In this document: one piece after another, positions 1-64,000 of the stretch
Layout: the number at the start of each line of letters is the position of its first letter
How positions within the stretch are numbered: the first letter of the stretch is position 1
DNA from: Streptomyces sp. MNU76
Lineage (GTDB): Bacteria; Actinomycetota; Actinomycetes; Streptomycetales; Streptomycetaceae
Assembly: GCF_020982545.1 (NCBI RefSeq)
Contig: NZ_JAJKLK010000007.1
Span: 62,001 to 126,000, forward strand
Length of the DNA stretch: 64,000 nt
Direction of reading: 5' to 3'
Translations under genes and position numbers: made by a program
The notes under the pieces: model-generated
The model's input: the letters and a program-made list of their open reading frames with translations, nothing else
Databases searched by the model: none
Told to the model about the DNA's origin: nothing

Positions 1-646
1 TGTCGGCCGCGAGGTGGAGTTCGGCGTCGTACCGGCGCTCCAGCAGCAACAGCCGCGCCTCCTCCAGGCGTTGGACGAACGCCTGGGCGCGGAACTCCTC
101 GACCGGCAGTCCGCCGAGCGGTGAGCCCCGCCACAGGGCGAGCGCGGCGGTGGACTCGCGCACGGTGCGGGCCCAGTCGCGCTCGGCGTGTGCGGCACGG
201 GCGGCGCGGACGTGGGTCTCGAAGACGCGGACGTCCAACTCGCCCTCGTCGACCCGCAGCAGATAGCCCGGCGGGATCGCGCGCAGCCGCTCGGGATCGT
301 CCAGCAGCCTGCGCAGCCGGGTCACGTGGTTCTGCAGGGAGGCCTGCGCGGAAGGCGGGGGCGCCGCGTCCCACAGCACGTCCTTCAGGGTGTCGACGGA
401 GACGACCCGACCGGGTTCGAGAAGCAGCGCGACGAACAGGGCGCGCATCTTGCCGCTGCCGACGGAGCGCACGCCGCCACCGGGGTCGAGGCCGCCGCCG
501 GGAGCGCGGCCGTTCGCAGGGCCGCCGCCGGAACCCATGGCTTTCCCGGGCACTTGGGTGGCATCCGCGTCGGCGTCCCCGGCACCGATGCCGGTTCCGT
601 ACAGAACCGGCGGACCGAGCAGTCCGAACCGCAGCCCGTCCCGCAT
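1..646 (-). CDS. SARP/BTAD-family transcriptional regulator, N-terminal part
   Basis: The reading frame starts at ATG 646 and runs open off the left edge, giving about 215 visible residues. It opens with RFGLLGPPVL, the first strand of an OmpR-type winged helix. After about 40 Gly/Ala-rich residues it continues with MRALFVALLLEPGRVVSVDT and a recognition-helix stretch (SLQNHVTRLRRLLDD). From about residue 140 the bacterial transcriptional activation domain follows (AHAERDWARTVRESTAALAL). This is the AfsR/SARP architecture; such proteins activate secondary metabolite or developmental genes. A C-terminal NB-ARC/TPR part may lie outside the window. The glycine-rich insert splits the winged-helix N-terminus, where most relatives have only a short turn. 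Confidence 0.85.
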   Translation of the reverse strand, partial: MRDGLRFGLLGPPVLYGTGIGAGDADADATQVPGKAMGSGGGPANGRAPGGGLDPGGGVRSVGSGKMRALFVALLLEPGRVVSVDTLKDVLWDAAPPPSAQASLQNHVTRLRRLLDDPERLRAIPPGYLLRVDEGELDVRVFETHVRAARAAHAERDWARTVRESTAALALWRGSPLGGLPVEEFRAQAFVQRLEEARLLLLERRYDAELHLAAD

Positions 647-875
647 AGAACCCGTCCGCTGCCTTTCCGCACCGTCGTTCCGGGCCCGCCCCGCGGCGAC
701 CTGCCGCCGCCTCCCGTACGGCTCCCCGTGGAACCGTTGGGCTCATGTTAGCGATCCGTTGGCGGGACCTGATGTGATCACTTCATCGGATCCGGCGACG
801 ACGGCGCACGCGTGAGACGCGTAGCTCGGGGGAGTGCCGCCGCCGCTGCCGGATCCGGGAACCGCACAAAGCGCT

Positions 876-910
876 GTGCCCCGGTCGGTGGGGGTGAACG
901 ACCGGGGCAC
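876..910 (-). terminator. Hairpin terminator after the glycosyltransferase gene
   Basis: Two perfect 12-base arms (gtgccccggtcg at 876-887 and its complement at 899-910) enclose an 11-base loop. The hairpin lies 48 bp past the stop of the minus-strand glycosyltransferase and upstream of the SARP gene. No T-tract follows, as is usual in Streptomyces. The rest of 647-957 holds no gene that I can see. Confidence 0.6.
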
Positions 911-957
911 TCGTGTGTGCGGGACCTGGTGGCGACGGGCCTGCAGGACCGGCGGGT

Positions 958-1938
958 CTACAGGATCGGCGGGCGGCCCAGCCGTGTCAGGCGCCAGACC
1001 GTCCGCCAGCTCATCGGCCGGCGCTCGCCGCCCGACTCGCGCCAGCCCTCCGCGAAGCCGCCGAACCAGGCCTTCAGACCGCACACCGAGCGCATCCGCA
1101 GCAGAGTGATGAGGACCCACACGCCCAGGTGGACGGGGATGAGCGGGAGCGGGAGGCGGCGGCGGGCGAGCCAGACGCGGTTGCGGGCGTTGACGCGGTA
1201 GTAGATGGCGTGCCGGGCCGGTGAGGTCTTCGGGTGCTGGAGGAGCAGTTCGGGGGCGTACAGCACGGTCCAGCCGGCGTCGAGCGCCCGCCACGCCAGG
1301 TCGGTCTCCTCGTGCGCGAAGAAGAACTCGGCGGCCCAGTCGCCCGTCTCGCCGAGCATGGCCATGGAGAGGGCGTGCCCGCCGCCGAGGAACCCGGTGA
1401 CGGGGCCGCCGCGCATCGGGTCCTTCGCCCCGACCCTCGGTACGTGCCGCCGCTGGGTCTCGCCGTGCTCGTCGGCGATCCGGAACCCGACGATGCCGAG
1501 GCGGGGGTCGTCGACGTACAAGTCCCGTACGCGGCGCAGCACATCGGCGTCCACGAGCAGACCGTCGTCGTCCAGTTCGACGACGACGTCGATGTCGCCG
1601 AAGGCGCGCAGCCGCTCCAGGGCGACGTTCCGGCCGCCGGGGCAGCCGAGGTTCTCGTCCACCTCGATGAGGGTGACCTCGCCGGGCAGGTCCAGCCGTT
1701 CGGCGAACTCGGGGAGCGGGCAGCCGTTCCCCACGATCACGATGCGTGCGGGCGCGACGTCCTGCTTGGCCACGGAGGCGAGCAGCGCGTCCACCTCCGC
1801 GGGCCGATTGCCCATCGTCACCACGGCGACAGCGACCCGAGGCCCGGCCTCCACCACGACACCAACCCCATTCCGTCCACGGACCGCCGACGACGACCGG
1901 TGCGGCCGACGAACGCCGACCCGCTTCCCGTCCCCCAC
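958..1938 (-). CDS. Family 2 glycosyltransferase
   Basis: A 326-residue GT-A fold transferase. The nucleotide-binding strand VAVAVVTMGNRP is at residues 35-46, ENLGCPGGRN at about 95-104 and the metal-binding DDD of ELDDDG at 123-125. FFFAHEETDLAWRA matches the acceptor-side ED motif of rhamnosyl/GT2 enzymes. C-terminal hydrophobic and basic segments (PLIPVHLGVWVLITLLRMR) suggest membrane contact. It probably adds a sugar to a cell-surface polysaccharide or lipid. The GTG at 1938 has no clear ribosome site and the first 30 residues are low complexity, so a GTG around residue 28-30 is a reasonable alternative. The acceptor and donor cannot be read from sequence. Confidence 0.85.
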   Translation of the reverse strand: MGDGKRVGVRRPHRSSSAVRGRNGVGVVVEAGPRVAVAVVTMGNRPAEVDALLASVAKQDVAPARIVIVGNGCPLPEFAERLDLPGEVTLIEVDENLGCPGGRNVALERLRAFGDIDVVVELDDDGLLVDADVLRRVRDLYVDDPRLGIVGFRIADEHGETQRRHVPRVGAKDPMRGGPVTGFLGGGHALSMAMLGETGDWAAEFFFAHEETDLAWRALDAGWTVLYAPELLLQHPKTSPARHAIYYRVNARNRVWLARRRLPLPLIPVHLGVWVLITLLRMRSVCGLKAWFGGFAEGWRESGGERRPMSWRTVWRLTRLGRPPIL

Positions 1939-2231
1939 CGACTGTTTACGGCCGGGATGCTAGTCGTTCACGCCGGAGACTTCGCATCGACTCCTCTACT
2001 TCGCCGTCCCCGGCCCTCGTTCGTCACGCGGGTTCTCCCCCGCCGAGACGCCGACTTCCGTCTTCCCGGGCGCACTTGAGTACGGATCAGACCCGGCTCC
2101 CGCGCCGGTCGTTCTCGGCCGTTTCTGCCCGGCTCGTTGACGGCGCTCATGGATCTGCCGCGCTGATGGCGCTGACGCATTGCTCCGGGGCGGACGGACC
2201 GCATCTACGCTTCCGACATGGTGGAGCGGGG

Positions 2232-2498
2232 ATGGCGGAGAGAGCTGCGCGCGGGTCGCGGGTGAGCGGCCGGTTCCTGCGGTTCGAGAGGGCCGCCCGA
2301 AGGCGGTCCCTGCACCCTCTGCTCGCCGACGCCGCGTCGACCACGGACGCCGACCTGGACGCCCCGCTCTTCGAGGGCCGGCGGCCCCGCCTCACCGCCG
2401 CGTGGCTGATCGGCGTATCCCGACGGACCTCCTACCGGACCCGCCTCGGTGAACTGCTGCCGGCCGACGAGACGGTGTACGCGGAACCGGGCTCCTGA
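2232..2498 (+). CDS. Short protein resembling the C-terminal half of DUF6000
   Basis: An 88-residue frame with normal coding bias and the segment RPRLTAAWLIGVSRRTSYRT followed by RLGELLPADETVYA. This recalls the conserved C-terminal motif of the DUF6000 family, whose members are roughly twice this length. It may be a truncated remnant or a short member. GTG 2262 is an alternative start. The family link is from memory and not certain. Confidence 0.4.
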   Translation: MAERAARGSRVSGRFLRFERAARRRSLHPLLADAASTTDADLDAPLFEGRRPRLTAAWLIGVSRRTSYRTRLGELLPADETVYAEPGS

Positions 2499-2597
2499 CC
2501 GCGGCCGCGCATCCCTCTCTCCCCCCCGTGACGGGACGTACAACCCCCGTGCCCGGAGCGCGAGTCGGCGCTCCGGGCCCCGGTGCGGGCGCAGGCC

Positions 2598-4085
2598 TCA
2601 TGCCCGCAGCGGGTTCGAGCGGACCGCTGCCATCAGGTACCAGGCCGTGGCGCCCGTGTGCCGGTACGGGTAGTAGCCGAACCCGAAGCCCGTGTCGAGG
2701 GGGCTGCTGGCCGAGACGACGCCCGAGCGGTCGGGGAGGGCGCGGCCGCCGACGGTCTGGGCGGTGCCGAGGAGGTCCTGGGCGCGTTCGAGAGAGGCGA
2801 GGAGGCGCCGGGCGCGCTTCTCGTCGCCGCGCGCTCCCCGGTCGCGCAGGGCGAGCGCGAGATGGGCGGTGCCCTCGAACCAGACGCCGTTGCGGTTGGG
2901 CTTGGGCTGGAACTCGGCGATGGGCGCGTCCTCGTTCGCGAGGAGACCGGCCGAGCTGAAGGTCACGCCCTCGTACGACTGCCCGGCGGGGACCGTACTG
3001 TTGCGGCGCTCGGCGTGGTCCGAGACGGCGAGTTCCCGGGCCGCCCAGTCGAGGGAGCGCGCGTAGCGGTCGGAGTCGAGGGCGAGGTGGGTCCAGGTCT
3101 GGGTGTCCTCGGGGATCGGGGACTTGTTGACGGTGACGCCGTCGTTCGTGCCGGTGTAGAAGAAGCCGCCGGACGCGCCCCGGCCCGGCGCCCACATGCC
3201 CTTCACGAACGCCTCGGCCCGCGCCCGCCTCTGCCACCACACCCGGTCGCCGGTGAGCCGGGCGAGCCGCCCGAACAGGCAGATCAGGTCGGTGTTGTGC
3301 TCGGTCGAGGTGAACGGCAGCTTCTCGTTCGCCCCGTTCACGCCGAACTTGTAGCCGCCGAGGGGCTCGTCGGTACGGCCGGTCCGCTCGATCCACACCC
3401 CGATCCGCACGGCGGCGGCCAGGAACCGCCGGGCCCCGGTCCGCCGGGCCAGCGCACTCAGCGCGATGCCCGCCCAGGCCATGTCCCCCACGGCCGTCCC
3501 CGTGAAGCCGAACTGCGTGCCGACATTGGCCGTCCCGTCCGCCCGGACGAACCCGTCCGGCTGCGGTACGCCGTCGTAGTGGACGTACGGCCCGACGTTG
3601 TACGCCTGGCGCAGCCGGCCGTCGTCGTACGCCGGGTCGTGCTCCTGGGCGTAGATCAGCGCGTCCCCGAGCGCCACCGCCCGGGCCCGGCCGTCCTCGG
3701 TGCGTACGGCGAGGTGGGCGAGGATCGCCAGGGCGTTGTCGTAGGTGAAGGCCGTGCTGAACAGGCCTGCCTGGTCGGTGTAGCTCTGGGTCAGCCGGAG
3801 GTCGCCGTGGTCGGGGTAGGCGTCCATGGCGGCGGCGAGGAAGGCGTGCCCGCGCCGGGGGGCGGAGCCGCCGGACGCAGCGGACGCCGCGGATGCCTGC
3901 GATGCCGGGGATGCGGCGTGGGCCGTGCCGGCGCCCGCGCCGACGGCGGTGAGGGCCGCCGCCGCGCCGAGGCCGGTGCCGGTGCCGAGGAGCCTGCGGC
4001 GGCTGAACGCGCGGGCTCGTGCGCCGGTACTGCCGGTACTACCCGTGCTGCCTGTGGTGCCGCTGGTGCCCGTGCTGCCGGTCAT
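2598..4085 (-). CDS. Tat-exported (alpha/alpha)6-barrel-like protein
   Basis: A 495-residue protein. A low-complexity Thr/Ser/Gly leader precedes a twin-arginine signal (FSRRRLLG at about 28-34), a hydrophobic h-region and an AHA cleavage site near residue 57. The mature part has repeated helical segments with aromatic and acidic residues (TYDNALAILAHL, VGDMAWAGIALSAL, STEHNTDLICLFGRL, VWFEGTAHLALAL, GFGYYPYRHTGATAWYL). That pattern fits six-hairpin glycosidase-like barrels. It is likely secreted folded and may act on a polysaccharide, but I cannot name a catalytic pair with confidence. A LacI-type operator lies about 105 bp upstream, which supports carbohydrate regulation. Confidence 0.75.
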   Translation of the reverse strand: MTGSTGTSGTTGSTGSTGSTGARARAFSRRRLLGTGTGLGAAAALTAVGAGAGTAHAASPASQASAASAASGGSAPRRGHAFLAAAMDAYPDHGDLRLTQSYTDQAGLFSTAFTYDNALAILAHLAVRTEDGRARAVALGDALIYAQEHDPAYDDGRLRQAYNVGPYVHYDGVPQPDGFVRADGTANVGTQFGFTGTAVGDMAWAGIALSALARRTGARRFLAAAVRIGVWIERTGRTDEPLGGYKFGVNGANEKLPFTSTEHNTDLICLFGRLARLTGDRVWWQRRARAEAFVKGMWAPGRGASGGFFYTGTNDGVTVNKSPIPEDTQTWTHLALDSDRYARSLDWAARELAVSDHAERRNSTVPAGQSYEGVTFSSAGLLANEDAPIAEFQPKPNRNGVWFEGTAHLALALRDRGARGDEKRARRLLASLERAQDLLGTAQTVGGRALPDRSGVVSASSPLDTGFGFGYYPYRHTGATAWYLMAAVRSNPLRA

Positions 4086-4188
4086 GGGTCTCCCTTGGAT
4101 GTGCGAGGGGCGGGTGCGAGTGCGAGGGCGGGTGCGAAGGGCAAGTGGGAGCTGCGGATGCGCGTGCGTGCGCGCCCGGAGTCCGTTC

Positions 4189-4202
4189 TGAGAGCGCTCT
4201 CA
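4189..4202. promoter_or_regulatory. LacI-family operator, palindrome tgagagcgctctca
   Basis: A perfect 14-bp palindrome with the central CG step typical of LacI/GalR-family sites and close to the CebR-type box TGGGAGCGCTCCCA. It lies about 105 bp upstream of the Tat-exported protein, in a promoter position. The regulator itself is not in the window. Confidence 0.6.
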
Positions 4203-4290
4203 AGCGGATGGGGGCTCATTCTGCTGGCGTACCCCGCGCGGGTCAACGCCCGTGCGCGGCATGGGAGGTGGGCGACCGGGTGAGCGGAGT

Positions 4291-4326
4291 GGGCGCCCCG
4301 GCACCTGGTGGGTGCGCGGGGCGCCC
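4291..4326 (-). terminator. GC-rich hairpin
   Basis: Arms of 15 bases (gggcgccccggcacc and its complement with one bulged G) enclose a short loop. It could end transcripts from the dehydrogenase-like gene at 4657-5748, although it is over 300 bp from that stop. Confidence 0.4.
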
Positions 4327-4386
4327 GCGGGATCCGGGGCCCAGTGCGCGGACTCCGCCACGCGCACCCCGGCCTCGGACCCCGGA

Positions 4387-4424
4387 ACCGCGAGGCCAGT
4401 CCTCTACGACACGGGCCTCGCGGT
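4387..4424. terminator. Hairpin, 11-bp stem
   Basis: The arms accgcgaggcc and ggcctcgcggt pair perfectly around a 16-base loop. This is a second candidate terminator in the same gap. Confidence 0.4.
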
Positions 4425-4656
4425 CGATCAGCGGTACCGGACACCACTGTTCGATGCGGTCGGACAGGGCGGGGACAGGCGAGGGCCAGGAGGGAGCCAG
4501 CCAGGGTAAGAGCGCGTACAACATTCGGCACCGCATTCGGTACAGCGCGGGCCTGATCGTTCCGAGATCGGCAGCCGGGACGCCGCCCTCCGAGGGATAG
4601 CGCCAGTCCCGTGCCCATAGGGCCCCAGCCCCCTGCGCCCTCTCCTCCCTACCTCC

Positions 4657-5748
4657 CTACCTCCCCAGCTCCACCGAGACGTGCGCGGACAGCGCACCGA
4701 GGAAGTCGGCCGCGTCGAACGCCGCCCCGGCGGAGAGCACACCGGCCCCCTTCACCCGCCCCTCGATCACGCGCCGCACCGCCTCCACCGCGAGCGGCGC
4801 GCTGACGGCGTAGATGTCCTGTCCGCGCGCCGTGGCCCGCCGTTCCACGCCCCCGGAACGCACGACGACGTCGACCACGAAGGTCTGCGCGGACCGCCCG
4901 TGCTCGTCGACGGCGACCGGCGCGGGGGTGTCCGGCGCGGCCAGATCGCGCGCGGCCTCGACCGTCATGTACGTCCGCACCTCGGGGACGGTCAGATGGG
5001 TCGGCACGGTGACGATGTCGGCCATGCTGAACTCCCCGATCACGGCCCTGGTCCCCATCGGCTCGGGGAAGTCCCACTTCGTGGCCGGGGCCGCGTCGTC
5101 CCGGTACTCCAGCCGCCCGTCGGCGTACCGGACCCGCCGTCCGCCCCGACGCTGCCGCGAGACCGCGCCCGCGTCCCGCGTCCCCGCCGTGGGGTGCCAT
5201 CCGCTCAGCCCGTACGCGATGTGCGCCTCGTCCACCGCCGTCCAGCCGGCCGACTCGGTCGCGGCGGTGACCAACAGGTCCCCCAGTCCGCCGAAGAAGG
5301 CCATGGCGGGCACCACGGCGACCCCCGCCGCCCGCGCCGGTTCCCCGAACCGCGTGAACGTGTCGAGATTGGCCTCGATCTCGGCCGCCACGTCCACATA
5401 CGGAATCCCGGCGCGCAAGGCCGCCTCGATCACCGGCGCGGCCGTCTCCGCGAAGGGCCCGGCACAGTTGACCACGGCGTCCGCCCCGGCGAACGCCCGG
5501 TCCAGGGAGCCCGGTTCACCGACCGAGGCGACCCGCACCCACTCCTCCGTACCCGCCACCGACCGCGACTCCGGCCCCGGCACCTGTCGCTCCTGCGCCC
5601 CCGGCAGCGCCGCCGCCACCGCCCGCAGCTTCGCCGCGTCCCGCCCGACCAGCAGCGGCACGAACCCCCGCGCCCGCAACTCCGCCACCACGAACCGCCC
5701 GGTGTGCCCCGACGCCCCGAACACCGCGACCGTACGCCCCGCGCTCAT
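4657..5748 (-). CDS. Saccharopine dehydrogenase-like NAD(P)-binding protein
   Basis: A 363-residue protein from ATG 5748, preceded by GGGGGAGT. The open frame extends a further 39 codons, but these look non-coding. The N-terminus has a Rossmann dinucleotide motif (VAVFGASGHTGRFVV, residues 6-20). DAVVNCAGPFAETAAPVIEA and GIPYVDVAAE follow, as in saccharopine dehydrogenase / trans-enoyl-reductase-like family members. The substrate is unknown. It diverges from a GlxA-type regulator across 125 bp, which suggests that regulator controls it. Confidence 0.8.
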   Translation of the reverse strand: MSAGRTVAVFGASGHTGRFVVAELRARGFVPLLVGRDAAKLRAVAAALPGAQERQVPGPESRSVAGTEEWVRVASVGEPGSLDRAFAGADAVVNCAGPFAETAAPVIEAALRAGIPYVDVAAEIEANLDTFTRFGEPARAAGVAVVPAMAFFGGLGDLLVTAATESAGWTAVDEAHIAYGLSGWHPTAGTRDAGAVSRQRRGGRRVRYADGRLEYRDDAAPATKWDFPEPMGTRAVIGEFSMADIVTVPTHLTVPEVRTYMTVEAARDLAAPDTPAPVAVDEHGRSAQTFVVDVVVRSGGVERRATARGQDIYAVSAPLAVEAVRRVIEGRVKGAGVLSAGAAFDAADFLGALSAHVSVELGR

Positions 5749-5873
5749 CCGCACTCCCCCACATCCACTGTCACCATCGGCGAAGCGTCGACCGCCTCGC
5801 CTGAGGACCATCCTTCCGAGCGCGGCCGCCCACCACGAGTGTCCGAAACGACGAGCCCCGTACAATTTCCGAC

Positions 5874-6830
5874 ATGCCGAGCCCGAACCCGACCACCATC
5901 GCGCTCGCCGTCACCGACGGCATGCTGCACTTCGAACTGGCCCTCGCCTACGAGGTGTTCGGCTCCGATCTCTCGCACCTGGTGGACCCCTGGTACGAGT
6001 TCGCCCTCTGCGGCTCCGGCCCCGTCTCCGTGGGCCGCTTCCGCCTGGAGCCGGACCACGGCCTGGACCGGCTCCGCCACGCCGACACGGTGATCGTCCC
6101 CGGCTGGACCGATGTGGACGTGGCACCGCCCGCCGAACTGGTCGACGCGGTCCGCGCGGCGCACGAGGCGGGCGCGCGGATCGCCTCGCTGTGCACCGGC
6201 GCGTTCGTCCTGGCCGCCGCGGGACTCCTGGACGGCCGCCGGGCCACCACGCACTGGGCGCACACGGACGTCCTGGCCGCCCGCTTCCCCGCGGTGGAGG
6301 TCGACCCGGACGTCCTCTACGTCGACAACGGCAGCGTGCTCACCTCGGCGGGCAAGGCCGCCGCGATGGACCTCTGCCTGCACCTGGTCCGCCGCGACCA
6401 CGGCTCGGCGGTCGCCAACACGGTGGCCCGCCGACTGGTCGTACCCCCGCACCGTTCGGGCGGCCAGGCCCAGTTCGTCCCCGCCCCGGTGCCCACCCGG
6501 AGCGACCACCCGCTGACCGACCTGCTCCCGTGGACCCTGGAACGCCTCGATCAGCCCCTGACCGTCGAGGATCTGGCCCGCCGCGCGAGCATGAGTTCGC
6601 GCACCTTGACCCGGCACTTCCGCGCGGCCACCGGCACCACCCCGCTCCAGTGGCTCCTCACCCAACGCATCCGCCGCGCCCAGGAGCTCCTGGAGACCAC
6701 CTCCGACAGCGTCGACGCCATCGCCACCACCACGGGCATGGGGACGGCCGCGACCCTCCGCCGCCACTTCAACCGCACCCTCGGCGTCCCCCCGGACACC
6801 TACCGTCGCACCTTCCACACCGCCCGCTGA
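5874..6830 (+). CDS. GlxA-family transcriptional regulator (DJ-1/PfpI plus AraC HTH)
   Basis: A 318-residue protein. Residues 8-165 form a class I glutamine amidotransferase-like fold with the elbow ASLCTGAFVLAAAGLL (Cys near 107). Residues 215-310 form an AraC-type double helix-turn-helix (DLARRASMSSRTLTRHFRAA and IATTTGMGTAATLRRHF). Such proteins sense a small metabolite through the N-terminal domain. Its stop codon at 6828-6830 abuts that of the convergent solute-binding protein with no spacer. Confidence 0.9.
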   Translation: MPSPNPTTIALAVTDGMLHFELALAYEVFGSDLSHLVDPWYEFALCGSGPVSVGRFRLEPDHGLDRLRHADTVIVPGWTDVDVAPPAELVDAVRAAHEAGARIASLCTGAFVLAAAGLLDGRRATTHWAHTDVLAARFPAVEVDPDVLYVDNGSVLTSAGKAAAMDLCLHLVRRDHGSAVANTVARRLVVPPHRSGGQAQFVPAPVPTRSDHPLTDLLPWTLERLDQPLTVEDLARRASMSSRTLTRHFRAATGTTPLQWLLTQRIRRAQELLETTSDSVDAIATTTGMGTAATLRRHFNRTLGVPPDTYRRTFHTAR

Positions 6831-8081
6831 CTACGTACTGCACACCGTGCTCAGCGGCGCCCGCCGGTCGGGCCGCGCCTCCGCCACGTTCTGTACGTCG
6901 GCCAGCAGCCCCGGCACGTCGAGTTCCTCCCCGGCGGCGGCCCGGGCGATCGTCAGCAGGACGGCCTCGTAGAAGGCGTCGCGGACGGCGGGGGGCATCA
7001 CGTCGGAGGCGTCGAGACAGCGGGGCCCGGTCCCGGTGAGGCGCTTGGCGATCTCCCGTTCGACGGGACCGCCCTCCTGGCGCACCCGCCGGTTCGCGGA
7101 GAAGACGTCCGCGGCCTGAGACCACTTCCGCTGGCCCTCCCGCGAGGCCAGCCGCTCGATCAGTTCACCGGCTCGCGGGCGGTCGCTGAACAGCGCGGCG
7201 AAGTCACCGGTCACCTCGTGGCCCCGGACCCGGTAGCCGCCGCCGGGCAGCAAGGGAGCGGAGTCCATCAGGCCCGCCCCCTGCCACTTGTCCCCGTAGA
7301 AGGAGCGGGCGAAGGAGCCCTGGTGCTCCAGCGCGCACCCGCCCCTGCCCTCGAACAGCAGCCCGTACTCGCCGGGGGCACCGCGATGGTCGGTGAGCAG
7401 GGCGCGCCCCGCCGCCGCCTCGTCCTGCCGGAGCAGTCCGGCCCACGCCTCCCACGCCTCGCGCACCGCGCTCCCCGTCCACGGCACCGAGGCGTCGCCC
7501 AGTGCCCACTTGCCGTAGATCTCCGGGCCCTCCCGTTGCAGCACGAGGTCCTCGATCCAGTCGCTGCCGGGCCAGCCGGACGCTCCGTCGTCGCCCATCC
7601 CGATGCACCAACTGGTGAGCGGGGCAGGCGAGTTCGCGGGGCGTTGGCCCTCTCGATACCAGACGATGCTCTTCAGGTCCGCCTTGACCGGCACCCAGTA
7701 CGCGTCCTCCCGGGGCGAACTCGCCGGCTTCCAGGGGGCGCCGTACTCCTCCTCGGCGTAGAGGCCGTTCAGCGACTTGAGGAGGTTCTGGTCGGCGTAC
7801 TCGGCGAGTTCACCGACACCCGGCATGATCGCGATGTCCGGGGGCTCCCCCGACTGCACCTTGGACAGCAGCACCTCGCGCTGGGCGGCGGTGCCCTGGT
7901 ACTCGAAGGGGATGCCGAAGCTCCGCAGCACGTCCTCGAACTGCTCTCCCTGCTTGTCGGTCCACGGTCCGAGGATGGTCACCGGTTCGTCATCCCCCTC
8001 CGACCAGACCGCGACCATGCCTCCGGCGCAGACCAGCAGCAGCGCCGCGAGCAGCACGAGCACCTTGAACCGCCGGGTCAC
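6831..8081 (-). CDS. Extracellular solute-binding protein (GlnH-like position)
   Basis: A 416-residue family-1-type binding protein starting at GTG 8081. A basic start and one hydrophobic segment (FKVLVLLAALLLVCAGGMVAVW) form a signal or anchor. LLLVC resembles a lipobox but lacks the usual small residue before Cys. VTILGPWTDKQGEQFEDVLR, GEPPDIAIMPGVGEL and WVPVKADLKSIVWY are typical of carbohydrate/amino-acid binding proteins. No permease genes are nearby. It overlaps the upstream four-helix membrane gene by 4 bp (GTGA) and sits in an operon with a PknG-like kinase. I infer a sensory role like mycobacterial GlnH rather than transport. Confidence 0.8.
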   Translation of the reverse strand: MTRRFKVLVLLAALLLVCAGGMVAVWSEGDDEPVTILGPWTDKQGEQFEDVLRSFGIPFEYQGTAAQREVLLSKVQSGEPPDIAIMPGVGELAEYADQNLLKSLNGLYAEEEYGAPWKPASSPREDAYWVPVKADLKSIVWYREGQRPANSPAPLTSWCIGMGDDGASGWPGSDWIEDLVLQREGPEIYGKWALGDASVPWTGSAVREAWEAWAGLLRQDEAAAGRALLTDHRGAPGEYGLLFEGRGGCALEHQGSFARSFYGDKWQGAGLMDSAPLLPGGGYRVRGHEVTGDFAALFSDRPRAGELIERLASREGQRKWSQAADVFSANRRVRQEGGPVEREIAKRLTGTGPRCLDASDVMPPAVRDAFYEAVLLTIARAAAGEELDVPGLLADVQNVAEARPDRRAPLSTVCST

Positions 8082-9157
8082 CGCCGCCTCCAGTAGTCGC
8101 TGTCGAGCCGGAGACCGACGCCGATCACGGGCAGGACGACGATCAGCAGACCGCCGGTCAGGGTGCCCTGGTACACCCGGTCGGTCCAGGTGTCGTCGGC
8201 CAGGACGCTCCGCACCTCCTCGGACTTCGCCGTGACGGTCCGCTGCGCGTGCTCCAGTTCCTGGCCGCAGCAGGCGTCCGTGGAGACCTGGGTGATCTCC
8301 CGCAGATCCCCGATGACACGGTCGAGGTCGTCCTGGGCGTACCCCATCGTGAGCAGCGGAACGACGGCGAGCAGCACGGTGAGCGCGAAGGCCGCGAGCA
8401 GACACGGGTTCCAGTCCCGACCGCACCGGTCGCGCAGCACGAACAGCGCGGAGAGAAGGGTGAACGCCAGGGCCACCAGGGCGAGTTCGGCGATCCACCA
8501 GCCGCCGCGCTGCAGCCACCCCTCGGTGGCGGTGGCGGTGGCGTGCTTCAGCTGCGTCCGCTGCATGTCGTCCAGACGGGGTACGAGTCCCACGCCCTCG
8601 CGCGTGAGCAGCGAGCGTGCCTCGGTGAGCTTCTGATGCCGCATGAGCGGCTGGTCCCGGTACATCACGGTGCCGAGGGTGAGGGAGTTGCTGTAGGTGG
8701 CGAGCAGCCCGTTGACGGTCCCGAGGTCCTGGTCCGTGCGGTCCGCGATCCTGGACAGCCCCTGGTCGGCGGCGGAGAGCTGGGCCCGGTAGGTCTCGCC
8801 GCGGCCCGCCACGTCGACGAACTCCCTCTCGCCGAGGGCGCGGGCCTCGCGGTCGGCGCGCAGCACCGCGAGGCGGGTGGCGGCGAGCCCCTGCACGGCC
8901 GGTGCCTCCTTCTCGGCGACCGTCCCCGCGCCGCCCTGGATCTGCCGGCAGGACACGAACAGGGCCCCGGCCGCCACGAGCGCACACACCGCCAGCAGCA
9001 CCAGATGCACCTCCAGCAACCGCCGCGTCCGCCACCGCCCCAGCCGGGCCCGCCAGAAACCACCGAGGGAGTAACCGAGGGAGTACGACCACCGCCGACG
9101 CCGTGAGGAGGAACGCCGCGCGGCGAAGAACACGGCCCCGCCCCGGCGCGTCGGCAT
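8078..9157 (-). CDS. Four-helix membrane protein (GlnX-like)
   Basis: A 359-residue protein from ATG 9157. Transmembrane stretches include VHLVLLAVCALVAAGALFVS, IAELALVALAFTLLSALFVL, CLLAAFALTVLLAVVPLLTM and GTLTGGLLIVVLPVIGVGL. Soluble helical segments lie between helices 1-2 and 3-4. Four helices with two external domains, placed between a binding protein and a PknG-like kinase, match GlnX, the membrane sensor of the GlnX-GlnH-PknG pathway. The frame stays open upstream through a hexanucleotide repeat to 9544, but MPTRRGG at 9157 gives the most credible start. Confidence 0.7.
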   Translation of the reverse strand: MPTRRGGAVFFAARRSSSRRRRWSYSLGYSLGGFWRARLGRWRTRRLLEVHLVLLAVCALVAAGALFVSCRQIQGGAGTVAEKEAPAVQGLAATRLAVLRADREARALGEREFVDVAGRGETYRAQLSAADQGLSRIADRTDQDLGTVNGLLATYSNSLTLGTVMYRDQPLMRHQKLTEARSLLTREGVGLVPRLDDMQRTQLKHATATATEGWLQRGGWWIAELALVALAFTLLSALFVLRDRCGRDWNPCLLAAFALTVLLAVVPLLTMGYAQDDLDRVIGDLREITQVSTDACCGQELEHAQRTVTAKSEEVRSVLADDTWTDRVYQGTLTGGLLIVVLPVIGVGLRLDSDYWRRR

Positions 9158-9632
9158 TGACGCGGACGCGGCGGTGGCGGTGGCGGTGGCGGTGGCGGTG
9201 GCGGTGGCGGTGAAGCGTACGCGAGCCGCTCCGGCGCGTCGAGAGCGCGGCGCCCTCCCGGGAAGCCGCCGCCGGGCGTCCGCTCGGAGGAGCGGCGGGG
9301 AAGTGCCGCTCCTGTCGTCGTCGGCTGAGAGGCGCCCTCGCCGGACGGCACCGAGAACCCGACCGCCCCACGAGACCCTTCCCGATCGTCCGCCACGGAG
9401 AACCCACGCGGGCCGGCCGTCACGAGGAACCCATTCCGACCGCCAGGCACGAAAAGCCCACGCAGACCACGCGCCGCCCAGTGCCCACTTCGAGAAGCCG
9501 CCGCGAAGACCCCACTCCCAAGGGCCCAAGCGAAGAGCCTTCACAGACCACCCGCCCCGGAAAGGCCACTCCGGCCGCCCGCCCCGGAGAGCCCGCTCAG
9601 GCCGTCCGCCCCCGGATGCCCCTGGTCGGCCG
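9158..9632. other. Gap in the kinase operon, low complexity
   Basis: Apart from the GCGGTG repeat I see no gene here. The upstream extension of the membrane-protein frame (Trp/Gly/Arg-rich, 9158-9544) does not look like real protein sequence. Confidence 0.4.
9171..9212. repeat. Tandem hexanucleotide (GCGGTG) x7
   Basis: Seven perfect GCGGTG units, 42 bp, begin 13 bp upstream of the chosen start of the GlnX-like gene. Translated on the minus strand they would give alternating Ala-Thr. Shorter runs of the same unit occur inside the gene near 8525-8545. It is a candidate site for slippage. Confidence 0.85.
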
Positions 9633-11270
9633 TCACAGCAGTTTCTCCCCGCACGCTATGCAGTAGCGGGCCTCGCTCCCGGCCGGGGCGGCGCACCGGG
9701 CGCAGCGTGCGCCCGGTTGCGGAGCCGCGGTGCCGGTCAGCGGCACGGGCCGGGACCCCGCGCGCAGGATCATCGGTCCGAGCGTGGACGCGTCGACGGC
9801 GTCGCCCGGGCGCAGCCGGACCCGCCCCGCCGACGCGTCCTCGATGTCGGCGACCGCACCGATCTCGTGCAGCACCCAGTCCGTGCCGAACCGGGCCGCC
9901 AGCCGCGCCGCCCGCCCCAAATGCCCCTCGGCGACGTCCCACCGCCGCTCCCCGAGCGCGACGAGCCCCCGCCGCAACGCCTCCCGCATCACGGTGCGCG
10001 ACTTCTGCTCGCGCACACTGTCACCCCCGGCCGCGACCTCGGGCGGCGGCAGCTCGGGCCGGTGCCAGCGTGCGGTGACCGCCGCGTGGACATCCCCGAC
10101 GGACACCATGGCGAACTGCAACCACGTCTCCAACGGGTCACCGTCGGCGTCGGCGACGAGCGTGAGCAGATAGTCTCGCCCGCCCCGCTCCCACTGGTAC
10201 GTCGGAAAGCTCCAGCGATGCGGCCGCCCGGGCTGCGGAAGTCCACCGAGACGATGCGGCCGGGGCGCCTTCTCGTTCAGCGCGACCTGCCGCACCGTGG
10301 GCCGTACGGTCACCTCGATCGGCAACTGCGGGGCGTGCACCCGGCGCAGTCGCCGTACGGCGGCGGTGATCGCCCCGCCGAGACCGTCGTCCACGAACTC
10401 GGCGGTGCCGTGCAGCCGTTCGGCGAGCGTCAGCAACGGCTCGGGCGCCCAGTCCGCGCCCACGGCGAGCACATCGCAGGTGAAGTGCCCCGCGCAGGCG
10501 TCCAGTTCCTCCTCCAGCCGGGTCTCGCCAGGGCCGCTGCTGCCGTCGGTGATCAGCAGCAGATGCCGTACGGACAGCGGGCGGGCCGCGAGCAGGCCGC
10601 GCGCCCTGGCCGCCCAGACGGCGTACCCTGCGGGGCGCGGGCCGTCCCGGTGCAGTGGTATCGCGCCTGCCGCGAAGGCGGCCCGGCGCTTCTCGTGCTG
10701 ATCGGCGACGGCCCACTCGGCGTCTCCCCGTGGGTAGCAGGGGACCGGCTCGGGGCCGGCGCCGAGCACGGTGAACGAGATGCCGTCGGGCAGTCCCCTG
10801 AGCGCGGCCGGCAAGGCGTGCCGGACGACCGCCCGGAGAGGTTCGGCGACATCGACCGCGATGATCACGGCGAGCTCGATCGCGGACAGCTCGGCGGGGG
10901 CGTCCCCTGCGGTCACGTCCACCCGCAGATGCGCCTCGATCTTCGCGCTGCGATGCGGCCGCACATCGCCGTCGAGGTCGACCCGCACGCGGATCTCCGG
11001 CCGCGCCGACCGCCCGTGGCCACCCGTACGCCCGCCCAGCGCGCGGCCGCCCGTACGCCCGTCCGCACGCGCTTCCGCACCACCGCGTGTACGCCCGCCC
11101 ACGAGCCCGTCCCCTGCCCGCCCGTACGACGCTCCATACGTCCGCCCCCACGCCCGCAGCCCGTCCGCCCGCTCACGCCCTGGCCCATGCCCGCTCACGT
11201 ACCGCCCCATGTGCCCGCTCACGCACCGGCCCATGTGCCCGCCCACGCGCCCGCTCATGTTGTGCGTCAC
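9633..11270 (-). CDS. vWA-domain protein with C-terminal zinc ribbon
   Basis: A 545-residue protein from GTG 11270, which has a strong GGAAGGAA site. The frame is open to 11321. The first 80-90 residues are low-complexity Gly/Arg. From about residue 95 a vWA-like fold is seen (ELSAIELAVIIAVDVAEPL, SVRHLLLITDGSSGPGETRL, CDVLAVGADWAPEPLL). The C-terminus is a zinc ribbon, CxxC then CxxC (ARCARCAA and YCIACGEKLL). vWA/zinc-ribbon proteins often accompany PknG-type kinases in actinobacteria and may be phosphorylation targets. The function is inferred from context only. Confidence 0.7.
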   Translation of the reverse strand: MTHNMSGRVGGHMGRCVSGHMGRYVSGHGPGRERADGLRAWGRTYGASYGRAGDGLVGGRTRGGAEARADGRTGGRALGGRTGGHGRSARPEIRVRVDLDGDVRPHRSAKIEAHLRVDVTAGDAPAELSAIELAVIIAVDVAEPLRAVVRHALPAALRGLPDGISFTVLGAGPEPVPCYPRGDAEWAVADQHEKRRAAFAAGAIPLHRDGPRPAGYAVWAARARGLLAARPLSVRHLLLITDGSSGPGETRLEEELDACAGHFTCDVLAVGADWAPEPLLTLAERLHGTAEFVDDGLGGAITAAVRRLRRVHAPQLPIEVTVRPTVRQVALNEKAPRPHRLGGLPQPGRPHRWSFPTYQWERGGRDYLLTLVADADGDPLETWLQFAMVSVGDVHAAVTARWHRPELPPPEVAAGGDSVREQKSRTVMREALRRGLVALGERRWDVAEGHLGRAARLAARFGTDWVLHEIGAVADIEDASAGRVRLRPGDAVDASTLGPMILRAGSRPVPLTGTAAPQPGARCARCAAPAGSEARYCIACGEKLL

Positions 11271-11321
11271 CGTTCCTTCCCCGTTCGTCGCCGTACGCAC
11301 CACATGGCCCCTGCCCGCCAC

Positions 11322-11383
11322 CCCTTTAGCCCCTCAGTCCCCTTTAGCCCCTCCAGTCCCTCCAGCCCCTCCAGCCCCTCAGG
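11322..11383. repeat. Purine-rich tandem repeat upstream of the vWA gene
   Basis: Imperfect copies of a 9-14 base unit, read on the minus strand as ggggctggagg and ggggctaaagg, fill the gap between the TPR gene and the vWA frame. The minus strand shows several GGAGG runs that resemble ribosome sites. Confidence 0.6.
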
Positions 11384-11412
11384 CAACCAGGCCCTCTCCC
11401 TCCTCCCCCCAG

Positions 11413-12354
11413 TCAGACCACGGTCTGTGGCCGTACCGCCTGGAGGAGGTCCACGAGGTGTTCATGCGCGGCAGCCGTCTCCCCGTGCCGGGCGGCGAGT
11501 TGGCGGTAGTGGGACTCGATCCGTGCGCGCAGCTCCCGCTCCTGCGGGCTCAGCCGCCGCAGACTGCCGGGATCGAGCCGCCCGCCGCCCGCTCCCCCGG
11601 TGCCGGGCCGGTCGCCACGGCTGTGGAGCGCGTCCAGCTTCCATTCGTGCAGTTCGGTGCTGAGGCGCAACGCCTCGTCCTCGGACAGGCTCGGCCCGCC
11701 GGCGCCCGGTTCCCGGAGGACGAGGTCGCTCAGTTCGGCCAGCGCCGCGTCGACCTCGCTGGGCGCGGGCAGCGGATCGTCGTCGCGGGGCAGCCGGGCC
11801 GCGCGGATGCGCAGGGAGGCGATCCGGGTGACGGTGTGGTCCAGAGTGCCGGGACGGACCCGGCCGAGGACGTCGAGGGCGGCCCGGCGGTCGCCCGCGC
11901 GGAGCGCGAGCCGGGCGAGCCCCAGGGCCGCGCCCCCGTGCGCGGGGTTGCGGGCGAACACGGCCTCGTACAGCTCCTTGGCCGTGGGCCCGGCCGTGTC
12001 GTCGCCGAGCCGTTCGCCGCAGTAGGCGAGGGCCAGCTTGGGCGCGTACTCGCCGGGCAGTTCGAGGCGGACGGCGGCGAAGTGGCCCTTGGCCTCGGCG
12101 ACCCGGCGCGGGTCGCCGTCGAGGTCGGCGCGGCGCAGCGCGACCAGCGCGCGGTGCCACTCCAGGCGCCACCGGCGCACGGCGGACGGCCCGGGGATGG
12201 AGTCGGCGGTGTCCAGCTCCTCCTGTGCGCGCTCCAGGTCGTCCCGGGTGTTCCGGCCCAGCAGGACCCGTACGTTGTGCAGGCGGATCTCGACCGAGGG
12301 CGGCTTGCCCTCCTCCTGGTCGAGGAGCCGGCCGGGGTCGTAGCCGCTGCTCAC
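11413..12354 (-). CDS. pknG: TPR region of the PknG-like kinase, in a separate frame
   Basis: 313 codons from GTG 12354, overlapping the kinase stop by 4 bp (GTGA). The sequence matches the C-terminal TPR part of PknG: SVEIRLHNVRVLLGR, WRLEWHRALVALRRADL, LPGEYAPKLALAYCGERLG and AVFARNPAHGGAALGLARLAL. Upstream of the GTG the same frame stays conserved-looking (PGDPQTTRFEVSSGYDPGRLL). This suggests the two frames were one gene and a single base was lost near 12387-12396. If the split is real, translational coupling could still make both parts. Confidence 0.8.
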   Translation of the reverse strand: MSSGYDPGRLLDQEEGKPPSVEIRLHNVRVLLGRNTRDDLERAQEELDTADSIPGPSAVRRWRLEWHRALVALRRADLDGDPRRVAEAKGHFAAVRLELPGEYAPKLALAYCGERLGDDTAGPTAKELYEAVFARNPAHGGAALGLARLALRAGDRRAALDVLGRVRPGTLDHTVTRIASLRIRAARLPRDDDPLPAPSEVDAALAELSDLVLREPGAGGPSLSEDEALRLSTELHEWKLDALHSRGDRPGTGGAGGGRLDPGSLRRLSPQERELRARIESHYRQLAARHGETAAAHEHLVDLLQAVRPQTVV

Positions 12355-13823
12355 CTCGAACCGCGTGGTCTGCGGGTCGCCGGGTAGCGCCTGGGCACCG
12401 GCAGCCGACGGGCGATCTCGGTGAGGGTGGGCGCGCCGAGGTCGAGGGCGGGGGCGAGGGGCGGGTCGTACCGGTCGCGGCGGGGGCGGTCGAGCCAGTG
12501 TTCGATGCCGGGCACGGTGCCGAGCCGGGCGCCGAGCAGTTGGGGGGACGGCCAGAAGTAGTCGGAGGGTTCGGGCGGGTCGCTCTTGCCGCGCAGGGCG
12601 CGGATCTCCCGCAGCGCGCCCCGCAGTTGGCCGGCCATCTCGCGGGCGTCGGCGAAGCGGAGCCCCGGATCGGTGCGGGTGGCGCGGTCGACGACCTCGT
12701 GGAAGGAGGCGGTGCCGAGGCCGGGCACCTCGTCGACGGCCCAGCCGGCGAGTTCCCGCAGGGTGACCCCGACGGTGTGCAGGTCGTGGGCGGTGGTGGG
12801 CATGGGCGAGGACGCGGTCTCGGGCGCCATGTAGTCGGGGGTGACATGGGCGGGCGGCTGACTCTGTCCCCGCTCACGCATCCCGCCGAGATCGATGACC
12901 TTGACACCGTCCCCGTGGTGCACGACGTTCGAGGGCTTCATGTCCCCGTACACGAAGCCTCTTTCGCCACCCGTGTGCAGATGCGCGAGCGCTTCGAGGA
13001 TCTGGCAGCCGTACGCGGCCACGTGCTCGATGTCGAGGACGGACTCCCCGCGTCGGGTCTCCTTGACCACCTTGTCGAGGGTGCCGTCGCCGACGTCGTC
13101 CATGACGATGTACCCGCCGGTGACCCGCCCGGAGTCGTCGCGCCGGGCGACGAAGTCACGGATCTGGACGATACGGGGGTGGCGGATGGCGACGAGGTTG
13201 CGGCGTTCGACGTCGGCGAGCCGGGCCCCGTCCTGCTCGTACCGGTTGAGCAGCCCTTTCACGGCGACGACGTCACCGAGGTGCGTGTCCTCGGCGAGGT
13301 AGACCCAGCCCTGGCCGCCGTGCGCGATGGGCCCCATGATCCGGTACTGGTCGCGCAGCACGTCGCCCTCGGCGAGTTCGGGCCGGTACGAGTAGGGCTC
13401 GCCGCAGGCCGGACAGTACCCCTCGACCGGCACCGGGCCCACGGTGTAGGGCGGCGCGAAGGTGATGCCGCACTCGCCGGACGAACAGACCATACGGACG
13501 CGCAGCGGCGCCTCGGGGTGGATGAGGCGCTCCCGGGCGGGCTGCGAGGCACGCTCGGGCAGCGCGAGCAGCTCGGCGGGCCCGAACTCCCGGGCCTCGT
13601 CGGGCAGGGCGGGCAGCCGGGGCCCGTCCTCCGCACGACCACACACGGCACAGTGCCGGGTGGGCAACAGGAGCCCACCACAAGGAGCCCCGCCGAAGCG
13701 CCGATGCGGACACGTGGGCGCCCCACGGCCACCGACCCCTCGGCCACCTTCCCGGGAGCGTTCCTCCCCGACCCCTTGCTTCATGGCCACCTGCCCCCGA
13801 GGCACCCTTCGCCCGGTCCCCAC
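12351..13823 (-). CDS. pknG: PknG-like serine/threonine kinase, zinc-ribbon and kinase domains
   Basis: 490 residues. Cysteine pairs (CPHRR...PCGG, HCAVCG, VCSSGEC, YCPACGEPYSY) form rubredoxin/zinc-ribbon modules at about 35-155. The kinase then starts with QYRIMGPIAHGGQGWVYLAE and has VAVKGLL, the catalytic loop FVYGDMKPSNVV and VKVIDLGGM in place of DFG, all features of the PknG group. It is soluble. In mycobacteria PknG senses amino-acid status through GlnH and GlnX and phosphorylates the FHA protein GarA/OdhI. The C-terminal TPR lies in another frame downstream. The start is uncertain; MKQGVG, 13 residues in, is an option. Confidence 0.85.
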   Translation of the reverse strand: MGTGRRVPRGQVAMKQGVGEERSREGGRGVGGRGAPTCPHRRFGGAPCGGLLLPTRHCAVCGRAEDGPRLPALPDEAREFGPAELLALPERASQPARERLIHPEAPLRVRMVCSSGECGITFAPPYTVGPVPVEGYCPACGEPYSYRPELAEGDVLRDQYRIMGPIAHGGQGWVYLAEDTHLGDVVAVKGLLNRYEQDGARLADVERRNLVAIRHPRIVQIRDFVARRDDSGRVTGGYIVMDDVGDGTLDKVVKETRRGESVLDIEHVAAYGCQILEALAHLHTGGERGFVYGDMKPSNVVHHGDGVKVIDLGGMRERGQSQPPAHVTPDYMAPETASSPMPTTAHDLHTVGVTLRELAGWAVDEVPGLGTASFHEVVDRATRTDPGLRFADAREMAGQLRGALREIRALRGKSDPPEPSDYFWPSPQLLGARLGTVPGIEHWLDRPRRDRYDPPLAPALDLGAPTLTEIARRLPVPRRYPATRRPRGSR

Positions 13824-13870
13824 TCCCCGGCCCGACCCGACCGCCGGGCCTCATGTCAGACCTCCGGGCC

Positions 13871-15276
13871 TCATGCCATACCTCCGGGTGCCCGCTCTCC
13901 GGTGCGCCGCAGATCGGCGCGGAGGGTGCGAACCAACTCCCGCAGCCGGGCAAGCCGCTGCTGCGGACCCGCGCCCCCACCGGTGCCGCCACCCGCACCA
14001 CCCCAACCACCCGATCCGGCCCCACCACCGCCGTCGATCAACCGAAACTCGCCCCGGCGCCGTTCGGCGGTCTCGGTGAGGGAGCCCAGCGACGCACTGT
14101 CGACCACACCGTGCCGAACCGCGCGGCTGAACTCGGCCCGCTCCAGCCGGGCGAGTAACGTGTCCGCGTGGGTGTGCAGCGCGGGCGCGAGAAGTTCGTC
14201 GCAGGCGGCGTTCCAGCCGGTGCCTCCCTCGTGCCGGAAGACCAGAAGCAGCCGGAAGCCAAGGGGCCGTAATCGGGCGAGGAGGGCGATCAACGGCCCC
14301 GGCTCGGCCTCCTCGTCGAGCCCGTCGACCAGGACGGTGACCCGCTGCCCGCCCACGGGGCCGGGCGCCGGCCCGGACGGGCGCGGCCGGGTCCCGAGGA
14401 GCCAGTCCCAGTAGGCCAGATACTGCCCGGGCGGAAAGGCGATGTGCCCCAGTGCGTGATCGGCGAGGTCGGGCCGACTGGACACCCCACCCCGGTGGAC
14501 GAGGTCGGCCCGATGCACGAGATGCCGCAGGGACCGTTCCTTCCCGCTCCCCGGAGGGACCACGGTGATCTTCACCGGCTCCTCGTCGGCGTACTCGTCA
14601 CCGAACCACCGCGCCAGCCTCTCCTCGAAACCATGGTCCCAGGCATACGGCGTACTCAACTCGGCGACCAGCGGCGACAGTTCGGCGATACGCGCGACGG
14701 GAATCAGATACGAGAACGCGAGCCGGTTGTTCTCCGGCAACAACCCGCCCATGTCTCCCCGCCAACTGACGACGAGCCCGACGACCCGCGCGGGCCGCCC
14801 CTCCCCGGGCCGGGTGCACACGGCCGCCCCGCTGAACCCCCGCCGCACGACCTCGGCCTTGGTCACGGCGTCGAGCTGCACGCGCTCACCGCTGACCCCG
14901 CCGATCCGCCCCCACAGACTCATCCCGTCGTCGAAGCCCTCCGCGTACCCGGTGGCGGAGACCTCCATCCCGCCCCACAACGCGGTCTCCAGCCGGGCGG
15001 GCCGCGCCTGGGGCCGGGGGCGTCCAACCGCAGTACGGCGACGTCCTCACCGCTCTCCCCCTCGGCTAGCCAACCGCCGGGCGGCACACGCGCGGACACC
15101 GCCTCGATCTCACTGTTCTCCGCGAACTCCACCCACATCACGGCATCCGGATCGCGCACCACATGCGCACAGGTCAACACGGTGTTCTGATCGACGAGCA
15201 CCCCGGCGCCGCAGATGGGGCCCCGCGCACTCCCGCGCCGCAGCCGGAGCCTCCAGTCCGCACGCAATTCCCCCAT
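13871..15276 (-). pseudogene. Trypsin-like peptidase fused to a P-loop-like domain, one frameshift
   Basis: Two frames form one protein of about 468 residues. From ATG 15276 the first has GAGVLVDQNTVLTCAHVV (catalytic His) and GEDVAVLRLDAP (Asp). After a one-base loss at 15004-15015 the second continues ARLETALWGGMEVSATGYAE and GFSGAAVC (Ser). The C-terminal half has an NTPase-like pattern, VVPPGSGKERS and VTVLVDGLDEE. Trypsin-plus-NTPase proteins next to trypco genes belong to the counter-invader systems described by Aravind and colleagues. The break sits in a C run and may be an assembly error; if real, the protein is dead. The divergent trypco2 gene supports the assignment. Confidence 0.75.
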
Positions 15277-15334
15277 GCCACCTCACAGTACGCGCGGGGC
15301 ATGGTGCGTCCCTAGACTTGTGAACCAACTTGGA

Positions 15335-15357
15335 TCGGTCAATCGATTCGGTCAATC
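15335..15357. promoter_or_regulatory. Direct repeats tcggtcaatc in the divergent promoter
   Basis: Two perfect 10-bp copies (15335-15344 and 15348-15357), spaced 13 bp, lie between the peptidase and trypco2 starts. They are a candidate operator. Confidence 0.4.
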
Positions 15358-15381
15358 AACGGAATCCGACGGGGTGTTGAC

Positions 15382-15675
15382 ATGAGCGATACCGAACCGG
15401 TCGGCCTGGCGGAGGCCATCGGCACGGTCCGCGCGGAACTGGCCCGGGCCCAGGCGGAGGGCGCGGCGAGCGACTGGCGGTTCAGCGTGGAGCAGGTCAG
15501 CCTGGAGTTCGCGGTCCAGTTCCACCGCTCCGGCGAGGGCGGCGCGGGCCTCCGCCTCGGCGTCGTCGAGGCCCGCCTGGGCGGCACGGTCAGCCACGAC
15601 ACCACCCACCGCATCCAGGTCGACCTGAAACCCCTCCCAGGCCCAACAGGCCACCACCACGAGGTAGGCCGCTGA
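15382..15675 (+). CDS. Trypco2-domain protein
   Basis: 97 residues: LAEAIGTVRAELARAQAEGA, a DWRFSVEQVSLEFAVQFHR strand region and LRLGVVEARLGGTVSHDTTH. This matches the trypsin-co-occurring domain 2 pattern, thought to be a small partner of conflict-system peptidases. It diverges from the trypsin/NTPase gene with 105 bp between starts. Confidence 0.75.
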   Translation: MSDTEPVGLAEAIGTVRAELARAQAEGAASDWRFSVEQVSLEFAVQFHRSGEGGAGLRLGVVEARLGGTVSHDTTHRIQVDLKPLPGPTGHHHEVGR

Positions 15676-15771
15676 CCCACCCCCCGGGGGGCCTGATCGC
15701 CGCCTACCGACCCCTACGACACCCACACCACGCCCCACAAGCCCGTCCTCCCACCCCCACAGCGCAGCAAA

Positions 15772-15803
15772 AAACCGCAGCCCAATTACCTGACCTGCGG
15801 TTT
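15772..15803. terminator. Hairpin terminator
   Basis: Arms aaaccgcag and ctgcggttt pair around 14 bases, with A and T runs outside, about 100 bp past trypco2. The remainder of 15676-15927 has no visible gene. Confidence 0.55.
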
Positions 15804-15927
15804 CCCTTTCGCTGGATGCGGGCGGCCGGGTTCCCCGAGCCTCCGGCGCTGCCGCGCCGGAGGTCGCTCACGCAAGCCACCTCGCGGCATTCCCGGCCGT
15901 ATGACGCGTCACACCCCGAGCAACACA

Positions 15928-16146
15928 AAAGGCCAGGTCACGAGCTATCTGACCTGGCCTTTACCGGAGCCGCCTTCGGGATTCGAACCCGAGACCTACG
16001 CATGACGAGACCGTGAGCGTTCGTGTTGCCCAGTGCCTTGCCGTGCTACGTGGTGACGTTTTTCCTGATCAGAGCATGCGCAGCAAGTTGACCCGTACCA
16101 CCCCGTGATGCAGTGTCCAAAGGCGTCTGTCCACCGGCCGTCCACC
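15928..16146 (-). other. Attachment-site copy 1: tRNA 3' end at the chromosome-island junction
   Basis: The minus strand of 15966-16010 is the anticodon loop, T-arm and acceptor 3' strand of a tRNA (CTCGT..., GGTTCGAATCCC, AGGCGGC). The 5' half is missing, so it is a captured 3' end, probably tRNA-Thr(CGU). On its left a terminator hairpin (aaaggccaggtca / tgacctggccttt, 15928-15962) differs from that of the other three copies and is probably the native one. No arm repeats lie on the left. On the right, paired GTCCACC repeats (16129-16135, 16140-16146) sit 163 bp from the core start. This copy is the left edge of the island. It is identical to copy 2 over 65 bp. Confidence 0.8.
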
Positions 16147-16336
16147 GATGGGGCCGCTTGATCGGCCGCCTCCCGCGACCTCATCGCTCCTGACGAAACC
16201 CCGACAGGAGCGGAGCCCGACATGAGGACGACTGTCCATTTCCCACAAGGGGCGACCGCTCGGCACGTCACCGTGAACGCCGCAGCTTCCATCCACGACG
16301 GAATCTACGACCGAAACGATATCTACCATCATCGAT

Positions 16337-16344
16337 TACCGGTA
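16337..16344. promoter_or_regulatory. Palindrome taccggta upstream of vapBC
   Basis: An 8-bp palindrome lies 40 bp before vapB inside an AT-richer stretch, where VapBC autoregulation would act. The evidence is only position and symmetry. The rest of 16147-16383 holds no gene. Confidence 0.3.
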
Positions 16345-16383
16345 TCATTTCACTGGCAGAAGCACCTCCGAGAGGATCACCAC

Positions 16384-16638
16384 ATGGCCAGAACTGTCAT
16401 CGACCTCGATGAAGACATGGTCACCGAGGCCATGCGCATCTTCGGGACCAAAACGAAAGCCAAAGCCGTGCGCCTCGCCATGGAAGACGCCGTCAAGCGG
16501 CACCTGCGGCAGGAGGGCTTCGACGCCATGGAGGCCGGCGAGCTCGACTTCAGTGAGATCGTCGAGAACACCGGCCCCCGCAACGCAGACGGCTCCCTCA
16601 AGCACAACGGCGACCGCGACGGAGGCCGGGCCGCCTGA
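16384..16638 (+). CDS. vapB: VapB-type antitoxin
   Basis: 84 residues. The N-terminus MARTVIDLDEDMVTEAMRIF followed by KTKAKAVRLAMEDAVKRHL is a ribbon-helix-helix DNA-binding domain. The tail (FDAMEAGELDFSEIV) would wrap the toxin. A GAGAGGA site precedes ATG 16384; a longer frame from 16222 exists but is unlikely. Its stop overlaps the vapC start. Confidence 0.85.
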   Translation: MARTVIDLDEDMVTEAMRIFGTKTKAKAVRLAMEDAVKRHLRQEGFDAMEAGELDFSEIVENTGPRNADGSLKHNGDRDGGRAA

Positions 16639-17057
16639 TGCAGGACCGCTACCTGATCGACAAGTCAGCCCTCGCCCGCTGGACGAAACCGAGCGTCAAG
16701 GAGGTGCTCAGGCCACTGCACGAGCGCTACCTCCTCGCCGTGTGCCGGCCCACCGAGTTCGAGATGATCCACTCTGCACGGGACAGCTCCGAAGCAACCC
16801 GGATCAGCACCTGGCTCCACGCCTTCGACTACCTCCGCACCGACGACGACACCTTCACCCGCGCTCTCGAGATCCAGCGCCATGCCCTCAACTCAGGCTT
16901 CCACCGCGCTCTGTCCCTCCCCGATCTGCTGATCGCCGCCACAGCGGAACTGCACCGGCGGACGGTCCTCCACTACGACGGAGACTTCGACATGATCGCC
17001 TCCCTCACCGGCCAACCCACCGAATGGGTCGTCCCGCCCGGCAGCGCCGACCGATGA
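16638..17057 (+). CDS. vapC: VapC-type PIN-domain toxin
   Basis: 139 residues, ATG overlapping the vapB stop (TGATG). PIN-domain acidic residues are visible: LIDKSALAR (Asp 8), the FEMIH glutamate, SLPDLLIAATA and LHYDGDFDMIA. VapC proteins cleave RNA, often initiator tRNA, and are held inactive by VapB. It is the only intact cargo of element A and could stabilise the island. Confidence 0.85.
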   Translation: MQDRYLIDKSALARWTKPSVKEVLRPLHERYLLAVCRPTEFEMIHSARDSSEATRISTWLHAFDYLRTDDDTFTRALEIQRHALNSGFHRALSLPDLLIAATAELHRRTVLHYDGDFDMIASLTGQPTEWVVPPGSADR

Positions 17058-17376
17058 GAATGCCGGCCTTCCCCACCTCCCATGAGAGGTCTGGTGCCCC
17101 TCATGGAATGGTCGCCAGGGAGTTCGGCAGCTGGCCTGCGTCAGCGCACTGGTCACCCTGTACAGCCTGGATCTGCGCGGACCCCTGCGGGTCCTGGCCT
17201 GGACCGCCGGGATAGGCCTCGTCGAACTAGGCGACCTGCGACCGGGCCGCTTTACACCGGCGCTGAGGACTCCAAGGCAAGTGTCTCCACTGTTCAGACT
17301 GCACAAGAGACGGGGCATCTGAGACAGCACCTGCGGGGCCGAGATCGGATGCACCCTGCACACACGCCGCACAAAT
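17058..17376. other. Gene-poor end of element A
   Basis: No intact gene. A short stretch near 17131-17300 reads as QLACVSALVTLYSLDLRG then PLRVLAWTAGIGLVELGDL, possibly a fragment of a hydrophobic mobile-element protein. Confidence 0.3.
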
Positions 17377-17778
17377 GGCCACCGGATGGCCACCGGCGAT
17401 CACTCCGAAACTCGATGCAAAAGCCCTCAGAACCATGAACTCGCAGGTCACAGTGGCGAACCGAAAACCGGACAAAAGCTGTAAACCGGGGACCTACGCA
17501 TTTCGATGCACAGACCAGCAGTGCCCGATTCGCCAGATATCCAAGGTCAACGAAAAAAGAAAACCCCAGGTCAAAGGCCTGACCTGGGGTTCACCATGGA
17601 GCCGCCTTCGGGATTCGAACCCGAGACCTACGCATGACGAGACCGTGAGCGTTCGTGTTGCCGAATACCGCGCGCTGCCGCCGAGTGATGTCGTGCCTGA
17701 TCAGAGCGCTTACGGCAAGTTGCCCCCTGCTACCCCGTACTGTCCCGTCCAAAGGCGTCCGGCCACCAAGCGGCCACC
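17377..17778 (-). other. Attachment-site copy 2 (junction of elements A and B)
   Basis: Core tRNA 3' end at 17598-17642. On the left are paired GGCCACC repeats (17377-17383, 17388-17394) 221 bp before the core, and a decayed anticodon-like copy (gacctacgcattt) 107 bp before it. On the right, paired GGCCACC repeats (17761-17767, 17772-17778) sit 163 bp after the core start. Each pair has an 11-bp period, one helical turn, as expected of arm-type sites for a tyrosine integrase. Arms on both sides mean two elements meet here. Confidence 0.75.
17562..17592 (-). terminator. tRNA-type terminator at att copy 2
   Basis: Arms aaccccaggtca and tgacctggggtt, 12 bp perfect, lie directly after the tRNA 3' end on the minus strand. 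The same hairpin is at copies 3 and 4. Confidence 0.75.
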
Positions 17779-18069
17779 GGATCGGGCGCTCCCGAAGCGA
17801 CGGGTCTCGAATCGGTGAGTTGTCGGACTCGGACAAGGCCCCATCCACTGGACACCTAGGCCACCGCCACCGACCAGTCCAGTCCAGTCCAGTCCAGCCG
17901 TAGATCGTGATCTTGATGCCGGGGATGCGGTCTACCTCAGGTAGTGACCGGTGCATGATCTGACCGTGCCTGGTGGGCGGCTGCGGTGTGCGCACATGCC
18001 ACGGATGTCCCCCATGGGGAGCGGCTCTGCCCGCCGTATCATGACGGCACACGGGAAGGAGCACCGTCC

Positions 18070-18621
18070 ATGAGTGTCGACGCGATCACGCACACCGAGT
18101 TCCCCGCAGGATACGTGGTGTTCTTCGGCGCCGACGGAAAGATCATCATGACCCCGCAGAGCGAAGAGCACTCCAGCACGATCAAGTCGATGCAGATCGA
18201 CTCTCTCGCCCTCGGCCGTCATGCGAAGGTCACCTCTGACGTCTACATCGACTTCCCGGCCGACGAGAACTCGGCCCCCGACCTGGCCATCCTGCGCGAG
18301 GACGCGCGCAAGGAGGGCAAGCGGTACAGCTTCGCGGACGTCCTGCTGATCTCCGAGGTCGTCTCGACCTCCTCAGCGCGCAAGGACTACGACGACTGCA
18401 CCGCGAAGTACTGCCGCTACGGCATCCCCGTCTACCTGGTCGTGGACCCCTACGCCCGGGAGGTCGTCCTGCACACCGAGCCCACGGCGAGCGGCTACAG
18501 CACCGCGCTCAAGCGCGCGTACGGCACAGGCAAGCTCCCCATCCCCCTCGCCGACGGCCGCACCTTCACCCTCGACCTCGACGAACTCCCCCTGCCGGAC
18601 CCGGAGCCCGACACTCACTGA
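18070..18621 (+). CDS. Uma2-family (DUF820) putative endonuclease
   Basis: 183 residues from ATG 18070 behind GGAAGGAG. The PD-(D/E)XK-like pattern is clear: VYIDFPADENSAPDLAIL (catalytic Asp), LLISEVVSTSSARKDYDD (Glu...Lys) and KYCRYGIPVYLVVDPYAR. Uma2 proteins are abundant in Streptomyces and in mobile elements; the cellular target is unknown. It is the first gene of element B. Confidence 0.8.
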   Translation: MSVDAITHTEFPAGYVVFFGADGKIIMTPQSEEHSSTIKSMQIDSLALGRHAKVTSDVYIDFPADENSAPDLAILREDARKEGKRYSFADVLLISEVVSTSSARKDYDDCTAKYCRYGIPVYLVVDPYAREVVLHTEPTASGYSTALKRAYGTGKLPIPLADGRTFTLDLDELPLPDPEPDTH

Positions 18622-18912
18622 GTCTGAGAAAACGCGCCCCGAAGCAGGAAGAGGCCCGGCAGCCGGTCGGCGAGGGCACGATCATCGAAACCGCGACTGA
18701 AGAACTCCACGCATTGGGGCGCCCGGGGTTTGGTGATCACTCCCGGGGTTTCGCTGTCCTTCCCGCCCCATTCTGGCCCCAGGAAGGCCCGGCGGCGGGC
18801 TGGGCCCCGTCGGGCGGGACTCCAGTACTGGGCCCGGCGACAAAAGGGCGTCCAGCGCACCGACCTTGCGACGCGAAGACGCTCTTCTCACATCCCCGCA
18901 CCGTTCATCCGG

Positions 18913-19351
18913 TGCGGGGCAAGCTCGGCCATCACCGACGTGGTCCGCTCCGTCGTCACCCCCGCCGCCCTCATTGCCGACCAAGCCAATACCGCGATCG
19001 TCGAGGCCCCGAACCCGGCCGGCCTGGACGAGGTCGACGAGATCACCCCAGTCGAGCAGATCGAGGCCGCCGCCCGCGAGTACGAGCACGCCGCCGACCA
19101 GGCCCGCCGCACTGACCGTGGCGAGCGCACCGCGAAGAAGGTCCTCGCGAGGCTGCCCGCCGGCACCCACGGCACATGGCGCGTCTTCCGCACTCCGTCC
19201 TCGCGGCAGGCCCGGACCTCGCTGAGATCACTCGCATCTTCAAGGCCCACGACCTCGCCCCGTCTCGATGAAGGCCTGCACCCCGAGCCTCAAGGTCGAA
19301 CTCGCCGAGGCCGCACCGGTCGAAAAAAGGCGCATTCTACGCGCTTCGTAG
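18913..19351 (+). pseudogene. Small mobile-element protein with two frameshifts
   Basis: Segments in three frames join into one protein: DVVRSVVTPAALIADQANTA, EQIEAAAREYEHAADQARRT, KKVLARLPAGTHGTWRVFRT, then PDLAEITRIFKAHDLAP and SMKACTPSLKVELAE. The pattern of a coiled coil followed by RLPAG..G.W.VFRTPS and K..TPSLKV is common in Streptomyces integrative elements, with no known function. The breaks are in a C run near 19208 and a G after 19262, each one base short. The start is not clear; 18622-18912 before it holds nothing I recognise. Confidence 0.5.
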
Positions 19352-19514
19352 CAGGGCGGTAATCGGTCTCGGGGGCAGCGTCCCCCGAACGGAGAAGGAC
19401 GCCTGTTCCGCCCTCGCCAGGGCGACTACCACCGAAAGCAGAACGCCCTCGGCCGGTGGTTACGTCAACGGTCCCGAAGTCTGGACCCAACTCCTGCATT
19501 GAAGGAGCAAGACC

Positions 19515-19868
19515 ATGGCGAAAACAGCAACAAGCGTTACTCCCGTCGGCGTCACCAAGCACCTAGCTTCTCTGCCTCCACAGCCCGAAGCCCTCAATCT
19601 CGACGCAGAAATGCAGGCCCGCGCCGAGCAGGACTCCGCCCGCATCATGGCTGCCATCAACAACCCCACCACCGTGTTCGAGGCGCTTACCGCTGCGCAC
19701 GGCATCCAGGTCGTGGAGTTGGAAGGTCCATTCGACGGCCTGTACGGGCACTACCTGCAGCACAAGGACGGCACCCGTCTCCTCGTTGTCCCCGCCGGAC
19801 AGGCTCCCTCCACCCGCCTGTGGGCCGCACGCGCCCTCCTCGCCCACCAAGGCGTGATGCCGGTATGA
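19515..19868 (+). CDS. Small hypothetical protein, first gene of an overlapping cassette
   Basis: 117 residues behind AAGGAG. It has no family I can name; TVFEALTAAHGIQVVELEGP and GHYLQHKDGTRLLVVPAG suggest a small alpha/beta protein. It is followed without a gap by four more small genes, each joined by a 4-base start/stop overlap, so they are probably co-translated. Confidence 0.65.
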   Translation: MAKTATSVTPVGVTKHLASLPPQPEALNLDAEMQARAEQDSARIMAAINNPTTVFEALTAAHGIQVVELEGPFDGLYGHYLQHKDGTRLLVVPAGQAPSTRLWAARALLAHQGVMPV

Positions 19869-20078
19869 CCTTCTCCGACTTCGACAAGGCCACCGCCGCC
19901 AACCCCCACCGCGTTCCTCGACCGGCTCGCCGCCGTCCTCCCCGGGGCGGTCGACGAGGCGATGCGGAAGGCCCTCCCGGACGTGTACACCACGCAGAAA
20001 GCCAAGGAACTCGCGGACGACATCTTCCTCCGCCTCCGCCAGCTGTACACCGACAAGGCCACGGAGGTGACGCTGTGA
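19865..20078 (+). pseudogene. Small hypothetical protein, frameshifted
   Basis: ATG 19865 overlaps the previous stop. MTFSDFDKATAANP runs into five Cs near 19901-19906. In the frame one base over it continues TAFLDRLAAVLPGAVDEAMR and KALPDVYTTQKAKELADD to the stop at 20078, so one extra C is present. About 70 residues, mainly helical, no known family. Confidence 0.55.
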
Positions 20079-20382
20079 CCGTCTCCACCACGAAGCCGTC
20101 CGCCGACCACCTGATGGACACCCCCTGCCCGTGCTCATCAGCGAGTTGGGCGTCACCCTCACCGACTCCCCGATCACCGACCGGGCGTTCTTCGGCGCCG
20201 TCATCGTCCAGCGCAAGACAGGTGAGCTGCGGCTCACCATGCCGACCGGGCGCAGCGAACTGGAGCACGACACCGTCGCCCGGTACCTACTCGCCCAGGC
20301 GCTCGGGGTACCGGTGCCTGACATGCCGGCGCCGTTCGTCACGACCCGTATCCCCGCCAAGCAGACCGAGGTGACGCTGTGA
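20075..20382 (+). pseudogene. Small hypothetical protein, frameshifted
   Basis: GTG 20075 overlaps the previous stop. VTVSTTKPSADHLMDTP must shift at the C run near 20119-20125 (one C short) to continue PVLISELGVTLTDSPITDRA and ELEHDTVARYLLAQALGVPV. About 102 residues, unknown family. Confidence 0.55.
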
Positions 20383-20969
20383 CCGCCACGATCCCCCTCG
20401 ACCTCACCCTCACGGTCCGACGCGGAACCACCTCCCCCGGCAAAGCCGCCAACCTCCGCGACCTCAGCCCCGCCGACGGCACCGCCACCCTCATCTACGA
20501 CAGGCACCTCGCCAACCCCGGCACCGCCGTCTGGCTCGCCCGCATCTCGCTGCGCCAGCACGGGTACGCCGTCCGCGAGGTGATCCTCGACGGCATGGGC
20601 TCGGACATCACCGGCCTGTTCCGGGAAGCGTCCCGGCTCCGCCTGGACGTCCACCTGGGCAGCGGCAGAGGCACTCCCAGGGTCGTCACCTACGACGACA
20701 GCCCGGCCGCCTACCAGGTCCCGGCTGGCTGGGACCTGGCGGACGCCACCGACCGGCTGCCCGCCGCGCATGCGGCGGCTCGCCCCCACGTTGTCCGCGT
20801 ACTGCGCGCCATCGACCTAGAGAAGGAGAACAACGGCGGGCGTATCGACAAGGCCCTCGACGTGGCAGCCGGGATGATCCTGGAGACCGGGGACCCCGAC
20901 CAGGTGTGGGACACGCTCACCCGTGTCCTCTGCGAGACCGGGTCCGAGCGGGCGGAGGTACCGGCATGA
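20379..20969 (+). CDS. Hypothetical protein of the element B cassette
   Basis: 196 residues, GTG start in a GTGA overlap. GTATLIYDRHLANPGTAVWL, VREVILDGMGSDITGLFREA and PRVVTYDDSPAAYQVP suggest an alpha/beta protein. The last third is helical (RIDKALDVAAGMILETGDPD). No family recognised. Confidence 0.65.
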   Translation: MTATIPLDLTLTVRRGTTSPGKAANLRDLSPADGTATLIYDRHLANPGTAVWLARISLRQHGYAVREVILDGMGSDITGLFREASRLRLDVHLGSGRGTPRVVTYDDSPAAYQVPAGWDLADATDRLPAAHAAARPHVVRVLRAIDLEKENNGGRIDKALDVAAGMILETGDPDQVWDTLTRVLCETGSERAEVPA

Positions 20970-21184
20970 CGACCGCCCTCAACGCCGACGCCACCCGCAT
21001 CATCGGGCAACTCCAGGAAGGGCACGCCGCGATGAACGCGGCCGGGCTCGGCAGCCCCGCACTGGACGACTTCAGCAACCTGCTCACCGAAATGATCGCT
21101 GAGGCTCCCGACCCGAAGTTCCGTCTCCACGAGATCGTCGAGCTCCTCGCCCGAGAACCCGGCAAGACTGCCAAGTCCGCCTGA
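20966..21184 (+). CDS. Small helical protein, last gene of the cassette
   Basis: 72 residues, ATG overlapping the previous stop. It is acidic and helical (ATRIIGQLQEGHAAMNAAGL, DDFSNLLTEMIAEAPDPKF). No family recognised. Confidence 0.6.
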   Translation: MTTALNADATRIIGQLQEGHAAMNAAGLGSPALDDFSNLLTEMIAEAPDPKFRLHEIVELLAREPGKTAKSA

Positions 21185-21430
21185 GCGGCACCCGTAGACG
21201 GCCCCGGGCTCAGGGACTCCACCGCTGGCCCGGGAGCGATCCGCAGCCGGCTCACTCGTACGGACCGGTACGTCACGCAGGCGCCCGAGGGCCGGCGGCA
21301 GACACGCTGCAGGGCGGCTGCATCGGAAAGTCCGCCTCGCTGACGACATGGAGGACAACGTCGAGCAGGCTTCGCAGGTCATGGCAGGGTGGCCGGCCGA
21401 AGTCCAGGCCGGGCCTGAGCCGCTCGGCCC

Positions 21431-21560
21431 GAGTTCAGCGACGCGGAGCTGGTCACCCTGGCGGCGATCCAGGCCTTGCTGGGCTTCTCCGAAGCCCGCT
21501 GGCTGCGCTACGCCCATGCCCGCCTGCGCGACAGCCCGCCCGCGCCAGCCGCTGGTGGGC
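21431..21560 (+). pseudogene. IS982-type transposase N-terminal fragment
   Basis: The frame reads EFSDAELVTLAAIQALLGFS then EARWLRYAHARLRDS, close to the N-terminus of IS982 transposases. It breaks off after about 40 residues and there is no DDE part. The rest of 21185-21878 holds no intact gene. Confidence 0.5.
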
Positions 21561-21878
21561 GAAGAACCTCTTCCAGCGAGTGACCTGCCCCAGGCGGACG
21601 TAGCGGGCGACACGTCGCAGGGAAAGACCATCGCGCAGCACGAGGATGGCCAGCAACCTCGTCGAGTTCGACGTGCTCATCGACAACCCGAACCCGACTG
21701 AGACCGTAAAGCGCCAACTGCTACAGGCGCAGGAGCCACGCAACGAACGGGTTGCAGACCGCGCACCAGGCGGAGCACGTTGATCGTGGAGTTGTCCGGA
21801 TGGCACAACTCTGCAGCCCAGAGCAAGCCGGTGACCGCGCGGCAGATCAGGACCCGTTTGCACGATCGCTGCACACTT

Positions 21879-22280
21879 GGCCACCATATGGCCACCACGG
21901 CGAACCCGACAGACCCGACCTGACCGGTAACACAGAGCAAAATGCCAGGTCAAAGCCCTGTGAATCGAAACAGCCACTGGCAGTCAATCCCAGACCTACG
22001 CATTGCGATGCGTAGCCCGCAGGTGCCCGATTAGCCCGGATTCCAAGGTCACCCAAAACAAGAAACCCCAGGTCAAAGGCTTGACCTGGGGTTCACCATG
22101 GAGCCGCCTTCGGGATTCGAACCCGAGACCTACGCATTACGAGGCCATGAGTGATCGTGTTGCCTGGCGACGACTGATGCTGCCGGATGCTGTTGTGCCT
22201 GATCAGACCACCCGCGCCATGCTGAGCGCCGGTATCTCGTGCCGCACCATCCACAGGCGTCCGGCCACCCCTTGGCCACT
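21879..22280 (-). other. Attachment-site copy 3 (junction of elements B and C)
   Basis: Core at 22100-22143, here with CTCGTAATG in the anticodon loop. Left arm repeats GGCCACC at 21879-21885 and 21890-21896 (221 bp before the core), decayed anticodon-like copy at 21993 (107 bp before), right arms GGCCACC/GGCCACT at 22263-22269 and 22274-22280 (163 bp after). All offsets equal those of copy 2. Confidence 0.75.
22064..22093 (-). terminator. tRNA-type terminator at att copy 3
   Basis: Arms aaccccaggtca / tgacctggggtt around a short loop, as at copy 2. Confidence 0.7.
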
Positions 22281-22378
22281 TCCGGCATCCCCGGCCCCGC
22301 TCCCCTGCCCGCACCACACGGTTGTCAGACTCCCACAGACTGCTCAGTCCCACCGCGGCATGATCGAAGACGCGGGCT

Positions 22379-23032
22379 TCAGGTCGGACCCGACCAGTCG
22401 AAGGTGATGTGCTTGCTGGACTGACCCTCCCTGCTCCAGTGGAAGCCGAAGTCGTCGGCGCGGTCCACAGTCGACCGGCCCCAGGTCGCGACCTGCCCCG
22501 GACCGGTCTCCGATCCCGGCAGGTTGGTGGACTGCACACGCGCCCCCTCGGGGGTCGTCGGTCCGGTGAGGGCCATCGCACTCGCCTCGACCCGGCCCGG
22601 AACGGTGGCCTTCCAACCGCCGAGGTCCTCGTCGACCCGCACCTCGATGGGGGCGAAGTCCATGCCACGCATCTCGGCTCCGAACATGCTGATCATTTCG
22701 GCAGGCCAACTGCCGGCCTGACCACCGAAGATCATCTGCAGTGCCTCGCGCTGCGCGTCGTCGGCCCTCTCGTCAAGGAAGACGGCCCCGTACGCATCGG
22801 AGTGCTCGGCCCACACGTTGCCGACGAACGAGGCGACCATCAGCACGTTGAGGCCGCCCAGCGGCACATCGCCGTAACGCCCCTCGCGCACATGCCAGGC
22901 CAGGACTCCCTCGCAGTCACCGTAGGTGGGCGGCTGTGCGAACGAGCAGGGGCACGGCACATCGCACTTACAGGTGTCGAACCAGTCCCCGGACGCATGC
23001 CACTTCGGAACAGACTTCGCGGTCTCCGTCAT
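22379..23032 (-). CDS. DUF1326-family protein
   Basis: 217 residues. GDWFDTCKCDVPCPCSFAQP and CEGVLAWHVREGRYGDVPLG are the cysteine-rich hallmark of DUF1326, with CxCxxxCxC suggesting metal binding. The family has no established function and usually sits beside DUF2182, which is the divergent neighbour here at 23233. Confidence 0.85.
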   Translation of the reverse strand: MTETAKSVPKWHASGDWFDTCKCDVPCPCSFAQPPTYGDCEGVLAWHVREGRYGDVPLGGLNVLMVASFVGNVWAEHSDAYGAVFLDERADDAQREALQMIFGGQAGSWPAEMISMFGAEMRGMDFAPIEVRVDEDLGGWKATVPGRVEASAMALTGPTTPEGARVQSTNLPGSETGPGQVATWGRSTVDRADDFGFHWSREGQSSKHITFDWSGPT

Positions 23033-23232
23033 GTCCTCGCCTCCTCGCGACCCACACCGGGTGAATCAGGTGGTCGGCAATCTCGCGGGGAACACGCCGC
23101 CGTGGGACACCGCATCCGCTCGGTGACACGGGCCATCACCTCCATTCTCCTCCCTGTGCCGCAGGAGAGCCAAGGCGTCCGGGACGGAGCAGACGCCTCG
23201 CAGGCGGCCGCCTTCTGTGGTGACCTGGAAGC

Positions 23233-24051
23233 GTGTTCCGTAACCGGGCATCCCTCTCCGCGCCCATGCGGCCGGGCAATCTCCTCCCCGTGCGGGAGAT
23301 GACCATCGCCTGGCCCCTCATGCTGCTGCTCGCCCTGCTCGCCTGGCTCCTCGTGGTCGGGCAGGCCGATGGCACGGAGATGGGGCCGGGGACGATGGGC
23401 CTCGGCCTGCCGCTGTTCCTGCTGCTCTGGGTGATCATGATGGCCGCCATGATGTTCCCGTCCGTGTCGCCGGTGGCCATCACCTGGGTCCGGGCCATCG
23501 GCCGTCAGTCGTCCGGCGCCGTCCGGGCAGCGCGGACCGCCCAGTTCGTGGGCGGATACCTGATCGCTTGGACGGTGTTCGGACTCGTGGTGTACGGGAT
23601 CCTCACGGTGACCGGCAACCTGGTCGACAGCCACCCCGACGCCGGGCGCTGGATCGGCGCCGGAGCCTTTCTGCTCGCCGGACTTCATCAGCTCAGTCCG
23701 CTGAAGAACGTATGCCTGCGCCACTGCCGAAGCCCCATGGGCCAACTCGTGCGCTACGCCGGCTACCGGTCGCACGCCCGCGATCTGCGCGTCGGGGCCC
23801 ACCACGGGCTCTACTGCGTGGGCTGCTGCTGGGGCCTCATGATCGTCCTTGTACCGCTCGGCACCATGAACATCGCGGCGATGGCCGGACTCACGGTCGT
23901 CATCTTCGTCGAGAAGCTGTGGCGGCTGGGACCGGTGTTCAGTACGGCGGTCGGTGTCGTGTTCCTGGTCCTGGCCGCGCTGGCCCCGTTCCAGTCCTGG
24001 CTTCTGCCAGCACTGGAGCATTCGGGGCCGTCGATGCGACCGATGACTTAG
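23233..24051 (+). CDS. DUF2182 integral membrane protein
   Basis: 272 residues with six or seven hydrophobic helices. LWVIMMAAMMFPSVSPV and HHGLYCVGCCWGLMIVLVPL carry the Met and Cys residues that led the family to be called predicted metal-binding. The chosen GTG at 23233 is uncertain; ATG 23266 and 23299 are alternatives. It diverges from its usual DUF1326 partner, with about 200 bp for the promoters. Their proximity to a metal efflux gene fits metal handling. Confidence 0.85.
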   Translation: MFRNRASLSAPMRPGNLLPVREMTIAWPLMLLLALLAWLLVVGQADGTEMGPGTMGLGLPLFLLLWVIMMAAMMFPSVSPVAITWVRAIGRQSSGAVRAARTAQFVGGYLIAWTVFGLVVYGILTVTGNLVDSHPDAGRWIGAGAFLLAGLHQLSPLKNVCLRHCRSPMGQLVRYAGYRSHARDLRVGAHHGLYCVGCCWGLMIVLVPLGTMNIAAMAGLTVVIFVEKLWRLGPVFSTAVGVVFLVLAALAPFQSWLLPALEHSGPSMRPMT

Positions 24052-24095
24052 GCGACTGACGGGTTGATCAACCTCAGCGACCGGCCACCTGCGGT

Positions 24096-24803
24096 TCAGC
24101 AGCAGTCGCATCCCGAGCCGCAACCGCACGCATCCGCTTCCTGGCGCGGAACCGGGATCGAGACGGCCGAGGTCACGCAGCACCCCTTGCCCTGCCACGC
24201 GTCGCGGCCTTCCTTGACCGCGATGGCGGCGATGACGAGAGCCGCGATCGGGTCGGCCCACGACCAGCCGAGCACCGCATTGGCGACCAGGCCGACGAGC
24301 AGGACGCCGGAGAGGTAGGTGCACAGCAGGGTCTGCTTGGAGTCCGCGACCGCGCTGGCGGAACCCAGTTCGCGTCCGGCCTTGCGCTGGGCAGCGGACA
24401 GGAACGGCATGACGGCCAGGGACAGGGCGGCGATCACGATGCCGGGGATGGAGCGGTCGGCCTCGCCGGCGCCGGTCAGGGCGCGCACCGCGTCGACGGT
24501 GACGTACGCGGCGAGCGCGAAGAACGACACCGAGATGACGCGCAGCGTCGTCTTCTCCCGCGCCTCCCGCGCCGCGTGCTCGCGGGCGGAGAACTGCCAG
24601 GCGACCGCGGCGGCGGCGGAGACCTCGATGACCGAGTCGATGCCGAAGCCGATCAGCGCGGTGGAAGAGGCGATCGTTCCCGCGGTGATCGCGACGATCG
24701 CCTCGATGACGTTGTAGAAGATGGTCGCGGCGACCAGCAGGCTTATCCGGCGTGCCAGCGCATCACGCCGGGCCGGGGACGGCCCGAGGGATGTCGCGGC
24801 CAT
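24096..24803 (-). CDS. Cation efflux-family transporter
   Basis: 235 residues. Helices include ISLLVAATIFYNVIEAIVAI, TALIGFGIDSVIEVSAAAA (with a D residue at the metal site) and DPIAALVIAAIAVKEGRDAW, in the CDF order. The C-terminus CGCGSGCDCC is a cysteine cluster likely to bind soft metal. It is co-transcribed with the CmtR-like sensor upstream (TGATG overlap). Cd, Pb, Co or Zn export is likely; the ion cannot be fixed from sequence. Confidence 0.8.
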   Translation of the reverse strand: MAATSLGPSPARRDALARRISLLVAATIFYNVIEAIVAITAGTIASSTALIGFGIDSVIEVSAAAAVAWQFSAREHAAREAREKTTLRVISVSFFALAAYVTVDAVRALTGAGEADRSIPGIVIAALSLAVMPFLSAAQRKAGRELGSASAVADSKQTLLCTYLSGVLLVGLVANAVLGWSWADPIAALVIAAIAVKEGRDAWQGKGCCVTSAVSIPVPRQEADACGCGSGCDCC

Positions 24804-25153
24804 CAGCAGCAGCCCTCCGTCTCCGCGTCCGGGCAGGTCCGGTCCGCCTCGACCGCCACCACGGCGTTGCGCAGGTCGTCCAACGCGTGCCCGAGGCGTT
24901 CATCGGCCAGCTCGTAGCGGGTGCGGCGACCGACAGGCACGGCGACGACCAGACCGCAGTCCCGCAGGCACGCCAGGTGGTTCGACAGCCTCGTGCGGGA
25001 GACACCGAGGGCGTCGGCGAGATCGGAAGGGTGGGCCGGGGCCTCGCGCAGCGCGAGCAGCAGCCGGCAGCGGATCGGGTCGGCGAGCGCGCGGCCGAAG
25101 CGGGCCAGCACCTCGATGTCAGAGGCAACAGTCAGCACATGGCGAAAGTACAT
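24803..25153 (-). CDS. cmtR: ArsR/SmtB-family metal sensor, CmtR-like
   Basis: 116 residues. FGRALADPIRCRLLLALREA and GVSRTRLSNHLACLRDCGLV form the winged helix. The CLRDC pair in the recognition region and the cysteines of the C-terminal TCPDAETEGCC match the Cd/Pb site of mycobacterial CmtR (two Cys in alpha-4 plus one near the C-terminus). It would repress its own operon with the efflux gene until metal binds. GTG 25138 is an alternative start. Confidence 0.8.
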   Translation of the reverse strand: MYFRHVLTVASDIEVLARFGRALADPIRCRLLLALREAPAHPSDLADALGVSRTRLSNHLACLRDCGLVVAVPVGRRTRYELADERLGHALDDLRNAVVAVEADRTCPDAETEGCC

Positions 25154-25157
25154 GACA

Positions 25158-25171
25158 TCCTGAATTCAGGA
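25158..25171. promoter_or_regulatory. Palindrome tcctgaattcagga, candidate CmtR operator
   Basis: A perfect 14-bp palindrome 5 bp upstream of the sensor start, in the divergent promoter shared with the methyltransferase at 25241. Its position fits ArsR-family repression. Confidence 0.5.
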
Positions 25172-25240
25172 GATCGTGGACTGTCCCGCTTGGCGGCGGC
25201 GCCTAGGCTGACTGCGCAGAGAATCGGGAGGCGGACAGCC

Positions 25241-25902
25241 GTGGCAGACGACGGGCAGGAGTTGGGCGAGGCCCAGCGGGCGCACTGGCAGCAGACGTAC
25301 GCCGCCCACCCTGGCATGTACGGCGAGCAGCCCTCCGCTCCCGCGGTCCACGCCGCCACCGCCTTCCGCGCGGCCGGGGCGACTGTGCTGGAGCTGGGCG
25401 CCGGACACGGGCGCGACGCCCTGTATTTCGCACGCGAGGGCTTCACCGTGCAGGCCACCGACTTCAGCCCGGTCGCCCTGGAGCAGCTGCGCGGCTCCGC
25501 CCGGGACCAGGGCATCGCCGGGCAGGTCACCACCATGGTCCACGACGTGCGTGAGCCCCTGCCGCTGCCGGACGACTCGGTCGACGCGGGCTTCGCGCAC
25601 ATGCTGCTGTGCATGGCCTTGTCCACCAAGGAGATCCACACGGCGGTCGGCGAGATCCGCCGTGTCGTGCGGCCGGGCGGGTCTTCGTCTACACCGTCCG
25701 CCACACCGGCGACGCCCACTACGGCGCCGGCACCGCCCATGGCGACGACATCCACGAACACGGCGGGTTCGCCGTGCACTTCTTCCCCCGCGATCTGGTC
25801 GACGCCCTCGCCGACGGCTGGAGCCTGGACGAGATCCACGCGTTCGAAGAAGGCGACCTCCCCCGTCGGCTGTGGCGCATCACCCAGACCCTGCCCGGAT
25901 GA
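25241..25902 (+). pseudogene. Class I SAM methyltransferase, one frameshift
   Basis: From GTG 25241: ATVLELGAGHGRDALYFARE is the SAM-binding motif I, then VQATDFSPVALEQLR and LPDDSVDAGFAHMLLCMALS. At RRVVRPGG the frame breaks at 25678-25681, where one G is missing. The next frame continues VFVYTVRHTGDAHYGAGTAH and DLVDALADGWSLDEIHAFEE to the stop at 25902. The whole protein would be about 220 residues. The UbiE/tellurite-resistance-like pattern and the divergent metal sensor hint at a metal-linked role, but this is a guess. Confidence 0.7.
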
Positions 25903-26034
25903 CCGCCGCCGGCTGGTCGGCGCCGGACATCACCGTCTACGGCAGCCCCAGGTTGACGCAGCCCCGGATACCGGGCAGATCGCTGGGCGCGGCGGGACAG
26001 GCGGTGGTCAACGGCTTCGGGTTGCGCCATCGGT

Positions 26035-26622
26035 ATGGCCATCGACGCGGTCGAACGCGCCCAGGACGAACTGCCCCGCCCCGGCGTCCGACACCGGGTC
26101 GAACACTGCGCGCTGCCTGAGGACGCGCAGATCAAGCGGATGGCCGACCTGGGCATGTGGGCGGTCTTCCAGCCCCAGCACAACTGGTACACCGGTGACT
26201 GGGTGCTGGACACCATCGGCGAGAGCGCACACCGTTACAGCCCCGCCGGCCTGTTCCAGGCCGCGGGCGCTCCCTACGTGCTGAGCTCGGACGCGCCCGT
26301 GGCCTGGCCCTCCCCGTTGGAGGCGGTGGCAGCCGCCGTTCACCGGCGCACTGTCCTTGGCACCGTCCTCGGCGGCACCGACACAGCCCTCACCGTCATG
26401 CAGTGGCTCCGCGCTCATACCCTGGCCGGGGCCGCCGCCCTGCACCGTGACCACGAGACCGGCTCCCTGGAACCCGGGAAGTGCGCCGACTTCGCCGTCC
26501 TGGCCACCGACCCGACCACCGTTCCACCGATCGAACTCCCCGGCATCGCGGTGCGGCAGACCTGGATCGGCGGGGCCTGCGTCTTGGACCGCTCCCTGTC
26601 CGGGCAGGACACCCGCGGATGA
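26035..26622 (+). pseudogene. C-terminal fragment of a YtcJ-like amidohydrolase
   Basis: 195 residues align with the last third of amidohydrolase_3 proteins: VRHRVEHCALPEDAQIKRM, SSDAPVAWPSPLEAVAAAV (metal-site Asp) and HETGSLEPGKCADFAVLATD. The N-terminal part with the HxH metal ligands is absent. The frame from 25899 upstream (MTAAGWSAPDITVYG) is unrelated and in another frame. Its stop overlaps the next start, so ribosomes may still pass through it. Confidence 0.7.
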
Positions 26623-27575
26623 GCGACACCATGCCGGCCGAACTGCTCGGCGGCGGAAACCGGATCGTGCGCGAGGCCGTCCCCTGCTGGCACTTCGCCA
26701 TGATGAACGACCAGGTCCGCAACCAGGCCTTTCGCGAGGCCATCGAGAAGACCGTGCGCTACGACGACCTGGTCCTGGACATCGGTACCGGCGGCGGGCT
26801 CACCGCGCTGATCGCGACCCGCGCCGGCGCGCAGGTCATCACCTGCGAGGCCAACCCGGTCACCGCGCTACTGGCCGACCGGGTGGTCCGCGCCAACGGC
26901 TACGGCGACCGGATCACCGTGGTCCCCAAACCGTCCACGGAACTCGTCGTCGGCCGCGACCTGCCGCGCAGGGCAGACGTCCTGAGCGCCGAGGTCTTCG
27001 ACTGCGGCCTGCCCGGCGAGTTCGCCCTGCCGGCCCTGGAGCACGCCCAGCGCGAGCTCCTCACCCCAGGTGCCCGCCTCGTCCCCGCGGGCGGACGGCT
27101 CTGGGCACAGATCATCGAGAGCGAGGACCTGTTCGGGCTCAACAACGTCGGCATGGTGGACGGCTTCGACCTCACAGCCTTCAATCTGGCCACCACCCAG
27201 AACTACTTCCCGTGCCGGGTCGACCGCCTCGTCCACACCCGACTCACCCCCGCGTTCCCGCTCTTCGATTTCGGCTTCGCCAATCCGCCCACTTCGCAGT
27301 CCAAGCACCTGGATCTGCCTGCCACCGCGAACGGCACCGCGAACGCCGCCGTCATGTGGTTCGAACTCGATCTCGGCAACGACATCAAACTGAGCAACCA
27401 GCCCGGCCGACCCTCACACTGGCACCAGGCCGCGCAGACGTTCGGCACGCCGCTCCCAGTGACAGCGGGCGCCACCCTGCACGTCACCGCCGAACACGAC
27501 CTGACCCACGTGACCGTCAACCTCCAGGCAGGCAACCCCCGTTCAACTGAGACCTCTCCCGACACACATGCCTGA
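26619..27575 (+). CDS. PRMT-like protein methyltransferase
   Basis: 318 residues from ATG 26619, overlapping the preceding stop. LVLDIGTGGGLTALIATRAG is motif I, VITCEANPVTALLADRVV follows, and VLSAEVFDCGLPGEFALP resembles the double-E loop region of arginine methyltransferases (PRMT7 type). A C-terminal beta-barrel is suggested by VMWFELDLGNDIKLSNQPGR. Bacterial PRMT-like proteins of this kind sometimes modify peptides or natural products. The partner is unknown. Confidence 0.75.
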   Translation: MSDTMPAELLGGGNRIVREAVPCWHFAMMNDQVRNQAFREAIEKTVRYDDLVLDIGTGGGLTALIATRAGAQVITCEANPVTALLADRVVRANGYGDRITVVPKPSTELVVGRDLPRRADVLSAEVFDCGLPGEFALPALEHAQRELLTPGARLVPAGGRLWAQIIESEDLFGLNNVGMVDGFDLTAFNLATTQNYFPCRVDRLVHTRLTPAFPLFDFGFANPPTSQSKHLDLPATANGTANAAVMWFELDLGNDIKLSNQPGRPSHWHQAAQTFGTPLPVTAGATLHVTAEHDLTHVTVNLQAGNPRSTETSPDTHA

Positions 27576-27603
27576 CGCGCACCGGCAGCGTTGATCGAAA
27601 CAG

Positions 27604-27647
27604 GTAGCCGTTGTCTCACCGGTCATGACCGGTGAGACAACGGCTAC
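27604..27647. terminator. Bidirectional terminator, 22-bp perfect inverted repeat
   Basis: Two perfect 22-base arms meet at the centre (ccggtca|tgaccgg). The hairpin lies 29 bp past the PRMT-like gene and before the convergent lectin fragment. Confidence 0.75.
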
Positions 27648-27687
27648 TCACTTGCCCGGCCGGACGGATGCGCCGTCCGGCCGGGGG

Positions 27688-28101
27688 TTATGCCCAGACC
27701 TGGCGCATCAGCCAGAGGCTCTTCGCGGTGCCCGCGCCCTGTGCGAAGACGTAGAGGAGGTTCTCGCTGTTGGCGATGACTGCCTGGGCGGTGCCGATGC
27801 TGCCGCCCAGGTCCTGGAACGTGCCGTAGGCGGGCTGGTTCTCCTGCTGCTGAGGTGCTACCCACAGGGACTTCGGGCCGCCCGCGCCGCGGACGAAGAC
27901 GTAGAGGCGGCCGTCCTGGGCTAGGAGGGCGGTGGGGTGGTCGAGGATCTGGCCGCCGAGCGACACCGATGTCTCGAAGCTGTCGTAGTCGGCGCGCTGG
28001 CCGACCCGCCAGGCGGCGCCGTCCGAACCTCGGTAGAAGATCTGCGCGTGGGCGGAGGCGTCCACCGTCGCCGTGGGCCTGCTGGTGACGCCGGTGGTCT
28101 C
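27688..28101 (-). pseudogene. Beta-propeller lectin-like fragment
   Basis: About 135 residues form repeats of 45-50 residues: AQIFYRGSDGAAWRVGQ, GRLYVFVRGAGGPKSLWVA and NLLYVFAQGAGTAKSLWLM. These are typical PLL/tachylectin-type blades. The N-terminal part upstream of 28101 has no plausible coding sequence, so this is the tail of a larger secreted protein. 28102-28527 holds no other gene that I can see. Confidence 0.55.
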
Positions 28102-28527
28102 GCTGCTGATGCACGCCTGCGAGAAGTACTCGGCCTCCCAACCCGGTCCGGTCGGCCTTCCACGGCGACAGCGGCTACGGGCTCGGCGTACTACGCACGC
28201 CGGTGTAGGTGCTCCCAGGCCAAGCGCCGTCGGAGCCAGAACGAGAGTGGGGCCGGGCGGAGCCGTCGCGCCGGTCACTCGACTCAGCCCGGCGGAGACC
28301 CGTCCACCGAGCTGAGGGAACTGCCTGCGAAACGCCACTCCGTCAGCGCGACGTTCTGGCGGGCGTCCCAGGTGAGACCGAGTTCCTGAACTGGTCCGTC
28401 AGCGGCTCAGTTGACCTCGATCAGGTGATTCCACCCAGGGTGCGTTTCCGCTTGAGTGACGTGTCTTCAAGATCCGTTGCTTGATGCGGTGACGGCTCGT
28501 TGCGGTTGCTGGTGATCAACTGGCGTG

Positions 28528-30033
28528 GATACGGCAGCTGTAGATAGCCGTTGCTGAACCTTTCTGATCATGGTGTGGTGTCGGCGTAGGCGTGCCAGCG
28601 GCGGTGGCAGAGGCGGGCGCGGTGTTGGTGCCGTCGGCGCCAGGTGGACCACCACAGCAGGTGGTCGCGGTCGCGTCTGGGCGACGGAAGGATCAAGGCC
28701 CGCAGCAGGCGGAGGAGTTCGTGGCTGCTGAGGGGGACGAGGTCGGCCTCGCAGGGATCGTCGCGGGTGGCTTGTGCGGTGCGTTCGAGGGCGGCTGCGG
28801 TGGCCAGGAACGCGTAGGGGACCAGGGTGATCACGCTCCAGCGGTGCCAGGAGTTCCAGCAGGTGACCTGGCCTTTGTCGAGGTGGCAGATCTCTTTCGC
28901 GTCCTGGAAGTCGTCCTCCACCCGCCACCTGAGACACACCAGTGACACCAGTCTCGCCAGGGTCACCGGCCCCGGAGCGAAGCAGCGGTAGTAGGACACG
29001 GTGCGGGTGTAGCGGTGTCGGCGGACCAGCAGCACCGAGGTCCCCGCGTCGAGGTCGTGTCCCTCGGGAGTGTCGTCGGCGGTGACCTCGATCATCGCCC
29101 AGTCGTAGTCGCGTACGCCCTTCTGCCCCGAACCGGTCTGCATCCGCTGCCAGGCCCGCTTCGGCAGCCGGGCGGCGGCCTTGGCCACGCTCAGCTTCAC
29201 GGGGCCGGTGGTGACCTGGTGATTGGAGCGCACTCCCACGACGTAGCCCAGGCCCAGCTCACGGCAGGCGGTACGCAGCTCCCGCCCTCCGTAGATCTCG
29301 TCCCCCAGGAAGAACGAGGCGGATATGCCCTGCCGTTGGGCGGTGCGGAGCATGTCCGCCGCGAGCTGTGGCTTGGTGGCGAAGCACAGTTCGTCGGGGA
29401 CACCGGTCAGCTCACGGCGTTCCTCATCGGCGGCCCACTCCTGGGTGAAGTACAGGCGCCGGCCGATCAGGCAGTGCCCGGCGGACGAGGCGAAGGTCAG
29501 GTGCACGGCGACCTGGCACAGATCCACACCGCCGACCGAGCCGGAGTACTGGCGGGCCGCGGCCACCGCGTCGGTCGAGGACTTGGCGTCCCCCGTCTCG
29601 TCCGCGATCAGGATCCCGTCGCCGTCGTCGAGCAGGCCCACGGCCCAGGTCGCGGTCCTCTCCAGTACCGCCTCCTCGTCCCACACCGCACGGGACAGCA
29701 GATGGTGCAGGCGGTGCGGGCCCCGCTCACCGATCGCTTCGGCCAGGCTCCAGCAGTTGACGTCCTCGAGCTCCATCAGCATGCCCCGCGCCATCCGCGC
29801 GAACGTCTCCCGGGTCTCACAGCGGGCGAAGCAGCCGGACAACGAAGCCAACAGGCCCTCGAACGCGATCTCGTGGCCTTCGTGGCCTACCGTGGCCGAA
29901 GCGGCCGTCTCGTTCTGATGTTGCGTCACACCACGTCATGATCAAGGCGGCCGTCCTCATGCTCACGCCCGCCCCCTCAAGCCGCTGAACAGCAGCGACG
30001 AGCACCGGCAGACCTATCTACAGCTGCCGTATC
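28528..30033 (-). mobile_element. IS701-family insertion sequence
   Basis: A 1.5-kb unit bounded by a perfect 20-bp inverted repeat (gatacggcagctgtagatag at 28528-28547 and its complement at 30014-30033), with one transposase gene. Looser inner repeats (ctgatcatggtgtggtg near 28564 and its near-complement at 29931) also pair. I see no clear target duplication. The right end runs into the methyltransferase at 30072. Confidence 0.7.
28568..29929 (-). CDS. IS701-family transposase
   Basis: 453 residues. DDE-type motifs are ILIADETGDAKSSTDAVA (first Asp), FFLGDEIYGGRELR (second) and RWRVEDDFQDAKEICHLDKG (Glu region, YREK-like). WNSWHRW and the C-terminal Arg-rich tail fit IS701/IS4-like enzymes. 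It is complete. Confidence 0.85.
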   Translation of the reverse strand: MTQHQNETAASATVGHEGHEIAFEGLLASLSGCFARCETRETFARMARGMLMELEDVNCWSLAEAIGERGPHRLHHLLSRAVWDEEAVLERTATWAVGLLDDGDGILIADETGDAKSSTDAVAAARQYSGSVGGVDLCQVAVHLTFASSAGHCLIGRRLYFTQEWAADEERRELTGVPDELCFATKPQLAADMLRTAQRQGISASFFLGDEIYGGRELRTACRELGLGYVVGVRSNHQVTTGPVKLSVAKAAARLPKRAWQRMQTGSGQKGVRDYDWAMIEVTADDTPEGHDLDAGTSVLLVRRHRYTRTVSYYRCFAPGPVTLARLVSLVCLRWRVEDDFQDAKEICHLDKGQVTCWNSWHRWSVITLVPYAFLATAAALERTAQATRDDPCEADLVPLSSHELLRLLRALILPSPRRDRDHLLWWSTWRRRHQHRARLCHRRWHAYADTTP

Positions 30034-30071
30034 AGTACGAGAGCATCTCCTTCCAGGAGGTTCACGGTGAG

Positions 30072-30587
30072 GTGCTCCCGCTGTTTCCGCCCCCTCCCGG
30101 CAGGGTCGCCGATCTCGGCGCGGGCTCGGGTAGGGATGCAGCGGCACTCGCCAGGCTCGGCCACCAGGTGGTGGCGGTCGAACCGACGCCCGAACTCCGC
30201 GAGATCGGTAAGCGACTGCACGCGGACGTGCCCATCGAATGGATCGACAGCGCGCTGCCCGGACTTCCCGGAGTGCACGGTCCCTTCGATCTCGTTCTGA
30301 TCGTCGCTGTGTGGATGCACCTGGAGTACGGAGACCGGGAGGCGGCCATGACGCGCGTCCGGTCGTTGCTGTCCCCGATGGGGCGTGTGCTCATCACCCT
30401 TCGCCACGGTCCCGCCCCCTCCGGGCGGCGGATGTTCGACGTCCCGCTTTCCGAAACGATTCGGCTGGGGCGCCGGGTCGGCCTCGACCCACTGGCGGTG
30501 CGTGAACAGCCCGACCTGCAGGGACGCGCGGAGATCTCGTGGAGCGCGCTGGTCCTGCAGGCCACCTCGCGGCGCCCTCGTGAGTGA
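30072..30587 (+). CDS. Class I SAM methyltransferase, 5' end next to the IS
   Basis: 171 residues as given, from GTG 30072. GRVADLGAGSGRDAAALARL is motif I, VVAVEPTPELREIGKRL follows, and FDLVLIVAVWMHLEYGDREA and GRVLITLRHGP complete the fold. The frame is open further upstream (YESISFQEVHGEVLPLFPPP) into the IS end. The original start may therefore be lost or replaced by IS sequence. The substrate is unknown. Confidence 0.7.
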   Translation: MLPLFPPPPGRVADLGAGSGRDAAALARLGHQVVAVEPTPELREIGKRLHADVPIEWIDSALPGLPGVHGPFDLVLIVAVWMHLEYGDREAAMTRVRSLLSPMGRVLITLRHGPAPSGRRMFDVPLSETIRLGRRVGLDPLAVREQPDLQGRAEISWSALVLQATSRRPRE

Positions 30588-30953
30588 ACGCTTCGCGAAA
30601 AGGGTTCTTCACTCAACGCATCCACATGCGTACTTTCCGTACGGTACGGTCACCCCAACAGCACATGTATATGAAGACGGCCCCCGCAACGGCTGCAATC
30701 GTTCGCGAAGGCCTGAACCACCAGTGGGGGTAGGGGCTCCCACTGAGTGGTGTGCATCGTGAAGTTGCTGGTCACGGGTCTGGTGTGAGGAACGGGAGAG
30801 CTACTCGCGCTGGTCGGCGGCTGGTGTCCATGGTGAAGATCGTCTGACTGGTCGGCCGGGGCGGTTCTCGGGTTCTGCTGCGCCTGCCGGGAGGGCCCGC
30901 CTACGATCCGTCACCGTGCGGATACGCGACCAGATCGAGGGGAGGGTACGGGG

Positions 30954-31405
30954 ATGTCCGAGCTGGAGCGGATCACGGCGCGCCGGAGTGAGCTGGACGC
31001 GCTGGCCGAGGAGCTGGGCAAACAGCTTCAGGAAGTCCAGGCGGAGCGGGAAGAGTTGGTGATCGCTGAGCGGTCCTGCTGCGGCTGGCCGATCCGCGTG
31101 GTGGTGCCGCCTTCCGCGTCTGTCCTGGCGAGACGCCCGCCGAGGACGCGACGGAGCTGCTGGCCGAGACAGATCATGTGCTCACGGAGCTTGAGGCACT
31201 GATCCGCCGGATCAACCGCACGAACGCCACGGTGGACATGGGCCCCGACGGCACCCTGACCGACGCACTGGCCCGCCGGGACGCACTGCGCCTGCGGCAC
31301 GCCGTACTCACCGCCGCGGCGGACGCCACACCTGACGGGACGCGCCAACTGAAGTGCTCCGATCGATTGAGGCGCGATCCGGACCCGGCCGTTACCGGCT
31401 CGTAA
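30954..31405 (+). pseudogene. Coiled-coil protein with DIP1984-like domain, one frameshift
   Basis: MSELERITARRSELDALAEE and LGKQLQEVQAEREELVIAER form an N-terminal coiled coil. One G is missing near 31070-31073. The next frame reads VLLRLADPRGGAAFRVCPG, then EDATELLAETDHVLTELEAL, IRRINRTNATVDMGPDGTLT and DALARRDALRLRHAVLTAAA, the DIP1984 signature. DIP1984 proteins have no established function. The join of the two halves looks like a fusion. RBS gaggggagg precedes ATG 30954. Confidence 0.6.
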
Positions 31406-31430
31406 GTCGCACCGTGCAGGCTTTTGCCAC

Positions 31431-32681
31431 ATGTATCCACCCCGCCGCCTTGCCGCCATCTCAGCGCGTCTCTGCGTGGTTGCCCTGCTGCTCACGGCTG
31501 CGGGGTGCGGCACGGACTCCGATCCGGCCGGCTCCGGCACCGGCACCACTGGCTCCGCCGCCACGGTGGAATCCGGCGGCCAGGGCGCCCCGCCGAAGGC
31601 CGCTGCGGGCTCCCTCACTTGGGAGTTCGAGTACATCGCGGACTTCAGCGGAAAGCTCGCCGATGTTGCCGTCCTGGCCGAGGACGACATCTGGGCGGTC
31701 GGGACCGAGAACAACGGCACGGCCAACGCCCACCTGCTCCACTACGACGGTACGCAGTGGAAGCGCGAGCCCCTTCCCGAAGCTCTCGGCACCACCGACT
31801 ACCCGCCACTGTTCGAAGAAGTCGGCGAGAAAGCACTGTGGCTGCGGCCGCAGACCTCCGCACAGCGCACCGGCGTGAACCCCTGGGCACAGTGGGACGG
31901 CACCCGCTGGTCCGCGGTGCCGAACCCCCCGCCAGGCAAAGTCAGGGACTTCGAGGCCGCGGGCCCGGACGACATCTGGGCCCTCGACGGCGAGCGGACC
32001 GCCCAGCACTGGGACGGCACGTCCTGGACCACGACCCGGCTGCCGTACGACGCCTCCGACCTCGCCGTGGCGGGACCGGACGACGTCTGGGCGGTCGGCA
32101 GCCGCTCGACCGGGCCGGGCACCGAGCTGGGCCACGGCGAGCGGTACAGCCAGCCCGCCTCGATGCACTGGGACGGCACGTCCTGGACGTCGGTGGAGAC
32201 TCCACAGGCCCGCTTCGAGGAGCCGATCCCGCCGGAGCCCGGCGCCAGCCTCGGCCAGGTCTTCGCGCTCGACAGCGGTGAGGTGCGCGCGTACGGCATG
32301 AACACCTTCAACCACGGCGAGGTCGAGGACGAACCCGCGGACGAGTACATCCGGCTGCGCTGGGACGGCTCGAAGTGGGTCGAGCAGCCGCCCGCGCCCG
32401 GCGGGTGCACTCTGCGGATCCCGGTGGGTCAGGACGACGAGGGCCTGTTCCTCAGCGGCAACTGGTACCTGACCGACGACGGCCGGTGTGTGAAGATCAA
32501 GCGCCACCGCCTGCCGCTGTCGACCGGTGCCCGCAAGGGGTCGAACCAGTCGCTGTGGCTGGAGGAGATCCACCGAGTGCCCGGCACCGACGACTGGCTG
32601 GGGGCCGGACACGTCCAGGTCAACCAGTCCGGCGATCCCTTCGGCGCCCCCGTCGTCGTACGCCTGAAGCGCGGCGGCTGA
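31431..32681 (+). CDS. Lipoprotein with beta-propeller repeats
   Basis: 416 residues. The signal peptide ends in LLTAAGC (lipobox, Cys near residue 26). After a Ser/Gly/Thr linker come repeated blades with the motif DDIWAVG or DDVWAVG plus a following W/HWDGT(S/Q)W: LAEDDIWAVGTENNG, GPDDIWALDGERTAQHWDG and GPDDVWAVGSRSTG. The protein would be anchored on the outer face of the membrane. It is probably a passenger of the inverted-repeat segment. The ligand is unknown. Confidence 0.8.
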   Translation: MYPPRRLAAISARLCVVALLLTAAGCGTDSDPAGSGTGTTGSAATVESGGQGAPPKAAAGSLTWEFEYIADFSGKLADVAVLAEDDIWAVGTENNGTANAHLLHYDGTQWKREPLPEALGTTDYPPLFEEVGEKALWLRPQTSAQRTGVNPWAQWDGTRWSAVPNPPPGKVRDFEAAGPDDIWALDGERTAQHWDGTSWTTTRLPYDASDLAVAGPDDVWAVGSRSTGPGTELGHGERYSQPASMHWDGTSWTSVETPQARFEEPIPPEPGASLGQVFALDSGEVRAYGMNTFNHGEVEDEPADEYIRLRWDGSKWVEQPPAPGGCTLRIPVGQDDEGLFLSGNWYLTDDGRCVKIKRHRLPLSTGARKGSNQSLWLEEIHRVPGTDDWLGAGHVQVNQSGDPFGAPVVVRLKRGG

Positions 32682-32822
32682 CCTTCTCGGCCGGCAACCG
32701 GCCGATACGCGCCGCCACCGGCACGGCCACGAAGGCCGGCGCCCCTGCACGCCCGTAGCCGTGTCGGTGGAGCACGCCGTACCGGCGTAACTGGAGAGCC
32801 CCCGGCGGCAGTTGAGTTTGGT

Positions 32823-33662
32823 GTGAAGAAAAACAACCCTCACGCCGAGGGCCCCGACGGCCTTGTCTGCGCCGCCCGCCTGCCGTTGTCGAGCGCGACC
32901 TTGAACTGGCTCGCTGACCTGATACGCGGCCATCTGAAGAAGATCGGCTCGCGGTGGCGGGCGCTGCCCGCCGGGAAGATCGCCGGCATCGTGCTGGCGG
33001 TCCTGCGCTGTGACCAGCGGCCCGGCGATCTGGCCGGCGGCAACGGCATCCACCGCACCACCGTCACCCGGTGAGTGCGGGAAGTCGTGGGCCTGCTGGC
33101 CACCCGCGCCCCGCGCCTGGACCGGGCGCTGAAGAAGATCGTCCGAACGGGTGGCGGAGTCGTACTGCTGGACGGCTCCCTGATCCGCACCCGACACCGC
33201 TCCGGCACGGCGAACCGGAAGAGTTACTCCGGCAAGCACAAATGCCACGGCCTGCTCGTGATCGCACTCACCGACGACAAGGGCCGGCTGCTCTGGGTCT
33301 CCGCCGCACGTCCCGGACGTACCTCGGAGATCACCGCCTCCCGTCACGACAAGCTCACCGCCCACCTGAGGGCGGCCGGCCTTGCTGCGATCGCCGACCT
33401 GGGCTTCATCGGCCTCGACGACAGCGGCCCGGACACCGACCCGGCGGTGATCACTGGCTACAAGGCCGCTCGGAACCGACCCCTGACCCGAGGTCAGAAG
33501 CTGTCCACCAAGGCGCTGGCCGCGGTCCGCGCCCCGGTCGAGCACGGCTTCGCCCACCTGAAGAACTGGAGGGTCCTGGGCAAGGTCCGCACCGACCCGA
33601 AGTGGGCGACCACGCTGGTCAGGGCCCTGCTGGTCCTGACGAACCGTGAAATCGCCCGCTGA
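32823..33662 (+). pseudogene. IS5-type (DDE_Tnp_4) transposase with in-frame stop
   Basis: One continuous frame interrupted by TGA at 33072-33074. Before it: LPAGKIAGIVLAVLRCDQRP and GGNGIHRTTVTR. After it: VREVVGLLATRAPRLDRAL, VVLLDGSLIRTRHRSG (first Asp), KHKCHGLLVIALTDDKGRLL and VEHGFAHLKNWRVLGKVR (Glu). Relatives have W or Y at the stop, so a TGG-to-TGA change is likely and no full protein is made. Confidence 0.8.
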
Positions 33663-33779
33663 CCGGTGATCTACACCGAAGTCATCCGCCCGCGACCAGC
33701 ACGAGCCTCCCAAGCCTCACGCACACCAGACCCATGACCAGCAACTTCACGATGCACACTGCTCACTGTAATTTACCGG

Positions 33780-34090
33780 CACCATATCGCGCCCCCACGC
33801 GCCTACACCCAGCTCTCCCACGACATCATCCAGCACCCCCTCCTCTCCTCGGACGCCGTCCGCCTCCTCACCTGGCAACTCTCCCTCCCCCCAGGGAGCG
33901 CGCGAACCCCTCTCCCGTACCGCCGAACGCGCCAGCACCGGCGCCTGCGCCTTCACCCGCGCCAAACGGCAACTCAAGGACGAGGGCTTCGTGCACGAGC
34001 GGCGCTTCCAAGGCCCCGGCGGACATTGGGGCACCCAACAGCTCGTCTCCAGCGTCCCGTTGAGCGCCGCCGAGGCCGGCGCGTCCGTCT
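33780..34090 (+). pseudogene. Remnant of a Streptomyces HTH-type protein
   Basis: SHDIIQHPLLSSDAVRLLTW then, one frame over after about 33896, GACAFTRAKRQLKDEGFVHE and GGHWGTQQLVSSVPLSAAEA. The pattern is a winged helix-turn-helix seen in replication or regulatory proteins of Streptomyces mobile elements. The N-terminus and tail are missing. Confidence 0.5.
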
Positions 34091-34182
34091 CCTTCACGCG
34101 CGTGGTTTTTCCGGCAGGCGCCGACCTATCTCTTGGTGTCCACTTCGCTCGACCCCCGTACCGCCACGAGGAGTTCACCGCC

Positions 34183-34482
34183 ATGACCACCGCGTTCGGG
34201 AACCCGTCGCCGCTTCCGGCCGGCCCCACACCGCTCACCGACACGAGCGGCCTGCCGACCCCGGAGTCCGCCTTCGCCCGGCCCGAGGTCACTCAGCCGA
34301 CCATCGTCCAGCCGCCGGGAATCAGCGGCTATCTTCCCCCCGACATCCTGCTGCCGATCGTCTTCGCGATTCTCGTCATCATCGTGGCGAGCCGCACCCG
34401 TACGGGATGCCAGACCTGCTCGGGCAGGGCTCGGATCGCCTGGCTAACCGGCACGGTGACGGCGTATCCGACGGAGAAGTAG
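34183..34482 (+). CDS. Possible small single-helix membrane protein
   Basis: A 99-codon frame from ATG 34183 with a Pro/Thr-rich start and one strong hydrophobic helix (ILLPIVFAILVIIVA). The tail looks random, so the real end may be lost. No family recognised. Confidence 0.3.
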   Translation: MTTAFGNPSPLPAGPTPLTDTSGLPTPESAFARPEVTQPTIVQPPGISGYLPPDILLPIVFAILVIIVASRTRTGCQTCSGRARIAWLTGTVTAYPTEK

Positions 34483-34951
34483 GTGAGCATCGGCCTCGCC
34501 GAGAGAATGGGCTCGGCCTACGAGCGACGGCTACGGGTCTGCTCGGGACCGCAGGACCCGCGCGAGGTCGGCGTCGCCGCGCATGACGACCGCGACCTTG
34601 CGGTCAATGTCCCCCTGCTCGTGTTGCTCGCCACAGGGGCAGATACTCCACCCGTCCGTTTCGACGCACCCGGCCACCAGTTCAACGAGCCCAACCAACT
34701 CGTCGAGGAGCCCGACGGGAATCTCCACGCCTACAGCCGGTTCCGCAGGGAGGTAGGGAAGGGCAAGTTGAAGCCCGCCGTGGAAGCTCTCGGTTTCAGG
34801 ACCACGCCGACTCTGTCGCCGGTGGGACAGGGCCCCGCGCGTTCGTGTCAAACGAGGAGCAGGTTGAACGCGCGATTGTCGAGATGCCACAACAGTCGTT
34901 CCCCCGTGTACCTTCAGTTGCGGGGCTGATCGGGAGCCGGTCTGCACGCTT
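34483..34951. other. Gene-poor end of element C
   Basis: Overlapping frames on both strands exist but none shows a conserved motif, and I see no intact gene. Confidence 0.4.
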
Positions 34952-35352
34952 GGCCACCAAATGGCCACCACGCCGGCCCCAACAGACCGAGGCGGATGGA
35001 CAGCGAGGGGAAAAAGGCCAGCTCACAGCCTTACAGAACGGAATCACCACTGGCCGTCAACCTCAGACCTACGCATTGCGATGCGTAGACCACGAGTGTC
35101 CGTTTAGCCTGAATTCCAAGGTCAGCAAAAAGAAGAAACCCCAGGTCAAAGGCCTGACCTGGGGTTCACCATGGAGCCGCCTTCGGGATTCGAACCCGAG
35201 ACCTACGCATTACGAGCACACTAGCGCTCATGACGCGCGGTGTTGCTGCGTGCCGCCAAGTCTTGTTTTGCCTGATCAGAGCACATGCAGTGTGCTGATG
35301 TGTGATGCCCTGTCTATGTCGTCCAAAGGCGTCCGCGCTCCCCTTGCGCTCC
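34952..35352 (-). other. Attachment-site copy 4 (junction of elements C and D)
   Basis: Core at 35173-35216. Left arm repeats GGCCACC at 34952-34958 and 34963-34969 (221 bp before) and the decayed anticodon-like copy at 35066 (107 bp before) match copies 2 and 3. The right arms differ: GCGCTCC at 35335-35341 and 35346-35352, 162 bp after the core start, with the same 11-bp period. Element D therefore seems to use another integrase specificity. 35353-35570 has no gene. Confidence 0.75.
35137..35166 (-). terminator. tRNA-type terminator at att copy 4
   Basis: Same aaccccaggtca / tgacctggggtt hairpin as copies 2 and 3. Confidence 0.7.
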
Positions 35353-35570
35353 CCTGCCGTTCGCCTGGTCCCGTCCCAGCACGAGCAGAGCCTGGCTACC
35401 CTTGTCGATACTCGATAAGGGTAGCGGTCCACTCTGCCCGCAACGCTAACGCATCTGGGGTCGCTCACCCGTTGCCGAGAGACAGCCTTCCCGGTAGCCG
35501 AAGCGGCTGGTTGTACGGAGCGTACTCCTTGCGACGAGCCGCGCCTGTCAGATCCGAAGCCGTTCGATGC

Positions 35571-37133
35571 CCGTCGTGATGCTGCGGCCAGAGACCGCAG
35601 GGGTACCCCACATCGTCACGAGACCACAGAGGCAGCCATTCCTGCTCGCCCGGGGTACAGAGCTCTTCGGGGCCGTAGTGGTGCTGCGGCGCTGGCCGCA
35701 GAGACAGATCCGCTTGGGCCGCTGTTCGAGGCCCTGGAATCAATGCCGTGGTGGTGCTGCGGCGGGTCGCCGCAGAGACAGACGGCGCCGATCACGGTGT
35801 AGAGGATGAGCGGGGTGCCGTAGTGATGCTGCAGCGGGTCGCCGCAGAGGCAGCACCTTCTTGAGGGCCTGCCGCTTCGGCATGACGCGGCCGTAGTGGT
35901 GCTGCGGCGGGTCGCCGCAGAGGCAGCGTGAGCTTCCTCAACCCCTACATCGTGCTGACGACGCCGTAGTGGTGCTGCGGCGGGTCGCCGCAGAAGCAGA
36001 GGCGTCCAGCGCGGTCAGCTCGTCGATCCATGCCCACCCGTAGTGGTGCTGCGGCAGGTCGCCGCAGAAGCAGCCCGGCCGAGCCAGGGCCAGTCCCCCC
36101 GTTCCGCAATCCCGTAGTGGTGCTGTGGCCAGAGACCACAGAGGCAGCCATTCCTGTTCCCCCGGCGTACAGAACTCTTCGGGGCCGTAACGATACTGCG
36201 GCGAACGACCGCAGAGGCAGCGGCTTTCTCGGCATGCTCCCGTGCTCTTCGTGCAGCCGTAGTGGTGCTGCGGCCCGAAACGGCAGAAGCAGCTTGTACC
36301 GGTGAGCCGTCGGCGAGAGACAGAGTAGTCGCCGTAGTAGTGCTGCGGTTGGAGACCGCAGAGGCGAAAGACTGGGCTGGTCGGTACGCCAGTCTGTCTG
36401 TGGCCGTAGTGGTGCTGCGGCCACCGACCGCAGAGGCAGAACACCGCGCTGGGCAGCTCCTCCCCGGGCTTGATGCCGTAGTCGTGCTGCGGCCGACGGC
36501 CGCAGAGACAGTACGCGTACATGCCCACGGGTCAGCTGCTGCTGGAGGGGCCGTGGTGGTGCTGCGGCGCTGGCCGCAGAGACAGATCCGCTTGGGCCAC
36601 TGTTCGAGGCCCTGGAAAGAATGCCGTGGTGGTGCCGCGGCAGGTCGCCACAGAGGCAGGCGAGACCGTCACCTCCCACTCATGACGCGGTCCTGATCCC
36701 GTAGTGGTGCCGCAGCGGATCGCCACAGAGGCAGCGGGTTCCCGCCCCTGCTGATGGTCCTGAACAACAACCCGTAGTGATGTTGCGACTGCTGGCCGCA
36801 GTGACAGAAGGAGTCCGACTCCGCGATGGCTGGTACCGCCGGCCCGTGGTGGTGCTGCGGCCGGAGACCGCAGAGGCAGCGGAGGAGGCCCCTGTGCCCT
36901 GCTGATGACGAGCAAGCCGTAGTGGTGCTGCGGCGGGTCGCCGCAGAGGCAGTCGCGATGACCGTGGGCCTGGTGGGCGCCGGATACATCCCGTAGTGGT
37001 GCTGCGGCGGGTCGCCACAGAGCAGGGGGACACCATCGTCGGCGCGTGGATGCTCAACGACCCGTAGTAGTGCTGCGGCAGGTCGCCGCAGAGGCAGACC
37101 GTCTTCCTGCTGGTACTGCGTAGCACAACCATG
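35571..37133 (-). CRISPR. Type I-G-associated CRISPR array, 20 full repeats plus decayed left end
   Basis: Repeats of 35-36 bp start at 35673, 35746, 35818, 35891, 35964, 36038, 36112, 36185, 36257, 36332, 36404, 36476, 36551, 36624, 36699, 36772, 36844, 36917, 36991 and 37062, with spacers of 36-39 bp. On the plus strand the core is ctgcggcgggtcgccgcag, a hairpin with an 8-bp stem, between ccgtagtggtg and aggcag. Two more degenerate copies lie at 35571-35635. The damaged end is on the left, so the leader should be on the right, at 37134-37238 after the Cas8-like gene, and the array reads on the minus strand like the cas genes. Hardly any two repeats are identical (35891 and 36917 are). Confidence 0.85.
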
Positions 37134-37238
37134 GTGAGTCCGATCCCGGGAGAACAATGGGGGATTAGCGGGCTTCTTGCTTCGGCGCGGCGTGGGGATT
37201 CCGTATGTACTCGGGGTTCCGATCTCGCTGGGATGCGG
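37134..37238 (-). promoter_or_regulatory. Probable CRISPR leader
   Basis: A 105-bp non-coding stretch between the last array unit and the stop of the Cas8-like gene. It is less GC-rich than its surroundings. It is placed as leader only by position and by the intact state of the right array end. Confidence 0.4.
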
Positions 37239-38233
37239 TTAGGGGTACGTGAGTTGTCCTGGTTGGAGGGGCCCGTAGGAGTTGGCCAAGCGGCTTCGGG
37301 GGGCAGCGTAGATGCCGGCGACGCCGAGGTTGGTCAGTTTGGCGGCGTCGCGGGTTCGATTCCGGATGAGGGGGTGTTCGAGGAGGGTGGTGATCGCGGT
37401 TGGGGTCAGGGGGTGGTGCCAGATGGGCCAGGTGAGGGCGGGGCCGTCAGGGCCTCGTTCCCAGCCGGTGGCCTGAGGGCGTTTGGTGTCGCCGGTCAGG
37501 CGGAAAGCGGCGAAACCATGGAGGGCGAGCCAGGTGGCTCCGGGGACGCCTTGTTGGGAGGGTTTGCCGTTGCTGACGATGTGGGCGTCGCCGGTGGAGT
37601 GGTAGTCGAGGTTGGCGCCGGTGTATCCGTCGATGCGTGTCCAGGCGGTGAGTGCGGCCTGGAGGTGGGTGGGGTCGCGGCGGCAGTGGTCGGCGGCTTT
37701 GGCCCAGTTGTTGGCCAGGGTCATCTGCCCCGAGGGGGCGAACAGGGGGGTAGTGGTGGTGTACCACGTCGCCTCCTCCGGCTTCGGCGGGGTAGGCGTC
37801 GCCTTGTTCCGTTTGTCCTTGGCTGGGGAGATACAGAGCTGGTTGACCAGGGCGGTGAACCAGCGGGCTGTGGGGTCACCGGTCTCGCGTTCGGCGTGGG
37901 TGTGGGTGCGCAGCCGTTGGAGGGCGAGGTCGATCGGCATGCGCAGGGCTTCGTTGGGGCGCCGGGGGCCGTGTGGCGGGGAGGCTGAGGATCCCGGGGA
38001 CGAGCTTGAGGGGCTCTTTGGCGGGTCCTGCGGAGCTGGTCGTGGAGGATGCCGGCGAGGTCGTGGTGGGTGAGGGGCGGATGGGTGTGGAGGACGGCGG
38101 GTGCGGCCGGGCCGCGCCAGGACAGTCTTGGTGGCTGTTGGAGGGCGGGGGTGGTGAGTTCGAGGACGCCCAGCGCGGCGAGGAAGCCGAGAGGGCTGTT
38201 GCTGAGCAGGGCGGGGAGTTCGAGTTCGTGCAC
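37239..38233 (-). pseudogene. Cas8-like subunit of type I-G (Csx17/Csb3-like), two frameshifts
   Basis: Starts at GTG 38233, 5 bp after the cas3 stop. HELELPALLSNSPLGFLAAL then GVLELTTPALQQPPRLSW is the N-terminus typical of these subunits. Near 38030 the frame shifts to EPLKLVPGILSLP, and near 37985 again to PHGPRRPNEALRMPIDLALQ, which continues intact to the stop (QLTYP). Each shift is one extra C. Full length would be about 331 residues. This subunit should recognise the PAM and start the R-loop; if the shifts are real, interference is lost. Confidence 0.65.
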
Positions 38234-38238
38234 GGGTG

Positions 38239-41200
38239 TCAACTGCCTTCTTCGGAGCAGGTCATGTCGGCGAGGCGGACCAGGGCTTCGAGCAGGGCCA
38301 GTCCCCAGGGACCGTAGCGACGGTTGAGATGGGCGAAGCGCTCTGGGCCGTCCCAGTCCACGCCCATTGCCGTGCTGTTGAGGGTGACCGGTTGGCCGTC
38401 GGGCATGACGCAGGTCACCTCGACCGGGTCGGTATCGATGACCGAGGGGAGCAAGGGGCGGGAGTATCCGTGGTGAGCGGCGACCAGGTGGGTGATGAGG
38501 TCCGGGTCGAGGCCGGCGGTCTGCTCGGGGTGCGTGCCGAGCCACTGTTTGACCGCGGCGGCGCTGAGGGCTTCGTGCCGCAGCCCGGGATCCCAGCGGG
38601 CCAGGCGGGATGCGCGGCGTCTGGCCTGCAAGTCGGCGGGGTCCATACCGGACTTGGCCTGGGGTTCGGAGAGAGATTCGGCTAGCAGTCGGTCGCCGGC
38701 ACACAGCATGATCTGGAAGCGGGGGTGACTTTTCGCGCAGTCATGGGCGTGTGCTCCAGTGTCGACTGCGTTGGTGAGAGTGGCGGGCAGGTCGAGGCGG
38801 GCGGCGTAGGTGGCGGCGCGGGCGGCGACGGCTTTGCTGTGCTGGGCGAGGGAGACCTGGCGGGTCAGGGAGCTGGCGTCGGCGTCCTCGTCGCCGATCC
38901 CTGCCGTGCGCTCCATGCGCCTGTCGTCCAGGTGGTGTGGGGTGAGCAGGAGGCGGGCGGGGTCGTCGGGTTCGATGACCACGTGCCCGGTCTGTGCGGA
39001 CCGGGCGGTTGCCGCGAGATCCCATTTCGGGATCAGACGTAGTTGGAGGAGGCGTTCGCGGACCAGGCCGGTGAACCGTCCCGGGGATGCTGTCTGCTTC
39101 GGTGTTTCGGGGAGGTAGCCGATCAGGTGGTCCAGCAGATGGTGGATGACCTCGGTGGGCGGTTGTTCTTCTTCGTCTGCTTCCAGTTTCGTGATCGCCG
39201 TGTTGATTGCCCGCGTCAATGCTTCGCGGAGCGGTTCGTCCAGGTCGGCGAGGTTGGCCAGAAGACCGGCGTCGATACGGGTCGCAGTCAGGGCCGGGTG
39301 TGGGGGAAAGTCGCCGAGGTCGGGGACCGCAGGGCCGGTGGTGCCGGTCCAGCCGTAGGCGTCGTGACCGGCGTAGGTGCTGGGCATGACGATGGTGCTG
39401 CCGGGCCGGATGTCGTTCGGGCCGGTGACCGGCACCCACGCTGCTTCCGGGCCGTCCCAGCGCAGGGCCGGTGCCATGTCTGCTGGCCGCCGTGACGGCT
39501 TGGGTTCGGGTTCGGCGGGTTCTGCTTCGCCTTCCAGATCGCTGAGCACGTCGGCGGCGGTGGGCTGGGTGAGGAAGCGGCGTAACTGCCGGGCAGGGAT
39601 GGCGACGGTCTCGACCGGGTGGGGCGGGGTTTGCACGAGCCGGGCCGTCCACCGTTCCCAGTCCGGGCGGCTGGCGGCATCGGTGGGTAGGTCAGCCCGC
39701 CACAGGAGCTGGACGTCCTCCGGTGAGGTGTCCAGGCCGTGCAGAAAGGGTGCGGTGGGCTGGTCGGGGATCGGGGTGGGTTCGGTGCGGGCCCAGGAGT
39801 CCAGCAGCGTGCGGTGCACGACCGGGATGCGCGGCGCCGCGACGTTCAGCGACTCGGTGTCGGTGCCGTTCAGGAGAGTGGGCAGCGTCGTGGGGTTCAC
39901 CAGCAGTCCCGCTGCCAGTGCCTCCTGCAGCTCGGCCGACGTGATGTCAGCTTTGTCGAGCACGAACGTGTGGGTGGTGAGCCAGTTCCAGGTGTGGGCG
40001 GCTGCCGCACCGTAGACGGGGATCTCCGCCGGGTTCTCGGGCGCGTGCGCGCGGACCACGATCGCGGGAGCGAGTTCGTACTCGCCCTTGCGATCGAGCC
40101 GCCCGAGGCGCTGGATCATCGACGCGGCTGAGGACGCTTCCGTGATCATTCCGGCCACCGAGACGTCGAGGCCGACCTCGACCGTCTGGGTCGCCACGAC
40201 GACCAACGGCCGCGCCCGGTCCTGCCTCACGCCGTTGAGGAGTTCGGTGAAGTGCGCGCTGCGCAACAGGAGTTCCCGGTCGGCGCTGCGGGAGCGGCCG
40301 ATCAGCAGCAGGGTGTCCACATCGCCCCGCGCGGCGAGGAGCTTGTGGGCAGTACGGGCTGCGACGATGGTGTTGGCGATCACGCCGATCACCGGCCGCC
40401 TCACCACCGGTAGCAGGGCGTCGACTGCAAGGTCGGCAGCCCGGGCGAAGCCCGCCGTACCGTTCTTCGCTGAAGTGCTGGCATCCAGCAGGGTCACGTA
40501 CCGCCGGGCGTTCAGGCGGGGCCCGGCAACCGGGTGCCCCCGGTCTCGGTCGCTGATCCCCAGCCGAGGGCGGTCGGGGCCGGTGGTGGCGGTGGCCGAC
40601 AGGCTAACGACCTTCACCGCCCGTCCGGCCAGGGCTGGGTCGGTTGCGGTGGCCTGGTAGGCGGCGCAGTCCGCAGCCGTGGTCAGCAGCGGTAGGGCGA
40701 TGTGGGCTTCGTCCAGGGCGAGGAGGGCGTCGATGCCGCACAGCGCGGCGTCGATCGGCCGCATCCGGGGGCTGGTGTGATAGCCGCGGAACAGCAGGCG
40801 ACTGCCGTACTGGTCCACCGTCGCGGTCACCACCGCCGGCTGGGCCGGGGAGCGCAGCCAGCGCGAAGCCCAGTCCACGCCGCCGCGCATCCGCACCACT
40901 TCCAGCGGCTCCTCCTCCCCGCCCAGGCGCCGCAGGGCGGCGGCCACCCGGCCGAGGAGTGTTCCCGCTGTCGCGTCCTGGAGTTTTTTCCGGAGGTGCT
41001 GGGCGTGTTGGTGGGCCTGGTCAACGACCAGGCGTCGGTCGACGACGAAGAACAGCCGCAACGGCACCGTCCGCGCCACTTTGTGATCGGCCTGCCAGGC
41101 CAGCAGGAACGCCCAGATGTCCACCAGGCTCGTCTTCCCCAGCCCGGTGGGGACGTCCAGGTCCGGCCACGGCGCGCCACCGGCGACGGCGTGAAGGTAG

Positions 41201-41280
41201 TCGGTCTGCCAGGGGAACGGACCGTATCCGAACACGTCGTGGACGAAGTCGGGGAAGTCGTCGAGGTCGAGTTTCTTCAC
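38239..41280 (-). CDS. cas3: Cas3 helicase-nuclease, type I-G
   Basis: 1013 residues from GTG 41280, overlapping the csb2 stop by 4 bp. The helicase comes first: DVPTGLGKTSLVDIWAF (Walker A), ALLALDEAHIALPLL (DEAH), VVSLSATATTG and ASMIQRLGRLDRKGEY (motif VI). The HD nuclease is C-terminal: SLAQHSKAVAARAATYA, DTGAHAHDCAKSHPRFQ and HLVAAHHGYSR. The helicase-then-HD order is characteristic of type I-G (formerly I-U). It degrades the displaced strand of target DNA. All key motifs are intact. Confidence 0.92.
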   Translation of the reverse strand: MKKLDLDDFPDFVHDVFGYGPFPWQTDYLHAVAGGAPWPDLDVPTGLGKTSLVDIWAFLLAWQADHKVARTVPLRLFFVVDRRLVVDQAHQHAQHLRKKLQDATAGTLLGRVAAALRRLGGEEEPLEVVRMRGGVDWASRWLRSPAQPAVVTATVDQYGSRLLFRGYHTSPRMRPIDAALCGIDALLALDEAHIALPLLTTAADCAAYQATATDPALAGRAVKVVSLSATATTGPDRPRLGISDRDRGHPVAGPRLNARRYVTLLDASTSAKNGTAGFARAADLAVDALLPVVRRPVIGVIANTIVAARTAHKLLAARGDVDTLLLIGRSRSADRELLLRSAHFTELLNGVRQDRARPLVVVATQTVEVGLDVSVAGMITEASSAASMIQRLGRLDRKGEYELAPAIVVRAHAPENPAEIPVYGAAAAHTWNWLTTHTFVLDKADITSAELQEALAAGLLVNPTTLPTLLNGTDTESLNVAAPRIPVVHRTLLDSWARTEPTPIPDQPTAPFLHGLDTSPEDVQLLWRADLPTDAASRPDWERWTARLVQTPPHPVETVAIPARQLRRFLTQPTAADVLSDLEGEAEPAEPEPKPSRRPADMAPALRWDGPEAAWVPVTGPNDIRPGSTIVMPSTYAGHDAYGWTGTTGPAVPDLGDFPPHPALTATRIDAGLLANLADLDEPLREALTRAINTAITKLEADEEEQPPTEVIHHLLDHLIGYLPETPKQTASPGRFTGLVRERLLQLRLIPKWDLAATARSAQTGHVVIEPDDPARLLLTPHHLDDRRMERTAGIGDEDADASSLTRQVSLAQHSKAVAARAATYAARLDLPATLTNAVDTGAHAHDCAKSHPRFQIMLCAGDRLLAESLSEPQAKSGMDPADLQARRRASRLARWDPGLRHEALSAAAVKQWLGTHPEQTAGLDPDLITHLVAAHHGYSRPLLPSVIDTDPVEVTCVMPDGQPVTLNSTAMGVDWDGPERFAHLNRRYGPWGLALLEALVRLADMTCSEEGS

Positions 41281-42752
41281 CGCGTCTCCCCCGCCGTCGG
41301 GTCGGTGGGCAAGCACAGGCCCAGACCGAAGTTCTTCTTGCTGCCCAGCACCACCGGTCCGGCCAGCGGCTGGTCGAAGTACAGCCGGACATGGCGGCCC
41401 GGCAGCGGCCGTTCACCGTCCTTACGGCGCAGCGCGGACGGTGGCAAGTCCCGGGCGCCGGGCAACAACGCGCCTCGGCGCATCACCTGGATGTGGGCTG
41501 GCTCTGGGAGGCCGGCCATGCGGCAGCTCTTGGCCACCGACACCTCGATCTCGCGGCCGTTGCGCTTGGGGAAGTGGTCCAGCACCATCGGCAGCGCCGT
41601 CGCCCACCCCCGCGACCTCCGGGTCCAGGTCTCCGGCCGCACCGACTGCAACGGCTTCACGGCGGGCGCGGCGGCACCGACATAGGTCAGCGGGACGGGC
41701 CTTCCCCGGGTGGGGACGGAGAGTTTCCGCAAGCCACCTCCGGCGCGGAGCAGCACTGCGAGCACGGCGCGGCGGTGGGCGGGGTCTAGGTCGTGCGGGA
41801 GGGCAACGCCGACGCCACGGAGTTGCCCGTCGGCATGTTCGTGGCCAACGAACGGAAGCCCCAGGTACGCGCACGTACGGCCGGTGAAATCCGGCGTCTT
41901 GTGGCCGTGGACGGCCACCATGGGATCCACATCGTGCCCCGCCTGCTCCAACAACTCCAGCAGCTTGACGCGCAGGGACCCGGTGACCGCCATGGTCAGG
42001 CCGGGATCGAGGGCCAGCCCGGTGGGGAAAGCGAAGGCCATCAGGTCGGCGAACGGTCCCGGCACCGCCTCTTCGTCCATCGGATCCGGCCAGCCGGTGA
42101 CCGCGTACCGGTGGGAGCGGGCCTGCTGCCAGGCTGGCTGGCCCTGCCCAAACGCCGCACGCAGCCGCTCCAGATACCCCGGATACGGCACCCGCAGCGC
42201 CTCCATGCCCGCTGCCAGGACATCATCGGCCAGCGGCGCCCACACCAGCCATTCCTCGTCCCCGTCTGTGTCGCCGGTGGCGGGGGTGACGGCGGCGTGG
42301 ACGATTGCGTGGCCGCTGGCCCGGCCGATATAGGGCACGGCCTTCGCCAGCACCTCCAGAACGGCTCGTACCCCGATCGGCGGTTCGGCCTCCCAGATGA
42401 ACTCCACTTCCGGCTGTGCCAGGGTGCGCTGCGGCCAGGACTTCGGCTTCCCCCCGTTGGTGCGCCCGGGCAGCACCGCATGCCCCGGCTTGGGGGTGGG
42501 GGCGTTGGTCGGCACCCATGCAGTGCGCGCTGTGTCGGCCTCGGCGGTCCGCGCCGGCACCCGGACCTTCGGCGGGGGTTGCTGCTCCAGCCACCGCAGC
42601 GCCGCGTCCTGTACCGGGTCTTCCGGGTCGGCCACGGACACCAGTCCGCAGAAGATCCGGGCCGGATGCGGCGGCCACTCCGCCCGCCCCCGGTCCAGTG
42701 TCGATGCCTGATACGACGGCTCCAGTAAGTGCACTGTCACGCTGAACGGCAT
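41277..42752 (-). CDS. csb2: Csb2 (GSU0054-type Cas5-Cas6 fusion), type I-G
   Basis: 491 residues from ATG 42752, 4 bp after the cas7 stop. MPFSVTVHLLEPSYQASTLD and AEWPPHPARIFCGLVSVA are the Csb2 N-terminus (Cas5-like). The C-terminal half has a RAMP-type glycine-rich region (GPVVLGSKKNFGLGLCLP) as in Cas6. It should process the pre-crRNA and hold the 5' handle. Confidence 0.88.
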   Translation of the reverse strand: MPFSVTVHLLEPSYQASTLDRGRAEWPPHPARIFCGLVSVADPEDPVQDAALRWLEQQPPPKVRVPARTAEADTARTAWVPTNAPTPKPGHAVLPGRTNGGKPKSWPQRTLAQPEVEFIWEAEPPIGVRAVLEVLAKAVPYIGRASGHAIVHAAVTPATGDTDGDEEWLVWAPLADDVLAAGMEALRVPYPGYLERLRAAFGQGQPAWQQARSHRYAVTGWPDPMDEEAVPGPFADLMAFAFPTGLALDPGLTMAVTGSLRVKLLELLEQAGHDVDPMVAVHGHKTPDFTGRTCAYLGLPFVGHEHADGQLRGVGVALPHDLDPAHRRAVLAVLLRAGGGLRKLSVPTRGRPVPLTYVGAAAPAVKPLQSVRPETWTRRSRGWATALPMVLDHFPKRNGREIEVSVAKSCRMAGLPEPAHIQVMRRGALLPGARDLPPSALRRKDGERPLPGRHVRLYFDQPLAGPVVLGSKKNFGLGLCLPTDPTAGETR

Positions 42753-42756
42753 CGTG

Positions 42757-43947
42757 CTACTCGCCTTCCGCCTCGCCGATCCCGGCCACGACGTACGACT
42801 TGGCGATCGCCTGCTGCAGGCTCGCGTTGGGGTGCACCACGAACGGCTCGTCCGGCCACTCCAGCCCGGCCTTGCGCGCCCGGTCCACCGCGATCTCGAA
42901 CAGCGCGACGGCATCCTGCGGTGTGGCCACCTCCAGGGGCTCGACCGCCGGACACCCGTCCTTCCCGCGCAGCACCCACTCCCGCCGCTCCGAGACCAGC
43001 ACCAGGTCGCAGCCCGACCGCAGCCGGATCGCCGGAGCCGCGAACGCCAGCCGGTCCCCCAGCAACGCGATCGCCGCTACCAACGCCCGCCCCGCCGCCG
43101 CGAACTCCTCACTAACGTCACCGAACCGCAAAGCAGCCAGCTGGGCCATGCTCAGCGTCGCGTTCCGCTGCACGGCCTTCACCGACACCCCGCCCAGGCC
43201 CTCGGACGGCGGGATCATGCCGTGCCCGAGTTCGGACAGCTTGGCCTTGCCCGCGCCCTTGGCCGGCTTGCCGCCCTCCATCGGCGCCCAGCCCGCCTCG
43301 GTCACCTCGACGGTCTCGCCCGGCAGGTTGAGCTGGTCGAAGCGGCCCGCCGCCCGCACCCCGACCAGCGGCGACACTCCGATCATCTCCGAGGTGTAGG
43401 CGCGGGGGATCTTGACCTGGATCCGCCGCTTGCGGTGCGAGTCCCACACCCCGTACGCCAGATCACTCGGCACCGACCGCAGGTACGCACCGAAGTCCAG
43501 CGCGCTCGCCGCCCGCAGCTCCGCCCCCGGCCCGGTGGCGTCGAACGGCTGACCGTCCGAGTGGACGGCGTCGCGGAAGTACGCGTCCCGCGAGCGGTGT
43601 GGCGCCTCCAAGCTCGTCACCCGCACCGGCACCCCCTCGGCCTCGGTCACCAGCGCCAGGTGCGGGATGAAGACCTCGCCCCGGCCGATCGCCCCCAGCA
43701 GGGCCGTCTCGCACCGGTTGGCCTGCGACTGCCGCTGGTCCAGCAGCACCACCTCCACCTGCTCGCCGTCCACGTACCGCGGCTCGGTGAGGTACCCGGC
43801 CGCGTTGGTGGCAGCGAGCTTCACCGTCGGCGGAAACACCGGCGTCCCCCCACCGCCCACCGGTTCATATTCCGCCGCCACCCGCACCGCGCCATCCGCT
43901 GAGCGCAGGCTCGCCGCCGCTAACAGCCGCTCGTACAGATCCTTCAC
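42757..43947 (-). CDS. cas7: Csb1 (GSU0053-type Cas7), type I-G
   Basis: 396 residues from GTG 43947 with TGGAGG upstream. GGGTPVFPPTVKLAATNAAG, VEVVLLDQRQSQANRCETAL and DFGAYLRSVPSDLAYGVWDS are signature stretches of the Cas7 backbone subunit of this subtype, including the SQANR motif. It coats the spacer part of the crRNA. It is the first gene of the cas7-csb2-cas3-cas8 operon. Confidence 0.9.
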   Translation of the reverse strand: MKDLYERLLAAASLRSADGAVRVAAEYEPVGGGGTPVFPPTVKLAATNAAGYLTEPRYVDGEQVEVVLLDQRQSQANRCETALLGAIGRGEVFIPHLALVTEAEGVPVRVTSLEAPHRSRDAYFRDAVHSDGQPFDATGPGAELRAASALDFGAYLRSVPSDLAYGVWDSHRKRRIQVKIPRAYTSEMIGVSPLVGVRAAGRFDQLNLPGETVEVTEAGWAPMEGGKPAKGAGKAKLSELGHGMIPPSEGLGGVSVKAVQRNATLSMAQLAALRFGDVSEEFAAAGRALVAAIALLGDRLAFAAPAIRLRSGCDLVLVSERREWVLRGKDGCPAVEPLEVATPQDAVALFEIAVDRARKAGLEWPDEPFVVHPNASLQQAIAKSYVVAGIGEAEGE

Positions 43948-44471
43948 GCTGGCCTCCAGCCCTCGCACGTCAAGACGCCCAGATCCAACCAGCCACCACT
44001 GACAATCGCCCTGAACAGCACATCTCCGACGAGCAGACCCCGAACACGACCCCCGCTCACCATCACACGGGATTCGCCGGGGTCGACGTCGCTCGGTACG
44101 GCTTGACGCGTGGGACACAGCTGTTTGGCCCAGGAGAAGGACCGCGAGCGATTGGCCTCGATCTTGCCTCGGTCCCCCGAGCTGCGAGGTCGTGAAGGCG
44201 CCCTCCGCACTGCGTACGCCCGCTCAGGTTGGCCGCTGTGAAGTGGACGCGAGAACATGTTCGTAGACTCCGCCCGCAGGAGCAGTCGTCCAGGCCAATG
44301 GGCATGATCGTGAACTGGGGCAGGTCCATGATCGACCCGATGGTGTCCCACCGAGTGTCCACCGAGTGGTGTAGCGGGGATCTTGGGATAGCGGCTGCTC
44401 ATGGAGCGGCCATCGCGCAGCCTCCCTGGTGGACGGACGGCCACCTCATGGTGATGCGGCCCCGGTTCGTC
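43948..44471. other. Promoter region of the cas operon
   Basis: A 520-bp gap. Open frames on both strands lack any motif. It must contain the cas promoter on the minus strand, but I cannot point to -35/-10 boxes with confidence. Confidence 0.4.
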
Positions 44472-45053
44472 TCAAGGCGCTGTGGCAGGGGGCTCGGTCG
44501 TCCCGCCTGCGATCCAGGAGTTACGGCTTCGCCCCATCCAGCTCCACGGTTCCTGCAGGTGGTGCTGTGCCACGGTCACGTAATGATGCAGGCAGCGGTC
44601 GATCTCAGCCGCGCCCACCGAGGGGTCGTCCAGGGAGTCGTCGATCGCCTGCATCAGGAAGTGCGCCTGCGCCGTAACATTGGCGGGGCCCTCCAGCCGC
44701 AGGACCTGGTACGTCCGCTGCGCCTCAGCGAGGAGCGCCTCGTCCAGAGCACCTCGATCACGCTTGCGATCTTCGACGAGCGCCTGGGCGGCTTGCAGGA
44801 AGGCCACGTATACCTCGCGCTTGGCCTCGAGCTGCTGCGCCCTGGTCTGCGCTTCCAGGGTCTGCTGCACCGTCTTCAAGACGGCCTCGGCCTGCTGCTC
44901 TCCAGCGTGCCGTGCTGCAGCAGCTTGCTCCTCACCGGCCAGTTGTGCTGCAGCCGCTTGACGAAGTCCGGCACTACGCGTGAGCCAGCCGGTTACAACG
45001 CTGCCAGCAATCGCTGATCCTGCCGCGATCAGTGCTACCCCCCAGTCGCTCAT
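44472..45053 (-). CDS. Membrane-anchored coiled-coil protein
   Basis: 193 residues from ATG 45053. One N-terminal helix (WGVALIAAGSAIAGSVVTGW) is followed by a long Ala/Gln/Glu-rich coiled coil (GEEQAAAARHAGEQQAEAVL to LEAKREVYVAFLQAAQALVE) and a helical tail. No family is recognised. It lies between the cas operon and the phosphorothioation genes and could belong to neither. Confidence 0.6.
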   Translation of the reverse strand: MSDWGVALIAAGSAIAGSVVTGWLTRSAGLRQAAAAQLAGEEQAAAARHAGEQQAEAVLKTVQQTLEAQTRAQQLEAKREVYVAFLQAAQALVEDRKRDRGALDEALLAEAQRTYQVLRLEGPANVTAQAHFLMQAIDDSLDDPSVGAAEIDRCLHHYVTVAQHHLQEPWSWMGRSRNSWIAGGTTEPPATAP

Positions 45054-45534
45054 GACGACATCCTCTCGCGTGCGGGCGGTACTCGAACACGCGGGATAGC
45101 CGGCGGGGAGACGTCCCCCACGTGCTAGAGCGCACTCCCCGGCCACAGCGGAGATCATCTACCCGCCATTGCACCACTACAAGGGACATGACCATCGCCC
45201 GGGACCGTATGTGTAGAGCAAGGACAACGGACGCCCTGAACCGACTTTGGCCCGGTTGCGCTTGGTTGCGTTCTCCGCTTCCTTTCCGCCCAGCGGGTCG
45301 ACCGCGGTCCCAGCGTCGTAGACAGCGTGTCGGCTCCGCGAGGACCCGGGCCCAGCGCTGCGGGCACGGGTCCACCGCATGCGGCCGACTTCATGTCCGG
45401 CCCAACGCCTGCAATGAACGTCCACCTAGACAACCGCCCGCCTCAGGCGTCACGGCAAGCCTTCTAATGCGGCTGCAGCGTAAGGTTCGGTGCTGCCGTA
45501 TGTAGATGCGCCGGTCGAATCCCAGGAAGCGTTC
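45054..45534. other. Intergenic region between the two defence loci
   Basis: 480 bp, divergent promoters expected. No gene or repeat that I can support. Confidence 0.4.
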
Positions 45535-46974
45535 ATGACAGAGCAGCTCTGGAGTAGCCAACGCCACCGGACGGCCATCGGCCGTGTCGGGTTGTCCGTC
45601 CCCGCGCGTCAAGCCGTGGTCGATCTTCAACTGGAGCCTGGTATGCAGGTCCTGGACTACGGTTGCGGCCGAGGTGGCGACCTACGCGCACTTCAGACGA
45701 TCGGCCTCGACATCTCCGGATGGGACCCGGTCCACCATCCCGACGGTGAGCTCAAGCCCGCAGAAATCGTGCTCCTCACCTACGTTCTTAACGTCATCGA
45801 AGATCCGGCCGAGCGACGACAAACCCTCCTGGATGCCTGGAACAACACGAAGTCGACACTCGTCGTGTCGGCGAGGCTCCGCTGGGAGCGGAACCAAATC
45901 AAGGGCACTGAGTACGGCGATGGCATCCTGACCAGTCGCAATACGTTCCAACACTTGTTCGCGGCGAGTGAGCTTCGGGACTACGTCCAGGAGACGACCG
46001 GGGTCCGCTGTCTCTCGGCTGCTCCGGGGATCGTCTACGCGTTCAAGAGTGACGAAGCGCGGCTCGGCTATCTTGCCCGCCAGATCACCCCGGAAGCCGG
46101 GTGGCTTGCTTCCCAGGACACCGCTTCGGCCATCGCCGCCGTCGTCGACCACCTCGAACAGCGGGGTCGGCTACCGAGCATCGAAGAAATGCCGCATCCG
46201 GTCATCGGCCTCCTCGGCCACCTACGGACAGGCGAGCTCAAGCGACTCACCGAGCAGTCCGCCGACCCGCTGAAGGTCGAGGAGAGTGCAAAGCGCACCA
46301 TCCTCGACACCCTACTCTTCCTCGCTGTTGAACTCTTCCATGGCCGCGGCCCTGCCAGCAGCCTTCCGCTTCCCGTCCAGCTGGATATCCGGGCTTTCTT
46401 CTCCTCCTACGCAGAAGCATGCAAACGCGCGGACCGGCTTCTGTTCAAGCTCCGCGACGACGCGTACGTGCGGCGTGCCATGACCGGGTCGGCTGCGGGC
46501 AAGTACACGGCCACGGCGCTGTATGTGCACCGCCGGGCCGTCCACCGGATCCCCACCGTGCTCCGCCTGTACGAGCAGTGCGCCAGCATTGCCGCCGGCC
46601 GCCCCGCAGAATGGTCCGTCGTGAAGCTTCGCCACCAGGGGCGCGGAGCCAGCTGGCTGGACTACCCCTCGTTCGATACCGATCCCCATCCTCGTCTGGC
46701 CTCGTCGTACAGCGTTGACCTGCAGACCCTGAAGTCGTCCTTTCTGTCCTACGCGGATTCGGCCAACCGTCCTCTGCTGCACCGCAAGCATGAGTTCCTC
46801 GCGCCGGACGACCCCGACGTGCCGAAGTACCAGCGTCTCACTAACGCCGAGGTTCGAGCCGGCCTCTACGAGGAACCACACCTCATCGGCAACGAAGAGG
46901 GGTGGGAGCGAGCACTTGTCCGTTGCGGCCGGACCCTGCGGGGACACCGGCTGGTGCGACGTCCTGACAGCTGA
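45535..46974 (+). CDS. DNA phosphorothioation-associated putative methyltransferase
   Basis: 479 residues from ATG 45535. MQVLDYGCGRGGDLRALQTI is SAM motif I; GWDPVHHPDGELKPAEIVLL and TYVLNVIEDPAERRQTLLDA follow. The C-terminal two thirds (HRIPTVLRLYEQCASIAAGR, VVKLRHQGRGASWLDYP) match the large helical region of the dnd-related methyltransferase family found beside Dnd/Ssp loci. Its substrate is not established. It supports reading the following 17 kb as one phosphorothioation locus. Confidence 0.8.
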   Translation: MTEQLWSSQRHRTAIGRVGLSVPARQAVVDLQLEPGMQVLDYGCGRGGDLRALQTIGLDISGWDPVHHPDGELKPAEIVLLTYVLNVIEDPAERRQTLLDAWNNTKSTLVVSARLRWERNQIKGTEYGDGILTSRNTFQHLFAASELRDYVQETTGVRCLSAAPGIVYAFKSDEARLGYLARQITPEAGWLASQDTASAIAAVVDHLEQRGRLPSIEEMPHPVIGLLGHLRTGELKRLTEQSADPLKVEESAKRTILDTLLFLAVELFHGRGPASSLPLPVQLDIRAFFSSYAEACKRADRLLFKLRDDAYVRRAMTGSAAGKYTATALYVHRRAVHRIPTVLRLYEQCASIAAGRPAEWSVVKLRHQGRGASWLDYPSFDTDPHPRLASSYSVDLQTLKSSFLSYADSANRPLLHRKHEFLAPDDPDVPKYQRLTNAEVRAGLYEEPHLIGNEEGWERALVRCGRTLRGHRLVRRPDS

Positions 46975-47058
46975 GGTCCTGGTCTCGCTGAGAGTTCAAG
47001 TTGCGAACTACCCTCGTCCCAGGCCGGGTTGTCAGACCTGCATGAGACGCTCCCGTGC

Positions 47059-47907
47059 ATGGCATCCACACAGATCCCGGGCCCTTGCCTGCCCCCCTAC
47101 CGCGCTCAGCCAGACATGGCGCTCCTTGATCCTCAAGAACACTCCTCCGAGCTCGCAGACTGGGTGGAACGGATCCCTACTGCGTCCGAGCCGGTGGAAC
47201 GTGAGGCGTGGGACAACGTCTACGCCTGGCTTCGCCTGGCGAGCGGCCTCCGTACAGTCACGTTCGACATGGCGTACGAAGACGGCGGCATGTGCTCGGC
47301 GGGCGATGACTTCGACTACGTCTGGTCGAACATGATGGGCGAGTGGCAGTTGCATCAGGTACGCCTCGGCTACACGCGGGCGGCGCTGGAAGCTCTCGTA
47401 CGAGTTCTCCGTCCGGATCTTCCCACGCCCGGCCCGGCTATTGAAGCTGCGGAGCTGCGCCTCGCGCAGGCTGGTCAGGAGCTCCCGTTGCATGCGCGCG
47501 AGGCGGCCCGGCACTTCCTCGGCCACGCCATGGGGAGCACCGAATCCGCTGCCTCACTCTCCGTTGCCGTCGCCCAGGCCATCGGCGTACACGAGCTGGC
47601 AGCTCACGGGTTCACTCGTATTCCTCAGCCGACACACGACGACGATATGCAGTCGTTCCCCGCTGGCCACGACGAGATCTGCACAAGCAAGGAAGCAACT
47701 TCCATTCTTCTCCTGGCTATTCAGGCGCTGCTCGCCTGGGCCGTGGAGGAGCAGTACATCGTGGCGCCGAACGAGGACAAGTTCCTGTACGAGGGGATGT
47801 GGGTTCCCGACGCCGCAGGAGGACGCCGGTGGGTGGATCAGGAAATTGCCTACGGTGACTACCTCGCGGTGCTGCAACTGGATCACGGAGATCCGCCGGA
47901 TCTGTAG
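47059..47907 (+). CDS. Hypothetical protein of the phosphorothioation locus
   Basis: About 282 residues from ATG 47059; TTG 47029 and ATG 47116 are alternatives. FDYVWSNMMGEWQLHQVRLG, YTRAALEALVRVLRPDLP and SILLLAIQALLAWAVEEQYI indicate a helical, acidic, soluble protein. I do not recognise a family. It follows the methyltransferase on the same strand by under 100 bp and ends at a shared terminator. Confidence 0.7.
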   Translation: MASTQIPGPCLPPYRAQPDMALLDPQEHSSELADWVERIPTASEPVEREAWDNVYAWLRLASGLRTVTFDMAYEDGGMCSAGDDFDYVWSNMMGEWQLHQVRLGYTRAALEALVRVLRPDLPTPGPAIEAAELRLAQAGQELPLHAREAARHFLGHAMGSTESAASLSVAVAQAIGVHELAAHGFTRIPQPTHDDDMQSFPAGHDEICTSKEATSILLLAIQALLAWAVEEQYIVAPNEDKFLYEGMWVPDAAGGRRWVDQEIAYGDYLAVLQLDHGDPPDL

Positions 47908-47937
47908 CTGACACGCGGTGGGCGCCGCTCCCCAAAT

Positions 47938-47986
47938 GGCGCTGTGGAAGGGCGGGGCCTGCCAGTCCCCGCCCTTCCACAGCGCC
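47938..47986. terminator. Bidirectional terminator between convergent genes
   Basis: Two perfect 20-base arms (47938-47957, 47967-47986) around a 9-base loop, 30 bp after one stop and 20 bp from the other. Confidence 0.85.
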
Positions 47987-48005
47987 GGGCTCTCCCTCTT
48001 GCGAG

Positions 48006-48806
48006 TCAGGTCATGCACCAGCCGGAGTCGCAGCTTCCGTCGCCGGTGTCATCGGGGCCGCGCACCATGCCGGGGTCCGTGATGGCCTCGGCGAGTGGAC
48101 GGCCGTACCGGGTGAGGTAGACGGGATCCCGTCCGAGCGCCGTGCGGCGCTCGTTGATCGTTTTCTCCAGTTGCACCGACCTGATGAACAGCTCTGGTTC
48201 GTCCCGCCGCTGCTGCCGCCATGCTCCGACGGTACGAAAGGGGCAGAAAAAGCAGGAACTCTTGGGCGGGACGGGCAGTCCCGCCTCCTCGATGATGCGC
48301 TCACAGTCGGTTCGGCGAAGCCGGAGATCGAGGAGGGGGTACTCGATCCGTTCGTGGGGTTCGCACCGCCGACGGTTGGCCCGGTGGATCTCGTCGAGGG
48401 ATATACCGATCCCCACGGTGGCAGGCTCAGCGGCCGTGGCTCCGTGCTCACGAAGCCATCGGCCTACGACCCTGATTTTGAAGTCAGCAGTACAGGAGCG
48501 GCGCCCCGGAGCCCCGTTGGCCATCCGGACCGGGATCGGGATGGATCGGGTGTCCGGCCTGTTCAGCCTCTGCATGAGGGTCTCAGAGGTTCCATCGCGG
48601 CGCACACGCTTCAGCTGCTGGAGGTCAATCCCGGCGCGGACGGCGTACGGGACGGCAACCTCACGGATGTAGGCCAAGGTCGCCGGATGCTCGCTGTCGT
48701 CGCCGACATTCGCGAAGAGGAAGGTCGGATAGTCGATCTCACGGTGGGCGGCGAGGACCAGGAGGGCGGTCGATTGCACTCCTCCGCCGTAAGAGATGAC
48801 CTTCAT
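48006..48806 (-). CDS. PP-loop (PAPS-reductase-like) enzyme
   Basis: 266 residues from ATG 48806. MKVISYGGGVQSTALLVLA is a PP-loop variant; RRSCTADFKIRVVGRWL, KSSCFFCPFRTVGAWRQQ and the C-terminal GSCDSGWCMT give several cysteines that could hold an Fe-S cluster. It is distantly like DndC/SspD but shorter and with a different cysteine layout. Similar proteins are common in actinophages. A sulfur-transfer or nucleotide-activation role is inferred. Confidence 0.75.
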   Translation of the reverse strand: MKVISYGGGVQSTALLVLAAHREIDYPTFLFANVGDDSEHPATLAYIREVAVPYAVRAGIDLQQLKRVRRDGTSETLMQRLNRPDTRSIPIPVRMANGAPGRRSCTADFKIRVVGRWLREHGATAAEPATVGIGISLDEIHRANRRRCEPHERIEYPLLDLRLRRTDCERIIEEAGLPVPPKSSCFFCPFRTVGAWRQQRRDEPELFIRSVQLEKTINERRTALGRDPVYLTRYGRPLAEAITDPGMVRGPDDTGDGSCDSGWCMT

Positions 48807-49053
48807 GCGGTCACCGTGCGGATTAGGAACGGGCGGATGCCTGAGTGCTGCATTCCGTCGGCACTGGCGTCTGGCATTCGAGAACTCCGAGGGTACGAGA
48901 CAAGATCGAACAAGAGAGAGTCTATGGATGACATAGAGGGTAATCAACTGTTCCTCTCAAGCGTGGGTGCAAAAACCTCCGCTCTGTCCAGGGATCACCG
49001 TTGCCACTCACCCGTGCCGCAACTGCAGCCTTGTCCTGCAGGCGCCGTCGGAG

Positions 49054-49710
49054 TCAGTGCGCCTCGCGCTTGGGCCGGATCACCACCGCATGGCCTGCAG
49101 CCAGCACCGCCGCCAGGAACTCCGCGGCGGCCTGGCTTTCGGCATTCGCGAAAGTCCGGGCTGAAGGAAGGCTGGCCTTCTGCTCTCTCGGGGGTGACGG
49201 TGCAGTCCTGCGCCCGCGTGGCTTTTGCGGGGCGTGGTCGCCTGCGCGGAGCAGTTCGACCTCGTGCGGCAGTACGGCACGGCCGCGCGCTTCCGCATCG
49301 GCCAGGACGGTCTCTAGGAGCCACAGTGGGGATCTCGACAGGACGAGATCAGCGTCCGCGATCTGACGTCGGTTGCGCCAGCGGGAGATCGCTTGTTCAT
49401 CCACACCAAGGAGTCGGGCTACTTCCTTGATCCCGACGATCGGCGGCAGGTGGTCTGCGCTTTCAAGATCGAATCCGTTTGGGACACCAGCCTTGTACGC
49501 CGCCAACCGCTGCGGTGTTGCTTCGCGTCCAGCAGCGCCGCTGAGCTGAAGCACCGTCGTCAACAGCCAGTAGGGGTTCCCGGACGCTACCAAGTCGGGT
49601 GGAGCCAGCGTCCCGTCGGTCTTCCACGCCTGGGAGGTCTGACGCTGCACGCCGTACAGAGCTGCGATCTCCGCGTGGCCGAGCAGATACGGGATCCGTA
49701 CCGCCGCCAT
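49054..49710 (-). CDS. Double helix-turn-helix DNA-binding protein
   Basis: 218 residues from ATG 49710. Two HTH units repeat: GHAEIAALYGVQRQTSQAWK ... PPDLVASGNPYWLLTTVL and GIKEVARLLGVDEQAISRWR ... DADLVLSRSPLWLLETVL. The second half of each unit is also repeated, so the protein is an internal duplication. The C-terminal tail is Pro/Arg-rich. It is probably a regulator of the surrounding locus. It follows the PLD gene by 167 bp on the same strand. Confidence 0.7.
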   Translation of the reverse strand: MAAVRIPYLLGHAEIAALYGVQRQTSQAWKTDGTLAPPDLVASGNPYWLLTTVLQLSGAAGREATPQRLAAYKAGVPNGFDLESADHLPPIVGIKEVARLLGVDEQAISRWRNRRQIADADLVLSRSPLWLLETVLADAEARGRAVLPHEVELLRAGDHAPQKPRGRRTAPSPPREQKASLPSARTFANAESQAAAEFLAAVLAAGHAVVIRPKREAH

Positions 49711-49877
49711 GCCACTACCTCTTCGATCATCGTGCAACTGAAGGGACCCTCGGCATAGCGCGGGACTGGCCAACGATATCGCTCCGCCTTCCCTTACCGG
49801 AGCAACACCGCGATGCGCCGGGGTCCGCGCCTCAGCCGGTCGTGACGAGATGTTGCTCCGCAAGGCGAGGGCACGCC

Positions 49878-50789
49878 TCAGGTGATTTCTCTGCCCTGTC
49901 GGATCTCCCATGGGCCAACTGGCACCAGATGCACCTCGTCGAAGTAGTTCAGCCACTGCGCGATGGTCTCCACGGCGCGTTGGGCCTGCTCCTCCGTACA
50001 GGCGCCGCTGGCGGCCAGTTCTCTTTTCGCGTCGTCCAAGTTCAAGGTGCCCACCTCGAACAGCCGTCGGATCTCCGGCACGGATCGGAGGCCGGCGAGG
50101 ACGGCTTCGCCGAACGCTTGCTCGGAGAGGCCGGGAGGAACGTCGAGATGTACGAGGTCGCGGAGGACTCCGGCGAGAACGTCGGTGCCAATGTTGCGGT
50201 ACCGCCCGCTGTACACGCGGTAGAGCCGTTCCGGGTTGCGTGTTTCCGGCAGCCAGCGACCACGGGTGGGGCCCTGTCCAGCGACCAAGACCTGGGGCGC
50301 GTCTTCGTCAGCCCTCAGCAGGTCTGCTTGCTCACGGATCTGCCGCGCGAGATCTGCGGACGCTGGCACGGAGGTGGCCCCAATGGCATCAAGTACCCGC
50401 CGCACCTCCGGGTGCGCCGCATCGGCTTCCAGAAGTAACTCGATGTTGGCGTCTGGCACTCGGCCCGTAGCCCTGCCCGTGAGGTTGGCCGATCCAACGA
50501 GGCAGCGGTCGTCCGCCAGGTACACCTTGGCGTGGAGGTTGTGGCACAACAGGATGCGAGGGCGTCCGTCGGCCTGGGCGATCTCGGCGATCTCTGGGTC
50601 CGAGACGCCGGCCGCGACCTCGGCCACGGACCACCGCGTGACGCACTGGATCTCTTCAACGCGGCGCGGAATGGCAGCCAATGCCGCCCGGAACACCTCC
50701 TTCTTGATGAAGGGAGCGACCAGGACGACACGCTCGGACGCGCCTGTAAGCAGCTGCTCGATCTGCTGCCAGATGTGATCGTTCGCCAC
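49878..50789 (-). CDS. Phospholipase D-like nuclease
   Basis: 303 residues. One HKD motif: HAKVYLAD (His 86, Lys 88, Asp 93) then LVGSANLTGRATG (Ser 100, Asn 102). A single motif implies action as a dimer, as in Nuc and BfiI-type nucleases. The N-terminus VVLVAPFIKKEVFRAAL is the usual first strand. Its GTG start shares a base with the stop of the GHKL ATPase gene, so the three genes helicase, ATPase and PLD are one unit. It is the likely DNA-cutting part. Confidence 0.85.
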   Translation of the reverse strand: MANDHIWQQIEQLLTGASERVVLVAPFIKKEVFRAALAAIPRRVEEIQCVTRWSVAEVAAGVSDPEIAEIAQADGRPRILLCHNLHAKVYLADDRCLVGSANLTGRATGRVPDANIELLLEADAAHPEVRRVLDAIGATSVPASADLARQIREQADLLRADEDAPQVLVAGQGPTRGRWLPETRNPERLYRVYSGRYRNIGTDVLAGVLRDLVHLDVPPGLSEQAFGEAVLAGLRSVPEIRRLFEVGTLNLDDAKRELAASGACTEEQAQRAVETIAQWLNYFDEVHLVPVGPWEIRQGREIT

Positions 50790-52654
50790 TACTCGTCCTC
50801 GTCGTCCTCATCGTCGGCTCCGAGGAACTCGCTGGCGATCCGGCCCCAGTCCTGCCTCATCTGCTTTGCCCGTGCGCGAGGCCTCTCGGGCTGTTCATCC
50901 TCGAACCTCGCCCAGGAGAGCAGCAGGAGCTTGAAGGCAGAGGCGGCGCCCACGAGCCGATCGATGAGTTCTTCCCGGCTCACGCCGTCGAAGTCCTTGT
51001 CCAGGACGGCGATCAGGTCGCTGTACACGGGGTGGTCCATGTTGAGGGCAACCTGGAGCAGGCCGGGGATGAACTCGACGTTGAAGAAGGCCGGCGAGTC
51101 AGGATTGCGGCTGGTCAGGAGGCGAGTGTGCTTGCCCTGAGAGATGGTCTCTTCGATAATCCGCTGCGCGTCGGCGGGGCTGTACTTGTGGGTTTCGACC
51201 AGGCTCTCGAGTTGCTGCTGCTGGCTCACCTCGGGGCTGACCTGCTCCGCCAGGGTGTCTGTGAGGCTCGGTTTGGTCTCCGCGCGGCGCCGCTTGACCG
51301 CTTCCTCCGCCTTGTTTTCCACCTGCTCGTGCCGCTTCCGGCTGGTCCCCGTACCGCGCGTCTGGTCTTCCAAGTCGGCACGTAGCCTACCGAGCAGCTT
51401 CTCGCGGATGTGATAAACGATCTCGATGAGGGGAAGACGAGCGTCACCCTCTTCACGGAGCGCCTCGCGGAACTCCTCCCACGACAACCCTGCTGCCTCT
51501 TCACGCCAGTTGAAGTGGGCAAGCGCCGAGAAGATCGTCGCGGACTGCTTGTTGTTGGTGACGCCGAAGACCTCGTCGAGAGCGGGTGGGAAGTCGATCT
51601 CCACTCCCCACCATCGCTCCACCGGGTTGTACGAATTCGTCCATCCTGTGTCGAGGTCAAGTTCACGGTCAGCGCGGATCAAGGAAATGCCGAGGTTCTT
51701 GGCTGCGTGCTTGCCCCAAGGAGTGTCGCCGGGCTTGAGGCTGGGCGACACGTCGTCGGGCCATTCCTCGCCCTCGATGTCGTGGCGTCGGGCAGCGTCC
51801 ACGGAAATTGAGGAGCGCACGAGTACGGGGTACTCCTTGCCGTCGACACCCTCGACCATGAAACGCTGGACACCGATCTCGCCGGTGTTGCCACCGCCGA
51901 CGGGTCGGAACATCGGTTTGGTGTCGAACGGTGCGGGCGTCGAGCTTGGGGCAGTCAGGTAGAGCGGGTCGTTCGGCCGGGTGTCGCGCACGCCGGGCAG
52001 TTCTGCCCAGCCGCGCACGGGAACCAGCTTGATCCGGGTCCCTTGAGTGATCTTGCGTCGGTAGATGCGTCCGATGAGGTTCTCGGTGTTGGCCAAAGTG
52101 GCCTCGGCGCCGCGCCACTGGACGCGTTCCAACTGTGTCCACTGAACGAGGGTTCCGGTCGGGCCGAGCCCCTCGGTGAGCGCCTGCCATTCGTCGGGGA
52201 GCCCGTCGAGTTTGGGCTCAGGGACCTCTTCCAACCCCCGCCGGAGCTCGGCGAGATCGAGGTAAGTGTGCAGCGCGTTGTCGGGGCCGTTGGTCCAGGA
52301 CCAGACATCAACACGGTCGCACTGGGAGATGCTGGAGTTGGGCAGGCCGACGCCGAACCGCCCTATGCCCTTGCGGTGCTGTCGGGTTCCGGCGCCGAAG
52401 CGCAGGGACTGCCGCAGCGTCTCCGGGTCCATGCCGCTGCCGTTGTCCAGCACAGCGATCTTCTCCACCCGGTGGCGGGCACGCTGGGACGGACGGTCTA
52501 TCGACTCGACCACGAAGAGTTCCACGAGCTCGGCAGTGGCCTCGATGCCGTTGTCGATCAGTTCCGCGATGGCGTGTGCCGTCGACTTGTACCCGCTGTC
52601 CTGCAGGGCTTTGACCGTCAGATCGGACGTGACGATCGAATACTTGGATGTCAT
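50789..52654 (-). CDS. GHKL/Hsp90-type ATPase of the restriction cassette
   Basis: 621 residues from ATG 52654, which overlaps the helicase stop (ATGA) and has GGAAGG before it. The ATP-binding fold is clear: AIAELIDNGIEAT (N-box, Glu 31 and Asn 35), VLDNGSGMD (70-76) and KGIGRFGVGLPNSS (95-108). The central and C-terminal parts include a long charged coiled region (KRHEQVENKAEEAVKRRRAE). Such ATPases gate nucleases in several defence systems. Confidence 0.85.
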   Translation of the reverse strand: MTSKYSIVTSDLTVKALQDSGYKSTAHAIAELIDNGIEATAELVELFVVESIDRPSQRARHRVEKIAVLDNGSGMDPETLRQSLRFGAGTRQHRKGIGRFGVGLPNSSISQCDRVDVWSWTNGPDNALHTYLDLAELRRGLEEVPEPKLDGLPDEWQALTEGLGPTGTLVQWTQLERVQWRGAEATLANTENLIGRIYRRKITQGTRIKLVPVRGWAELPGVRDTRPNDPLYLTAPSSTPAPFDTKPMFRPVGGGNTGEIGVQRFMVEGVDGKEYPVLVRSSISVDAARRHDIEGEEWPDDVSPSLKPGDTPWGKHAAKNLGISLIRADRELDLDTGWTNSYNPVERWWGVEIDFPPALDEVFGVTNNKQSATIFSALAHFNWREEAAGLSWEEFREALREEGDARLPLIEIVYHIREKLLGRLRADLEDQTRGTGTSRKRHEQVENKAEEAVKRRRAETKPSLTDTLAEQVSPEVSQQQQLESLVETHKYSPADAQRIIEETISQGKHTRLLTSRNPDSPAFFNVEFIPGLLQVALNMDHPVYSDLIAVLDKDFDGVSREELIDRLVGAASAFKLLLLSWARFEDEQPERPRARAKQMRQDWGRIASEFLGADDEDDEDE

Positions 52655-54282
52655 CGAGCCTTCCATACGTCTTCCCAGTTGGTGAATGCCTCTGCTACGT
52701 CTCCGAAGCCCGGGAGCGCAGGGTCGACGACGGTTACGACGTCGCAGTTAGGGGTGCCGCCGGCTTTGGGGCCGCGGATGACACGGCCGACCATCTGGCT
52801 GTAGAGGACCAGAGAACGGGTAGGCCGGGCGATGACCGCAGCGCTCGCAGCGGGGGCATCGAAGCCGGTGGTAAGGACACCGTAGTTGGACAGGACCATG
52901 GGCCGGGCGCTCGGCCCCTTGAACTTCTTGATGGCGCGGTCACGGTGGCGCGTTGACGATTCGGCGGTGACCTGGTCGGCATCGATCCCGAACATCGACA
53001 GAATCGCGACGATCAGGCGGCTGTGCTCGACCGAGGCGGCAAACAGCAGAATCCGCCGATGCTGCTGGCTGAGGTCGAGCACGGTGCGAACAACCTGCAG
53101 ATTCCACTGCACGTTCTCGGCGAGCCGCGCGATCAACACATCCGGGATATCGAAGGACGCCGCGAGGGCCTGCTTGTCCCGGGAACTGAGCTGCATGCCA
53201 GAGTCGGCGGCTACAGTGCGGAACTCCGGCCGGGCGAGGTATCCCTGTTCGATGAGGGCGGTGACGGGGTTGTCGTAGCCGTCGATCTCCAGCATCACCT
53301 TCTGACGCGCGAAGAAGTCCGAGAGCCTCTCATCTTCGGAGATGTCCGACCACGTCCGGCCCGGCGTAGCCGTCAAACCCAACAGACTGGAATCACTACG
53401 GAGAGTGAGCGCATCGACCGCTCTGCGATATGTAGGCGCGATGGCCTGATGCGCCTCGTCGAAGACCGTGAGTGTGGTGCGCAGGGCGAGACGGTCGAGG
53501 AATGTCGGGTCGCCCTTCGCCGCGGCCGTTGCCTTGTCGAGGCCGAGCACGACGATGCCGTCCGTGATGCTGTCGATATCGGCAGGGGCATCGCCCCACA
53601 TGCGCAGGACAGTGACCTCGCGGTTGCCGAGAGCGCTCCAAGCGCGCTCGAATTCCAACGCGGCCTGCTCCAGGAGTTCCCGGCCCCGAGCCAGCCAGAC
53701 CACAACGCTCGGCTCGCTCTGCCGCAGGTGATCGCAGATCAGATTCATGCCGGTGCGGGTCTTCCCGACACCGGTCGGAAGGTGGAGTACCGCCCTCCGT
53801 TCCCCGGAGTACAGCAGACGGCGCACCTTACCGGCCGCGCGCCGCTGATGTGGGAACAGTGCGTAGTCCGGCACGCTGAGACTGCGGAACGACGCGGGGG
53901 GCTCGGGGGCCCGGTCGACAACAAGGCCGAGGAATCCGAGAAAGGTCCGACGCTGATCAGCGGTCCAGGGCAGCGCGAAAAGAAAGGCGTCAGGTTGGTC
54001 GGAATCCTCGCGCCCGAGCCGATCGGCGAGCTCGGCCTGTTTCCTCTCGGGCAGCAGACCCAGGAGCAGCGCCCGCTCGTCGGCGTCACCGATCAGCCGC
54101 TCCGCGGAGACGGCGGAGGCCGCAACTCTGCGGAGGACTACCTCGGTCTCTTCTCCCACGTGCAGCAGCTCAAGCAGCTCGCAGGCGTGGTCGCCGAGGA
54201 GACGCCGCACATAGGCGAGGGGTGCGGTACTGAGGATGCTTTGAAAAGGGATGCCCGGAGACTCGATCACCGTGGTCTCCAC
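52651..54282 (-). CDS. SF2 DEAD/DEAH helicase of the restriction cassette
   Basis: 543 residues from GTG 54282. Motifs: LHLPTGVGKTRTGM (I, residues 167-180), TVFDEAHQA (II), LLGLTATPGRTW (III), and SQMVGRVIRGPKAGG (VI). A 130-residue N-terminal region has no recognised domain. It diverges from sspA across 428 bp. With the ATPase and PLD genes it forms a three-gene cassette in the place where restriction modules of phosphorothioation systems sit. Assignment to SspFGH is inferred from position and gene number. Confidence 0.85.
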   Translation of the reverse strand: METTVIESPGIPFQSILSTAPLAYVRRLLGDHACELLELLHVGEETEVVLRRVAASAVSAERLIGDADERALLLGLLPERKQAELADRLGREDSDQPDAFLFALPWTADQRRTFLGFLGLVVDRAPEPPASFRSLSVPDYALFPHQRRAAGKVRRLLYSGERRAVLHLPTGVGKTRTGMNLICDHLRQSEPSVVVWLARGRELLEQAALEFERAWSALGNREVTVLRMWGDAPADIDSITDGIVVLGLDKATAAAKGDPTFLDRLALRTTLTVFDEAHQAIAPTYRRAVDALTLRSDSSLLGLTATPGRTWSDISEDERLSDFFARQKVMLEIDGYDNPVTALIEQGYLARPEFRTVAADSGMQLSSRDKQALAASFDIPDVLIARLAENVQWNLQVVRTVLDLSQQHRRILLFAASVEHSRLIVAILSMFGIDADQVTAESSTRHRDRAIKKFKGPSARPMVLSNYGVLTTGFDAPAASAAVIARPTRSLVLYSQMVGRVIRGPKAGGTPNCDVVTVVDPALPGFGDVAEAFTNWEDVWKAR

Positions 54283-54710
54283 CCCACCCGCAGGGCACGA
54301 ACGCCGTCCGCCCTATCGACTCGCAACCCCAGCCCCCTTTGCTCGTCCATGCACACCACATGGCACATCCGCGCCGCAGCACGCGATCAAACCCTAGACC
54401 CAGCCGCTGACAACCGGGAGTCGAGAGGCGTGATCCGCCGCACCGGCCTGCGACCGGAGTCTTCCGTACACAGCTGAACTCCCATGGCACGCCGGGCATT
54501 TTGGCTGCCAGGCAGCACTCAGCCGCACTGGGAACATGTGTTCCAAATGGTGAGGTCACGATACGGATTCCGGGGTGCACAAAACCGCGCCTGCGCCACA
54601 TCCCAACCACGGCACGGTTAGGATCACGGTGTACTACTGGTGGAAGATGCCGTACCGGGCGCGGATCACCACCAGTTCAGCGAGCAGAACCGATGTAAGC
54701 GGGGTGGAGC
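54283..54710. other. Divergent promoter region between the restriction and modification operons
   Basis: 428 bp with no gene. It should hold promoters in both directions and any operator of the DndB-like or HTH regulators. I see no strong inverted repeat. Confidence 0.45.
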
Positions 54711-55880
54711 GTGACGGATCAGTCACTCGGCTCAGATCTGGCCTATCTCGATTACAATGCCACAGCCCCCATCCGCCCCGAGGCTGAGCAGGCTGTGCTC
54801 GCAGCCATACGTACGGTGGGCAACGCCTCAAGTACTCACCGTTCAGGCCGCGATGCTGCGCAGCGGGTCGACACGGCCCGCCGTCAAGTCGCTGAGCTGC
54901 TGAACTGCACGCCGGGGGAAATCGTCTTCACGTCCGGCGCGACAGAGGCGAACAACCTTGCCCTACGTGCGGCGTTCAGCGCCGGCGGGGCCCTTGTCAC
55001 AAGCACCGTCGAGCATCCTGCGGTGCTGGAGACAGCTAAGAACCTCACGGGCGAGACACACGACACGCTCCGGCTGGTACCGGTGAACGAGGACGGCCTG
55101 GTGGATCTGGACGCGCTCCATGACGCTCTGACCGGAGGTGGTGTGGCGGTCGTCTCCCTGATGGCCGCCAACAACGAGACCGGCGTCCTGACTGCCCTCG
55201 CCCCAATCACGGAGGCAGCGCACGCGGCCGGAGCCCTCGTTCATACCGACGCGACGCAGATGGCTGGTCGGTTGCCGATCGATCTTGCGGAGACCGATGT
55301 CGATCTGCTGTCCCTCTCGGCTCACAAGTTCGGCGGTCCGCAGGGGGTGGGGGCACTGTTCGTACGGCGCGGAGTCCCGCTTCCGTACCGCCCACTGATC
55401 TTCGGCGGAGGGCAGGAGCGTGGCTGGCGGGCCGGGACCTTGAACGTTGCTGGCATCGCGGGCGCCGGGGCAGCGGCAGAGGCCGCGCTCCACGGTATGG
55501 CCGACGAGGGCGTTCGAGTTGCGCGCCTGCGTGACTCGCTGGAGAGCGCCCTCGTTGAGCAGATCAGCGATTGCCGGATCAATGGTGCGCTGGGGCTGCG
55601 GCTTCCGGGGGTAACGAGTGTCACCTTCCGTGAGGCGCCTGCCGACGCCGTGCTCGCTGCGATGCCCGATGTCGCGGCCTCGGAGGGAAGTGCGTGCGCT
55701 TCCGGTGCGCCGAGCCCTAGCCACGTGCTTCTCGGGATGGGGCGCAGCCGGGATGAAGCTGACTCCACGGTGCGTTTCTCCCTCGGCTATGCCAGCACCC
55801 ACCGTGACGTCATTCAGGCCGTTTCCTCTACGGTCCGAGCCGTCCGGCGGGTGCGGGCAGCCATGTCGACCCCTGTTTGA
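54711..55880 (+). CDS. sspA: SspA/DndA-type cysteine desulfurase
   Basis: 389 residues from GTG 54711 with GGAG upstream. YLDYNATAPIRPEAEQAVL and IVFTSGATEANNLALRAAF are the PLP fold; SAHKFGGPQGVGALFV carries the PLP lysine and ASEGSACASGAPSPSH the persulfide cysteine. It takes sulfur from L-cysteine and passes it on to the PP-loop enzyme SspD for backbone phosphorothioation. It is first of four genes in the SspABCD order. Confidence 0.9.
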   Translation: MTDQSLGSDLAYLDYNATAPIRPEAEQAVLAAIRTVGNASSTHRSGRDAAQRVDTARRQVAELLNCTPGEIVFTSGATEANNLALRAAFSAGGALVTSTVEHPAVLETAKNLTGETHDTLRLVPVNEDGLVDLDALHDALTGGGVAVVSLMAANNETGVLTALAPITEAAHAAGALVHTDATQMAGRLPIDLAETDVDLLSLSAHKFGGPQGVGALFVRRGVPLPYRPLIFGGGQERGWRAGTLNVAGIAGAGAAAEAALHGMADEGVRVARLRDSLESALVEQISDCRINGALGLRLPGVTSVTFREAPADAVLAAMPDVAASEGSACASGAPSPSHVLLGMGRSRDEADSTVRFSLGYASTHRDVIQAVSSTVRAVRRVRAAMSTPV

Positions 55881-55935
55881 TCCACGCCCGAGCTTTGAAC
55901 TACACCGAAAACCAATGGACACGGAGAAATCCCGC

Positions 55936-57027
55936 ATGTCAGACAGTCGGCTAGCGGAAGCCGCCCACTCCCAGTTTGCGCGCCACGAGACCTTCGCACC
56001 GCGCTTTGGGTGGCTCCACAAGGCGTACATGCAGGTGAAGGACAACCCGGAGGCGTTCCTCGCGGACGACGCCCCGGTGCTGCTCGGTGTCGGTAAGAAC
56101 ATGGTGTATGCCATGCGGTACTGGTCCCGGGCGTTCAAACTCACGCGTGAACTCCGCGGAAGCGAAGACTCGGGCTCCCGGGCGATGTATTCCTACCCAA
56201 CTTGGGAGGCGCGGTGGCTGCTTGATGAGGATGGGGCCGACCCCTACCTGGAAGAGCCTGGAAGTCTGTGGCTGCTGCACTGGTGGCTGCTAAGCTCCCG
56301 GCCGGGCTGGAAGAGCTGGACGCCTTCTTGGTATGTCGCCTTCCATCTTGCCCCGTTTTCCCGGTTCACGGCGGCAGATCTGACCCAGCTCATCGTGCGG
56401 CACGTGAACCTGTCCTACGGCGAAGGTCCTGTGGAGGCCTCGATCGCCAAGGACGTCGACTGCATCACCAAGATGTACGTTCCCGCCCGGCGTAAGGACG
56501 GAGCCCCTGGCGCGCTTGAGGACCTCCTTGCCTGTCCCTTCCGTGACCTTGGTCTGCTGGAGCAGGTGGGACAACGGGGTAGTGCTGAGTGGCAGTTCAC
56601 CAGTGGTACCCGTACCTCTTTGCAGGCCAGGATCATCGCTTACGCCTGCCTCGACTACGCGGCACGCACTACACGTCATGGCAGCTCCGTCTCCCTGGCC
56701 CGGCTCGCGAACGAGGCAGGCTCCCCTGGACGGGCCTTCCGGGTGCGAGAGCCAGTCATCGCCGCCGCACTGGAGCGGGTGGCCGGCGACCATCCCGAAC
56801 TCCAGATCGTGGAGGCAGTCGGCCAGCGCAGCCTGGCATTCTCCGATGATCCGTTCGAGTTGGCCTGGAACATCTTGGACAAACAGTACGACAAGGTCCG
56901 TGAACGTCCGAACTTCCCCACCCGTAAGGAGTGGGATCGGATGTATCCGCAGCTCGCCGAGGCTGAGAAGCGCGAGCTCAAGCAGCAGGACCCGCAGCTC
57001 CCACTGAACGACGAGGAGAACTCGTGA
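55936..57027 (+). CDS. sspB: SspB (DUF4007 protein)
   Basis: 363 residues from ATG 55936, 9 bases after GGAG; ATG 55915 lacks a site. FARHETFAPRFGWLHKAYMQ is the DUF4007 signature and DAPVLLGVGKNMVYAMRYWS follows. SspB is described as the nicking component of single-strand phosphorothioation. It overlaps sspC by 4 bp. Confidence 0.88.
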   Translation: MSDSRLAEAAHSQFARHETFAPRFGWLHKAYMQVKDNPEAFLADDAPVLLGVGKNMVYAMRYWSRAFKLTRELRGSEDSGSRAMYSYPTWEARWLLDEDGADPYLEEPGSLWLLHWWLLSSRPGWKSWTPSWYVAFHLAPFSRFTAADLTQLIVRHVNLSYGEGPVEASIAKDVDCITKMYVPARRKDGAPGALEDLLACPFRDLGLLEQVGQRGSAEWQFTSGTRTSLQARIIAYACLDYAARTTRHGSSVSLARLANEAGSPGRAFRVREPVIAAALERVAGDHPELQIVEAVGQRSLAFSDDPFELAWNILDKQYDKVRERPNFPTRKEWDRMYPQLAEAEKRELKQQDPQLPLNDEENS

Positions 57028-60000
57028 CCACCGCGACCCCCGCACGGCCCGATGCCACCCGCACGGCGCCCGGAGATCCGCAGTTCCCCACGGGAATCAG
57101 CCTCGTCGGCTCCCAGATGCGGTCCACCAACCTGGAGCGCGACGTCCAGGACGAGCTGCAATCCCCCTACATCGGCGCCCGTGCCGTCGACGTCCTCGAT
57201 CGCGTCACCAACGCCCTCGGCGACCTCTCCCGCACCCGATCTTGGTCCTTCACCGGGCCCTACGGCTCCGGCAAGTCGACTCTGACCAACGTCATCGATG
57301 CACTCCTCGGTCACGACCAGAAGCGGCGCGTCGAAGCGGAGACCGTCCTGGGCGCAACCAGCGGCAGCCTGGCTCAACGCCTCGCCGGCAACCGCGATGC
57401 CCTTGCGCCCAAAGGCTTCCTAGGCGCCGTTGCCACTGCTCGGCGCGAGCCCCTCGTCGCCACGCTGTCACGAGCGTTGCGCACTGCTGCCCAGCGCCGG
57501 TGGAAGAGCCGCCCGCCGAAAGCGATCGTCTCCGCCCTCGCCGCGTGCGCCGATCCCGCAAATACGACGCCTAAGGACATCCTCGACGCGGTAGCCGCTC
57601 TGTGCGCGCAGCAACCGGTTCTGCTGGTCATCGATGAGTTCGGCAAGACACTGGAACACCTTGCCGGTCACAGCGAGTTCGCCAGCGCCAAAGATGACTT
57701 GTTCCTGCTGCAGGAACTGGCAGAGAAGAGCGCTGGCCCGCGCGGGCTGCCGCTCTTCATGATGACTCTGCAGCACATGTCGTTCATGGACTACGCATCG
57801 CGCTCCAGCGAACTGCAGACCCGTGAGTGGGCCAAGATCCAGGGCCGGTTCGAGGACATCACCTTCGTCCCCCACCTCGGCGACGCCATCCAGCTCATGC
57901 GCCGCCGGCTCAGTCAATCCGACGTCTCCGCGCCCAACCGCGAACTGATCCGGGCCCAGGCCGAAGCAGCCGAAGCAGCCTGGCGCGAGCACGCCCTCAA
58001 TGACGTCGTCAACCTCAAGGCGGAGCACTTCGAGGACCTGTATCCGCTGCATCCGCTGACCGCAGTCGCGGCTCCGTACCTCGCAGCCCAGATCGGCCAG
58101 CACGACCGCAGCCTGGCCGGCTTCCTCAACAGCGACGAACCCAATACGGTCCGCCGTTCGCTGGACCTGTTCTCGCTCGACAAACCGCAGCACGCCGCCA
58201 CCATCCAACTGGCGCAGCTCTACGACTTCTTCCTCGCTTCCGGCCGCACGTCATTGCTGGCTTCAACCAATGCCAGTAAATGGATCGAGATCGACGCCCG
58301 GATCAACGAGGCCAACGGCCTCTCCACGTCTGACCAGGTTCTCCTGCGCACCATTGGCATGCTGAACCTGATCGACTCCGACGGTGCTCTGCGGGCCACC
58401 GCCGCGATGATCTACTTTGCGCTGCACGAGCCGTGCGACGGGGCAGACCCCACGGCGTTCGCGGCGCTGGAGGTCCAGCTGCAGAGCCTGGTCGACCAAG
58501 GTCTGCTCGTGCATCGGCACTTCAACGGCGAATACCGGGTATGGCAAGGCACTGATGTCGACATCGACGGCCTGCTCAAAGAGATCACCAACCACCTGGA
58601 CAATCCGGAAGTCATCCGCAAGCTAGGCGACCACCTGCCTCTGGCTGTCGCCGCCGGCCGGCACAGCCAGGTCACCGGCATGCTCCGTGCCCTTTTCGTC
58701 CACGTTACCGGCCCCGACACCAAGAAGATCACAGGCCCGGACGAGCTCAACGACCACGCCGACGGACTGCTGGTCTTCCACCTCGGAACACTTGAGGACC
58801 GTCCCGCGGTAGAAACTTCCTTGCCCGTGGTTCTCGGCGTCACCCAGGAGCCGGACCTCGTTCTACGCGCCGCAACGTACTTCGTGGCCCTTCAGGACCT
58901 GCTGACGAACAAGTCCTTGGACCCAGTAGCACGGCGGGAGATCAAGGAACGCGCCACAGCAGCTCACGCCGAATTGATGGAGCTCCTGGACACGGCGTTC
59001 TATCCACAGACGCAACGCGCCACCTGGCGCTTGTGGCGCTCGGGTATCTCCGCTGCGGAAGGAGAGGGTGAGGAGATCGAGAGCCGCAGCCTCAGCGGTC
59101 TCGCTTCGATCGCCTGTGACCGGGTCTTCCCCGCGACTCCGCACATCCGTAACGAAATGCTGGGCCGTCACGAGCTGACCAGCCAGGCGGCCAAGGCCCG
59201 GCGGGAACTGCTCACCGCCATGCTACTCAAGTCCGGCGAGCAATACCTCGGCATCGACAAGTACCCAGCCGAGCGTGCTATGTACAGCGGAGCCCTGGAG
59301 TACATGGGCCTGCACAGGGAAAACAGCGGCGCCCCGACGGACGACTCGTCGACGTCCTTCCTCCCGTACGGCTTCTCCCGGCCCAGCGAGCAGCACCAGC
59401 ACGCTCTGCCGGTCTGGAACGCCCTGGAAACGGCGCTGACTGAAGCGCACCAGCGCACCGGGCTCGACGAGATCTTCCGCACCGTCATGGTCCCGCCTTA
59501 CGGCGTCAAGGCAGGCACCGTACCCCTCCTGGTCGTCACCGCTCTCATCGTGCGTAGCGAGGACGTAGCGCTCTTCGAGGAAGGCTCCTACCTCCCCCGA
59601 CTGACACCAGACGTCGTCGAGCGCATGCTCAAGGCGCCTCGCCGCTTCGCGGTGAAGTACACGCCCGTCGGCGACGGCCTGCGGAAGAGCGTCGTCAAGA
59701 ACCTGTCCGCAGCCCTCAAGGTTGAATCGCCACGATCACAGGCGCTGCGCAACCCGGCCCTGCTCGCAGTCACCCGGGCTCTGCTGGAGCGAGTCATGGT
59801 GCTCACGCCCTATGCACGCCGCACACGGCGCCTCAGCAAGGACGCCATCGCGGTGCGCTCTGTGCTGATGCAGGCACAGGACCCAGACGATCTCCTCTTC
59901 CATGCACTCCCTGAGGCTCTCGGCCTGGAGCCGATCACCGCCGAAGCGAAGAAGAGCACAAGCCGCAACAAGGGGTACGCCGAGCGGCTCGCTCATGCGG

Positions 60001-60593
60001 CCAATGAGATCTCCGGCGCCGACCAGGCGCTGCGGGCCGAGGCCGTTGAGACCATCAGCCGCGAGTTTCGTCTCCCTGCCACGCTTCCAGAACTGCGTCG
60101 CGCACTTGCGGCACGCCTCCGGGGCTTCACAGGCGTCTCCCTGAGCCTGGAGCTTCGCGGCTTCGTGGCCATAGCGCTCAACGAAGTCCTGGCGGATGAG
60201 GATTGGCTCGACCCGCTGACTGTGCGGCTGTCGAACTCCGCGCTCGGGGACTGGTCCGACAACGACGCCGCCCTGTTCCCCCAACGGGTACGGGAGATGG
60301 CTGCCGCTCTCGACCGCGTGAGCCACCTGTACCAAAACCGGCAGCAATCCGCCGGCCAGGACGAAGCCCTCGAAACGCGGCTTCTCACCCTGACCGGCCA
60401 GGACGGCGCCGAACAGCGCACCCTCATCTACGTCCCGGAGCAGTCCCGGCACGAGGCCGAAACCCTCGCTGTCAGTGTCCTAGAGCAAGCTAAGGAGATG
60501 CTCGGTCCCGACGGCGCCCGCATCCTGCTCGCCGCCCTCGCCCAGCGCGTAGCCGAGCCCGCGGACACGACGGCAGCAGAAAGGACTGAGTGA
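57024..60593 (+). CDS. sspC: SspC, large P-loop ATPase
   Basis: 1189 residues, GTG start in a GTGA overlap. Walker A GPYGSGKST is at 78-86 and Walker B VLLVIDEFGK at 199-208. The rest is long and mainly helical with a central winged-helix-like stretch. The size and the position between the DUF4007 and PP-loop genes identify SspC, the ATPase that powers and assembles the modification machine. It overlaps sspD by 4 bp and is intact over 3.5 kb. Confidence 0.88.
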   Translation: MTTATPARPDATRTAPGDPQFPTGISLVGSQMRSTNLERDVQDELQSPYIGARAVDVLDRVTNALGDLSRTRSWSFTGPYGSGKSTLTNVIDALLGHDQKRRVEAETVLGATSGSLAQRLAGNRDALAPKGFLGAVATARREPLVATLSRALRTAAQRRWKSRPPKAIVSALAACADPANTTPKDILDAVAALCAQQPVLLVIDEFGKTLEHLAGHSEFASAKDDLFLLQELAEKSAGPRGLPLFMMTLQHMSFMDYASRSSELQTREWAKIQGRFEDITFVPHLGDAIQLMRRRLSQSDVSAPNRELIRAQAEAAEAAWREHALNDVVNLKAEHFEDLYPLHPLTAVAAPYLAAQIGQHDRSLAGFLNSDEPNTVRRSLDLFSLDKPQHAATIQLAQLYDFFLASGRTSLLASTNASKWIEIDARINEANGLSTSDQVLLRTIGMLNLIDSDGALRATAAMIYFALHEPCDGADPTAFAALEVQLQSLVDQGLLVHRHFNGEYRVWQGTDVDIDGLLKEITNHLDNPEVIRKLGDHLPLAVAAGRHSQVTGMLRALFVHVTGPDTKKITGPDELNDHADGLLVFHLGTLEDRPAVETSLPVVLGVTQEPDLVLRAATYFVALQDLLTNKSLDPVARREIKERATAAHAELMELLDTAFYPQTQRATWRLWRSGISAAEGEGEEIESRSLSGLASIACDRVFPATPHIRNEMLGRHELTSQAAKARRELLTAMLLKSGEQYLGIDKYPAERAMYSGALEYMGLHRENSGAPTDDSSTSFLPYGFSRPSEQHQHALPVWNALETALTEAHQRTGLDEIFRTVMVPPYGVKAGTVPLLVVTALIVRSEDVALFEEGSYLPRLTPDVVERMLKAPRRFAVKYTPVGDGLRKSVVKNLSAALKVESPRSQALRNPALLAVTRALLERVMVLTPYARRTRRLSKDAIAVRSVLMQAQDPDDLLFHALPEALGLEPITAEAKKSTSRNKGYAERLAHAANEISGADQALRAEAVETISREFRLPATLPELRRALAARLRGFTGVSLSLELRGFVAIALNEVLADEDWLDPLTVRLSNSALGDWSDNDAALFPQRVREMAAALDRVSHLYQNRQQSAGQDEALETRLLTLTGQDGAEQRTLIYVPEQSRHEAETLAVSVLEQAKEMLGPDGARILLAALAQRVAEPADTTAAERTE

Positions 60594-61429
60594 CCATGAC
60601 CGACGGCACCGACACCAAGAAGGTCCGGCATGTCCTGGGCATCTCGGGCGGGAAGGACTCCTCCGCCCTCGCCATCTACATGCGCGACCGGGTCCCGGAG
60701 ATGGAGTACTTCTTCTGCGACACCGGCGCAGAACTACCGGAGACCTACGAGTACCTCAACCGGCTCGAAGCAGCCCTGGGCAAGCCCATCGTGCGGCTTA
60801 ACGCCGACCGGGACTTTGACCACTGGATGGAGGTGTACCAGGGCACCCTCCCGTCGCCCCAGATGCGCTGGTGCACCAAGAACCTGAAGATCAAGCCGCT
60901 GGAGGAGTGGGTCGGCGACGACGAAGTCATCTCCTACGTCGCCATCCGGGCCGACGAGAACCGCCTTGGCTACGTCAGCACGAAGCCCAACATCGAGGCG
61001 GTCTTCCCCTTCCGGGAGGACGGCATCGACAAGGACGGCGTCATGCGCATCCTCAACGAGGCCGGCATCGGTCTCCCCGGCTACTACGAGTGGCGCACCC
61101 GTTCCGGCTGTTACTTCTGCTTCTTCCAGCGCAAGCACGAGTGGGTCGGGCTCAAGGAGCGCCACCCTGAGTTGTTCGACAAGGCAGTGGCCTACGAGGA
61201 GAAGGTCCGCTACCAGGACACCGCCATGCAGGACCGCGACTACACCTGGTCACAAGGCGAGTCCCTGCACCAGCTGATAGAGCGCCGAGAAGAGATCCAG
61301 GCCAAGCACGAGGCAGCCATGGAACGCGCCGCCAAGCGCGTCAAGCCGAACCGCCCGCTGCTGGAGGTCCTCTCGGACGCACTCGACGCGGACGGCGACG
61401 AAGCAGGCTGCTCGGTCTGTCACCTCTGA
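60590..61429 (+). CDS. sspD: SspD/DndC-type PP-loop sulfurtransferase
   Basis: 279 residues. The PP-loop SGGKDS is at 19-24. RWCTKNLKIKPLEEW, RSGCYFCFFQRKHEW and the C-terminal GCSVCHL supply the cysteines, including likely Fe-S ligands. It activates the DNA phosphate with ATP and accepts sulfur from SspA. GTG 60590 overlaps the sspC stop; ATG 60596 is an alternative. A strong terminator follows. Confidence 0.9.
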   Translation: MTMTDGTDTKKVRHVLGISGGKDSSALAIYMRDRVPEMEYFFCDTGAELPETYEYLNRLEAALGKPIVRLNADRDFDHWMEVYQGTLPSPQMRWCTKNLKIKPLEEWVGDDEVISYVAIRADENRLGYVSTKPNIEAVFPFREDGIDKDGVMRILNEAGIGLPGYYEWRTRSGCYFCFFQRKHEWVGLKERHPELFDKAVAYEEKVRYQDTAMQDRDYTWSQGESLHQLIERREEIQAKHEAAMERAAKRVKPNRPLLEVLSDALDADGDEAGCSVCHL

Positions 61430-61450
61430 TCGACCTGAAGTGCCCCCGTT

Positions 61451-61485
61451 GGCCCCGCTGGTGATGAATCATCACCAGCGGGGCC
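61451..61485 (+). terminator. Intrinsic-type terminator after sspD
   Basis: 17-base perfect arms (ggccccgctggtgatga and complement) with one unpaired A, 21 bp past the sspD stop. Confidence 0.85.
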
Positions 61486-61574
61486 TACTTGTCGTCTCAT
61501 CGCACCGACTGTCAGTGCCCCGTGTAAGGATGTTCGTTCCACCTACCGTCACTGCAGCCGGAGTGCCTTGAGGA

Positions 61575-62180
61575 ATGGCGTCACCCAACTCCCACGAGCG
61601 CTCCGTCATCCGCCACCGCGCTGAGGCCAGCCCTGCCCTAGAACTCCAGCTCGGCATCGCGACGATGCTCGATGTCCCGGCGCACAAGGTCTTGCAGGAC
61701 GACCTGGCCGAACACGCATCCCCTTGGGAGCAAGCCCTCGCGGTCGAGAGCCTTGGCGACTCCTTGCCTCACGAGGCCGGGCTCTACATGTTCGTCTGGC
61801 GCCCATCGATCAACCTCGTCATGGCCGACAACTCGCAGAGCAGTTTCCATCAGGTCCTCTACATCGGCCAGGCGGGCGGATCCGGCCAGCGGGGCAACAC
61901 GCTCAGAAACAGATACAGGGACTACAAGAAGCACCTCCGAGGCAACCCTGAGCACCTCTGGACCGAGGAGCCGCCGACCACGCGGGCAGGCCGGCTCACC
62001 TATTACCTCGCCCTCCGGCCTCTGGAGTTCTGGTTCGCCACGGTTGAAGACCGATCCAAGATCAAAAATCTGGAGTCCCGGCTAATCAACTTGTACAACC
62101 CCCCGCTCAACAACCAGAACCGACCCAAGCTCCGTGCCCGCCTGAGCACCATCCCCCAGCCCGCACTGCGTGATCGTTGA
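61575..62180 (+). CDS. GIY-YIG nuclease-like protein
   Basis: 201 residues. Catalytic elements are in order: AGLYMFVWRP (GLY, 69-71), QVLYIGQAGG (YIG, 96-98), the arginine region LRNRYRDYKKH (111-115) and the metal-binding glutamate in KNLESRLINLYNPPLNNQN (Glu 167). This is a complete GIY-YIG domain with a short N-terminal extension. It sits after the sspD terminator and directly before the DndB-like gene. I infer an effector or repair nuclease of the phosphorothioation locus. Confidence 0.8.
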   Translation: MASPNSHERSVIRHRAEASPALELQLGIATMLDVPAHKVLQDDLAEHASPWEQALAVESLGDSLPHEAGLYMFVWRPSINLVMADNSQSSFHQVLYIGQAGGSGQRGNTLRNRYRDYKKHLRGNPEHLWTEEPPTTRAGRLTYYLALRPLEFWFATVEDRSKIKNLESRLINLYNPPLNNQNRPKLRARLSTIPQPALRDR

Positions 62181-62210
62181 TCCCAGCGCCACTGACATCG
62201 AGGTAAGAAA

Positions 62211-63524
62211 ATGGCATCCAAGACGTTTGTTCCCGCCTTCAAAGCACAGGTGGGAAACTGGACTTACTACTCCTGCCTCATGAGTTACGCGCAGGTGGCC
62301 CGCGAGGTCAATTTCGCACACGAACTCGGAGGGAACCAGGACCTCGGCACGATGATCCAGCGCGGTGTCGGCACCCGTACTTCACAGATCACCGACTATC
62401 TGCTCACCAACGAGAACCGCTTCCTCGGAGCTATCATCATCGCGGTCTGGGGTGGGGACCCCAATTATCTTGAGCTGACCATGGATGCGGACGCTGAGAA
62501 CCAGGCAGTACTCGCCGGCCTCGATCGCAACTTCGGGGTACTCACCTTCGATGGAACCCAGCAGTTCTTCGCCCTGGACGGTCAGCATCGACTCAAGGCG
62601 ATTAAGGATGCCATTAAGCGTAACCCCGACCTGGGCGGCGAAGACATCAACGTCATTGTCGTACCGCACTTCGACACACCCGACGGACGTCGCCGTACCA
62701 GGCGCTTGTTCACCAACATCAACCGCAATGCCAAGAGCACTAACGCTCAGGAGAACATTGCGCTCGACGAGGACGACAGTTTCGCGATCCTGACTCGCCA
62801 GCTTCTGGATGAGCACCCGTTCCTGAGCCGAGACAAGGTCGTCTCGGTGTTCAGCAAAGTCGGCCAGGACGGCGAGCTGGTTCTCGCGTCGCGCTCAATC
62901 GGGTCCAGGAGCCCGGCCTGGAGCGCAATTAGTGTTCTCTATGACATCGTTAAGGAGATCGGTTTCGATCTCCCGTGCACCCTGAACGAGTCGAAGCAGC
63001 GAGCCACGGACGAACTTCTCGACCAGAGCTACGAACTCCTCGCCACGCGCATTCAAGATCTCCTGGACTCATGCGGGAATCTACGCCAGCGCTACCTCGC
63101 TGCTCAGGCTCCCGGGGATGTACGTGCGCCAAAGGGCCGGGATGGGGCTGGGCACCCCTTCATGCGGCCAGCAGTCCAGGTAGGGGTGGCGAAAGCCGTA
63201 CGCCATATCCTGGAGCAGGAAGCACTCACTTGGGACGAGCTGATGAAGCGTCTCTCCGATCTGAGCTGGAAGATGTCTGCAGCACCTTTCTCTTCGATGT
63301 GGATCGAGACTCCCGAAGGTCGCCAGCAGGGCAAGATGGCCAGCGGCAAGGACCACACGCAGCTGCTTTACGATCTCCTCCTCATCCATCTCGCGCCACG
63401 GTCAAAGGCACAAATCAGCAGGGCGCTTCGCTCGTACTCTGACCTCATGAAATCCAAGTACCCCATCGCCGTGGAAGAGTTCAACAGCCTGTTGCCGACC
63501 GATACAGACTCCGTTCCAAACTAA
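62211..63524 (+). CDS. DndB-like DGQHR-domain protein
   Basis: 437 residues. AQVGNWTYYSCLMSYAQVAR is the usual N-terminal strand region; FFALDGQHRLKAIKDAI holds the DGQHR motif (123-127) and RRLFTNINRNAKSTN follows, as in DndB. DndB represses dnd operons. Here it would be the candidate repressor of the ssp genes. It lies 30 bp after the GIY-YIG gene, so the two are probably one transcript. Confidence 0.85.
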   Translation: MASKTFVPAFKAQVGNWTYYSCLMSYAQVAREVNFAHELGGNQDLGTMIQRGVGTRTSQITDYLLTNENRFLGAIIIAVWGGDPNYLELTMDADAENQAVLAGLDRNFGVLTFDGTQQFFALDGQHRLKAIKDAIKRNPDLGGEDINVIVVPHFDTPDGRRRTRRLFTNINRNAKSTNAQENIALDEDDSFAILTRQLLDEHPFLSRDKVVSVFSKVGQDGELVLASRSIGSRSPAWSAISVLYDIVKEIGFDLPCTLNESKQRATDELLDQSYELLATRIQDLLDSCGNLRQRYLAAQAPGDVRAPKGRDGAGHPFMRPAVQVGVAKAVRHILEQEALTWDELMKRLSDLSWKMSAAPFSSMWIETPEGRQQGKMASGKDHTQLLYDLLLIHLAPRSKAQISRALRSYSDLMKSKYPIAVEEFNSLLPTDTDSVPN

Positions 63525-63856
63525 TTCGTCCCATAGGGCGCGGGAGTCGTGGCCGATGAGGGCGACTGCTGCCCTTCCATAACCGTTCACCTGGGGAAGG
63601 AAGGTTCCAGAGAAAATGACGTTGGAAAAGGAGCCCCGGGGCCAGGCAGGAGCGGGTCAGTAGCTTGAGCGGGTCCGGCGAGCTCACGCACGTGTGCGGA
63701 CCCTTCCGCGTACGCGCCCGCGTGCCTGGGGCAGACATCGATCAGAGTGTGGCGCCTATGAGGTGGTCACCCCCACTGGGAGCGGATCACGGCCCGTTCA
63801 TGCCAACAGCCGCCTATCATGGGGCAGATGTGAGGTACAGCTGGTTCGGGGGGAGC
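63525..63856. other. Intergenic region
   Basis: 332 bp without a gene that I can support. No att copy is visible here, so the right end of element D is not in the window. Confidence 0.4.
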
Positions 63857-64000
63857 ATGGATCCGCAGTTGACGGTGATGGCGCAGACTGCGAGCGCCAC
63901 CGTCGTGGCGCTGATGGCGACCGATGTCTGGCAGCACACCCGCGACGGCGTCGTCGCGCTGTGGCGCCGCGTGCGTCCTGGCCAGGCCGACGAGGTCGGC
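63857..64000 (+). CDS. Hypothetical protein, N-terminal part
   Basis: 48 codons from ATG 63857 behind GGGGGGAG, running off the edge. MDPQLTVMAQTASATVVALM then ATDVWQHTRDGVVALWRRVR resembles a common short Streptomyces protein of unknown role. Confidence 0.55.
   Translation, partial: MDPQLTVMAQTASATVVALMATDVWQHTRDGVVALWRRVRPGQADEVG

Follow-up and report, generated by a model that had tools for sequence, protein, structure and literature searches.

The CRISPR array described here lies in a 64-kb window (the whole stretch of 64,000 nucleotides from Streptomyces sp. MNU76 that was analysed), and we found that almost every one of its repeats has a different sequence. We propose that the array probably belongs to a type I-G locus whose adaptation genes were lost, and that its repeats, which are no longer recopied, drift while crRNA processing holds the hairpin and the handle. 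In a complete system, the leader-end repeat is copied afresh with each spacer that is added, and this keeps the array uniform. Without Cas4-Cas1, the units would merely be inherited, duplicated or deleted, and repeats and spacers would therefore drift in place. If it acts as its counterpart in the studied I-G system does, Csb2 would bind the hairpin and cut 4 nt beyond the base, so that an 8-nt handle remains; the handle predicted in the window repeats is positions 29-36, with the consensus CACTACGG. Selection on crRNA processing would hold back the arms and the handle, and the loop would be free. We infer that the array is transcribed, that its crRNAs are processed and that selection on processing persisted after the loss.

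The array and its type I-G locus

Read on the crRNA strand (the minus strand), the repeats are 35-36 nt long and share one layout, namely a 7-nt flank, a 6-nt arm, a 4-5-nt loop, a second 6-nt arm and a 12-nt 3′ flank. Twenty of the 21 repeats are distinct, which agrees with the preliminary description that almost every repeat differs. The array reported there is real, but it was given 20 repeats and an end at 37133, whereas we found 21 repeats plus a truncated copy and an end at 37097 (Table 1). The two unusual units that had been singled out, one with a compensated change at 36112 and one with a full 8-bp stem at 36476, were both recovered. Variation per site was 0.40 in the loop, 0.095 and 0.056 in the two arms, 0.116 in the 5′ flank and 0.063 in the 3′ flank. 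The view that the hairpin is mostly kept holds for pairing, with 119 of 120 arm pairs formable when G-U is allowed, but 3 of the 10 units folded (36772, 36699 and 36257) prefer another minimum-energy fold to the canonical hairpin. In addition, the window array includes diverged duplicate units. In 8 of 13 arrays, this one among them (p = 0.006), repeats resemble their neighbours more closely than randomly paired repeats do.

Table 1. Features of the CRISPR locus, in window coordinates
Feature	Position	Strand	Remarks
csb1 / cas7g	42757..44118	-	longest frame
csb2 (Cas5-Cas6 fusion)	41277..42914	-	longest frame; true start probably further in
cas3g, helicase then HD domain	38239..41316	-	
cas8g / "Cas3-extension" (NF049934)	37239..38233	-	split over two reading frames, break within 37968-38032
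Probable leader	37098..37238	-	between cas8g and first repeat; placed here because L005 and L084 are uniform towards their cas genes
Type I-G CRISPR array	35571..37097	-	21 repeats, 20 intervals, period about 73 bp
Repeat with 8-bp stem	36476..36511	-	fold of -18.1 kcal/mol
Repeat with compensated arm change	36112..36147	-	C10-G22 to U-A
Truncated repeat	35620..35635	-	diverged duplicate of 36132-36203, spacer included (89% over 72 nt)
Spacer	36512..36550	-	5/39 mismatches to plasmid pFRL1 (NC_010851); TT precedes protospacer
Spacer	36074..36111	-	5/38 mismatches to plasmid NZ_CP054917; TT precedes protospacer
Spacer	35782..35817	-	2/36 mismatches to plasmid CP108176; ATT precedes protospacer

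The array adjoins csb1, csb2, cas3g and cas8g on the minus strand, and these effector genes (cas8g in two frames) are the basis on which the locus is assigned, from its sequence, to subtype I-G. The 36-nt hairpin repeat with its 3′ handle has the layout of the I-G consensus repeats of relatives. Meanwhile, the adaptation module cas4-cas1 is missing. No Cas1 was found in the MNU76 genome (0 of 1; the control was positive in 9 of 14 genomes), which was searched over 10.5 Mb in 37 contigs with a completeness of 100, and no Cas4-Cas1 was found within the window. Csb2 is rare in the genus, with 2 of 392 genomes carrying it, MNU76 itself included.

Three window spacers had matches on Streptomyces plasmids, at E values of 6e-6, 3e-3 and 3e-3 and with 2, 5 and 5 mismatches, respectively. 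TT stood directly before all three protospacers, and before 15 of 16 when those of L002, L007, L082 and L084 were counted as well; for a 17th, from the uniform L001 array, TT was one base off in register as cut. TTN is described as the PAM of I-G in the relevant account (PMC9638904). The TT before the protospacers, together with this reported PAM, points to capture of the window spacers by the ordinary route. Because the array is regular, adjoins I-G cas genes and holds three PAM-flanked spacers that match plasmids, a chance pattern is excluded and the array is a genuine CRISPR array. Its matches to phages were not convincing (best E 0.5). Plasmid-matching spacers numbered 20 of 174 in degenerate arrays and 9 of 42 in uniform stretches, that is, L001, L004 and the leader part of L084 (p = 0.13); L003 had none. 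These were counted by hand after removal of hits that had E > 0.01, extended deep into repeats or fell in other arrays, and of a non-spacer insert in L007. A further Streptomyces plasmid, NZ_CP109328, has array-like matches to L084 and L082 at about 1057016.

The cas8g profile runs in one frame in the 14 other cas1-less loci examined, and the relative L084 has an intact cas8g. In the window copy the profile is split, and the frame break there is possibly an assembly error. Furthermore, the spacer at 35782-35817 matches the genome's own contig C9 (39436-39471; L118) at 28 of 36 positions in all. The first 22 nt, at the PAM end, are identical and stand behind CTT, and the 8 mismatches fall in the last 14. 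The matched site sits inside a reading frame, and the protein there resembles that of the plasmid target. Such a self-match is most easily tolerated with interference off. Because of the split cas8g and this partial self-match, interference in the MNU76 copy is probably off at present. Decay is also seen in relatives: csb2 is broken in L082 (by an inner loss) and in L085 (csb1 and a csb2 stump), and in L086 the match was to a csb2 remnant only. These three loci lie on large linear Streptomyces plasmids and are at different stages of loss.

In the surroundings of the locus, the 3′ end of a tRNA-Thr (cgt) gene occurs four times, at 15979-16009, 17611-17641, 22113-22143 and 35186-35216 (two exact, two with one mismatch), and one copy is 0.36 kb from the array. 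The intact gene is on contig C7 at about 230036. The copies resemble attachment sites from a stack of integrated elements. In addition, genes linked to DNA phosphorothioation (a Dnd-related methyltransferase and DndB) are present at 45490-46974 and 62211-63524, with an ATPase-helicase pair between them at 50789-54282. Together, these genes are likely to form a defence island beside the CRISPR locus.

Cas1 absence and repeat divergence across loci

I-G loci were gathered by Csb2 (the best 80 of 110), further plasmid loci were added, and 85 sequences were scanned, 51 of which had a detectable array. The median of mean changes per repeat was 0.71 in the 34 loci with I-G cas4-cas1 and 4.56 in the 17 loci without it (p = 1.7e-6, kinship uncorrected), where absence at the other loci means none in the flanking sequence available per locus. 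For Actinomycetota alone (10 loci with and 15 without), the difference was also significant (p = 1.7e-4, kinship uncorrected). In a 35-row Cas3 tree, with L010 (whose contig ends early) scored as lacking cas1, there are five changes in cas1 presence, at least four of them on well-supported branches. Thus, the link between cas1 and divergence is not a single event. There were exceptions: L004 and L043 have uniform repeats without I-G cas1, and L066 (8 repeats) has cas1, yet shows 3.25 changes per repeat. The sequence of L043 ends at the array, and both L043 and L038 may be false absences of cas4-cas1.

A search with PF01867 covered 25 genomes from the set of loci, and four relatives carry Cas1e or Cas1c elsewhere in the genome. 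The weak hits in G004, G006 and G007, which belong to cas1-less relatives, were typed as Cas1e, and the hit in G005, a strong one, as Cas1c. In this typing, G013 was read as sequence only, and G014, G021 and the hit in G025 fall outside it. Related cas1-less genomes mostly show similar repeat degeneration. The earlier proposal of an old array that drifts without new acquisition is supported, as Cas1 is absent from the genome and the absence of cas4-cas1 tracks divergence over the 51 loci. Once adaptation was lost, the repeats would no longer be recopied, and so they would drift.

The clearest example is L084, on a plasmid of Streptomyces sp. NBC_00513. Its four identical leader repeats are followed by a slow rise in non-loop changes, from 0 to 8-12 in the repeats farthest from the leader (rho = 0.94). 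The leader-end repeats of L005 are likewise identical, with more change outward (rho = 0.41, non-loop), and change also rises outward in L018 (rho = 0.37 non-loop and 0.61 loop). No age gradient was found in the window array (rho = -0.04 and 0.06) or in L002, L003, L007 and L082, and the gradient was reversed for the non-loop part of L006 (rho = -0.32) and for the loops of L102 (rho = -0.36). In the arrays without an outward rise, additions could have stopped long ago, or the units could have been rearranged.

Among the 13 arrays first compared, no spacer was safely shared between species. The highest cross-array scores (17-18) were rejected, as shuffled spacers reach them too. Two Kitasatospora-group arrays, L007 (18369) and L102 (12736), have one common unit with the same rare loop; its spacer differs at 8 of 36 positions (22%) and the next repeat shows 3 differences. 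Other spacer likenesses were not treated as orthologues, since conserved plasmid genes may have been sampled more than once. Four spacer pairs are followed by unusually similar repeats (6/18 in the window, 12/17 in L003, L007/L102 and 15/30 in L082), and three of the four kept the loop, the pairs being partly recognised by their loops. This suggests that loops are inherited with their units. Exact side-by-side duplicates of repeat-spacer units occur in L005, an array without I-G cas1, at 8839-9134 and 11538-11687, and these represent growth by duplication, not by capture.

Hairpin pairing, divergent loops and alternative readings

Between arrays the stem clearly covaries, and the hairpin is selected there. 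Over 22 consensus repeats, 87.1% of cells were paired versus 60.7% after shuffling, changes on both sides numbered 34 versus 10.8 (reached in 0 of 500 shuffles), and any sliding of the partner arm scored worse. Within the window array, where few arm changes exist, the excess of paired changes is borderline (2 versus 0.6 expected; 31 of 500 shuffles, p = 0.07 in another run). Among 13 single arrays, covariation was clear only in L016, L018, L082 and L084, and blocks of related repeats in L016, L082 and L084 make the shuffles overstate it there. No clear excess was found in L002, L003, L005, L006 and L007, L021 was not significant, and L001 and L004 were too uniform.

Transitions were richer among arm changes than among flank changes (p = 3.5e-7, repeats counted as independent). 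Changes that keep a wobble pair made up 16 of 19 in the window, against an expected share of 0.55, when each distinct repeat was counted (p = 0.0075), and 5 of 8 when each variant was counted once (p = 0.13); the pooled values were p = 8e-11 and p = 0.064, respectively. The opposite-strand control of this test was clean when pooled, with an excess of the mirror class in L005 and L007. Furthermore, dN/dS of the effector genes was 0.18-0.48 in three cas1-less relatives (L005-L007), and part of this constraint may predate the loss of adaptation. The earlier suggestion that RNA folding is still selected is only partly upheld: the stem covaries between loci, but within the array the paired excess is borderline and the wobble test is not significant per variant. 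Taken as a whole, it is probable that selection for crRNA processing continued after adaptation was lost.

The loops behave differently from the rest of the units. Eleven plasmid-matching spacers in degenerate units were mismatched at 37 of 412 letters (9.0%), whereas the repeats beside them differed at 28 of 85 loop sites (33%) and at 68 of 638 other sites (10.7%). The matched spacers are a biased sample, since only near matches are detectable, and this softens the contrast between loops and spacers. Given these figures, plain drift in place at a single rate would not produce so much change in the loops. In units 5-16 of L084, for which a single ancestral repeat is evident, the loops had 13 changes at 60 sites and the rest 19 at 372 (p = 9e-5), and the four matched spacers had 12 mismatches in 154 letters. 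Loop change per array was 0.21-0.46 in 10 arrays and exceeded that of the arms about two- to several-fold in each; the automatic figure of 0.18 for cas1-less loops is too low, as the stem finder put L005-L007 on the wrong strand. In 32 cas1-bearing arrays, with terminal repeats dropped, we counted 8 changes in 3791 loop sites, 25 in 10135 flank sites and 83 in 12298 arm sites (the automatic stem finder had L025 and L058 on the wrong strand). The loops of these arrays are not enriched for change, which makes a simple mutation hotspot in the loop unlikely, though the changes there are few.

We tentatively suggest that, after adaptation is lost, loops might diversify several times faster than spacers and the other parts of the repeat, through a process that is inactive or erased in arrays with Cas1. 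There could be two reasons for this. First, spacers, arms and handles might nearly all be individually selected, and only the loops would show the true age. Second, the loop diversity of the repeat copies might predate the spacers.

A rather unlikely alternative to drift under selection is neutral decay only, in which adaptation and function were lost together, nothing constrains the hairpin, and it still forms because change has reached only about 10% of the sites outside the loops. It would explain why divergence outside the loops equals the spacer mismatch (p = 0.40) and why paired changes are not clearly in excess in five relatives, and it fits the broken cas8g of the window and the broken csb2 of L082 and L085. 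However, it does not account for the excess of loop over arm change in 10 of 10 arrays, the retention of all but one arm pair in the window, the significant pairing in L016, L018, L082 and L084 (inflated in three of them), or the dN/dS well below 1 in L005-L007, part of which may be older than the loss.

The preliminary description had also raised the possibility that the units are generated in some unusual way, and this has some support in that the loops differ beyond plain in-place drift of the adjacent spacers. Under such a reading, insertions copied local repeats at many points along the array, or Cas1 of another system acted in trans, and the repeat lineages would be older than the spacers next to them. 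In five arrays, the repeats that flank 26 plasmid-matching spacers show no clear reduction in degeneracy (p = 0.26 and 0.14), the likeness of neighbouring repeats in 8 of 13 arrays agrees with this reading, and Cas1e or Cas1c is encoded elsewhere in four relatives' genomes. Nevertheless, the MNU76 genome lacks any Cas1, the leader-end repeats of L084 and L005 are as uniform as ordinary leader copying makes them, and copies of whole units account for part of the neighbour likeness. We consider this origin of the repeats unlikely.

It is very unlikely that selection favours loop diversity itself, as a guard against recombination between identical repeats that would delete irreplaceable spacers. 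Degenerate CreTA repeats are described as resisting recombination (PMC9458426), the loops occupy the middle of the repeat and are unenriched for change where cas1 is present, and, in 6 of 10 arrays and above all in L003, pairs with an identical run of at least 20 were rarer than random placement would give. In the other 4 arrays, however, such runs were as common or commoner, the mean longest identical run was slightly longer than under random placement in all 10, and neighbours are more alike, not less. Finally, another dispersed palindromic repeat family, which the irregular repeats might bring to mind, is refuted by the adjacent I-G cas genes, the I-G repeat pattern, the 73-bp period and the PAM-flanked plasmid matches.

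Comparison with known systems

Type I-G systems, cas1-less I-U loci, and degenerate trailer and CreTA repeats are already known. In the literature searched, we found no report of whole I-G arrays that degenerate with the loss of adaptation; this comparison does not extend to the preprint of Mitrofanov (2025), which deals with repeat mutations in the different subtypes. An array that is no longer recopied would make each repeat an independent record of the bases needed by crRNA processing. It offers many natural repeat variants in one genome, recurring in several lineages, and makes it testable how long a fixed CRISPR memory that is not updated remains useful. If loops do outpace spacers, either whole frozen memories are selected or repeats are made by an undescribed route.

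In ordinary arrays, as in the window, changes gather where copying has stopped, but there it is the terminal repeat that is described as degenerate and here it is nearly every repeat (PMC8047081). CreTA modules likewise have functional diverged repeats that recombine poorly; as described, a toxin gene is kept in check there by one or two repeats, whereas the window holds a whole array (PMC9458426). The I-U_csx17 and I-U_Sa loci of Salinispora are actinomycete I-U loci reported without cas1, like the window locus (PMC4223832). However, their consensus repeats are described as mostly showing considerable conservation, and the main text of that paper does not use the word "degenerate". A further close parallel is the I-G (I-U) system of Thioalkalivibrio sulfidiphilus, which according to its published account has csb1, csb2, cas8g and cas3, a 36-nt hairpin repeat and a TTN PAM, as the window does (PMC9638904). 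The cut reported there, 4 nt past the hairpin base with an 8-nt handle, would fit the window repeat. In contrast, the T. sulfidiphilus locus has cas4-cas1, and MNU76 is without Cas1, with non-uniform repeats and a split cas8g.
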